35,428 nucleotides of DNA, taken from Paracoccus sp. UBA889 (GTDB taxonomy: Bacteria > Pseudomonadota > Alphaproteobacteria > Rhodobacterales > Rhodobacteraceae). Under the pieces are notes generated by a model, which was not told where the DNA came from, did no database searches, and saw nothing but the letters and a program-made list of their open reading frames with translations. Location: the NCBI GenBank assembly GCA_002294185.1, contig DBFD01000050.1:34497-69924 (forward strand), in the 5' to 3' direction. This document shows, one piece after another, positions 1-35,428 of this stretch (the first letter of the stretch is position 1; each line of letters starts with the position of its first letter). The position numbers were made by a program, and so were the translations under genes.

Positions 1-266
1 GTCAGCTGCACGCCGACGAGGATCGGGAAGGCGTAGTAGAACCAGATCAGCTGGATCAGGACCGGGGTATCCCGGAAAAGCTCTACATAGACAAGACTCG
101 TGCCGCGGATCCAGCCGCTGCGGCCCAGCCGCGCCTGCGCAAGCAGCAGGCCGCCCGCAAGGCCGATGGTGATGGACGGGATCCAGATCTGGATGGTGAC
201 CCAGAGCCCGCGCAACAGGACGATCCAGTTGTCGGTGACGATGCTGAAATCGGGAACGTAGGTCAT
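1..266 (-). CDS. amino acid ABC transporter permease, partial (C-terminus beyond window)
   Basis: The reading frame begins with ATG at 266 on the minus strand and runs off the window edge, giving the first ~88 residues (starting MTYVPDFSIVTDNWIVLL). It has a first hydrophobic helix, a basic turn, and the segment VELFRDTPVLIQLIWFYYAF. This E-x-x-R-x-T-P-x-x-x-Q-L pattern is typical of HisM/GlnP-type polar amino acid permeases. It lies 10 nt downstream of another permease of the same family (277-942), so the two probably form a heterodimeric membrane channel fed by the binding protein at 1009-1830. The ATPase is expected beyond the window edge. The substrate cannot be told from sequence. Confidence 0.9.
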   Translation of the reverse strand, partial: MTYVPDFSIVTDNWIVLLRGLWVTIQIWIPSITIGLAGGLLLAQARLGRSGWIRGTSLVYVELFRDTPVLIQLIWFYYAFPILVGVQL

Positions 267-276
267 CGCCGGGTTC

Positions 277-942
277 TCACTGATAGGCCGTCAGCCGGGC
301 TTCGGCGAGCCGCGCCAACTGGCTGGCGGTCAACAGCAGCACGAGGTACATCAGCGCGATGATCGTATAGACCTCGAGCGGACGGAAGGTCTCGGAGTTC
401 ACCATCATCGCCTGGTAGAGCAGGTCGGCATAGGCAAGTGTCGAGGCCAGCGCGGTGGTCTTCAACAACTCGAAGCTGCGCTCGATGAAGGGCGGAACCA
501 TGCGGGCGATGGCCTGCGGCACGATCACGCGGCGCATCAGCGCCGCATGGGTCATGCCGAGCGCGCGCCCGCCTTCCCATTGCCCGCGCTCGACGGAGAC
601 GATCCCGCCCCGGAAAACCTCGGCGTAAAATGCTCCGGACTGGGTCGACAGCGCCAGCACGGCGGCGACATAGGGATTGAGGCTGATCGAAAGCAGCACC
701 GGCAGCGCATAGAAGAACCAGAAGAAATGAACGATCGGTGGCGTGTTGCGATAGAATTCGATGAAGGCAAGCGCCGGAATGCCCAGCCACTTGCGCGGCG
801 AGAGACGCATCATCGCCAGGACGAGGCCGACCAGAACGCCCAGTGCGATCGAGACCGCGGCGATCTTGATCGTGTTCAACAGTCCCAGTGCGAGCATGTC
901 GAAACGCGCCAGAACCGGGCCGAAATCCCAGGAATAATCCAT
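277..942 (-). CDS. amino acid ABC transporter permease (HisM/GlnP family)
   Basis: A 221-residue inner-membrane protein with about five hydrophobic helices. Residues ~60-85 (FIEFYRNTPPIVHFFWFFYA) are the usual polar amino acid permease signature. The EAA loop that contacts the ATPase is recognisable around residues 120-150 (EGGRALGMTHAALMRRVIVPQA). The length is normal for the family. It starts at ATG 942, 66 nt after the binding-protein gene, and is followed after 10 nt by the second permease gene. The 66-nt gap holds a hairpin at 973-999. Together these genes make a type I importer for an amino acid or a related small polar compound. Confidence 0.92.
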   Translation of the reverse strand: MDYSWDFGPVLARFDMLALGLLNTIKIAAVSIALGVLVGLVLAMMRLSPRKWLGIPALAFIEFYRNTPPIVHFFWFFYALPVLLSISLNPYVAAVLALSTQSGAFYAEVFRGGIVSVERGQWEGGRALGMTHAALMRRVIVPQAIARMVPPFIERSFELLKTTALASTLAYADLLYQAMMVNSETFRPLEVYTIIALMYLVLLLTASQLARLAEARLTAYQ

Positions 943-972
943 GTCACGGCTTTCGCTAGATCGGATGGGGCG

Positions 973-999
973 CGGACCTGACGCCGGGCTACAGGTCCG
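973..999 (-). terminator. intercistronic hairpin after the amino acid binding-protein gene
   Basis: Perfect 8-bp inverted repeat CGGACCTG / CAGGTCCG with an 11-nt loop, between the binding-protein gene (ending 1009) and the first permease gene (starting 942). No T-run follows, so it looks like an mRNA-stabilising or partly attenuating hairpin rather than a full terminator. Such hairpins are known to keep binding proteins in excess over membrane components. Confidence 0.55.
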
Positions 1000-1008
1000 G
1001 GCAGAACC

Positions 1009-1830
1009 TTACCAGTCTTCCTTGACCAGGCCGGGAATCCCTTCGGGATCGATGTCCTTGCTGGCAAGATAGGCACGGAAAAGCTCGTCCGGCACACCGG
1101 CGGCGTAGAGATCGGCGACGGTGGCGTTCACCCAGTCGAGGAAATCGCTGCTGTCTTCCTGGCGCATCCCGGCCGAGGTGGCGACCGGGTTCACCGGCTC
1201 TGGCAGCAGCACCTTGCCCATCTTCAACCGGGAATACTGCACGACGAGGGCCGGGTGAAACTGGACGACGGCGTCCACACGGCCTGCGGCAAATGCCGCG
1301 ATGGCCTCGTCGTTGGACGAGAAGCGGTTGATCGGGGCCTTTGTCATCATTTCGGTCACGTTGCGGTCCAGCGAGGTGCCGAGTGTGACGCCGATGCGCG
1401 TTTCGGGCGTGTCGAGTTCAACCCAGGTCTTCGCCGCCGAGTCCTCGCGGACCAACGCGCCCATGGCATAATAGAACAGCGGGTTTTCCGGGAATGCGAG
1501 GGCCTTCTTGCGCTCTTCCGTGGGGTCGAGCACGAACATGATGTCGAACTGGTTTGCCTGCAATCCCGCGACGGCATTGGCCCAGGAGGTCTCGACCGGG
1601 ATCATCGTCACGCCAAGCTTGTCGGCCATCCGCCTGCCCATGGCGACACCAACACCTGTCCATTGCTCTGACATCGGATCCTTGTAGAACCAGGGCTCGG
1701 CGGAGGCGACGCCGATACGCAGCTCGCCCGATTCCTTGACCTGTGCCATGGTACCGCTGTCCTGTGCCCGGGCCATCGGGGCGAGGGTCAATGCAACCGT
1801 GGCGGCGAGAATAAGCAGACGTCTTTTCAT
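1009..1830 (-). CDS. amino acid ABC transporter substrate-binding protein (SBP_bac_3 family)
   Basis: 273 residues. A Sec-type signal peptide (MKRRLLILAATVALTLAPMARAQ) has a basic start, a hydrophobic core and a likely cleavage site after ARA. The mature part begins MAQVKESGELRIGVASAEPWFYKD and continues with TGVGVAMGRRMADKLGV, the normal opening of periplasmic polar amino acid receptors. Later segments (GVTLGTSLDRNVTEM, AAFAAGRVDAVVQFHPAL) fit the second lobe. The ATG at 1830 overlaps the stop of the upstream GntR gene by four bases (ATGA), so regulator and transporter are co-transcribed and probably translationally coupled. The ligand is not predictable from sequence alone. Confidence 0.93.
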   Translation of the reverse strand: MKRRLLILAATVALTLAPMARAQDSGTMAQVKESGELRIGVASAEPWFYKDPMSEQWTGVGVAMGRRMADKLGVTMIPVETSWANAVAGLQANQFDIMFVLDPTEERKKALAFPENPLFYYAMGALVREDSAAKTWVELDTPETRIGVTLGTSLDRNVTEMMTKAPINRFSSNDEAIAAFAAGRVDAVVQFHPALVVQYSRLKMGKVLLPEPVNPVATSAGMRQEDSSDFLDWVNATVADLYAAGVPDELFRAYLASKDIDPEGIPGLVKEDW

Positions 1831-2519
1831 TTCTCTCTCCTGTTGGATTTGGCCTTCACCGCTTCAATCGAGAAGACGAAGGCCATGGTCTTGTCCAGCC
1901 CGCGGCGCATGTGGTCGCGGATCTCTTCCTTCATCCGCTCGCGGCTGTCTCCCAGAGCGAAGCGGACATAGTCGTCGTGGCTTTCCCGTTTCGGGCCGGT
2001 GATGCCGTGGGCACGGTGATGCGCCGCCCAGTAGAGCTGCAGACGAGCGCGGATACCGCTCCAGCTCGACAACAGGATGCCGTTGCCGCAAACCTCGTAG
2101 GCAAGGCCGTGAAGGTCCAGTTCAGCGTCGATGGAGCGGATGTCATCGCGCGCGTCGATCGCCTTGAGCAGCGCTGCGTGCCGCTCCATGAGGGATTGCC
2201 GGAAAGCTTCGTCCCTGCGTTCCCAGATTTGTTCGAAGGCGAAGACCTCGAGGCAGATCCGCATGGAATAGATATCCTCGATATCCGTCGAGGTCAGTTG
2301 CAGGACGCGCGTGCCGGTGTAGGGAACGGTCACGAGAAGACCCTCATCGACAAGATGCCGCATCGCCTCTCGCATGGGTCCGCGGCTTACCCCGAAACGC
2401 AGGGCCAGGGCAGTCTCGGTCACCGGCTCGCCGGGCTCGAATTCTCCCGAAAGGATCGCACCGCGCAACAGACTGGCAAGCTGGGCGCCCATCGTTTCGC
2501 GCTTGATCAACCCGGTCAT
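1827..2519 (-). CDS. GntR-family transcriptional regulator with FCD effector domain
   Basis: 230 residues. The N-terminal winged helix-turn-helix (about 10-75) shows typical features: ILSGEFEPGEPVTETALALRF, then GVSRGPMREAMRHLVDEGL. The C-terminal all-helical FCD domain (about 85-215) contains a D-x3-H pair (DLDLHG-like segment around residue 135) of the metal/ligand site common to FadR-type regulators. It is the first gene of the amino acid importer operon, overlapping the binding-protein gene by four bases, so it most likely controls that operon in response to the imported compound or its breakdown product. A GntR-type palindrome lies 30 nt upstream of the start, suggesting autoregulation. 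Confidence 0.9.
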   Translation of the reverse strand: MTGLIKRETMGAQLASLLRGAILSGEFEPGEPVTETALALRFGVSRGPMREAMRHLVDEGLLVTVPYTGTRVLQLTSTDIEDIYSMRICLEVFAFEQIWERRDEAFRQSLMERHAALLKAIDARDDIRSIDAELDLHGLAYEVCGNGILLSSWSGIRARLQLYWAAHHRAHGITGPKRESHDDYVRFALGDSRERMKEEIRDHMRRGLDKTMAFVFSIEAVKAKSNRREK

Positions 2520-2545
2520 CAGAAATCTTTCCGCCGCTTCCTAAT

Positions 2546-2561
2546 GTAGATTGTCTACAAT
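2546..2561. promoter_or_regulatory. probable GntR/FCD operator
   Basis: ATTGTCTACAAT (2550-2561) is an inverted repeat ATTGT-CT-ACAAT matching the T-N-G-T...A-C-N-A pattern known for FadR-subfamily GntR regulators. It overlaps a second repeat, GTAGA-TTG-TCTAC (2546-2558). It lies 27-30 nt upstream of the GntR start codon at 2519, in the 153-nt region between divergent regulator genes. Confidence 0.55.
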
Positions 2562-2640
2562 GATGCGTTAGCCCATGCAAGCTTTCCTCGGGGGTCCATT
2601 GCTTGTCTTCCGGCGAGGTCGATTGACTTATCTCAAAAAA

Positions 2641-2668
2641 GGGAATAAAAATTCCCAAAACAGGGAAT
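2641..2668. promoter_or_regulatory. probable IclR-type operator (three GGGAAT half-sites)
   Basis: GGGAAT-AAAA-ATTCCC (2641-2656) is a perfect 6-bp inverted repeat, followed by a third GGGAAT at 2663-2668. The array ends four bases before the IclR start codon and overlaps its ribosome binding region. The form resembles the TGGAAAT/ATTTCCA palindromes known for IclR-type regulators. Binding here would block both transcription and access to the start site, so autorepression is likely. Confidence 0.5.
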
Positions 2669-2672
2669 ACTG

Positions 2673-3452
2673 ATGAGCGAAAACCTCAGCCGAACGTTGA
2701 TCTTGCTGGAACATCTGTCGGCCGCAAAACGGTCAGGCGTGACGGTTGCGCAATTGATCGAACAAACCGGTCTGGCCAGTTCGACCGTCTATCGCATTGC
2801 CCAGGAGCTAGAGACGCTGGGCTATGTGCTGAAATCCAGCGATCGCCGCCTGTTTCCGAAATTCCAGTTCGAGCAGGGCATGAGCTTCGGCGGCATCGAG
2901 ATCGGCCATCTGTCCGCGGCATGTCGGAGCGTCAGCGCCGATCTGGTCGCCGCATCCGAATTCATCGCCCTGCGCAAGGAAACGCTGTTCTGGCACGTCG
3001 CCGAGGCCCATCCCATGCAGTCCATCCGGCTGCGCGCCGGGGTCGGATTCGTGCGCGCCACCTATGAACTGGACTGCATAACGCGGATGGCTCTTGCGCA
3101 TAGGCAACGGGCCGAGGTTGAGGCGAACTGGGACGTCACCGGTTTTTACGAGGTCGGTGTTTCCGGCAGAAAGGTGCCGTGGGACGAAGCGCAAGAGAAA
3201 ATCTTCACAGTCGATACGGCGGACATGCAGTTCGATCTGATGGGCAATGCCAAGGGCGTCCGGCGTTTTTGCGTGGCCATCCATGGTGAGCAGGGGGAAT
3301 TCGCCGGATTGTTGACCGCCGCAGAGGCGGCGACTCCCGTCCGTGACGTTGACGCGCATGTGGCAAAGGTCCAGCGGGTTCTGATGGGCGCGAAATCTGC
3401 TGTCGAGAACGGCACCGACACGTCGAGACCGAAGCAGATGCAACAGGTCTAG
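2673..3452 (+). CDS. IclR-family transcriptional regulator
   Basis: 259 residues. The N-terminal winged helix-turn-helix (about 5-65) reads TLILLEHLSAAKRSGVTVAQ then TGLASSTVYRIAQELETLGY, the standard IclR pattern. The remainder fits the GAF-like effector domain, with VGFVRATYELDCITRMALAH at the usual place for the ligand pocket. It is 25 nt upstream of the sugar binding-protein gene on the same strand and has no separate promoter downstream, so it is probably co-transcribed with the ABC-sulfatase operon and regulates it. The ligand is probably a sugar or a product of the sulfatase, which is inference from context. The start at 2673 is preceded by AGGGA. Confidence 0.88.
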   Translation: MSENLSRTLILLEHLSAAKRSGVTVAQLIEQTGLASSTVYRIAQELETLGYVLKSSDRRLFPKFQFEQGMSFGGIEIGHLSAACRSVSADLVAASEFIALRKETLFWHVAEAHPMQSIRLRAGVGFVRATYELDCITRMALAHRQRAEVEANWDVTGFYEVGVSGRKVPWDEAQEKIFTVDTADMQFDLMGNAKGVRRFCVAIHGEQGEFAGLLTAAEAATPVRDVDAHVAKVQRVLMGAKSAVENGTDTSRPKQMQQV

Positions 3453-3477
3453 CCAAACGATAGTCAGGGAGGAAATC

Positions 3478-4746
3478 ATGAAATTCGCAATGAAGGGTGC
3501 AGTCGCCGTGGCGACTGCGCTGACCTTGATCGCGCCGCTTGCGGCCGGGGCGCAGGAGCTGGTCATGTCGATCGGGTCGCGCGGCTATGGCGGCATGATG
3601 GAACGCAATATCGAGGCATTCGAGGCCGCCAATCCCGGCACCTCCGTCGAATGGCTGAAAGTGTCGGACGTCCCGGGCGACAGCCGCAAGCTTTATGTGA
3701 CGGGCCTGACCGCGAAAAGCCCGACACCGGACGTGTTCGCGATCGACGTCATCTGGGCGGGTGAATTCGCGCAGCGCGGCTGGCTTGAACCGCTGAACAA
3801 CTATCTGGGAAAGGACGCGATTGCGGCATACAACCCGTCTTTCCTGTCCGCCGCCACGATCGACGGCACGGTGTTTGCCGCCCCGCTTTATGTCGATGGC
3901 ACCCATCTTTTCTACCGATCCGACCTGCTGGAGAAATACGGAATTGCGGTGCCGAAGACCTGGGAAGAGGTCATCGCGGCGTCCAAGACCGTCATGGAAG
4001 GCGAAGGCAATCCGCAGCTTTACGGCTTTGTGTCCATGTGGGCCAAGATCGAGGGGCTGTTCATGAACTGGCTTTCGTTCACGGGCGGCAACGGCGCGAC
4101 CTTCTTTGATGCTGATGGCGAGGTCGCCGTCAACTCGCCCGAATCCATCGCCGCGACCCAGACCATGGTCGACATGATCTACAAGGACAGGATCGTTCCG
4201 GATTCGATCCTGACGATGAAGCCCGACGATGCCCGGACGCTGTTCCAGCAAGGTCGCGCGGTGTTCCTGATGGTGCAGGATTTCGTCTATGCACCGCTGA
4301 GCGCCGCTGACAGCCCCGTGGCCGGCAAGTTCGATTTCACCCGCAACCCCTACTTCGAGGGGCATCCCGACGCTAAATCCACGGCGATGGGCGGTTGGCT
4401 TCTGGCAGTCAACGCAAATTCCGAAAACAAGGAAGCCGCGGCGAAGCTGGTGGAATACTTCACTTCCTACGACGCGCAATTGGCCGCAGCACTTGACGAA
4501 AACCGGGCGCCGGGCCGAACCGACGTTTACGACGCGCCGGAAATGGCGGATGCGACTTTGCTCAAGAAGCTGGGCGATGATTACGCGGTCGGCGTCGTGC
4601 GTCCATCCGCATCGACGGGCAATCTCTACCCGCGCGTATCCGAGGTGATGCAGACCGAAATCACCAACGCGCTGCACCGCGAGAAAACGGTGGAGCAGGC
4701 TTTGAATGACGCCGCCGCCGAGATCAATTCCATCCTGGGCAAGTAG
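3478..4746 (+). CDS. sugar ABC transporter substrate-binding protein (SBP_bac_1 family)
   Basis: 422 residues with a Sec signal peptide (MKFAMKGAVAVATALTLIAP, then LAAGAQ) and a mature start ELVMSIGSRGYGG. The body shows the family-1 carbohydrate receptor pattern: an early NIEAFEAANPGTSVEWLKV, a central DVFAIDVIWAGEFAQRGWLEPL, and a later MGGWLLAVNANSENKEAAAKLVEYF. A strong ribosome binding site (GGGAGGAAATC) precedes ATG 3478. It is the first structural gene of an operon with two permeases, an ATPase and a sulfatase. The cargo is therefore probably a carbohydrate or polyol, plausibly carrying a sulfate ester; that last point is inference from the sulfatase neighbour. Confidence 0.93.
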   Translation: MKFAMKGAVAVATALTLIAPLAAGAQELVMSIGSRGYGGMMERNIEAFEAANPGTSVEWLKVSDVPGDSRKLYVTGLTAKSPTPDVFAIDVIWAGEFAQRGWLEPLNNYLGKDAIAAYNPSFLSAATIDGTVFAAPLYVDGTHLFYRSDLLEKYGIAVPKTWEEVIAASKTVMEGEGNPQLYGFVSMWAKIEGLFMNWLSFTGGNGATFFDADGEVAVNSPESIAATQTMVDMIYKDRIVPDSILTMKPDDARTLFQQGRAVFLMVQDFVYAPLSAADSPVAGKFDFTRNPYFEGHPDAKSTAMGGWLLAVNANSENKEAAAKLVEYFTSYDAQLAAALDENRAPGRTDVYDAPEMADATLLKKLGDDYAVGVVRPSASTGNLYPRVSEVMQTEITNALHREKTVEQALNDAAAEINSILGK

Positions 4747-4754
4747 GTCACCGA

Positions 4755-4782
4755 CCCTGCGCGTCTGCCTTGCCGCGCGGGG
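4755..4782 (+). terminator. intercistronic hairpin after the sugar binding-protein gene
   Basis: CCCTGCGCG and CGCGCGGGG form a 9-bp stem with one G-U pair and a 10-nt loop, followed by CCTTTC, in the 60-nt gap between binding-protein and first permease genes. It probably stabilises the upstream message or reduces read-through into the permease genes. Confidence 0.5.
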
Positions 4783-4806
4783 CCTTTCAAAAGAAATGGG
4801 CCGGAC

Positions 4807-5697
4807 ATGAACCGCACCATGAATCTGGAACAGCGCACGGCGCTGACCGGGATCGGCTTTGTCACGCCAACCGTGATCGTCATCGCGCTGATCCTGATCT
4901 ATCCGATCATCCAGTCGGTCGTGCTGAGCTTCGGGCAATCCAGCATCGACGGATCGGAACCCTACCGGTTCGTCGGCCTCAGGCACTATGCCACGTTGAT
5001 GGGTGACGGGCGGTTCTGGAACGCGCTTGCGGTCACCTTCACCTTTACCGCACTGTCCATTCCCCTGGAACTGGCATTGGGAATCGGCCTGGCCTTGCTG
5101 ATGAACGAAAGTTTCAGGGGCAAGGGGCTGGCGCGGCTGGCGGTCCTGTTTCCCTGGGCACTGCCGACGGCGCTGAATGCGCTGATCTGGCGCTGGATGT
5201 ACAATTCCGATTACGGGCTGTTCAACGCGGTGGCGCTGCAAAGCGGGCTTGCGGACCGGCCGATCAACTTCCTGGGCGATACCTCGCTGGCGATGGCATC
5301 GATGGTGGTCGTGGCCGTATGGAAGACCAGCTCTTTCATGGCGCTCATTATTCTTGCGGGCCTGCAATCCATCCCCCGCGACCTGTTCGAGGCGGGCCGT
5401 ATGGACGGCATGACCAAATGGCAGGAATTCACCCAGATCACCCTGCCACTGTTGAAAGGGCCTATCCTCGTGGCCCTCATCATCCGGTCGATGGACGCGC
5501 TGCGCACCTTCGAGCTGCCCTTCAACCTGACCGATGGCGGGCCGGTGAACGCGACCGAAAGCCTGTCGCTCTACGCCTACAAGGCGATCTTCGATTTCCT
5601 GGATTTCAACTTTGGCGCGGCAGTCGTGGTGGTGCAGTTCCTCGTGATCTTCGCGATGAGCCTGATCTACGTCTTTGCCCTTCGAAACAAGGATTGA
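4807..5697 (+). CDS. sugar ABC transporter permease (MalF/UgpA type)
   Basis: 296-residue integral membrane protein. A hydrophobic first helix (FVTPTVIVIALILIYPIIQS) is followed by five further helices. The cytoplasmic EAA loop that docks on the ATPase is at about 200-220 (EAGRMDGMTKWQEFTQITLP). Length and order fit the first permease of carbohydrate CUT1 importers. It starts at ATG 4807, a site with only a modest GGGCC-rich upstream sequence, and ends 4 nt before the second permease start, indicating coupled translation. It pairs with the protein at 5702-6526 to form the transmembrane pore. Confidence 0.93.
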   Translation: MNRTMNLEQRTALTGIGFVTPTVIVIALILIYPIIQSVVLSFGQSSIDGSEPYRFVGLRHYATLMGDGRFWNALAVTFTFTALSIPLELALGIGLALLMNESFRGKGLARLAVLFPWALPTALNALIWRWMYNSDYGLFNAVALQSGLADRPINFLGDTSLAMASMVVVAVWKTSSFMALIILAGLQSIPRDLFEAGRMDGMTKWQEFTQITLPLLKGPILVALIIRSMDALRTFELPFNLTDGGPVNATESLSLYAYKAIFDFLDFNFGAAVVVVQFLVIFAMSLIYVFALRNKD

Positions 5698-5701
5698 GCC
5701 G

Positions 5702-6526
5702 ATGCAAAAACGACCGCGCTATGGCCTTTATGCAATCGTCGCGCTTTCGGTCTTGATCTCGTTCTTTCCGATCGTCTGGCTGATCCTGACATCGTTCAAG
5801 AACACCGCCGGAATCTATGCCTGGCCGCCGCAATACTGGCCCGATCCCTTCACATTCGAGAATTACGTCTCGATCTTCACCAATTCGCCGGAATTGCTGC
5901 GCTATATCCTGAACAGCTTTATCGTCGGGGTCGGCGCCACGGCGGTCACGCTGTTATTGGGTGGGATGGCGGCCTATGCGCTGTCGCGGCTGGGCCTGCG
6001 CTTTGCAGGAGTGCTGATGGTCGCCATCCTCGCGGTGTCGATGTTTCCGCCGGTGTCGCTGCTGCCGTCGCTGTTTCAGAACTTCCTGAACTTCGGGCTG
6101 TTGAACACCTATACCGGCCTTGTCCTGGCCCATGCGGGCCTGTTCCTTCCCTTCACCGTCTGGATGCTGGCCAGCTACTTCGCCACCCTGCCGGTGGAGA
6201 TCGAAGAGGCCGCGCGCATGGATGGCATGGGCTTCCTGCGGATATTCCTGACAATCGTGCTGCCCCTGTCGTGGCCGGGATTTGTGGCCACCGGACTGAT
6301 TGTCTTCATCTTTTCGTGGAACGAATTTCCGCTGGCCCTGGTCCTGATGACGCAGAATGCCATGCGCACGGCCCCGGTGGGTATCTCGCTCTATCCCGGC
6401 GAATACGCCTTTCCGTGGGAGACGATCTCGACGGCGACCGTTCTGGCCATCATCCCGGTTCTGGTCATCACCGCAATATTCCAGAAACAGATTGTCGGCG
6501 GCCTGACCGCTGGCGCGGGCAAATGA
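5702..6526 (+). CDS. sugar ABC transporter permease (MalG/UgpE type)
   Basis: 274 residues from ATG 5702, six hydrophobic helices. The EAA loop is clear near residues 170-190 (EEAARMDGMGFLRIFLTIVLP). A CUT1-family periplasmic segment between helices 1 and 2 (TSFKNTAGIYAWPPQYWPDP) matches MalG-type permeases. An upstream in-frame ATG at 5675 lies inside the previous gene. ATG 5702 was preferred because AAGGA sits 8 nt before it and it follows the previous stop by only 4 nt. It ends 9 nt before the ATPase gene. It is the partner of the MalF-type permease. Confidence 0.92.
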   Translation: MQKRPRYGLYAIVALSVLISFFPIVWLILTSFKNTAGIYAWPPQYWPDPFTFENYVSIFTNSPELLRYILNSFIVGVGATAVTLLLGGMAAYALSRLGLRFAGVLMVAILAVSMFPPVSLLPSLFQNFLNFGLLNTYTGLVLAHAGLFLPFTVWMLASYFATLPVEIEEAARMDGMGFLRIFLTIVLPLSWPGFVATGLIVFIFSWNEFPLALVLMTQNAMRTAPVGISLYPGEYAFPWETISTATVLAIIPVLVITAIFQKQIVGGLTAGAGK

Positions 6527-6535
6527 GGCTGTGAC

Positions 6536-7639
6536 ATGGCAAGCGTGACCCTGAACCAGATCGGCAAATCCTATGGCGCCGTCGTGGCGGTCAAGCAGTT
6601 TGATCTGGAGATTGCCGATGGTGAATTCCTGGTTCTGTTGGGGCCATCCGGATGCGGGAAATCGACCACGCTGCGGATGATTGCCGGGCTGGAAAGCATC
6701 ACCCATGGCGATCTTTTGATCGGCGGCAAGCGGGTGAACGACACCGACCCCAAGGATCGCGGTGTCGCGATGGTCTTTCAGAACTACGCGCTCTATCCAC
6801 ATAAATCCGTGTTCGACAACATGGCGATGGCCCTGAAGCTTCAAAAGACGCCCAGGGCCGAGATTGCCGAGCGGGTCAACGCCGTCGCCGACATGCTGGG
6901 CCTGACCCCCTATCTCGAACGGAAACCCGCCGCCCTGTCCGGTGGTCAACGCCAGCGCGTCGCCATCGGCCGCGCGATCGTCCGCACGCCGGACGTGTTC
7001 CTGTTCGATGAACCGCTGTCCAACCTTGACGCGAAGCTGCGGGTCAAGATGCGGATGGAACTGCAAGAACTGCATGACCGGCTGGGCGTCACCTCGGTCT
7101 ACGTCACCCATGATCAGGTCGAGGCCATGACGCTGGCCGACCGCATCGTCATTCTGAATGGCGGCACGGTTGCACAGATCGGCACCCCGCGCGAGGTCTA
7201 TGACCATCCGGCAACGGAGTTCGTCGCAGGGTTTATCGGCAGCCCGGCGATGAATTTCATGCCGGCCGCCCGGGCGGGCGATCATTGGCGGATCGAGGGT
7301 TCCGATCTTGTCCTGCCCGATGCCATCGGGCTGAACGCTACGGATCCCGCCCTGACGCTTGGTGTGCGCCCCGAACATCTGGAGGTGTTTGCCCCCGAAA
7401 ACGCCCCCTCCGGTCCCTGGGTGTTCGACGCAAGGGTCAAGCTGGCCGAGCTGTTGGGTGCCGACGCCCTGTTGAACCTGTCGGTCATGGGCCAGCCCAT
7501 GCTGGCCCGCGTCGGCGGCACTGATTTCCCCCTGGCGGGCGGCCGCGTGCGCGTTCGCATCGATCCGGAACGGCTGCATGCGTTTCACCCGGAAACCGGC
7601 CTGGCGGTTACCTCTCGCAGCCCATCATCAGGACAATAG
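6536..7639 (+). CDS. sugar ABC transporter ATP-binding protein (MalK/UgpC type)
   Basis: 367 residues. The nucleotide-binding domain has Walker A GPSGCGKST (36-44), Q-loop MVFQNYALYPH, signature LSGGQRQRVAIGRA, Walker B DVFLFDEPLSNLD and switch histidine in YVTHDQ. Residues ~235-360 form the MalK/UgpC-type C-terminal OB-fold region (TLGVRPEHLEVF; RVRVRIDPERLHAF). The length is normal for carbohydrate importers. It powers the two permeases encoded just upstream and its stop lies 3 nt before the sulfatase start, so import and sulfatase are made together. The exact sugar is not predictable from this subunit. Confidence 0.94.
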   Translation: MASVTLNQIGKSYGAVVAVKQFDLEIADGEFLVLLGPSGCGKSTTLRMIAGLESITHGDLLIGGKRVNDTDPKDRGVAMVFQNYALYPHKSVFDNMAMALKLQKTPRAEIAERVNAVADMLGLTPYLERKPAALSGGQRQRVAIGRAIVRTPDVFLFDEPLSNLDAKLRVKMRMELQELHDRLGVTSVYVTHDQVEAMTLADRIVILNGGTVAQIGTPREVYDHPATEFVAGFIGSPAMNFMPAARAGDHWRIEGSDLVLPDAIGLNATDPALTLGVRPEHLEVFAPENAPSGPWVFDARVKLAELLGADALLNLSVMGQPMLARVGGTDFPLAGGRVRVRIDPERLHAFHPETGLAVTSRSPSSGQ

Positions 7640-7642
7640 ACC

Positions 7643-9154
7643 ATGGTCAAACGCCCCAATATCCTGTTCATCATGGCCGACGATCACGCCTCGAAGGCGA
7701 TCGGTTGCTATGGCCACGGCATCAATCGTACTCCCAACCTTGATCGCATCGCTGCCGAGGGTATGCGGCTGAACCATTGCTATGTGACGAATTCGATTTG
7801 CACACCCAGCCGTGCCGCGATCCTGACCGGCACCTATAATCACGTCAACAATGTCACCACGCTGGACACCCCGATCAACAGCCGCGGGCCCAACGTCGCC
7901 AAACATCTGCGTGCGACAGGCTATCAGACCGCGCTGATCGGCAAATGGCATCTGGGAGAGGGCAAGGCCCATGAACCCAGCGGCTTCGATTTCTGGTCGG
8001 TCCTGCCGGGTCAGGGCGAATATTTCGATCCCTATATGATCGAGATGGGCCGGGAAATCGAGGTGCCCGGCTACGCCACCGATATCATCACCGACAAGAG
8101 CCTCGACTGGCTGAAATCCTGCGATCCGGACAAGCCATTCTTTCTGATGTGTCACCACAAGGCGCCTCATCGCGAATGGGAGCCGCATCCGAAAAACCGC
8201 GGCCTTTATCCCGATGACATCAAGGTGCCGGAAAGCTTTGACGATGATTATCGCAACCGCGCCCGCGCGGCGGCCGAGGCGAAGATGCGGATCAAGGACG
8301 ATATGAAATATATCGACCTGGGGCTGGTGCAGCCCGAAGGTGGTGCCGAGGTCGGCGAACGGGTGAAGCCCGGCGACAGCAACCGGAAAATTCCGAACCC
8401 TGACGATGTGACCGCAATGCGCCTGATCGATCGGGATACGGGCGAAATCTTCAGCTTCGCCACTCGGCAGGAACTGCACCATTTCAAATATCAACGCTAT
8501 CTGAAGCGCTATCTGCGCACCATCCAGTCAGTGGATGAAAGCGTCGGCCGCTTGCTGGACTGGCTCGACGAAACCGGGCAGGCCGACAATACGATCGTCA
8601 TCTATACCTCGGATCAGGGGTTCTTTCTTGGCGAACACGGCTGGTTCGACAAGCGCTTCATGTACGAGGAATCATTTCAGATGCCTTTCCTGATCCGCTA
8701 TCCGGCGGCGATCCCGGCCGGGCGCATTTGCGACGATATCATCTGCAACGTCGATTTCGCCCCGACATTCCTTGATTTTGCAGGCCAGGTGATTCCGAAC
8801 TACATGCAGGGACGTTCGGCACGTCAGGTGCTTGAGGGCAACACGCCCGCCGATTGGCCGCAAATTGCCTATCACCGCTACTGGATGCATCGTGACCCCG
8901 ATCACAATGCCTATTCGCATTATGGTGTGCGCGATCAGCGCTACAAGCTGATATATTGGTATAACGAGGGCTATGAGCTGCCCGGCACGAACCACGGCGG
9001 CGAAGACCGAGAATGGGAATTGTTCGACTGCGAAAACGACCCGCTGGAGCTGTTCAACGTGATCGGCGATCCGGCATATGCCGATATTCGTCTGACGCTG
9101 CTGGCGCAGCTGGATGCAAAAATGGCCGAGATCGGCGACGATCCGGAACATTAG
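7643..9154 (+). CDS. formylglycine-dependent sulfatase, cytoplasmic
   Basis: 503 residues of the alkaline phosphatase-like sulfatase family. Metal ligands D13-D14 are in NILFIMADDHA. The C53-T-P-S-R57 motif is the C-x-P-x-R sequence in which the cysteine is converted to formylglycine. K101 and H103 follow in GKWHLGEG, and the second metal pair is in TSDQGFFLGEHGW. Such enzymes hydrolyse sulfate esters. No signal peptide is visible, so it should act in the cytoplasm after uptake by the adjoining ABC importer, unlike most carbohydrate sulfatases, which are exported. No formylglycine-generating enzyme gene is in the window. The start is 3 nt after the ATPase gene. Choline sulfatase or a sulfamidase-like function cannot be excluded; the sugar importer favours a sulfated sugar. 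Confidence 0.9.
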   Translation: MVKRPNILFIMADDHASKAIGCYGHGINRTPNLDRIAAEGMRLNHCYVTNSICTPSRAAILTGTYNHVNNVTTLDTPINSRGPNVAKHLRATGYQTALIGKWHLGEGKAHEPSGFDFWSVLPGQGEYFDPYMIEMGREIEVPGYATDIITDKSLDWLKSCDPDKPFFLMCHHKAPHREWEPHPKNRGLYPDDIKVPESFDDDYRNRARAAAEAKMRIKDDMKYIDLGLVQPEGGAEVGERVKPGDSNRKIPNPDDVTAMRLIDRDTGEIFSFATRQELHHFKYQRYLKRYLRTIQSVDESVGRLLDWLDETGQADNTIVIYTSDQGFFLGEHGWFDKRFMYEESFQMPFLIRYPAAIPAGRICDDIICNVDFAPTFLDFAGQVIPNYMQGRSARQVLEGNTPADWPQIAYHRYWMHRDPDHNAYSHYGVRDQRYKLIYWYNEGYELPGTNHGGEDREWELFDCENDPLELFNVIGDPAYADIRLTLLAQLDAKMAEIGDDPEH

Positions 9155-9294
9155 CGCCGCGGACGGAATGACCTCGCGCCATCGATCGCGCACAGAACGC
9201 GGCGGCTGCCTGCACCTCTGGTGACGGAGCGCACCGCGGCGAAACAATTAGCGTCAGCGATGACGAATGAAACGGCCACGCATCGGGAGAAAAG

Positions 9295-10062
9295 ATGAGT
9301 ATTTCGCTGTTTGATCTGAACGGAAAATGCGCGTTGATTACCGGCTCGTCGCAGGGTATCGGTCGGGCCCTGGCTTCGGGCCTCGCTGCGGCAGGGGCCG
9401 AGATCGTCCTCAACGGCCGTGATGAGACCAGGCTGTCCCAAGTTGCGAAAGATCTGCGTGGCACCGGGGTGACCGTTCACGAACTGGCCTTCGACGTGAC
9501 AGATCACGCCGCCGCCCGACGCGCCGTCGACAGTTTCGAAAAGGCCACCGGCGCCATCGATATTCTCATCAACAATGCCGGGATGCAGCATCGCCGGCCG
9601 CTGGAAGATTTCCCCCCCGATGCTTTCGAAAAGCTTCTCCAGACCAATATCGCCAGCGTCTTCAATGTGGGACAGGCCTGCGCGCGCCACATGATCGGGC
9701 GCCGCGCGGGCAAGATCGTCAATATCTGCTCGGTGCAGACCGCGCTTGCGCGACCTGGAATCGCGCCCTACACCGCCACCAAAGGCGCCGTGGCCAGCTT
9801 GACCAGGGGCATGGCGACGGACTGGGGCAAATACGGCCTGCAGATCAACGGCCTCGCACCGGGTTATTTCGCGACGCCACTGAACCAGGCGCTTGTGGAC
9901 GATCCGGATTTCACCGCTTGGCTGGAAAATCGGACTCCGGCCGGCCGCTGGGGCAAGGTCGAGGAACTTGTGGGCGCGGCGATCTTCCTGTCGTCGCAAG
10001 CCTCCTCCTTTGTCAACGGCACGACGGTATACGTCGACGGCGGCATAACCGCGTGCTTGTGA
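9295..10062 (+). CDS. idnO: SDR oxidoreductase, gluconate 5-dehydrogenase-like
   Basis: 255 residues, classical short-chain dehydrogenase: T16-G-x3-G-x-G cofactor motif, NNAG at 93-96, and catalytic S146, Y159 and K163. Runs such as NNAGMQHRRPLEDFP, SVQTALARPGIAPYTATKG and RTPAGRWGKVEEL are characteristic of IdnO/Ga5DH, which reversibly reduces 5-keto-D-gluconate to D-gluconate. It is 140 nt downstream of the sulfatase on the same strand, with a good GGGAGAAA ribosome binding site, so it may be the last gene of that operon or have its own promoter. Its usual partner IdnD is encoded 19 kb away at 29356. A related keto-sugar substrate remains possible. Confidence 0.8.
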   Translation: MSISLFDLNGKCALITGSSQGIGRALASGLAAAGAEIVLNGRDETRLSQVAKDLRGTGVTVHELAFDVTDHAAARRAVDSFEKATGAIDILINNAGMQHRRPLEDFPPDAFEKLLQTNIASVFNVGQACARHMIGRRAGKIVNICSVQTALARPGIAPYTATKGAVASLTRGMATDWGKYGLQINGLAPGYFATPLNQALVDDPDFTAWLENRTPAGRWGKVEELVGAAIFLSSQASSFVNGTTVYVDGGITACL

Positions 10063-10072
10063 GCCATGGTAT

Positions 10073-10198
10073 ATGAAATCTGTTTCCCGAGCATGGAAAT
10101 CATCCGCCCTGCATGAGGGCTTCGTCTGGAAAGAGAATGCCGACCATCCGTCGATCCGCGTCCTTGAAGGCCTAGGCGGCTGGGCCCCTGTCGTCTGA
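10073..10198 (+). CDS. small unrecognised ORF (41 aa), possibly a remnant
   Basis: An open frame ATG 10073 to TGA 10196-10198 encodes 41 residues ending in GFVWKENADHPSIRVLEGLG plus GWAPVV. The second half looks protein-like and is preserved in frame, but there is no convincing ribosome binding site. I do not recognise it. It sits between idnO and the tail of the minus-strand operon, whose stop abuts its own stop. It could be the leftover C-terminus of a decayed gene or chance. A short GCCCT-GCATG-AGGGC hairpin lies inside it (10106-10120). Confidence 0.2.
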   Translation: MKSVSRAWKSSALHEGFVWKENADHPSIRVLEGLGGWAPVV

Positions 10199-11380
10199 CT
10201 AGGAGACCGGGCCGGGTTGTGAAAGCGGCGCATGGGCCGGATCGCCGAGGCCGTGCCGCGCTTCGGCCGTCGCCGCCCGGTGCAGGGTCGCGGGCAGGGC
10301 CGCCATGTCGGTCTGGCCCAGTTGTGCCAGCGTCAGGCCCAGTTCGCGGGTGACCAGATCGACAAGGGCCGACAGGCCGGCCTCGCCCCCGGCGGCGATG
10401 GCGAATTGCATGGCGCGGCCGAAGAAGGCGAAATTCGCCCCCATCGCGAAGGCGCGGGCCACATCCTCGCCGGATCGCAGGCCGGTGTCATAAAACAGCG
10501 GAAAGTCGGCCCCCACCGCATCGCGGATGGCGCGCAGGGCCAGGATCGGCGGCGGCGCGCAATCCAGTTGCCGCCCGCCATGGGTCGAAACCTGGATCGC
10601 ATCCGCGCCCGCGTCGCGCAGCCGCAGCGCATCGGGGACCGAGGTGACGCCCTTGACCACCAGCTTGCCCGGCCAGCGGTCCCTGAGCTGCCTGAAGTAA
10701 TCCCAATCGGCCCGGGCCCGGCTTTCGGTCCGGTCGAAGGTAAAACCGGGCTTCTGGAAATTGGCCATCTCGGGCCGGCCATGGGCCAAAGTGGACAGCG
10801 ACCAGGCCGGGTGCAGGGCAAAGTCCAGGAATTGCGCGGGACCGATGCGGAAGGGCATGGTGAAGCCGCGCCGCAATTCGCGCGGTCGCAGCCCGACCTC
10901 GGGCACGTCGAGGGTCAGGATCAGGACGCGATAGCCCGCCTCGTTCGCGCGGTCGACCAGCTTCATCGTGCCACGGCCATCGCCGCTGAAGTAGAGCTGG
11001 AACCAGGCAAGGCCCTCGGCTTCCTCGATCAGCCGCTCCATCGCGGTCGAGGCGACGGTCGAGACGCCAAGCGGAATCCGGAGCCGCGCGGCCAGGCGGG
11101 CCAGCATCAGGTCGGCGCCGGGCCGGGCCAGATTGCACATGCCCATCGGGCTGATGCCGAAGGGCAGGCGGAAATCCTGGCCCAGCACGGACACACCCAG
11201 ATCGCGCCTGCTGACATCGACCAGGACGCGCGGTTGCAGGCGAATGTCGCGCAGGGCGGCGAGATTGGCGGCCTCGCCGCTGCCCGCGCCGGCCGCGCCG
11301 TCGATATAGTCGAACACCATCCAGGGCAGGTGCCGCCGGGCCAGCCGGCGGGCATCCGCGTAGGAATGGATCGCTGCCAT
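10199..11380 (-). CDS. FMN-dependent alpha-hydroxyacid oxidase/dehydrogenase; candidate sulfolactate oxidase
   Basis: 393 residues from ATG 11380, which overlaps the comE stop by four bases. It belongs to the glycolate oxidase/L-lactate dehydrogenase (LldD) flavoprotein family. Active-site residues are in place: Y25 (FDYIDGAA), Y130 (FQLYFS), D158 (LTLDVP), K243 (VVKGV), H267 and R270 (STHGGRQLD). These enzymes oxidise 2-hydroxyacids to 2-oxoacids. Deviations from the usual family motifs are visible: STHGGRQ for SNHGGRQ, YDTGLRSG for the common DGGVRxG, and FGRA for GRP. As the last gene of an HpsN-ComDE operon it is best placed to oxidise 3-sulfolactate to sulfopyruvate. The family call is firm; the substrate is inference. 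Confidence 0.9.
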   Translation of the reverse strand: MAAIHSYADARRLARRHLPWMVFDYIDGAAGAGSGEAANLAALRDIRLQPRVLVDVSRRDLGVSVLGQDFRLPFGISPMGMCNLARPGADLMLARLAARLRIPLGVSTVASTAMERLIEEAEGLAWFQLYFSGDGRGTMKLVDRANEAGYRVLILTLDVPEVGLRPRELRRGFTMPFRIGPAQFLDFALHPAWSLSTLAHGRPEMANFQKPGFTFDRTESRARADWDYFRQLRDRWPGKLVVKGVTSVPDALRLRDAGADAIQVSTHGGRQLDCAPPPILALRAIRDAVGADFPLFYDTGLRSGEDVARAFAMGANFAFFGRAMQFAIAAGGEAGLSALVDLVTRELGLTLAQLGQTDMAALPATLHRAATAEARHGLGDPAHAPLSQPGPVS

Positions 11381-11934
11381 CAGGCTTTCACCGCGCCCAT
11401 GAAACGGTCGCGGATCGTCACCGGATCCATGGTGATGACCGGCACCGGAATGTTGCCGCTGTCGCATTTGCTGACGATGATCGTCATCTTGTCGCCCGAC
11501 AGCGCGGTTTCCAGCGCGGCGCGGGTATCCTCGGCCTTGCATTCGACGACGTTCTCGCAGCCGCAGGCCCGCGCCACTGCCGCCAGCGAGGTCTTCTTGC
11601 CCGCATAGGTCGGCTGGTCCCCGGTCGAACCGTAGCTGCCATTGTCCACGATCAACAGGACGAAATTGTCGGCGACGTTGTTGGCGATGGTCGGCAGGGT
11701 GCCGAAATTCGTCAGCACCGACCCGTCGCCGTCGATGGCCACGACCTTCTTCTTCTGCGCCAGCGCCAGACCCAGCCCGATCGAGGAGGACAGCCCCATC
11801 GTTCCGAGCATGTAGAAATTGCTGGGCTGGTCGTCGATCATGTGCAGTTCCTGGCTGGGCAGGCCGATATTGCAGACCACCAGATGATCGCGGATGACGG
11901 GCGCAATGTCGCGCAGAACCTCGGAGCGGATCAT
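11380..11934 (-). CDS. comE: sulfopyruvate decarboxylase, beta subunit
   Basis: 184 residues from ATG 11934, preceded by GGAGAAAAGGA and overlapping the comD stop by four bases. It is a thiamine diphosphate-binding half-enzyme: G69-D-G-S then VDNGSYGSTG (97-105) form the GDG...N cofactor and magnesium motif, and NIGLPSQELH and TMGLSSSIGLGLALA precede it as in ComE and phosphonopyruvate decarboxylases. With the alpha subunit it decarboxylates 3-sulfopyruvate to sulfoacetaldehyde. The split into two small subunits is the ComD/ComE arrangement, whereas phosphonopyruvate decarboxylase is usually a single chain. The HpsN gene in the same operon supports the sulfonate substrate. Confidence 0.85.
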   Translation of the reverse strand: MIRSEVLRDIAPVIRDHLVVCNIGLPSQELHMIDDQPSNFYMLGTMGLSSSIGLGLALAQKKKVVAIDGDGSVLTNFGTLPTIANNVADNFVLLIVDNGSYGSTGDQPTYAGKKTSLAAVARACGCENVVECKAEDTRAALETALSGDKMTIIVSKCDSGNIPVPVITMDPVTIRDRFMGAVKA

Positions 11935-12434
11935 TCCTTTTCTCCTTTCCAGAAGCTGGCATCGGTCAGGATCGCGACCGGCTTGTTGCACATGAAGGTG
12001 TATTTCAGGATCGCACCCAGTTCGTCCGCGTCTTCCCGGCGATGGAAGTGATAGGTGGGAATAAGCATCTGCGCCAGCAGCGCCTTGGTATGGACGGCCA
12101 TCTCGACCTGGCAGGCCACCGGTTCGCCCAACTCGCCACGGTAGGAGATCAGCATCGGCAACGGCATCCGGTAGAACTGGATCAGCGTGGCCAGCGTGTT
12201 CAGTGTCACCCCAAGCGCGGTGTTCTGCATGATGATCGCCGGGCGCTTGCCGCCCATGAAGGCCCCGGCGCAAAGGCCCATCCCCTCGTCCTCCTTGTTC
12301 GACGGGATATGGAAAATCTCCTTGCGGTTCTCGATCTCGTCGATGACACCGGCAAGCTGCTTGCAGGGCACGGTGGTCACGAAATCGATTCCATGTGCTG
12401 TGAAATCGTCAACGATCTGGCGGTGTATCGTCAT
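11931..12434 (-). CDS. comD: sulfopyruvate decarboxylase, alpha subunit
   Basis: 167 residues, the pyrimidine-binding half of the thiamine diphosphate enzyme. The segment HIPSNKEDEGMGLCAGAF (about 42-59) carries the glutamate (E50 or E48) that activates the cofactor, and KRPAIIMQNTALG follows, as in ComD. Start ATG 12434 overlaps the stop of the zinc dehydrogenase gene by four bases, and its own stop overlaps comE by four bases. In methanogens ComDE makes sulfoacetaldehyde for coenzyme M; in marine roseobacters the same enzyme works in breakdown of sulfolactate and dihydroxypropanesulfonate. The degradative role fits here. Confidence 0.85.
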   Translation of the reverse strand: MTIHRQIVDDFTAHGIDFVTTVPCKQLAGVIDEIENRKEIFHIPSNKEDEGMGLCAGAFMGGKRPAIIMQNTALGVTLNTLATLIQFYRMPLPMLISYRGELGEPVACQVEMAVHTKALLAQMLIPTYHFHRREDADELGAILKYTFMCNKPVAILTDASFWKGEKE

Positions 12435-13447
12435 GCGGTGCGGTCCTCCTGGTCGGGAATGAGTAGGATCTTGGGTGCTGCGGCGCGGCCGGCGCGGATA
12501 TCGGCAAAGGCTTGCGGCCCGTCCGACAGCGGCCGCCGGTCGAACCAGTCGAGCGGCCCCAGGGCGCCGGAAAAGATTGCCTCGGCGGTGTCGCGGAAAT
12601 CCTGTTCGGTATAGGTATAGGTGCCGGTAAAACCGATTTCCTGCAAGGTCATCCGGCGAATGTCCAGCCCGCCGCGATCCGCGCCAAGACCGATATGGAC
12701 GATCTGGCCGCCGGGGCGTGCGGCCGCGCAGGCGGTGGCGCGGGTGGCTTCGAAACCCACCCCGTCTATGACGAGATGGCAGGCGCCGGTCAGGTCGGGG
12801 CGGTCGGCGGCCGAGGCGATGACGGTGACACCCTTCAGGCCGGCCAGCCGCGCGCGGCGCAATTCGCCGGGTTCGATCAGGGTGACGTTCGCGGCGCCCT
12901 GCGCGCGCAGGGCCAGCGCCGCGCCGGTGCCGATGGCGCCCCCGCCGATGACCAGCGTGCGCAGATCGTCCAGCGGCCGGTCCAGCGCCCGTCCGGCCAG
13001 CCGCACCGCGTGCCAGCCGCAGGCCAGCGGTTCAGCCAGCGCGGCCTTTTCGAGCGGCACATCGTCCGGCACGGTGACCAGGTTGCGGCGCGGCATCGCG
13101 ACGTAATCGGCGAAGGCGCCCGGTCGCGGCGGCATCGAGATGATCTGCCGCCGCGGACAAAGATTGGTGCGCCCCGCCTGGCAAGCCTCGCAGGTCTGGC
13201 AGGTCACGAGGGGGTTGATGGTGACGCGGCGGCCGTCATCGGGGCCGCCCAGGACGATGCCCGCGGCCTCGTGGCCCAGAACCAGCGGCGCCGGGCGCCG
13301 GTCGTCATGGCCCAGATAGGCGTGCATGTCCGATCCGCAGATGCCCGAGGCATGGATGCGGATCAGGTCCTCGCCCTCGCCCGGTCGGGGGCGCGGCGCA
13401 TCGGCATAGTCGAGGGTTTCGACGCCGGTATAGACCAGGGCCTTCAT
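12431..13447 (-). CDS. hpsP: zinc-dependent medium-chain dehydrogenase, candidate DHPS 2-dehydrogenase (HpsP-like)
   Basis: 338 residues from ATG 13447, overlapping the SDR stop (ATGA). Catalytic zinc ligands are C37 (SGICGSD) and H59-E60 (LGHEAAG). The structural zinc cysteines are C83, C86, C89 and C97. The NAD-binding motif is VIGGGAIGTG. In the known DHPS pathway two 2-dehydrogenases, HpsO and HpsP, interconvert the enantiomers through the 2-keto compound so that HpsN can use the R form. The position right after hpsN and an SDR gene suggests this protein is one of that pair. Assignment to HpsP rather than HpsO rests on gene order and memory of the family, and is less certain than the enzyme class. 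Confidence 0.7.
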   Translation of the reverse strand: MKALVYTGVETLDYADAPRPRPGEGEDLIRIHASGICGSDMHAYLGHDDRRPAPLVLGHEAAGIVLGGPDDGRRVTINPLVTCQTCEACQAGRTNLCPRRQIISMPPRPGAFADYVAMPRRNLVTVPDDVPLEKAALAEPLACGWHAVRLAGRALDRPLDDLRTLVIGGGAIGTGAALALRAQGAANVTLIEPGELRRARLAGLKGVTVIASAADRPDLTGACHLVIDGVGFEATRATACAAARPGGQIVHIGLGADRGGLDIRRMTLQEIGFTGTYTYTEQDFRDTAEAIFSGALGPLDWFDRRPLSDGPQAFADIRAGRAAAPKILLIPDQEDRTA

Positions 13448-14196
13448 TTCGCGCTGAATCCTCCATCGACGAACAGGGTCTGGCCGGTGACATAGCCGCT
13501 GGCATCGCTGCACAGAAACAGGATCGGGCCGTCAAGATCGGCGGGTTCTCCGTTGCGGCCGATGCAGGTCTGTTCGGCATTGCGCCGCGCGCGTTCGGGA
13601 TCGGCGAAGACCGGCCCGGTCAATTCGGTGCGAAAGAACCCCGGCGCCACGGCATTGACCATGATGCCGCGGCCCGACCAGGCCTCGGCCATGGCGCGGG
13701 TCAATTGTTCGACCCCGCCCTTGCTGGCGCCGTAGCTGATGCCGCCGGCGAAGGCGCGCCGCGATTGCAGCGAGGCGAAGTTGACGATCCGGCCCCAGCC
13801 GCGCCGCGCCATCGCGGGCACCATCGCCTGGGCCAGAAAGAACGGCGCGGCGAGGTTCAGGTCCATGGTCGTGTCCCAGCCCTCGGGCGTCACCGAATCG
13901 GCGGGCTGGCGGGTGTTGATGCCGGCCGCGTTGATCAGGATGTCGGGATCGCCGAAGGCCCGTGCCGCATCCGCCGCAATCTGCGCCAGCGCGGCGCGGT
14001 CCGACAGATCCGCCGCGACGATCGCGGTCTCGCCCCCCGTCCGGGACTGCCACGCGGCCAGCGCCTCGCGCCGGCGCGCGATGCCCACCACCTTGGCGCC
14101 GGACCGCGCCAGCAGCGAGGCCGCGGCCTGCCCCAGACCGCCGCTGGCGCCGGTGACGCAGGCGATCCTGCCGGTCAGGTCGAAAAGCTGCGACAT
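13444..14196 (-). CDS. hpsO: SDR oxidoreductase, candidate DHPS 2-dehydrogenase (HpsO-like)
   Basis: 250-residue short-chain dehydrogenase: TGASGGLG (15-22) cofactor loop, NAAG (89-92), N114, S142, Y155 and K159 (SYGASKGG). These give a complete catalytic tetrad. It follows hpsN after 7 nt and overlaps the next gene by four bases. The likely reaction is NAD-linked oxidation of the C2 hydroxyl of one enantiomer of 2,3-dihydroxypropane-1-sulfonate, forming half of an inferred two-enzyme racemisation. The sequence also resembles 5-keto-gluconate reductases, so without its neighbours it would be annotated only as a generic SDR. Confidence 0.68.
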   Translation of the reverse strand: MSQLFDLTGRIACVTGASGGLGQAAASLLARSGAKVVGIARRREALAAWQSRTGGETAIVAADLSDRAALAQIAADAARAFGDPDILINAAGINTRQPADSVTPEGWDTTMDLNLAAPFFLAQAMVPAMARRGWGRIVNFASLQSRRAFAGGISYGASKGGVEQLTRAMAEAWSGRGIMVNAVAPGFFRTELTGPVFADPERARRNAEQTCIGRNGEPADLDGPILFLCSDASGYVTGQTLFVDGGFSAK

Positions 14197-14203
14197 CGAG
14201 GGC

Positions 14204-15508
14204 CTACCCCGCGCTCAGATCGAAGGTTTGGTCGGGGAAATACTTGTGCAGGCGCACGTCGGCCGCGCGGGCATGGCCCTCCATCCCTTCGAGACGCGAG
14301 ATCCGCGCCGTCGCCTCGGCGACCGGGCGCGCACCCTCGCGCGTGGCCTGCTGCCAGGTGACGATCTTCATGTATTTGTGGACCGACAGCCCGCCCGTGT
14401 ATTTCGCCGCGCGCGAGGTCGGCAGGACGTGGTTCGTCCCCGACGCCTTGTCGCCGAACGAGACGGTCGTCTCCTCGCCCAGAAAAAGCGAGCCGTAGCA
14501 GGCCAGCCGGTCGCGCCACCAATCCAGATCGGCGGCCTGCACGGTCAGGTGCTCGGGCGCGTATTCGTCCGAGGTCGCGGCCATTTCCTCGCGGTCGGCG
14601 CACAGGATCACCTCGGCATAATCGCGCCACGCGGCCTCGGCGTTCTTGCGATTCAGTTCCGGCAGATCGGCGATCAGGCCGGGCACCTGCGCCATCACCT
14701 CCTGCGCCAGATGGCGGTCGTCGGTAACCAGCCAGACCGGCGAGTTGTAGCCATGCTCGGCCTGGCTGACCAGATCGGTGGCCACGATGAAGGGATCGGC
14801 GCCGGCATCGGCCAGGATCAGGCTGTCGGTCGGACCGGCGAACATGTCGATGCCGACGCGGCCGAACAGGATGCGCTTGGCCTCGGCGACGAACTGGTTG
14901 CCGGGACCGACGAGAATGTCGGCCCTGGGCAGGCCGAACAGGCCGAAGGTCATCGCCGCGACGCCCTGCACGCCGCCCATGGCAAGGATGCTGTCGGCGC
15001 CGCACAGATCGGCGGTATAGACGATCGCGGGATTGATCCCCTCGCCGGGGCGGGGGGGCGAACAGGTGACGACGTGATCGACGCCGGCGACCTTGGCCGT
15101 GGTCACGGTCATGATGGCGCTGGCCACGTGGCTGTAGCGCCCGCCCGGCACATAGCATCCCGCCGCCTGGACCGGGATCGCCTTCTGCCCGGCGATCAGG
15201 CCCGGCACCACCTCCATCTGCACGTCCTGCAAGGTGGCCTTCTGCGCCTCGGCGAAGCGGCGTACATTGTCATGGGCGAAGGCGATATCGTCCTTCAGCC
15301 GTTGCGGCACCTTCGCTGCCGCTGCCGCGATCTCGTCCCGCGTCAGCACGGCATTGCCGTCGTACTGGTCGAACTTGGCGGCATAATGCCGCGCCGCCTC
15401 GTCCCCGCCCCGTTCGATCTCGTCAAGGATCGTCTGCACCGTCTGGCGAACGTCGGCGGCATCCGACTGGGCGGTCTTTTCGGCTTTCTTCAGATATTCG
15501 CGGGTCAT
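14204..15508 (-). CDS. hpsN: sulfopropanediol 3-dehydrogenase (histidinol dehydrogenase-like)
   Basis: 434 residues from ATG 15508, a full-length histidinol dehydrogenase homologue. Landmarks are AAGCYVPGGRYSHVASAIMT (about 120-140), ILAMGGVQGVAAMTFGL, VGPGNQFVAEAKR, DMFAGPTDSLILAD, SQAEHGYNSP and the C-terminal LPTSRAAKYTGGLSVHKY. HpsN oxidises (R)-2,3-dihydroxypropane-1-sulfonate in two steps to (R)-3-sulfolactate using NAD. A true HisD is unlikely: no histidine biosynthesis genes are near, the gene sits 8 nt after a TRAP permease, and sulfopyruvate decarboxylase genes follow. This context makes the HpsN assignment strong. It supplies sulfolactate to the FMN oxidase and ComDE at the end of the operon. 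Confidence 0.85.
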   Translation of the reverse strand: MTREYLKKAEKTAQSDAADVRQTVQTILDEIERGGDEAARHYAAKFDQYDGNAVLTRDEIAAAAAKVPQRLKDDIAFAHDNVRRFAEAQKATLQDVQMEVVPGLIAGQKAIPVQAAGCYVPGGRYSHVASAIMTVTTAKVAGVDHVVTCSPPRPGEGINPAIVYTADLCGADSILAMGGVQGVAAMTFGLFGLPRADILVGPGNQFVAEAKRILFGRVGIDMFAGPTDSLILADAGADPFIVATDLVSQAEHGYNSPVWLVTDDRHLAQEVMAQVPGLIADLPELNRKNAEAAWRDYAEVILCADREEMAATSDEYAPEHLTVQAADLDWWRDRLACYGSLFLGEETTVSFGDKASGTNHVLPTSRAAKYTGGLSVHKYMKIVTWQQATREGARPVAEATARISRLEGMEGHARAADVRLHKYFPDQTFDLSAG

Positions 15509-15516
15509 GGGAGTCC

Positions 15517-16848
15517 TCACTTGTAGGCGGCGGGAAGAAGCAGGGTCGAGATGACCGGCACATAGGCGATCAGCAGCGTGACCAGCAGCATGAAGAAAAC
15601 GAAGGGCACGGCGCGGGCCGCGATCTTCAGGATCGATTCGCCGGTCAGGCCCGAGACCACGAACAGATTCAGCCCCAGCGGCGGCGTGATGAAGCCGACG
15701 CCAAGCGCGGTGATCATCATGATCGAGAACTGAATCTCGTTCATGCCGATATTGTCGGCCAGCGGCTTCAGGATCGGCGCCAGGATGACGATGTTGGGCG
15801 TCGTCTCCATCACGCAGCCCGCCGCGATCAGGATGCCGATCATGATCAGGATCAGCAGATAGTAATTCTCGGTCAGGCTGGTCAGCGCGAAGACGAAGCC
15901 CTGCGGCACGCCAAGCGCTGCCAGCGACTGCGCCAGGGGCAGCGAAAAGGCGATGATCGGCAGGATCACCCCGTTCACCTTGGCCGAACTGACCAGCATC
16001 GAGGGAAAGTCCGACAATTTCAGCGTGCCCATGCCAAGACCCATGATGATCGTCACCACGACGGCGGTCGCCCCGGCCTCGGTCGGGGTCAGCCGCCCCG
16101 AGAAGATGCCGTAGAAGATGATGCCGGGCACCAGGAACGCATACCAGCCCGATTTCAGCGCCTGGCCCAGATTGGCCAGCCATTCGGCGCCGCTGATCAT
16201 GTTGCCGCCTTCATAGGCGTGTCGGCGGTTGACGATGGTGTTCGTGACCAGGATCGACAGCAGGATCAGGGTGCCGGGGATCAGTGCGGCCAGAAACAGG
16301 GTGGAGGCCGAGATGCCCAGAACCAGGCCGATGATGATATAGGCGATGGATGGCGGGATCAGGATGCCGGTGCAGGCGCCTGCGGCGACCAGCGCGCAGG
16401 CATAGGGGCGGGGATAGCCGCTTTCGACCAGCCGGGCGATGGTCATGCGGCCGACGGCGGCCGCGCCCGCCGCGTCCGAACCCGAGATCGCCGCGAACAT
16501 GCCGCAGACCAGCACCGTGGCCGAGCCGAAGCCGCCCTTGGCCCAGCAGGTCAGCGCCTCGGCCACATCCAGGAACTTGCGGCTCAGCCCGGTCCTGACC
16601 AGCACGTCGCCGGTCAGGATGAACAGCGGCACGGCGGTCAGCGCGAAGGCGTCAATGCCCGAAAACAGCGATTCACCCAGCAGCGACATCGGCAGCACGC
16701 CGGACATCGTCAGCATCAGCACCACCGCGGCGCCGATGGTGGCCCAGATCGGCACGCCCAGAAGGCAGAACAGCACGAACAGCAGCACCGGCGCGTAAAA
16801 CGACCAGTCAAGCTGGACCGATTGTTCCTGAAGCGTATTCCAGAGCAT
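15517..16848 (-). CDS. TRAP transporter large permease (DctM type)
   Basis: 443 residues with about twelve hydrophobic helices, the ion-coupled translocation subunit. Family landmarks are FALTAVPLFILTGDVLVRTGLS, CGMFAAISGSDAAGAAAVG, ACTGILIPPSIAYIIIGLV and a late VGFITPPLGLNLFVVSGLTG. It lies 9 nt after the small permease gene and 8 nt before hpsN, so it is part of one message. By position it corresponds to the large membrane subunit of the DHPS transporter (HpsKLM-type). The substrate is assigned from the operon, not from this protein. Confidence 0.92.
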   Translation of the reverse strand: MLWNTLQEQSVQLDWSFYAPVLLFVLFCLLGVPIWATIGAAVVLMLTMSGVLPMSLLGESLFSGIDAFALTAVPLFILTGDVLVRTGLSRKFLDVAEALTCWAKGGFGSATVLVCGMFAAISGSDAAGAAAVGRMTIARLVESGYPRPYACALVAAGACTGILIPPSIAYIIIGLVLGISASTLFLAALIPGTLILLSILVTNTIVNRRHAYEGGNMISGAEWLANLGQALKSGWYAFLVPGIIFYGIFSGRLTPTEAGATAVVVTIIMGLGMGTLKLSDFPSMLVSSAKVNGVILPIIAFSLPLAQSLAALGVPQGFVFALTSLTENYYLLILIMIGILIAAGCVMETTPNIVILAPILKPLADNIGMNEIQFSIMMITALGVGFITPPLGLNLFVVSGLTGESILKIAARAVPFVFFMLLVTLLIAYVPVISTLLLPAAYK

Positions 16849-16857
16849 GACGGAACC

Positions 16858-17364
16858 TCAATCGAACAGCTGGTTGCCCTCGAAGACCGGGCGTCCGGCG
16901 ATCAGATCGCCGAAGTCGCGCAGCAACGATTGCAGCAGGCGGAAGATGATCAGCGCAAATCCCAGCGGCACCGCCATCAGGAACCACACCTTCGAAATGC
17001 GCAGCCCGTCGGTGACCGATCCGAACTGCCAGCTGACGCCGACGGTCTCGAAGGACCAGTAAAGCGCGATCACCGCGATCGACAGCATCACCAGGTCACC
17101 CAGGATATACAGCGCGGCCTTGGTGCGCGGGCCGACCGAATGGAACAGCACGTCGATGCGGATATGGGCCCTTTCCTTGACCGCCGAGGCGGCGCCGATC
17201 CAGACCAGATAGATGAAGGAATAGCGGACGATCTCTTCGCCCCAGATCGACGAATAGGAAAAGACCTCGCGCCGGATCACCTCGATCGCCATGGTCAGCA
17301 CCAGCACGGTGTAAAACAGCAGCAAGGCCCAGCGTTCGGCATTCTGATTGATTGCGCGCAACAT
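16858..17364 (-). CDS. TRAP transporter small permease (DctQ type)
   Basis: 168 residues with four hydrophobic helices. The central segment REVFSYSSIWGEEIVRYSFI followed by YLVWIGAASAVKERAHIRID is the usual DctQ signature, with the conserved E-E-x-x-R. The start codon chosen is ATG 17364; the purine-rich AAAAGGGGG sequence 6 nt before it would be the ribosome binding site and is buried in a hairpin (17373-17399). It bridges the binding protein and the large permease. It is separated by 69 nt of structured sequence from the binding-protein gene. Confidence 0.9.
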   Translation of the reverse strand: MLRAINQNAERWALLLFYTVLVLTMAIEVIRREVFSYSSIWGEEIVRYSFIYLVWIGAASAVKERAHIRIDVLFHSVGPRTKAALYILGDLVMLSIAVIALYWSFETVGVSWQFGSVTDGLRISKVWFLMAVPLGFALIIFRLLQSLLRDFGDLIAGRPVFEGNQLFD

Positions 17365-17372
17365 GCATCGCC

Positions 17373-17399
17373 CCCTTTTCTGTCGGGACAGGAAAAGGG
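17373..17399 (-). promoter_or_regulatory. hairpin that can cover the dctQ ribosome binding site
   Basis: On the minus strand CCCTTTTC pairs with GAAAAGGG (8 bp), extended by TGT/ACA with one bulged base. The 3' arm contains the purine-rich ribosome binding site of the small TRAP permease (GGGGG at 17371-17375). It shares three bases with the neighbouring terminator-like stem at 17397-17421, so the two structures compete at their junction. Confidence 0.45.
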
Positions 17400-17421
17400 C
17401 CGGACGCGATCCGTCCGGCCC
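17397..17421 (-). terminator. terminator-like hairpin between TRAP binding-protein and small permease genes
   Basis: Perfect 10-bp stem GGGCCGGACG / CGTCCGGCCC with a 5-nt loop, followed on the minus strand by TTTTCC. This is a strong partial terminator or 3'-end stabiliser for the binding-protein message, within the DHPS operon. Confidence 0.6.
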
Positions 17422-17433
17422 CGGAACGTCCGG

Positions 17434-18588
17434 TCAGGCGTCGTTGACGTAGTAGCGGCCCGGGGTGCCCGCCGCCTCTTCCAGTTGTGCGAAGACATCC
17501 ATCGAGCCGGCCAGCTCGGTCTTGTAGCTGTCCCATTCGCTGCGCTGATAGCCGCCGGCCTCTTTCCAGGCCGCAAGCTGGCTGTCGTCGAGCTGGTGGA
17601 ACTCGACCCCGGCCTTGCGCATCTCGGCCATCGCATAGGCCCGCGCGGCCGGCACCTTGGCGAGATTCTGCTGGGTGGTGATCTCGGCGGCGAAATCCAT
17701 CGCCTCCTTCACCTCGCCGGGCAGGCTTTCATACCATTTCATGTTGCAGGCAAAACACTGGCTGTCAGGCACGAACCGGGTGAAGGTCACGTGGCTCAGC
17801 ACGTCCTTGAAGCCGAAGATCTCCAGCGCGCCGACCGCCGGATCCAGGGCATCGGCGACGCCCTGCTTGATCGCCGAGGGCGTCTCGCCCCAGGCGATCG
17901 GCGTCGGGTTGGCGCCCAGAAGCCGGTAATATTGCTGCAACAGCTTGCTGCCGGGGACGCGGAACTTGATCCCCCTGAGATCCTCGGGAAGAAGGATCGG
18001 CTTGGCGCCGCCCTTGCGCAGGGCCACGGTGCGGGGGTCGATGACCAGATACATCAGCAGCTTGAAGCCGCGCTGTTCGACCGCCGGATGAACGTTCTTT
18101 TTCCAGACGTCGGACTGCACGAGATTGGTGAAACGCTGGTTCGAGCCGCAGAAATAAGGCAGGTTGATCAGGTCCACCACCGGCGCGAAGGGCGCGAAAT
18201 TCGACAACGAGAACTGTCCGGCCTGGACCGTGCCGCCCTGGGTCTTCTGCGCCAGCTCGCCGCCCACGCCCAGCTGCCCGCCCGGCGCCAGCTTCACATA
18301 GACCCGGCCATTGGTGGTGTTCTGGATGTTTTCCTTCAGGTCAAGCTGCATCAGCGGATAGCTGCGCGATGCGCCCAGGACATATTCGGTCGCGATGACC
18401 ATGGTGAATTCGGCGGCCTTTTCCCGCTCTGCCTCTTCCGCGCGGGTCTGCGCGGCCGCCTCGGACGACCACAGCATCCCTCCGGCGCCCAGCATCACCG
18501 CCGCGGTAAAGGCGCCGCCGCTGGTCAGTTTCAGAAAGTTCCGGCGCGATTCGCGGACGATCTCGGTGTCATCATGTTCTTCGGTCAT
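17434..18588 (-). CDS. TRAP transporter substrate-binding protein (DctP type), Tat-exported
   Basis: 384 residues, longer than the usual ~330. The leader contains a twin-arginine motif S14-R-R-N-F-L-K20 followed by a hydrophobic stretch, so export is probably by Tat. The mature domain shows DctP features: VYVKLAPGGQLGVGGELAQK, LPEDLRGIKFRVPGSKLLQQ, a lobe-two segment ALDPAVGALEIFGFKDVLSH, and MKWYESLPGEVKEAMDFAA. A strong AAGGGGGG precedes ATG 18588, within the end of the small upstream gene (17-nt overlap). It is the receptor of the TRAP importer in the DHPS operon; the expected ligand is 2,3-dihydroxypropane-1-sulfonate, inferred from the downstream enzymes. Confidence 0.9.
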   Translation of the reverse strand: MTEEHDDTEIVRESRRNFLKLTSGGAFTAAVMLGAGGMLWSSEAAAQTRAEEAEREKAAEFTMVIATEYVLGASRSYPLMQLDLKENIQNTTNGRVYVKLAPGGQLGVGGELAQKTQGGTVQAGQFSLSNFAPFAPVVDLINLPYFCGSNQRFTNLVQSDVWKKNVHPAVEQRGFKLLMYLVIDPRTVALRKGGAKPILLPEDLRGIKFRVPGSKLLQQYYRLLGANPTPIAWGETPSAIKQGVADALDPAVGALEIFGFKDVLSHVTFTRFVPDSQCFACNMKWYESLPGEVKEAMDFAAEITTQQNLAKVPAARAYAMAEMRKAGVEFHQLDDSQLAAWKEAGGYQRSEWDSYKTELAGSMDVFAQLEEAAGTPGRYYVNDA

Positions 18589-18832
18589 TCTTTCCCCCCT
18601 TGATGGTATTCAGCGCTTGCAGAGACGGGTCCGCGATGTCGTCCTTTCCGGCCAGCTTTTCGCGGACGAGGATGACGACGACGAACAGGGCAGAGGCCGT
18701 GAACAGCACCAGCATTTCGCCGATGTCTGACAGGAATGCCGAGCGATAGAAGGCACCCGCGACGACATTCGCGACAAACAGCATGAAAACCGCGAACGAC
18801 AGGTATCCAGCCCATCTGCCGAGTTTAACCAC
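18572..18832 (-). CDS. small two-helix membrane protein, first gene of the DHPS operon
   Basis: 86 residues. The GTG at 18832 was chosen because GGGAGGG stands 8 nt upstream; longer frames reach back through the operator region and are unlikely. Two hydrophobic helices (WAGYLSFAVFMLFVANVVAG and MLVLFTASALFVVVILV) are joined by a short polar loop, followed by a charged tail KLAGKDDIADPSLQALNTIK. I do not recognise a named family. It overlaps the TRAP binding-protein gene by 17 nt and is the promoter-proximal gene of the operon. A role in assembling or assisting the transporter is a guess from position only. Confidence 0.7.
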   Translation of the reverse strand: MVKLGRWAGYLSFAVFMLFVANVVAGAFYRSAFLSDIGEMLVLFTASALFVVVILVREKLAGKDDIADPSLQALNTIKGGKNDRRT

Positions 18833-18882
18833 CGTGACGTCCCTCCCAGACCTCTTGGTTGATTCCCTTCGTCTCACGGTGT

Positions 18883-18911
18883 AGTGTAAGCGCTTACATA
18901 GTGCCATGCAA
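18883..18911 (-). promoter_or_regulatory. candidate promoter of the DHPS operon
   Basis: On the minus strand TTGCAT (-35, 18906-18911) and TACACT (-10, 18883-18888) are separated by exactly 17 nt, about 50 nt upstream of the first start codon at 18832. The match to consensus is moderate. Both LacI-type operator palindromes overlap its elements. Confidence 0.4.
18885..18898. promoter_or_regulatory. LacI-family operator O1
   Basis: TGTAAGCGCTTACA is a perfect 14-bp palindrome with the central CG step typical of LacI/GalR operators. It lies between the divergent DHPS operon and LacI-family gene, overlapping the candidate -10 region of the operon. Confidence 0.8.
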
Positions 18912-18920
18912 GCGTTTACT
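18907..18920. promoter_or_regulatory. LacI-family operator O2 (imperfect)
   Basis: TGCAAGCGTTTACT matches O1 at 11 of 14 positions and is centred 22 bp from it, two helical turns, so two dimers could bind on the same DNA face. It overlaps the candidate -35 element. Confidence 0.65.
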
Positions 18921-18985
18921 CCGTTGCGGTCGGCGGCAGGCAGGCCGCAGCGGCGGGGCAGGCCCGGCTACAGAGGGGACCGATC

Positions 18986-20032
18986 ATGCAAAACGATGCC
19001 AGGGTGCCCACCATGAACGATGTCGCCCGAACGGCCGGCGTCTCGTCCGCGACGGTTTCAAGGGTCATCAACGGCACCGGCAAGGTCGACAAGGACACCC
19101 GCCAGCGCGTGGCCGAGGCGATCGAGCGGCTGGGCTATACGCCCAATTTCGGCGGCAGGTTCCTGGCCGCGGGCCGCAGCGGCACGATCGGCGCCGTGAT
19201 CCCGACGATGGCCAACGCCATGTTCGCCGGCGGGTTGCAGGCCTTCCAGGAGGTGCTGGCCGGGGCCGGACGATCTCTGCTGGTGGCCAGCAGCGGCTAT
19301 GATCCCGACGAGGAATTGTCGCAGATCCGCAATCTGGTCAGCCGCGGCGCCGAGGGACTGCTGCTGATCGGTCGGCATCGCCCCGAGGCAAGCTGGGACT
19401 ACCTTGCCCGCCGCAAGGTGCCCCATGTCGTCACCTGGGCCTACGGGACCGAGCCGGGGCGGGTCTATGTCGGCTTCGACAACCGGAAGGCCGCCTTCGA
19501 TCTGGCCCGCCGCGTGCTGGCCTTCGGGCACCGCAATCTGGCCATGATCGGCGGTATCGGCCTGCACAACGATCGCGCGCGCGATCGGGTTGTGGGCGCA
19601 AGGATGGCGGTCGATGCCTGTCCCGGCGCAAGGCTGTCGCAGGTGATCGAGGCCGGCTACGACCCGGCCGAGGGGGCCGCCGCGTTCCGACGGATGATGG
19701 CCGTTGCCGACCCGCCAAGCGCGATCATCTGCGGCAACGACGTCATCGCCGCCGGCGCGATCATGGCCGCCCGCGGGAACGGAATCGCAGTGCCCGCGCA
19801 GGTGTCCATCGTCGGTTTCGACGATATCGAACTGGCGGCGCTGTCCTGTCCGCCGCTGACGACGGTCCGGGTCCCGCAGCGCCGGATGGGACAGGAGGCC
19901 GCCACCGTCCTGCTGGCGATGGTGGCCGGGCAGACCCATACGGACAGCGTTCTGCTGGATACCGAAATCATTCTGCGGGAATCGCTGTCGGCCTGCCGCT
20001 CGCCGGCCGACGTCCCGCCGACAGTCGCGTAG
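18986..20032 (+). CDS. LacI-family transcriptional regulator of the DHPS operon
   Basis: 348 residues. The N-terminal LacI helix-turn-helix reads TMNDVARTAGVSSATVSRVI, then NGTGKVDKDTRQRVAEAIERLGY with a hinge helix near residue 55. The periplasmic-binding-like effector domain follows, with the family hallmark DDIELAALSCPPLTTVRVP near the C-terminus. ATG 18986 has a GAGGGG site 7 nt upstream; ATG 19013 is a possible alternative start. It is divergent from the DHPS operon with a 153-nt shared region holding two matching operators. It probably represses that operon and is released by DHPS or a breakdown product; it may also affect the aminotransferase and tauABC genes downstream. Confidence 0.9.
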   Translation: MQNDARVPTMNDVARTAGVSSATVSRVINGTGKVDKDTRQRVAEAIERLGYTPNFGGRFLAAGRSGTIGAVIPTMANAMFAGGLQAFQEVLAGAGRSLLVASSGYDPDEELSQIRNLVSRGAEGLLLIGRHRPEASWDYLARRKVPHVVTWAYGTEPGRVYVGFDNRKAAFDLARRVLAFGHRNLAMIGGIGLHNDRARDRVVGARMAVDACPGARLSQVIEAGYDPAEGAAAFRRMMAVADPPSAIICGNDVIAAGAIMAARGNGIAVPAQVSIVGFDDIELAALSCPPLTTVRVPQRRMGQEAATVLLAMVAGQTHTDSVLLDTEIILRESLSACRSPADVPPTVA

Positions 20033-20237
20033 GGCGCCGGATGGACCTTCGCCTCGACCGGGTGCGATCACCGCGCGATGAGCCGCAAATTTCGCGTTTG
20101 CAATATGGATCGCGGGGTGAAAGCATGGGTCATCGCGCATGCGGATCATCCGCAGGGCGCCGCGACCGGAACCCGCCGCCGCGACGCGCCGCCCGGATGC
20201 CAGCCTGTGCGGTGTCAGCAGCGAGGCCGCCTGAACC

Positions 20238-21446
20238 ATGACGATTCCGCCCTTCACGCGCAGCTTTACCCAGCAGGAGCCGATCCCCGAAGATGCGATC
20301 GCCGCGGCGATCGAGGTGATGCGAAGCGGCAGGCTGCACCGCTACAACACCGCGCCGGGCGAGGAATCGCAGGTTGCCGCGCTGGAACGCGAAGTCGCGG
20401 CCTGGCAGGGCAGCGCCTATGCGCTGGCTTGCGCCTCGGGCGGGGCGGCGCTGCGGATGGCGTTGCGCGCGGCGGGGATCGGGACGGATGACGTGGTGCT
20501 GACCAATGCCTTCACCCTGGCGCCGGTGCCGGGCGCGATCGTGGCGGTCGGGGCGCGCGCCGTTCTGGTCGAGATCGACGAGAACCTGTGCCTCGATCTG
20601 GACGATCTTCAGGCCAAGATCGAGCTTTTCAAGCCTGCCGCCGTGATGGCCTCGCACATGCGGGGGCATCTGTGCGACATGGACCGACTGACGGACATCT
20701 GCCGGGCCGCGAAGATTCCGCTGATCGAGGATTGCGCGCATACGATGGGCGCGCGCTGGCGCGGCCGGCGCAGCGGTTCCTTCGGGCTGGCCGGCGCCTT
20801 CAGCACCCAGACCTACAAGCACCTGAATTCCGGCGAGGGCGGGATCCTGGTCTCGGACGATCCGGATTTCATGGCCCGCGCGATCATCCTGTCGGGATCC
20901 TACATGCTGTATGGCCGGCACGGCGCCGCGCCCCCGGAACGCCATTTCAGCGACGCCCGGCTGGAAATTCCGAACATGTCGGCGCGGATGGACAATCTGC
21001 GCGCCGCGATCCTGCGCCCGCAACTGGCCCGGATCGAGGATGCCGCAAGTCGCTGGAACCAGCGCTACGAGGCGGTGGCACGGCGTCTGTCGGACAATCC
21101 CGCGCTGGTCTTGCCTCATCGTCCGGCCGCAGAGACCTTCATCGGCAGTTCAATCCAGTTCCGCATCCCCGCGATCAGCGGCGAGGCCGCGCAGAGGTTC
21201 GTTCAGGACTCGGCGCGGCTGGGGGTCGAGCTGAAATGGTTCGGCGCCGCCGAGCCGGTGGGCTTCACCTCGGCGCATCGAAGCTGGCACTACGTCGCGC
21301 CGCAATCCCTGCCGCGCACGGACGCGGTTCTGGCGGGGCTGTTCGACATGCGCCTGCCGCTGACGTTCAGCCTCGAGGATTGCGACCATATCGGCCGCAT
21401 CATCGCCGCCTGCGCCCCATCGCTTGCCGCGGCAGAGCGGCGATGA
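20238..21446 (+). CDS. DegT/DnrJ/EryC1/StrS-family PLP-dependent aminotransferase
   Basis: 402 residues. Pyridoxal phosphate lysine K194 is in STQTYKHLNSGEGG, and the cofactor-binding aspartate D165 is in LIEDCAHTMGA, both standard for this fold-type I family. The N-terminal ACASGGAALRMALRA and TNAFTLAPVPGAI segments also fit. Family members aminate keto-sugars, often for glycan or antibiotic biosynthesis, but no such pathway is here. The gene stands alone between the LacI regulator (205 nt upstream) and tauA (189 nt downstream), all on the plus strand. It might transfer amino groups to or from a sulfonate such as dihydroxyacetone sulfonate; this is speculation from context. Confidence 0.85.
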   Translation: MTIPPFTRSFTQQEPIPEDAIAAAIEVMRSGRLHRYNTAPGEESQVAALEREVAAWQGSAYALACASGGAALRMALRAAGIGTDDVVLTNAFTLAPVPGAIVAVGARAVLVEIDENLCLDLDDLQAKIELFKPAAVMASHMRGHLCDMDRLTDICRAAKIPLIEDCAHTMGARWRGRRSGSFGLAGAFSTQTYKHLNSGEGGILVSDDPDFMARAIILSGSYMLYGRHGAAPPERHFSDARLEIPNMSARMDNLRAAILRPQLARIEDAASRWNQRYEAVARRLSDNPALVLPHRPAAETFIGSSIQFRIPAISGEAAQRFVQDSARLGVELKWFGAAEPVGFTSAHRSWHYVAPQSLPRTDAVLAGLFDMRLPLTFSLEDCDHIGRIIAACAPSLAAAERR

Positions 21447-21546
21447 CTGCGCCGGCTTCCGCGGCGACGGTGCGTGGGCCACGACCGGGCCAGGCCCGTT
21501 TCGCGCGATTGCGGCGTTTCATGGCCTGCCTCAGCCGCCGGGGGCC

Positions 21547-21562
21547 ATGAATGAATGAATGA
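21547..21562 (+). repeat. ATGA tandem repeat (four units) upstream of tauA
   Basis: Four tandem ATGA units lie 74-89 nt before the tauA start. One ATG within them opens a frame that continues in phase into tauA without a stop, adding 27 residues. The chosen tauA start has the better ribosome binding site. Confidence 0.6.
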
Positions 21563-21635
21563 AGCAGGGGGCGCGGCAATCTCATACGCGCGCCCGGTGA
21601 AGAATCGACAACAACGACAACAGGGAAACAGAACC

Positions 21636-22625
21636 ATGTCAGGATATTTTCGCACGACCATGATCGCTTCCGCCGCGCTGCTGGCGCTGTCGGGCGGGGC
21701 CTGGGCCCAATCCGTGGTGATCGGCCATTTCGGCAACCCGACCCCGATGCAGGTCGCGGCCTCCGAAGGCAAGTTTTCCGAGGCCACAGGCTGGGATGTC
21801 GAGTGGCGCAAGTTCGCCGCGGGCACCGATGTGATCGCCGCGATGGCCTCGGGCGACATCAAGGTGGCCGAGCTGGGCTCGTCGCCGCTGGCAATTGCCG
21901 CGACGCAGGGCGTCGATCTGGAAATGTTCATGGTGGCGCAGGTCATCGGCAATGCCGAAAGCCTGATCGTGCGCGACGGGTCCGAGATCGCGACGATCGA
22001 GGATCTGAAGGGCAAGCGGATCGCGACACCGGTCGGCTCGACCGCGCATTTTTCGTTGATGGGGGTTCTTGCCAAGGCCGGACTCAGCACCAGTGACGTG
22101 AACATCATGTCGATGCCGCCCGATCAGATCGCGGCCGCCTGGGAACAGGGCGCCATCGACGGCGCCTTCATCTGGCAGCCGGTGCAGAACCAGCTTCTGC
22201 AAAGCGGCACGCGGCTGGTCGGGGCGGACCAGACCGCCGAATGGGGCTATCCGACATTCGATGCCTGGGTGGTCAACAAGCAATTCGCCGAACAGAACAG
22301 GGAAGGGCTGATCGGCTTCATCAAGACCATCAACGATGCCAACAATGCCTATCTGGACGACAAGCAGGCCTGGACCGCCGACAGCGAACAGGTCAAGATC
22401 ATCGCCGACTACACCGGTGCCGACCCGGCGCAGGTTCCCGACGTGCTGTCGGGCTACACCTTCCTGCCGCTTTCCGAACAGGTGAAACCCGAATGGCTGG
22501 GCGGCGGCCTGTCCGACGTGCTGAAATCGACCGCCGAATTCCTGAAGGAGGCGGGCCGGATCGACAGCGTGGGCGAAGATTACGCGCCCTTCGTCACCGA
22601 CGCCTATGTCAAGGCCGCGCAGTAA
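21636..22625 (+). CDS. tauA: taurine/sulfonate ABC transporter substrate-binding protein
   Basis: 329 residues from ATG 21636, preceded by AGGGAA at a spacing of 8 nt. A signal peptide (MSGYFRTTMIASAALLALSG then GAWAQ) is followed by VVIGHFGNPTPMQVAAS. The run EATGWDVEWRKFAAGTDVIA followed by MASGDIKVAELGSSPLAIAA is highly characteristic of TauA, as is PPDQIAAAWEQGAIDGAFIW. TauA delivers taurine or related alkanesulfonates to TauBC. It is the first gene of a complete importer, 60 nt before tauB. The true ligand could be another small sulfonate, given the DHPS operon nearby. Confidence 0.9.
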   Translation: MSGYFRTTMIASAALLALSGGAWAQSVVIGHFGNPTPMQVAASEGKFSEATGWDVEWRKFAAGTDVIAAMASGDIKVAELGSSPLAIAATQGVDLEMFMVAQVIGNAESLIVRDGSEIATIEDLKGKRIATPVGSTAHFSLMGVLAKAGLSTSDVNIMSMPPDQIAAAWEQGAIDGAFIWQPVQNQLLQSGTRLVGADQTAEWGYPTFDAWVVNKQFAEQNREGLIGFIKTINDANNAYLDDKQAWTADSEQVKIIADYTGADPAQVPDVLSGYTFLPLSEQVKPEWLGGGLSDVLKSTAEFLKEAGRIDSVGEDYAPFVTDAYVKAAQ

Positions 22626-22639
22626 TCGCCTTCGGCAAT

Positions 22640-22666
22640 CCCGCGCAGGGGCCGATCCTGCGCGGG
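22640..22666 (+). terminator. intercistronic hairpin between tauA and tauB
   Basis: Perfect 10-bp inverted repeat CCCGCGCAGG / CCTGCGCGGG with a 7-nt loop, 15 nt after the tauA stop and without a T-run. Most likely it protects the tauA message and lowers expression of tauBC relative to tauA. Confidence 0.6.
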
Positions 22667-22685
22667 CACAGGGAAGGGCAATCAC

Positions 22686-23471
22686 ATGGCTCTGGAAATA
22701 CGGGATGCTTCGGTCGTCTATCCGGCCCAGGCCGGCCGCGCGCCGGTCGAGGCGCTGTCACGGATCAACCTGACTGTCAGCGAACATGATTTCGTCGTCG
22801 CGCTTGGCGCTTCGGGATGCGGCAAATCCACGCTTCTGAACCTGATCGCGGGGTTTCTGTCGCCGTCCTCGGGCCAGATCGTGCTGGACGGGACCGAGGT
22901 GTCCGGGCCAGGCGCGGATCGTTCGGTCGTGTTCCAGAAACATGCCCTTCTGCCGTGGCTGAACGTGCGCGACAACGTGGCCTTCGGGCTTAAGCTGCGC
23001 GGGGCGGGCGCCGCCTCTTACAAGGTCGCGGACCGGTTCATCGACCTTCTCGGGCTGAAGGGCTTCGAGAAATCGCCGGTCTATGCGCTGTCGGGCGGGA
23101 TGCAGCAGCGCGTCGGCATCGCCCGCGCGCTGACCTGCGATCCCAAGCTGCTGCTGATGGACGAGCCGCTGGGCGCGCTGGACGCATTGACCCGTGAACG
23201 GGCGCAGGAGCTGATCCTGAAGATCTGGAAAAGCACCGGCAAGACGGTCTTCCTGATCACCCACAGCGTCGAGGAGGCGCTGTTCATGGGCACCCGGCTG
23301 ATCGTCATGTCGCCGCGCCCCGGACGCATCGCGCATGAATTCGACCTGCCGTTCTCGCGCCAGTTCCTGGACGGTGCCAAGGCACGAGAGGTCAAGGCCT
23401 CGGCGGAATTCATCACCCTTCGCGAAGAGGTCCTGCGCATCATCTTCAGCGACGAGGAGGAAGCCGCATGA
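22686..23471 (+). CDS. tauB: taurine/sulfonate ABC transporter ATP-binding protein
   Basis: 261 residues. Walker A GASGCGKST (41-49), Q-loop VVFQKHALLPWLNV, signature LSGGMQQRVGIARAL, Walker B LLLMDEPLGALD, and switch histidine in FLITHSVEEALFMG. The QKHALLPWLNVRDNVAFGLK stretch is typical of nitrate/sulfonate/taurine importer ATPases. The stop overlaps the tauC start by four bases. It energises the uptake of the sulfonate bound by TauA. Confidence 0.92.
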   Translation: MALEIRDASVVYPAQAGRAPVEALSRINLTVSEHDFVVALGASGCGKSTLLNLIAGFLSPSSGQIVLDGTEVSGPGADRSVVFQKHALLPWLNVRDNVAFGLKLRGAGAASYKVADRFIDLLGLKGFEKSPVYALSGGMQQRVGIARALTCDPKLLLMDEPLGALDALTRERAQELILKIWKSTGKTVFLITHSVEEALFMGTRLIVMSPRPGRIAHEFDLPFSRQFLDGAKAREVKASAEFITLREEVLRIIFSDEEEAA

Positions 23472-24349
23472 GCGATCATGGCATCAAGGAGGCCCCGGTC
23501 GGCAAGCCGCGCGGAGCCGCGTTCCTGAAGGGGCTGGGCCGCGCCCGCCCGACCAAGCCCGGCCAGACCTACGGCGTGCCGGGGCAGGGCAACACGACCT
23601 GGCTCAGCCTGCTGACCATCGCCGGCATCCTGCTGCTGTGGTGGGCGGTGACCACTGCCGGGCTGGTCAAGCCGCTGTTCATGCCCGCGCCGCAGGCGAT
23701 CGTGCGGAAATTCCTCGACATCTGGACCCAGGGCTTTACCGGCACGCCGTTCTGGCAGCATGTGCTGATCTCGACCGCGCGCGTCTTCGGCGCCTTTCTG
23801 CTGGCCTGCCTGATCGGCATCCCGCTGGGCCTGGCCATGGGCATGAGCCCGGTCATGCGCGGCATCTTCGATCCGCCGATCGAGTTCTATCGCCCGATCC
23901 CGCCGCTGGCCTATCTGCCGCTGATGATCATCTGGTTCGGCATCGGCGAAACCTCGAAGGTGCTGCTGATCTTCCTGTCGGTCTTCGCGCCCGTCGCCCT
24001 GGGCGCACGCGCCGGGGTGCGATCGGCCGCGATCGAACAGATCCACGCCGCCTACAGCTTCGGCGCCAGCCGATGGCAGGTCATGCGCCACGTCATCCTG
24101 CCCTCGGCCATGCCCGAGATCCTGACGGCGATGCGCATCGGCATCGGCTTCGGCTGGACCACGCTGGTCGCCGCCGAAATGGTCGCGGCCACGAAGGGCA
24201 TCGGCTACATGGTGCTGAGCGCGTCGCAGTTCCTGCAAACCTCGACCGTGATCATGGGCATCTTCGTCATCGCGGCCATCGCCTATGCCTTCGACATGCT
24301 GATGCGATTCGTGGAGCGCCGGGTGGTGCCGTGGAAAGGCAAGATGTAG
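23468..24349 (+). CDS. tauC: taurine/sulfonate ABC transporter permease
   Basis: 293-residue integral membrane protein with about six helices and a ~45-residue cytoplasmic N-terminal tail. Recognisable are LLWWAVTTAGLVKPLFMPAP, PIEFYRPIPPLAYLPLMIIW (the sulfonate/nitrate permease signature) and the EAA loop AAYSFGASRWQVMRHVILPS. The end FVERRVVPWKGKM is also typical of TauC. ATG 23468 overlaps the tauB stop. It is followed by a hairpin region shared with the convergent DUF475 gene. Confidence 0.92.
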   Translation: MSDHGIKEAPVGKPRGAAFLKGLGRARPTKPGQTYGVPGQGNTTWLSLLTIAGILLLWWAVTTAGLVKPLFMPAPQAIVRKFLDIWTQGFTGTPFWQHVLISTARVFGAFLLACLIGIPLGLAMGMSPVMRGIFDPPIEFYRPIPPLAYLPLMIIWFGIGETSKVLLIFLSVFAPVALGARAGVRSAAIEQIHAAYSFGASRWQVMRHVILPSAMPEILTAMRIGIGFGWTTLVAAEMVAATKGIGYMVLSASQFLQTSTVIMGIFVIAAIAYAFDMLMRFVERRVVPWKGKM

Positions 24350-24386
24350 CCGCAGGGAAGGCCGTCGGCGCGGAAAGGCAAGGGGC

Positions 24387-24410
24387 GGTCCGGCGGAAAT
24401 CCGTCCGACC
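24387..24410. terminator. possible bidirectional terminator between tauC and the DUF475 gene
   Basis: GGTCCGGCGGA and TCCGTCCGACC form an imperfect 11-bp stem with one mismatch and one G-U pair, in the 125-nt gap between convergent genes. There is no clear T-run on either side. Confidence 0.35.
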
Positions 24411-24474
24411 AGCGGCAGAAGGCAAGATTCGTCCCGGCGCAGGAAATGGCCGCCGAAAGACCGGCATCGATGTC

Positions 24475-25554
24475 CTACGGCTTGCCGCCGAGATGCCGGT
24501 TCCACCGGACCGACGAATACAGCGACACCCCGATCAGCGCGGCACCGCCCAGCCCGGTGATGACTTCGGGAATCTGGACGAAATATTGCAGGAACATCAC
24601 CATTGCCAGCGCGATGATCGCCCAGAAGGCGCCGTGTTCCAGATAGCGGTATTCGGCCAGCGTTCCCTTTTCGACCAGCATGATCGTCATCGATCGCACA
24701 TACATGGCGCCGATGCCCAGGCCGATGGCGATGACGAACAGGTTCTGGCTTAGCGCGAAGGCCCCGATCACGCCGTCGAAGCTGAACGAGGCGTCCAGAA
24801 CCTCGAGATACAGAAAGGCGCCGATCCCGCCCCTTGCTCCGGCGGCCAGGGTCTGTTGCTGCGAATGATCCAGAAAGCCGCCGAGAACCTCGACCGCCAG
24901 AAAGGTCAGCAATCCCCAGATCGCCGAGCGCAGAAAGATCTCGTTTTCCCGGGGCGGCAGGAAATGGGCGAAGATCAGCACCACCGACAGCGCAAAGCCG
25001 ACCTCGATCCCCCGGATCGTGGCATATTTCTGCATCCGCCTTTCCAGCCAGCGGACCCAGTGCACGTCCTTTTCGCCGTCAAAGAAGAAGCCAAGTCCGA
25101 CCATCAGCAGAAACGTGCCGCCGAAGGCCGCGATGGGCAGCCGCGCCTCGTGCATGATCCTTGCATATTCCTCGGGGCGGCTGGCGGCCAGAACCACGGC
25201 CTGCCACGGCCCGATCCCGGCCGCGATCACCACGATCAGCAGCGGAAAGACGATCCGCATTCCGAACACCGCGATCACGATGCCCCAGGTCAGGAAGCGG
25301 TGCTGCCATTTCGGCTGCATCGTCTTCAGCTTGTTGGCGTTCACGATGGCATTATCGAAGGACAGCGAGATTTCCAGCACCGCCAGAACCGTGCAGATGA
25401 AAAGGATGCCGGCCATTCCCCCGAAGGTGCCGGTCGTCTGCCAGCCAAGAGCGGCGCCAAGCGCCAGGCCGATGGCGGTGACGATGAAGGCCCAGCGGAA
25501 ATAGCGAAGAACGGGCCGCGCAGAGGCGGGACCGGTTTGGGATCCGTCGTGCAT
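24475..25554 (-). CDS. DUF475 integral membrane protein (TerC-related)
   Basis: 359 residues with about nine hydrophobic helices. Two acidic intramembrane motifs identify the family: EISLSFDNAIVNANKL (around 65-80) and LDASFSFDGVIGAFALSQNL (around 250-270). These resemble the FDN/FDG motifs of TerC proteins, which are implicated in metal ion handling. It converges on tauC and diverges from the GntR gene at 25820, and appears to be a single-gene unit. The ribosome binding site at ATG 25554 is weak. The substrate and physiological role are unknown. Confidence 0.88.
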   Translation of the reverse strand: MHDGSQTGPASARPVLRYFRWAFIVTAIGLALGAALGWQTTGTFGGMAGILFICTVLAVLEISLSFDNAIVNANKLKTMQPKWQHRFLTWGIVIAVFGMRIVFPLLIVVIAAGIGPWQAVVLAASRPEEYARIMHEARLPIAAFGGTFLLMVGLGFFFDGEKDVHWVRWLERRMQKYATIRGIEVGFALSVVLIFAHFLPPRENEIFLRSAIWGLLTFLAVEVLGGFLDHSQQQTLAAGARGGIGAFLYLEVLDASFSFDGVIGAFALSQNLFVIAIGLGIGAMYVRSMTIMLVEKGTLAEYRYLEHGAFWAIIALAMVMFLQYFVQIPEVITGLGGAALIGVSLYSSVRWNRHLGGKP

Positions 25555-25819
25555 GGCATGATGCCCGAGGCGGCGTGTCTTTGTTTGGTGCCGACATCAC
25601 GGACGTGCCGCCACATCCGTCAGAGGGGCCCGGTCACCGGACATTGGGGCGCGCGCAGGGGCGCGATGCGGCGCAAGATGCCTGTCCAGGCAGGGTGTTG
25701 CAAGAGCTGGTTGTCGGGCGCCGAGGCGCCCCCGGCCGCAGGTCGCGATCAATCGCAAGTGGACGCTTCAAATTGGTATGGAAGTATGGCAGTCTCGCTG
25801 CAGGGCCGGGAACAGGAAG

Positions 25820-26500
25820 ATGGATCAGCGACCGCGCATCAATCCGGGCATCTCGACGGCGCAGCAGGTCCATGACTGGCTGCATGATCTGATCCTGCGC
25901 GGCGATCTTCTGCCGGGCACCCAGCTGAGCGAAAGCGAGATCGCCGGTCGAGTCGGCGTCAGCCGGCAGCCGGTTCGCGAAGCCTTCATCCGGCTGGCCG
26001 GCGCTGGCCTGACCGAGGTTCGTCCGCAACGCGGCACTTTCATAGGCCGCATCTCGCTGCGCGAGGTTCTGGCCGTGCGCGCCATCCGCGAAGCCGTCGA
26101 AAGCGATATGATCCGCATCCTGACGCAGCGGATGACCGACGATATCCATCGCGATTTGCGCGAACAGCTGGACCGGCAACGCGCCGCCGCGGCCCGGCGC
26201 GACGTGAACGGCTTTGTCCTGCTGGACAATCTGTTCCATCGTACGCTGGCCACCGCCGCCGGACATGAAGACGTCTGGCACCGGATCGAGCGGATGACCT
26301 CGCAGATGGATCGCCTGCGCTATCTGGCGGTGCAGACTTTCGAGGCGGACGCGCTGATCGAACAGCACCGGGACATCGTCGATGCCGGCGCGCGCGGCGA
26401 CGCGGCTGGGGCCGAGGCCGCGATCCGTCGCCATCTGCGGCAATTGCTGGAGGATCTGCCGCGCATCACCAGCGACCGCGCCGAATTTTTCACCGACTGA
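25820..26500 (+). CDS. GntR-family transcriptional regulator with FCD domain
   Basis: 226 residues from ATG 25820 (an ATG at 25778 is also in frame but has no ribosome binding site). The winged helix-turn-helix (about 10-70) reads ILRGDLLPGTQLSESEIAGR, then VGVSRQPVREAFIRLAGAGL. The FCD domain contains DNLFHRTLATAAGHEDVW with the D-x3-H ligand pair and an EQHRDIVDA segment with a further histidine. It precedes the second TRAP operon by 29 nt and is probably co-transcribed with it, acting as its substrate-responsive repressor. FCD ligands are often small organic or sugar acids, which fits the dehydrogenase downstream. Confidence 0.9.
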   Translation: MDQRPRINPGISTAQQVHDWLHDLILRGDLLPGTQLSESEIAGRVGVSRQPVREAFIRLAGAGLTEVRPQRGTFIGRISLREVLAVRAIREAVESDMIRILTQRMTDDIHRDLREQLDRQRAAAARRDVNGFVLLDNLFHRTLATAAGHEDVWHRIERMTSQMDRLRYLAVQTFEADALIEQHRDIVDAGARGDAAGAEAAIRRHLRQLLEDLPRITSDRAEFFTD

Positions 26501-26529
26501 GTTCGTCATTCGCATGGGAGGAAAAAACG

Positions 26530-27513
26530 ATGACACTGAACCGCCGCCAATTCACCGCGATGACCGGGGCCGCCGTGCTGGCCATGCCCGCGATCAGGGT
26601 CCGCGCGGCCGAGACCACGCTGAAACTGGGCCATCTCGCCAACGAACAGAACAGCTGGAACAAGGCCTCGCTGGTCTTTGCCGACGAGGTTGCCAAGCTG
26701 ACCGAGGGCCGGGTCGAAGTGCAGGTCTTTCCCAACGAATCGCTGGGCAAGGAAATCGACCTGATCAACGGGATGCAGCTTGGCACCGCCGACATGACCA
26801 TCACCGGCGAAAGTCTTCAGAACTGGGCACCGAAGGCCGCGCTTCTGGCCGTGCCCTATGCCTATTCCTCGCTGGAACAGATGGATCAGGTCGCCTCGGG
26901 CGAGATCGGCAAGGATGTCGAGGCCGAGATCCGCGCCAAGGCGCAGATTCGCCCCATCGCCTATTTCGCGCGCGGGCCGCGCAACCTGACATCGAACCGC
27001 GAGATCATGACGCCCGGCGATCTGAACGGGCTGAAGCTTCGCGTTCCCAACGTGCCGCTGTTCGTGCAGACATGGCAGGCGCTTGGCGCCGCGCCCACGC
27101 CGATGGCCTTCAGCGAGGTCTTCACCTCTCTGCAGAACGGCACGATCGACGCGCAGGAAAACCCGCTGGCGCTGATTGAATCAGCGAATTTCTACGAGGT
27201 CCAGAAATTCGTCAACAAGACCGAACACGTGCGGTCCTGGATCTATCTGACCATCTCCGAGATCACCTGGGGCAGGCTGTCCTCTGCCGACCAGGAGGCG
27301 GTGATGCAGGCGGCCGCGACCGCGCAAACCGCCGAGCGCGAGATGTTCACCGCCGACGAGGATCGGCTGGCGGCCAGCCTGAAGGACAAGGGCATGACCT
27401 TCGTGGACAGCGACAAGGCGGCATTCGCGGCCACCGCCAGGGATGCCGTGCTGGCCAATATCGGCGATGAGATCAAACCCGTCGTGCAGCAATTGTTCGA
27501 CCAGCAGGCCTGA
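26530..27513 (+). CDS. TRAP transporter substrate-binding protein (DctP type), Tat-exported
   Basis: 327 residues, the standard length. The leader MTLNRRQFTAMTGAAVLAMP has a twin-arginine (R5-R6) and a hydrophobic core, ending near VRAA. The mature domain has VEVQVFPNESLGKEIDLING, the organic-acid-binding core around MTPGDLNGLKLRVPNVPLFV (about 160-180), and AFSEVFTSLQNGTIDAQENP, all DctP hallmarks. The ribosome binding site is GGGAGGAAAAAACG. With IdnD and GlcG-like genes in the same operon, the ligand is probably an aldonate or other sugar acid; this is inference. Confidence 0.93.
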   Translation: MTLNRRQFTAMTGAAVLAMPAIRVRAAETTLKLGHLANEQNSWNKASLVFADEVAKLTEGRVEVQVFPNESLGKEIDLINGMQLGTADMTITGESLQNWAPKAALLAVPYAYSSLEQMDQVASGEIGKDVEAEIRAKAQIRPIAYFARGPRNLTSNREIMTPGDLNGLKLRVPNVPLFVQTWQALGAAPTPMAFSEVFTSLQNGTIDAQENPLALIESANFYEVQKFVNKTEHVRSWIYLTISEITWGRLSSADQEAVMQAAATAQTAEREMFTADEDRLAASLKDKGMTFVDSDKAAFAATARDAVLANIGDEIKPVVQQLFDQQA

Positions 27514-27521
27514 TCCGGCCC

Positions 27522-27547
27522 GGGCGGGCAGTGCCGGCTGCCCGCCC
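27522..27547 (+). terminator. intercistronic hairpin after the second TRAP binding-protein gene
   Basis: Perfect 10-bp inverted repeat GGGCGGGCAG / CTGCCCGCCC with a 6-nt loop, followed by TTCC, 8 nt after the stop codon. It probably sets the ratio of binding protein to permeases. Confidence 0.6.
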
Positions 27548-27581
27548 TTCCGCCATCCGTCCCTGGGCCCGAGAGGTTTCG

Positions 27582-28082
27582 ATGAATGCCGTGATCCGCC
27601 TGTTGCGATCCTTGCTGCGACTGGGGACGGGTCTGGCCTTCCTGGTCCTCATCGCCGCCGTCACCATTCAGGTCGTCGGCCGGACCTTCGCCGGCTCGCC
27701 CGTCTGGACCGAGGAACTGACCCGCTTTGCCCTGCTCTATCTCGCCGGTTTCGGAACGGCGCTGGCGCTGTTCTCGGGCGATCTGGTCAATGTCGATCTG
27801 CTCAGCGAAAATCTTCCCGGACGTTATCCCTGGCTGATGCGCTTGCTGTCGGCGGCGCTGGTGCTGGCCTTTTGCGCCTTGCTGATCGGCCCGGCATGGC
27901 GGTTCACCCGCATCGGCGCGATGCAGACATCGCCTGCGCTGGCATTGCCGATGAATTATGTTCACGGCAGCGTGCTGGTGCTGCTGGCGATGCTGGGCCT
28001 TGCGGCGCTGCTGCGCCTGGTGGGCATGGTGACGGGGGCAAGCGATGGCAGGCCCGAGAACCCGCTGGGAGGGATCGAATGA
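27582..28082 (+). CDS. TRAP transporter small permease (DctQ type)
   Basis: 166 residues from ATG 27582 with GAGAGG 5 nt upstream; an upstream in-frame ATG overlaps the hairpin and is unlikely. Four hydrophobic helices, with the family motif SPVWTEELTRFALLYLAGFG (E-E-x-x-R) near residue 45 and ALFSGDLVNVDLL after it. Its stop overlaps the large permease start by four bases. It is the small membrane subunit of the second TRAP importer. Confidence 0.9.
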   Translation: MNAVIRLLRSLLRLGTGLAFLVLIAAVTIQVVGRTFAGSPVWTEELTRFALLYLAGFGTALALFSGDLVNVDLLSENLPGRYPWLMRLLSAALVLAFCALLIGPAWRFTRIGAMQTSPALALPMNYVHGSVLVLLAMLGLAALLRLVGMVTGASDGRPENPLGGIE

Positions 28083-29356
28083 GCCTGACGATCCTGGGCC
28101 TGACCTTCGTTTTGGGCCTGGCCATCGGGATGCCGGTCGCGATCACGCTGGGCCTGTCCTCGATGGCCTATCTGCTGTGGCAGGGAATGCCGCTGGTGGT
28201 GATTCCGCAAAAGATGTATGCCGGCATGGACAGCTTCGTGCTGCTGTCCATTCCGGGCTTCATCCTGGCGGGAAACCTGATGAATGGCGGCGGCATCACC
28301 AGCCGCATCATTCGCTTCGCGCAGGCCATGGTCGGCTGGATCCGGGGCGGTCTGGCGCAGACCAACATCGCCTCGTCGATGCTGTTCGGCGGCATTTCCG
28401 GCACCGCCGTCGCCGATGCCGCCTCGATCGGCGGAATGATGATTCCGGGAATGAAGCGCGCGGGCTATCCGGCCGCGTTCTCGGCCGCGGTGACGGCCGC
28501 CTCGTCGACGGTGGGTCCGATCATCCCGCCCTCGGTGCCGATGATCATCGTCGGATCGCTGGCCGGGATCTCGGTCGGCAAGATGTTCATCGCCGGCGCG
28601 CTGCCGGGAATCCTGCTGGGCGTGGCGATGATGGCGACGACCTGGATCATCGCCCGGCGCCGCGATTTTCCGCGGCAGGCCTGGCAGGGCTGGACCGAGC
28701 TTGGCCGCGCCTTTCTGGGTGCCTTCTGGGCGCTCGCGATGACCGCGCTGATCGTGGGGGGCATGCTGTCGGGCTATGTCACCCCGACCGAGACCGCCGT
28801 CATCGCCTCGATCTATGCGCTGCTGGTCGGAGCCTTCGTCTATCGCGAATTGCCGCTGGCCCGCGTGCCGGGCATCGTCATCGACAGCGCGGTCGGATCG
28901 GCCGGGATCCTGGCGCTGGTGGGGACGGCCAATGTCTTTGGCTGGATTCTGGTCAGCGAACAGATCCCGCAGAAGATCGCCGCCGGGGTCTTGTCGGTGA
29001 CGGATAACAGGTTTCTGGTGATCCTGCTGATCAACATCATCCTGCTGGTCGTCGGCATGTTCATGGAAACCATCGCGGCGCTGATCATCCTGTTCGTGCC
29101 GCTGCTGACGCTGGCGCAGGGCGTGGGTATCGAGCCGCTGCATTTCGCCGTCTTCGCCGTCCTGAACCTGATGATCGGGCTGACCACGCCGCCGGTGGGG
29201 GTCTGCATGTTCGTCTGCGCCAATATCGCGCGGCTGCCGCTGGCCCCGGTGATCCGGGCGCTGGTGCCCTATCTGGCGACGAACATATTCGTGCTGCTGC
29301 TGGTCTCTTACATTCCGTGGATCAGCACCTTCCTGCCCTCGCTGATGGACAAGTGA
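28079..29356 (+). CDS. TRAP transporter large permease (DctM type)
   Basis: 425 residues, about twelve helices. Landmarks are MDSFVLLSIPGFILAGNLMN (about 50-70), MLFGGISGTAVADAASIGGM, AASSTVGPIIPPSVPMIIVG, and near the end LMIGLTTPPVGVCMFVCANI. ATG 28079 overlaps the small permease stop (ATGA) and its own TGA shares one base with the next gene's ATG, so translation is coupled throughout. It moves the solute using an ion gradient. Confidence 0.93.
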   Translation: MSLTILGLTFVLGLAIGMPVAITLGLSSMAYLLWQGMPLVVIPQKMYAGMDSFVLLSIPGFILAGNLMNGGGITSRIIRFAQAMVGWIRGGLAQTNIASSMLFGGISGTAVADAASIGGMMIPGMKRAGYPAAFSAAVTAASSTVGPIIPPSVPMIIVGSLAGISVGKMFIAGALPGILLGVAMMATTWIIARRRDFPRQAWQGWTELGRAFLGAFWALAMTALIVGGMLSGYVTPTETAVIASIYALLVGAFVYRELPLARVPGIVIDSAVGSAGILALVGTANVFGWILVSEQIPQKIAAGVLSVTDNRFLVILLINIILLVVGMFMETIAALIILFVPLLTLAQGVGIEPLHFAVFAVLNLMIGLTTPPVGVCMFVCANIARLPLAPVIRALVPYLATNIFVLLLVSYIPWISTFLPSLMDK

Positions 29357-30396
29357 TGCAAGACCTGTGCTGCCGCCTTCACGCCGCCCGTGACCTGCGC
29401 GTCGAGGATGGCCCCGATGCCCGTCCCGCCCCGGACGAGGCGCTGATCCGTGTCTCGCGCGGCGGGATCTGCGGATCGGATCTGCATTATTACCACGATG
29501 GCGGCTTCGGCCCGGTCCGCGTGCAAGAGCCGATCATCCTGGGCCACGAGGCGGTCGGGATCGTCGAAGCCGCGCCCGAGGGGTCGGGCCTGGTCGCGGG
29601 CCAGATCGTCGCGCTGTGCCCCTCGCGGCCCTGCGGGACGTGCGGATTCTGCCGGGCGGGCCAGACGCGGCACTGCCTGGCGATGCGGTTCAACGGCTCG
29701 GCCATGCGGATGCCCCACGAACAGGGCCTTTTTCGCAGCCGCATCGCCCATCCCGTCGCGCAATGCCTGGCGCTGCCCGAGGGGGTGGGGGCGGGGGCCG
29801 CTGCCGGGGCCGAGCCCTTGTCGGTCTGCCTGCATGCCCTGACCCTGGCACCGCCGCTTGCCGGCCAGCGGGTGCTGGTTACCGGCGCGGGCCCCATCGG
29901 CGCGATCTGCGTGGCGCTGGCCCGGCTGCGCGGCGCGGCCGGGATCGTGGTGACCGATGTGCAGGATTTCACGCTGGACGTGGCGCGCCGGATGGGGGCG
30001 GACCGCGTGGTGAACGTGGCCGAGACACCGGACGCGCTGGCCGATCTGGCCCAGGGCAAGGGGCGCATCGACATCGTGCTGGAATGTTCGGGCAATTCCC
30101 ATGCCATCGCCCAGGCGATCGCGGCGACGCGGCCGCAGGGCAGCATCGTGCAGATCGGCGTGGCAGGGACGATTCCGCTGCCGCTGAACCTGATCGTGGC
30201 CAAGGAACTGCGCCTTCTGGGCAGCCATCGCTTCGACGCCGAATTCGCCGAGGCCGTGGCGATGATCGGCGCGGGGCAGATCGAGCTGTCGCCCATGGTC
30301 ACGCAGGTCTTGCCGGCGCGCGACGCGGTTCGGGCCTTCGATCTGGCGGGCGACCGGTCGCGGGCGGTGAAAGTCCATCTCGATTTCGAGGGCTAG
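29356..30396 (+). CDS. idnD: zinc-dependent dehydrogenase, L-idonate 5-dehydrogenase-like
   Basis: 346 residues from ATG 29356, sharing one base with the upstream stop. The catalytic zinc site is C39 (GGICGSDLHYYHDGGFG) and H64-E65 (LGHEAVG). Structural zinc cysteines are C93, C96, C99 and C107. The NAD(P) motif is VTGAGPIGA. The run SDLHYYHDGGFGPVRVQEPI is characteristic of IdnD, which oxidises L-idonate to 5-keto-D-gluconate; sorbitol or galactitol dehydrogenases are related alternatives. Being in a TRAP operon suggests it acts on the imported sugar acid. The enzyme that would follow in the pathway, IdnO, is encoded at 9295. Confidence 0.8.
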   Translation: MQDLCCRLHAARDLRVEDGPDARPAPDEALIRVSRGGICGSDLHYYHDGGFGPVRVQEPIILGHEAVGIVEAAPEGSGLVAGQIVALCPSRPCGTCGFCRAGQTRHCLAMRFNGSAMRMPHEQGLFRSRIAHPVAQCLALPEGVGAGAAAGAEPLSVCLHALTLAPPLAGQRVLVTGAGPIGAICVALARLRGAAGIVVTDVQDFTLDVARRMGADRVVNVAETPDALADLAQGKGRIDIVLECSGNSHAIAQAIAATRPQGSIVQIGVAGTIPLPLNLIVAKELRLLGSHRFDAEFAEAVAMIGAGQIELSPMVTQVLPARDAVRAFDLAGDRSRAVKVHLDFEG

Positions 30397-30460
30397 GCAC
30401 AGCCGGTCGTGATATGCGAAGTCGGGCGGCAAGGACTGCCATTTCGAGAGAGGAGACGAC

Positions 30461-30886
30461 ATGGATCTGAGCCTGGACGATGCCCGCAAGATGGCCGATA
30501 ACTGCCTGGGAATCGCGGCCGAGATGACGCTGAAACCGATTACCGTCGCGGTTCTGGACGCGGCCGGAGACCTGAAGGTGCTGCTGCGGCAGGACGGGAC
30601 CAGCACGCTGCGCCCCGACATCGCCCAGGGCAAGGCGCGGGGCGCCATCGCCCTGGGCATGGGGTCGCGCGCGATCTATGAGCGGGCAAAGGAACAGCCC
30701 TATTTCATCCAGTCGATGAACGCGCTGTCGGGCGGATCGCTGGTGCCGGTTCCGGGCGGGGTGCTGATCCGGCGCGATGGCGCGATTCTGGGGGCCGTGG
30801 GCATCACCGGCGACACATCGGACAATGACGAAGCCTGCGCCAGCCGCGCCATCGAGGCGGCGGGCTTCGTCGCGGATGCCGGCTAG
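30461..30886 (+). CDS. GlcG/HbpS-family protein (DUF336)
   Basis: 141 residues. The opening SLDDARKMADNCLGIAAEM then VAVLDAAGDLKVLLRQDGTS, and the closing GGVLIRRDGAILGAVGITGD plus TSDNDEAC, are diagnostic of the GlcG/HbpS (haem-degrading PF03928) family. Members are found in glycolate, diol and sugar-acid operons, and a few bind haem or cobalamin; in most the function is unknown. It is 64 nt after the idnD-like gene and has a GAGAGGAGACGAC ribosome binding site, making it the last gene of the second TRAP operon. Confidence 0.85.
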   Translation: MDLSLDDARKMADNCLGIAAEMTLKPITVAVLDAAGDLKVLLRQDGTSTLRPDIAQGKARGAIALGMGSRAIYERAKEQPYFIQSMNALSGGSLVPVPGGVLIRRDGAILGAVGITGDTSDNDEACASRAIEAAGFVADAG

Positions 30887-30919
30887 CGCCCGGACCGGCG
30901 ATCTGCGTCCCGCGCCGGC

Positions 30920-30946
30920 TTGGGGGGCTTTCCCGCAGCCCCCCAA
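30920..30946 (+). terminator. strong G-C hairpin downstream of the second TRAP operon
   Basis: Perfect 10-bp inverted repeat TTGGGGGGCT / AGCCCCCCAA with a 7-nt loop, 33 nt after the stop of the GlcG-like gene. It lacks a T-run but is followed by more C-tracts. The form resembles short repeats scattered through Rhodobacterales genomes and probably ends or processes the operon transcript. Confidence 0.5.
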
Positions 30947-31105
30947 ACCCCCCGGCCCGGCACGCCTGTCGGGGGGCGATCCTCTGCGGCGGTCCGGTCC
31001 TTGCCCGCTTCAGGACCGATCCGGCGATAGACATCGCGCCGGGTCCGCCCTAGGCTGGCGGGACACGTCACTGCCGAGTGTCTTTTTGCCTGCCGGACCC
31101 GTTTC

Positions 31106-32836
31106 ATGAACTGGATGCCGCCCGATCCGGTCTTTCCGGCCTTTCGCCCGTTGTCGGATCCCTCTCTGCTCTACGAATCCGCAGGCCATCGCCGGGCGCT
31201 GGCGATGCTGGTATCCGCGGTCGAATCGAACCAGCCGATCGCGGTTCTGACCGGCGATGTCGGCACCGGCAAGACGCTGCTCTTGCGGGCGCTGATCCAT
31301 CGCTACCGGGACAGGATCGAATTCGGCCTGCTGGGTCAGGAAGGGGCGGAGCTGACCGCGCCGCTTCGCTGGGCCCTGCGTGCCTTCGGGCAGGATCATA
31401 CGGATGCCGCCCCGGCCGAGCTGCTGACCCGGCTGAGCCGCTTCGTCGAGGCCTGCGGGGCGCGGGGCCGCCGCGTCATGCTGATTGCCGACGAGGCCCA
31501 GACGCTGGGCGTCGAGGAACTGGACCAGTTGCGGCAACTGACCGACATTCACGGTGACGGGCGCAGCACGATGCCGCTGCTGCTGGCCGGTCAGCCCGGA
31601 CTTCGGGCGCGGATCGAGCATCCGGCCAGCCTGGCCCTGCGCAGCCGGATCGGGGGCCGGTTCGACCTGCCGCCGCTGAGCGAGGCGGAAACCGCCGGCT
31701 ATATCGCGCATCGCCTGTCCCATGCGCGCAAGGCGACCGGAGCCGATCTTCCCGGCTTCGATCCCGAAAGCCTGGTCTTGTTGCACAGCGCAAGCGCGGG
31801 CCTGCCCCGCGCGATCGACCATCTGGCCCAGCAATGTCTTTTCATCGCCCTCCGCTCTGGCCGGGGCCGGATCGACGCGGACATCCTGCGGGCCTGCATC
31901 GACAACGATTTGAGCGACGGACCGGCCCGCGTCCCGTCCAGTCCCGAACCCGGCAAGCCTGCCGGACCGGCACCGCAGGCCGGCCCTGCGCAAGCCGCGC
32001 CGCCGGTCGCGACGGACGCCGCCCTGCGTCCCGTGGCACAACCGGACCGGGACCCGGGACCGGCCTTGCCGGTCCCGGTGCCGGTGCCGCCGCCATCCCG
32101 GTCACCGTTTGGGAAAAAGCTGCTGGCCGGCGCGGCGGCGCTGGCCGGGCTGGCGGCGGTGCTGGCGGGCCTTGTCCTGTGGGATCGCGATCCAACGACG
32201 ACGCCCGTGGCCATCGCGCCCGAACCTGCGCCCAACATCGCGCCAGTGGCCGAGGCCGGGCCGGATCCGGGCCCGGTGCTGGCCCGGGTCGATGCAATCG
32301 CCGCCCCGCCTGATCCAAGGATGCTGCTGAACGCGGCGCTTGAAGCCGAGGCGGCGAATACCGCGAAGGCGCTGATGCTGTATGAACGCGCCGCGATCTG
32401 GGGCAGCGCGAGGGCGGCCTATTATCTGGGCCAGTATTCCGAGGCCGGGCTGGGTGTGCCGATCGATCTGCAACGCGCCCGCGCCTGGTATGAAATGGCC
32501 AACGGCATCTCGGGGGCCGAGGCACGGCTGAAAGCCCTGACGGAGATTCCCGAAGCGCAGAACCAGACCGCGCGGCCTGTCCCGGTCATGCAGGCCTTGT
32601 TTCGGACCGGCCAGACGGAACTGCACTGGCGCGCGGCGGATGGACAAAGCCCGGCCGGCTTCGTCGTCGAATATCAGCTGGCCGGAGGCGACGGGACGCC
32701 GCGCCGGTCGATGACAGGGCTGCCGGCGATGCTTCTGGATCGCCCCGTTGCCCGCTGGCGGCTGGCGGCGACGGATGGGCAGGGGGGGCAGGGCGCGTGG
32801 ACCGCATGGATCCGGACGGCGCCGCCGCCGCGCTGA
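31106..32836 (+). CDS. ExeA-like AAA ATPase with membrane helix and Sel1-like C-terminal region
   Basis: 576 residues in four parts. Residues 15-265 form an ExeA/GspA-type AAA_22 ATPase: Walker A G50-D-V-G-T-G-K-T57, Walker B VMLIADEAQT (124-133), a GQPGLRARI segment (162-170) and an arginine in LRSRIGGRF. Residues 270-335 are a Pro/Ala-rich linker, 338-359 a single membrane helix, and 415-478 a Sel1/TPR-like helical repeat (LYERAAIWGSARAAYYLGQ). The last ~80 residues look beta-rich and end near WTAWIRTAPPPR. ExeA proteins normally carry a peptidoglycan-binding tail and help assemble secretion machinery; the Sel1-like tail is a different architecture. No secretion genes are adjacent. The ribosome binding site at ATG 31106 is poor. 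Confidence 0.85.
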   Translation: MNWMPPDPVFPAFRPLSDPSLLYESAGHRRALAMLVSAVESNQPIAVLTGDVGTGKTLLLRALIHRYRDRIEFGLLGQEGAELTAPLRWALRAFGQDHTDAAPAELLTRLSRFVEACGARGRRVMLIADEAQTLGVEELDQLRQLTDIHGDGRSTMPLLLAGQPGLRARIEHPASLALRSRIGGRFDLPPLSEAETAGYIAHRLSHARKATGADLPGFDPESLVLLHSASAGLPRAIDHLAQQCLFIALRSGRGRIDADILRACIDNDLSDGPARVPSSPEPGKPAGPAPQAGPAQAAPPVATDAALRPVAQPDRDPGPALPVPVPVPPPSRSPFGKKLLAGAAALAGLAAVLAGLVLWDRDPTTTPVAIAPEPAPNIAPVAEAGPDPGPVLARVDAIAAPPDPRMLLNAALEAEAANTAKALMLYERAAIWGSARAAYYLGQYSEAGLGVPIDLQRARAWYEMANGISGAEARLKALTEIPEAQNQTARPVPVMQALFRTGQTELHWRAADGQSPAGFVVEYQLAGGDGTPRRSMTGLPAMLLDRPVARWRLAATDGQGGQGAWTAWIRTAPPPR

Positions 32837-32912
32837 TGCCGCCTCCGGCCGTTGCACCGGTTCCCCGCCGGCCTTCGACGAATCCTCGGCACAAGGGGCC
32901 GGATCGGGGTGA

Positions 32913-35428
<2,516 letters not shown>

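Follow-up and report, generated by a model that had tools for sequence, protein, structure and literature searches.

DHPS is known to serve algae and bacteria as a currency. Algal cells contain it in abundance, as they do cysteinolic acid (PMC8703288; this and all other papers cited by PMC number are used here as excerpts). Among described bacterial systems, an hpsR-hpsKLM-hpsNOP-hpsQ-slcD set is listed for Ruegeria pomeroyi (PMC4334477), and Jannaschia CCS1, Ruegeria ANG-S4 and Granulosicoccus are given as organisms with an HpsNOP-SlcD-ComDE-Xsc pathway (PMC11382572). HpsO and HpsP are reported to oxidise R- and S-DHPS to sulfolactaldehyde (PMC11131964), and the excerpt of PMC11382572 describes the R. 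pomeroyi genes for sulfopyruvate-cysteate aminotransferase and cysteate racemase as unknown. Here we analysed a stretch of 35,428 nucleotides from Paracoccus sp. UBA889 (the window). Its hps operon alone is one further member of a known layout; the new part is an aminotransferase and importer module beside the operon, which may add a related nitrogen-containing sulfonate to the DHPS diet.

A probable DHPS operon and its predicted exit pathway

Ten tightly spaced minus-strand genes run from 18832 to 10199, divergent from a LacI-family gene (HpsR); the initial annotation had described this set, and each gene was confirmed in its place and family (Table 1). At five of the nine junctions the genes overlap, by 1-17 bases; three other pairs lie 7-9 bases apart, and DctP and DctQ are separated by 69. 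Given these overlaps and short gaps the ten genes are likely to share one transcript. The small membrane protein encoded first has no Pfam or NCBIfam match; tblastn finds relatives at the same position in 7 of 80 HpsN loci (L046, L050, L051, L055, L057, L061 and L072). Both ComDE subunits exceed curated sulfopyruvate decarboxylase cut-offs, which upholds the earlier call, and a role in coenzyme M biosynthesis was considered and not taken further because the genes lie within a transporter-led operon. The last gene encodes an enzyme of the FMN_dh family, to which we take SlcD to belong, with the family motifs and residues Y25, D158, K243, H267 and R270, presumably including those with catalytic roles. 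Its position is that of slcD in the R. pomeroyi hps operon (PMC4334477). We read this flavin enzyme as the expected SlcD and not as a novel ingredient. Nor does the layout as a whole remain undescribed, as had been proposed: the HpsNOP-SlcD-ComDE-Xsc pathway (PMC11382572) and the R. pomeroyi list (PMC4334477) are published, and the complete gene order is found again in three of the 80 public HpsN loci (L046, L057 and L061), a recurrence that makes the arrangement more than chance.

Table 1. Features of the window, in its own numbering.
Feature	Position	Strand	Evidence and remarks
Small membrane protein, 86 aa, operon gene 1	18572..18832	-	GTG start
DctP, TRAP substrate-binding protein (HpsK-like)	17434..18588	-	PF03480, 166 bits
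DctQ, TRAP small permease (HpsL-like)	16858..17364	-	PF04290, 110 bits
DctM, TRAP large permease (HpsM-like)	15517..16848	-	PF06808, 300 bits
HpsN, R-DHPS 3-dehydrogenase	14204..15508	-	Pfam Histidinol_dh, 454 bits; PDB 8wwe; GRYSH motif; tree
HpsO-type short-chain dehydrogenase	13444..14196	-	PF13561 (adh_short_C2), 196 bits; near HpsN in relatives
HpsP-type zinc dehydrogenase	12431..13447	-	PF08240 (ADH_N), 85 bits; near HpsN and HpsO in relatives
ComD, sulfopyruvate decarboxylase alpha	11931..12434	-	TIGR03845, 151.2 (cut-off 147.95; NCBIfam)
ComE, sulfopyruvate decarboxylase beta	11380..11934	-	TIGR03846, 240.2 (cut-off 221.5; NCBIfam)
SlcD-type FMN 2-hydroxyacid (sulfolactate) dehydrogenase	10199..11380	-	PF01070 (FMN_dh), 378 bits
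Putative HpsR operator, palindromic, GTAAGCGCTTAC	18886..18897	no strand	conserved site between regulator and operon
Second putative HpsR operator, GCAAGCGTTTAC	18908..18919	no strand	22 bp further
HpsR, LacI-family regulator	18986..20032	+	PF00356, PF13377
Probable cuyA 3'-end remnant (V-S-S-E-A-A-stop), before DegT	20212..20237	+	likeness to L155, L215, L216
DegT-family PLP aminotransferase	20238..21446	+	PF01041, 204 bits; motif KHLNSGEGG at 194
Taurine-type ABC substrate-binding protein	21636..22625	+	TIGR01729, 311.4 (cut-off 304.25)
ABC ATPase, TauB-like	22686..23471	+	PF00005; PRK11248, 316 bits, below cut-off 357
ABC permease, TauC-like	23468..24349	+	PF00528; 76-83% to cuy-cluster permeases

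LacI genes 37-57% identical to HpsR occupy the same position in other hps loci. In 31 of 32 loci the 450 bp upstream of LacI contain the form NNAANCGNTTNN, whose background is 0.12 per 450 bp, and putative operator pairs are spaced 21-23 bp in many relatives; we regard the two palindromes of the window as putative operators. The exact 12-mer, searched genome-wide, has one site, at hpsR (a backwards control pattern also had one), and an HpsR operator joining xsc to the operon was rejected on this ground. A looser form is not enriched in the window (8 found, 6.15 expected from shuffles).

Judged from its sequence, the cassette is very probably an HpsR-controlled DHPS operon of known kind, through which we infer the following fluxes. 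The TRAP importer would bring DHPS in, HpsN would convert R-DHPS to R-sulfolactate, and HpsO and HpsP would take R- and S-DHPS to sulfolactaldehyde, where an older view has DHPS epimerised. SlcD would convert the product to sulfopyruvate and ComDE sulfopyruvate to sulfoacetaldehyde, from which two enzymes of an isethionate-like cluster at another site, Xsc and a phosphotransacetylase, would release sulfite and form acetyl-CoA. Of the route as initially annotated, uptake and the carbon-chain steps stand, and its enantiomer conversion is contested by PMC11131964.

Xsc had been expected from outside the operon, and a search found it on another contig (C32:11521-13248), as the sole match of 11 in the genome to exceed the cut-off (927 bits versus 676). 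Its neighbourhood is isethionate-like, with IclR, TRAP, GMC oxidase, Xsc, YeiH and phosphotransacetylase genes; the phosphotransacetylase falls just below one equivalog cut-off (309.2 versus 311.2) and above that of another model (330.6 versus 310). No SuyB was found in the genome by a search with PF04295, the family to which we take SuyB to belong, rather than with a SuyB-specific model; this agrees with the initial annotation, which saw no such sulfolyase. The sole PF04295 match is related to galactarate dehydratase (343 bits, below its cut-off) and adjoins a relative of fructuronate reductase. CuyA was not found in the genome either: the best match to a CuyA query reached 24.5 bits, and TIGR01275 gave nothing above cut-off. 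Nor was cuyB found in the genome, the racemase search being empty in a run made without a positive control, and there was no second hpsN. The assembly consists of 79 contigs and is 97% complete, so any of these absences may be an assembly gap.

HpsN is separated from HisD

Pfam and NCBIfam both label HpsN a histidinol dehydrogenase, and because it scores 443.8 with the NCBIfam hisD model (cut-off 243.8), automatic annotation names it HisD. If it were the HisD of histidine biosynthesis, the operon would be unrelated to sulfonates; we give this reading practically no chance. The best PDB match is 8wwe, an (R)-DHPS dehydrogenase (721 bits; best HisD, 262 bits). Residues 123-127 read GRYSH, and the published rule for HpsN is a G-R-Y-A/S-H motif where HisD has G-S-A-P-L (PMC11382572). 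The zinc, catalytic and sulfonate-binding residues of CpHpsN (His126, Glu318, His319, Asp352, Lys353, His359 and His411) are all conserved, and of ten active-site positions checked, nine match CpHpsN; at the remaining one Thr replaces Ser226, a substitution shared by 47 of 53 DHPS-context rows. In a tree using 81 of 126 rows, HpsN groups with DHPS-operon HpsN in a 35-row set apart from HisD (SH-aLRT 97). The genome's other Histidinol_dh-family member, presumably HisD, is 37% identical to HpsN, lacks the motif, lies distant in the tree and has Tyr at both sites where HpsN has the sulfonate-binding residues. On the 8wwe match, the motif, the sulfonate-binding residues, the tree and the divergent second copy, we reject the HisD identity: by these sequence criteria HpsN is an R-DHPS 3-dehydrogenase, in agreement with its first naming.

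DHPS-type and cuy-type HpsN show no first-shell difference at the ten checked positions (53 versus 14 rows, the 53 counting some genomes twice), and five other positions differ by group; sequence thus cannot separate DHPS from cysteinolate as substrate. L-cysteate binds CpHpsN as R-sulfolactate does and inhibits it weakly, with an IC50 of 2.4 mM, and L-histidinol is not a substrate of CpHpsN (PMC11382572).

An aminotransferase and importer module beside hpsR

The genes at 20238-24349, which follow hpsR and were overlooked by the initial annotation, outside whose coordinates they lie, encode a DegT aminotransferase and an ABC importer of the taurine type. All four genes are full-length open frames; that of the substrate-binding protein opens at 21555, and we place its probable start at 21636, where homology begins. 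DegT is 82% identical to the DegT of a Paracoccus alcaliphilus cluster with the order cuyA-DegT-cuyB-tauABC-hpsN, whose CuyA and CuyB exceed curated models. No operator-like site before DegT was found in the window, so co-regulation with the operon would need read-through from hpsR.

A near-full DegT match occurs in 11 plasmid records, ten of which also have a gene of the HpsN family listed no more than about 5 kb away, and all eight DegT and HpsN plasmid records examined carry CuyA-like and racemase genes. Bosea (L121) has the arrangement LacI | ABC-DegT-HpsN-HpsO-HpsP, and the 21 kb examined there contain no match to CuyA. In a further locus (L217), CuyA, racemase, importer and HpsN occur without DegT, which makes DegT dispensable in some such clusters. 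The literature searched, which left subscription journals and preprints largely outside its scope, yielded no description of the cuyA-DegT-cuyB-importer-hpsN cluster; matches listed for DegT, cysteate and sulfolyase contained no occurrence of DegT, and titles and abstract starts of matches for cysteinolic acid named no bacterial catabolic genes (PMC8027193 left out). Since DegT recurs beside CuyA, CuyB and HpsN and inside an hpsNOP operon, it is a concrete, testable candidate for a cysteate/cysteinolate aminotransferase. That all DegT proteins of the family are linked to sulfonates was, however, rejected: matches to DegT at E 1e-100 or better occur in 246 of 295 family genomes, and 20 of the 48 rows of a DegT tree fall in two branches that lack the window and contain no locus with CuyA. 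The window's group holds 25 rows (support 93): 17 with CuyA in the locus, seven without, some such loci being cut near DegT (L164, for instance), and the window. The remaining three rows belong to neither set; CuyA accompanies two of them, and the third is from Bosea.

The chances are about even that such a cluster is the origin of the DegT and importer genes and that they supply the DHPS route with an amino C3-sulfonate, either cysteinolic acid or cysteate. HpsN would then convert cysteinolate to cysteate, from which DegT would form sulfopyruvate by transamination as the substrate of ComDE, replacing the CuyA exit. The fuller version is tentative and, in our estimate, somewhat unlikely: a module from a widespread, seemingly undescribed cysteinolic acid cluster would have lost its CuyA exit and joined the hps operon, with DegT as the missing cysteate aminotransferase in a route from cysteinolate through HpsN, DegT and ComDE to Xsc. 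In favour of this origin and role count the plasmid clusters, the Bosea locus, the joint Limibaculum locus and the genus-sample genomes described below, the cuyA remnant and the binding of L-cysteate to CpHpsN (PMC11382572). Points against reading the module this way are the taurine-model pass, the docked layout (unmatched among the loci examined), L217, the shortness of the cuyA remnant, and the weak L-cysteate inhibition of CpHpsN and its inactivity on L-histidinol (PMC11382572).

The importer also bears on a taurine route, in which TauABC would import taurine, DegT would form sulfoacetaldehyde and Xsc would cleave it, leaving the end product as the only link to DHPS. The substrate-binding protein does pass the taurine equivalog cut-off and the genome does encode Xsc; yet DegT and importers of the same types recur beside the C3-sulfonate enzymes CuyA, CuyB and HpsN, and in Bosea DegT and an ABC importer lie within an hpsNOP operon; we consider this route unlikely.

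Upstream of DegT, about 26 bases are likely to be a remnant of the cuyA 3' end, a short stretch that by visual count matches L155 at 21 of its 26 bases. By script, the last 30 bases share 22, 20 and 21 with L155, L215 and L216, the preceding 30 only 11, 11 and 9, and blastn alignments to L155 and L216 begin at 20214. Remnants of cuyB, a second hpsN, the hydrolase and yeiH in the gaps were not accepted: the pieces were at chance level, the exception being a single weak match to the hydrolase (E 6e-4) on the opposite strand. The cuyA remnant and the missing partner enzymes would also fit a decaying relic, in which cuyA, cuyB and the second hpsN were deleted and DegT-ABC stayed beside hpsR without a current role. 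The module is rare, with DegT in three of 41 genus-sample genomes (the two besides the window's carry the whole cuy cluster), and in a comparable joint locus in Limibaculum (L062; hps-type LacI and HpsN, then CuyA, a DegT piece and racemase) DegT is reduced to residues 283-393 and the importer is also in pieces. Against decay stand the four intact genes, the preserved KHLNSGEGG motif, whose lysine we take to be the PLP lysine, and the 80-82% identity of DegT to relatives' copies; a relic seems rather unlikely.

DegT might instead act upstream, turning cysteinolic acid into 2-oxo-3-hydroxypropane-1-sulfonate, which HpsO/HpsP would reduce to DHPS for HpsN. The same ketone is thought to connect cysteinolate and DHPS in algae (PMC11131964), and Bosea pairs DegT with HpsNOP in its CuyA-free 21 kb; on the other hand, the reported site of action of HpsO and HpsP is C3 rather than C2 (PMC11131964), and neither enzyme has a match in any of the 14 HpsN loci of cuy context, which leaves this order of steps improbable.

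Comparison with known systems

With R. pomeroyi DSS-3 (SPO0590-0598) the operon has LacI, TRAP, HpsN, HpsO, HpsP and SlcD in common, in the same order; R. pomeroyi has hpsQ (UspA) before slcD where the window has comDE, and the small membrane protein before DctP is missing from the excerpted R. pomeroyi table (PMC4334477). Compared by enzyme content, the pathway published for Jannaschia CCS1, Ruegeria ANG-S4 and Granulosicoccus has the same enzymes and end reaction (PMC11382572), whereas Xsc of the window's genome lies on a separate contig in its isethionate-like cluster. The module resembles the P. alcaliphilus cluster (NZ_CP067128) in its DegT and, with relatives included, in its taurine-type ABC importer (73-87% identical); unlike that cluster it stands without a found cuyA, cuyB or second hpsN in its genome and abuts hpsR, a docked layout with no second example among the loci examined. 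Cupriavidus pinatubonensis (hpsRNOUP-suyAB) shares HpsN, HpsO and HpsP with the window, but has a SuyAB exit and an MFS importer (PMC11382572) where the window has a ComDE exit and a TRAP importer.

The hps operon and its enzymes

The ten-gene cassette for DHPS breakdown proposed in the initial annotation is present where it had been placed, with all ten genes and the divergent LacI-family gene hpsR located. The genes encode, in order, an 86-residue membrane protein, DctP, DctQ, DctM, a histidinol-dehydrogenase-family protein (HpsN), an SDR (HpsO), a zinc dehydrogenase (HpsP), ComD, ComE and an FMN 2-hydroxyacid dehydrogenase (SlcD); at five of the nine junctions the genes overlap, at three they stand 7 to 9 bases apart and at one 69. 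Enantiomer conversion, as first proposed, is an older view, contested by PMC11131964, in which HpsO and HpsP are reported to oxidise R- and S-DHPS, producing sulfolactaldehyde.

Coordinates of features in the window
Feature	Position	Strand	Remark
Cluster facing the hps operon	2673-10062	+	Separate; IclR-type regulator, sugar-type ABC importer (3478-7639), sulfatase (7643-9154), SDR (9295-10062); perhaps for a sulfate ester
hps operon	18832 to 10199	-	Ten genes
HpsN	14204-15508	-	
Small membrane protein, 86 aa	18572-18832	-	No Pfam or NCBIfam match; opens operon
Palindrome-like site GTAAGCGCTTAC	18886		
Palindrome-like site GCAAGCGTTTAC	18908		
hpsR	18986-20032	+	LacI family
DegT-importer module	20238-24349	+	
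Second TRAP importer	26530-29356	+	DctP and 637-aa protein with DctM domain; beyond DegT-importer module

The HpsN homologue does not cluster with true HisD. In a tree of 81 rows it lies inside a 35-row set (SH-aLRT 97) consisting mostly of HpsN from DHPS operons; the one other family member found in the genome (contig C72, 37% identical), presumably the true HisD, falls far outside this set on a long branch. Among solved structures the top match is 8wwe, '(R)-DHPS dehydrogenase' (721 bits, versus 262 for the best HisD). Entries named 'Sulfopropanediol 3-dehydrogenase', 8v35 among them, which we take to be the Cupriavidus enzyme, follow at 535 bits or lower. Equivalents of His126, Lys353, Glu318, His319, Asp352, His359 and His411 are retained, and the Ser226 position is Thr, as in 47 of 53 rows from DHPS contexts. 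The GRYSH motif, a type given as an HpsN mark in PMC11382572, is also present. Bit scores, motif, residues and tree together make a HisD identity very unlikely. The NCBIfam hisD model TIGR00069 accepts the protein far above its cut-off (443.8 against 243.8), and this would account for the histidinol dehydrogenase label that HpsN genes carry in public databases.

Both ComD and ComE exceed curated cut-offs, bearing out their assignment as sulfopyruvate decarboxylase subunits. The FMN enzyme keeps its family motifs, particular residues of which we assume to be catalytic. In R. pomeroyi, slcD occupies the same operon position (PMC4334477). No SuyAB-like sulfolyase had been seen in the initial annotation, and a genome-wide search found no SuyB, the lone PF04295 match being a galactarate dehydratase relative beside a fructuronate reductase relative; CuyA was likewise not found in the genome (best 24.5 bits with a CuyA query, nothing over the TIGR01275 cut-off). 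Xsc, predicted to come from elsewhere, was located once above cut-off, on contig C32, with an IclR gene, a TRAP importer, a GMC oxidoreductase, a YeiH-type exporter (PF03601) and a phosphotransacetylase as neighbours, the last scoring below the pta cut-off (309.2 bits versus 311.2) and above that of NF007233 (330.6 versus 310). By its likeness to iseKLM/iseJ, we take this gene set to be an isethionate cluster.

The palindrome-like sites lie between hpsR and the operon. Among 32 loci with LacI on the opposite strand, 31 have a NNAANCGNTTNN match in the 450 bp preceding LacI, where the background of these loci predicts 0.12 (L085 is the sole miss), and 22 carry exact GTAAGCGCTTRC, as read from the match listing. 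Inside the window the loose pattern is not enriched (8 found versus 6.15 expected from shuffles), and the exact 12-mer occurs at one genomic place, as does its backwards control. The putative HpsR operator is supported by position and conservation, not by frequency within the window.

The DegT-importer module and cuy clusters

hpsR is followed on its own strand by genes for a DegT aminotransferase and an ABC importer of the taurine type; the importer's substrate-binding protein scores 311.4 with TIGR01729 (cut-off 304.25). In a plasmid search, 11 records matched DegT over 80% or more of its length; 10 are also among the 40 HpsN-family records listed, where the two genes lie no more than about 5 kb apart, and the eleventh, at 39% identity, is absent from those 40. 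CuyA-, DegT-, racemase- and HpsN-like genes are present in all eight of the ten examined in detail (two Paracoccus, Shinella, Ancylobacter, Leisingera, Pseudomonas, Mesorhizobium and Polaromonas). For the cluster of Paracoccus alcaliphilus DSM 8512, curated models accept both CuyA (548.8 against a cut-off of 450) and the racemase as CuyB (275.4 against 190); in the remaining clusters the likeness to these two proteins comes from BLAST alone. The Pseudomonas cluster has a TRAP importer in place of ABC. This cuy cluster of cuyA, DegT, racemase, importer and hpsN-like gene (L155-L162) recurs on plasmids of Alpha-, Beta- and Gammaproteobacteria, and 7 of the 8 records name its HpsN gene hisD.

DegT also meets hps genes elsewhere. 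A Bosea locus (L121) runs LacI, two permeases, ATPase, DegT, binding protein, HpsN, HpsO, HpsP; a 5.2 kb Natronohydrobacter contig (L114) holds LacI, HpsN and the start of DegT; and in Limibaculum sediminis (L062 10001-15226) an hps-type LacI and DHPS-clade HpsN precede CuyA, the C-terminal part of a DegT, a racemase and fragments of an importer, which makes this a second joint of hps and cuy genes, one that is apparently decaying. In all three loci DegT is accompanied by HpsN, and usually by a sulfonate importer as well. Some DegT match occurs in 246 of 295 genomes of the window's family. In 20 examined loci of that family (L173-L175, L178, L179, L182, L184, L187-L198, L202) there is another DegT, 56-64% identical to the window's, and CuyA and HpsN are absent beside it.

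The window DegT shares 82% identity with the P. alcaliphilus protein and falls together with two DegTs from Paracoccus cuy clusters (SH-aLRT 99). It occurs in 3 of 41 genomes sampled from the genus, the window's own included; the other two carry cuyA-DegT-cuyB-tauABC-hpsN-hydrolase-yeiH in that order, though one of these contigs ends within yeiH. The window lacks cuyA and cuyB, and searches of the rest of the genome found neither. Over the 30 bases leading up to the DegT start, the window agrees with P. alcaliphilus at 22 positions and with the two relatives at 20 and 21; the preceding 30 give 11, 11 and 9 matches. The bases next to DegT still encode V-S-S-E-A-A-stop, as at the C-terminus of CuyA. 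Short as this stretch is, loss of cuyA from the module through deletion is its simplest explanation.

In one relative, the cuy cluster includes a YeiH exporter (L216 296-1297) that shares 83% identity with its counterpart next to Xsc on C32 (L012:8287-9402), a hint that this exporter moved between sulfonate clusters.

A possible amino-sulfonate branch and known layouts

Cysteinolate is the sulfonate analogue of histidinol. Because cuy-type and DHPS-type HpsN have the checked active-site residues in common, and L-cysteate occupies the product site of the Cupriavidus pinatubonensis enzyme CpHpsN (PMC11382572), HpsN could make cysteate from cysteinolate. With CuyA gone, DegT would convert cysteate to sulfopyruvate, and we infer a branch that would thereby feed ComDE. 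Against it stand the lack of an operator-like site before DegT in the window, the taurine label on the binding protein, the weak cysteate inhibition of CpHpsN given in the same paper, a cuy cluster with no DegT match at all (L217), and the occurrence of the docked hpsR-DegT-importer layout in one genome among the loci examined.

A single genome scan gave at least 576 HpsN-family loci, of which the best 80 served for comparison. Relatives of the 86-residue protein occupy the equivalent position in 7 of these 80 other loci, and ComD and ComE are both near HpsN in 12, of which 9 add HpsO and HpsP and 7 of those 9 also SlcD. The complete window order, TRAP genes included, recurs in L046, L057 and L061; in L070, comDE-slcD lies on the opposite side of LacI. 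The suggestion that the cassette layout was undescribed does not hold, as the order recurs and organisms with HpsNOP, SlcD, ComDE and Xsc are already described in PMC11382572. The network there was restricted to HpsN sequences that have hpsO and hpsP close by, so the cuy cluster would be missing from it. The hps operon follows a layout already known, and the newness lies with the linked DegT-importer module.
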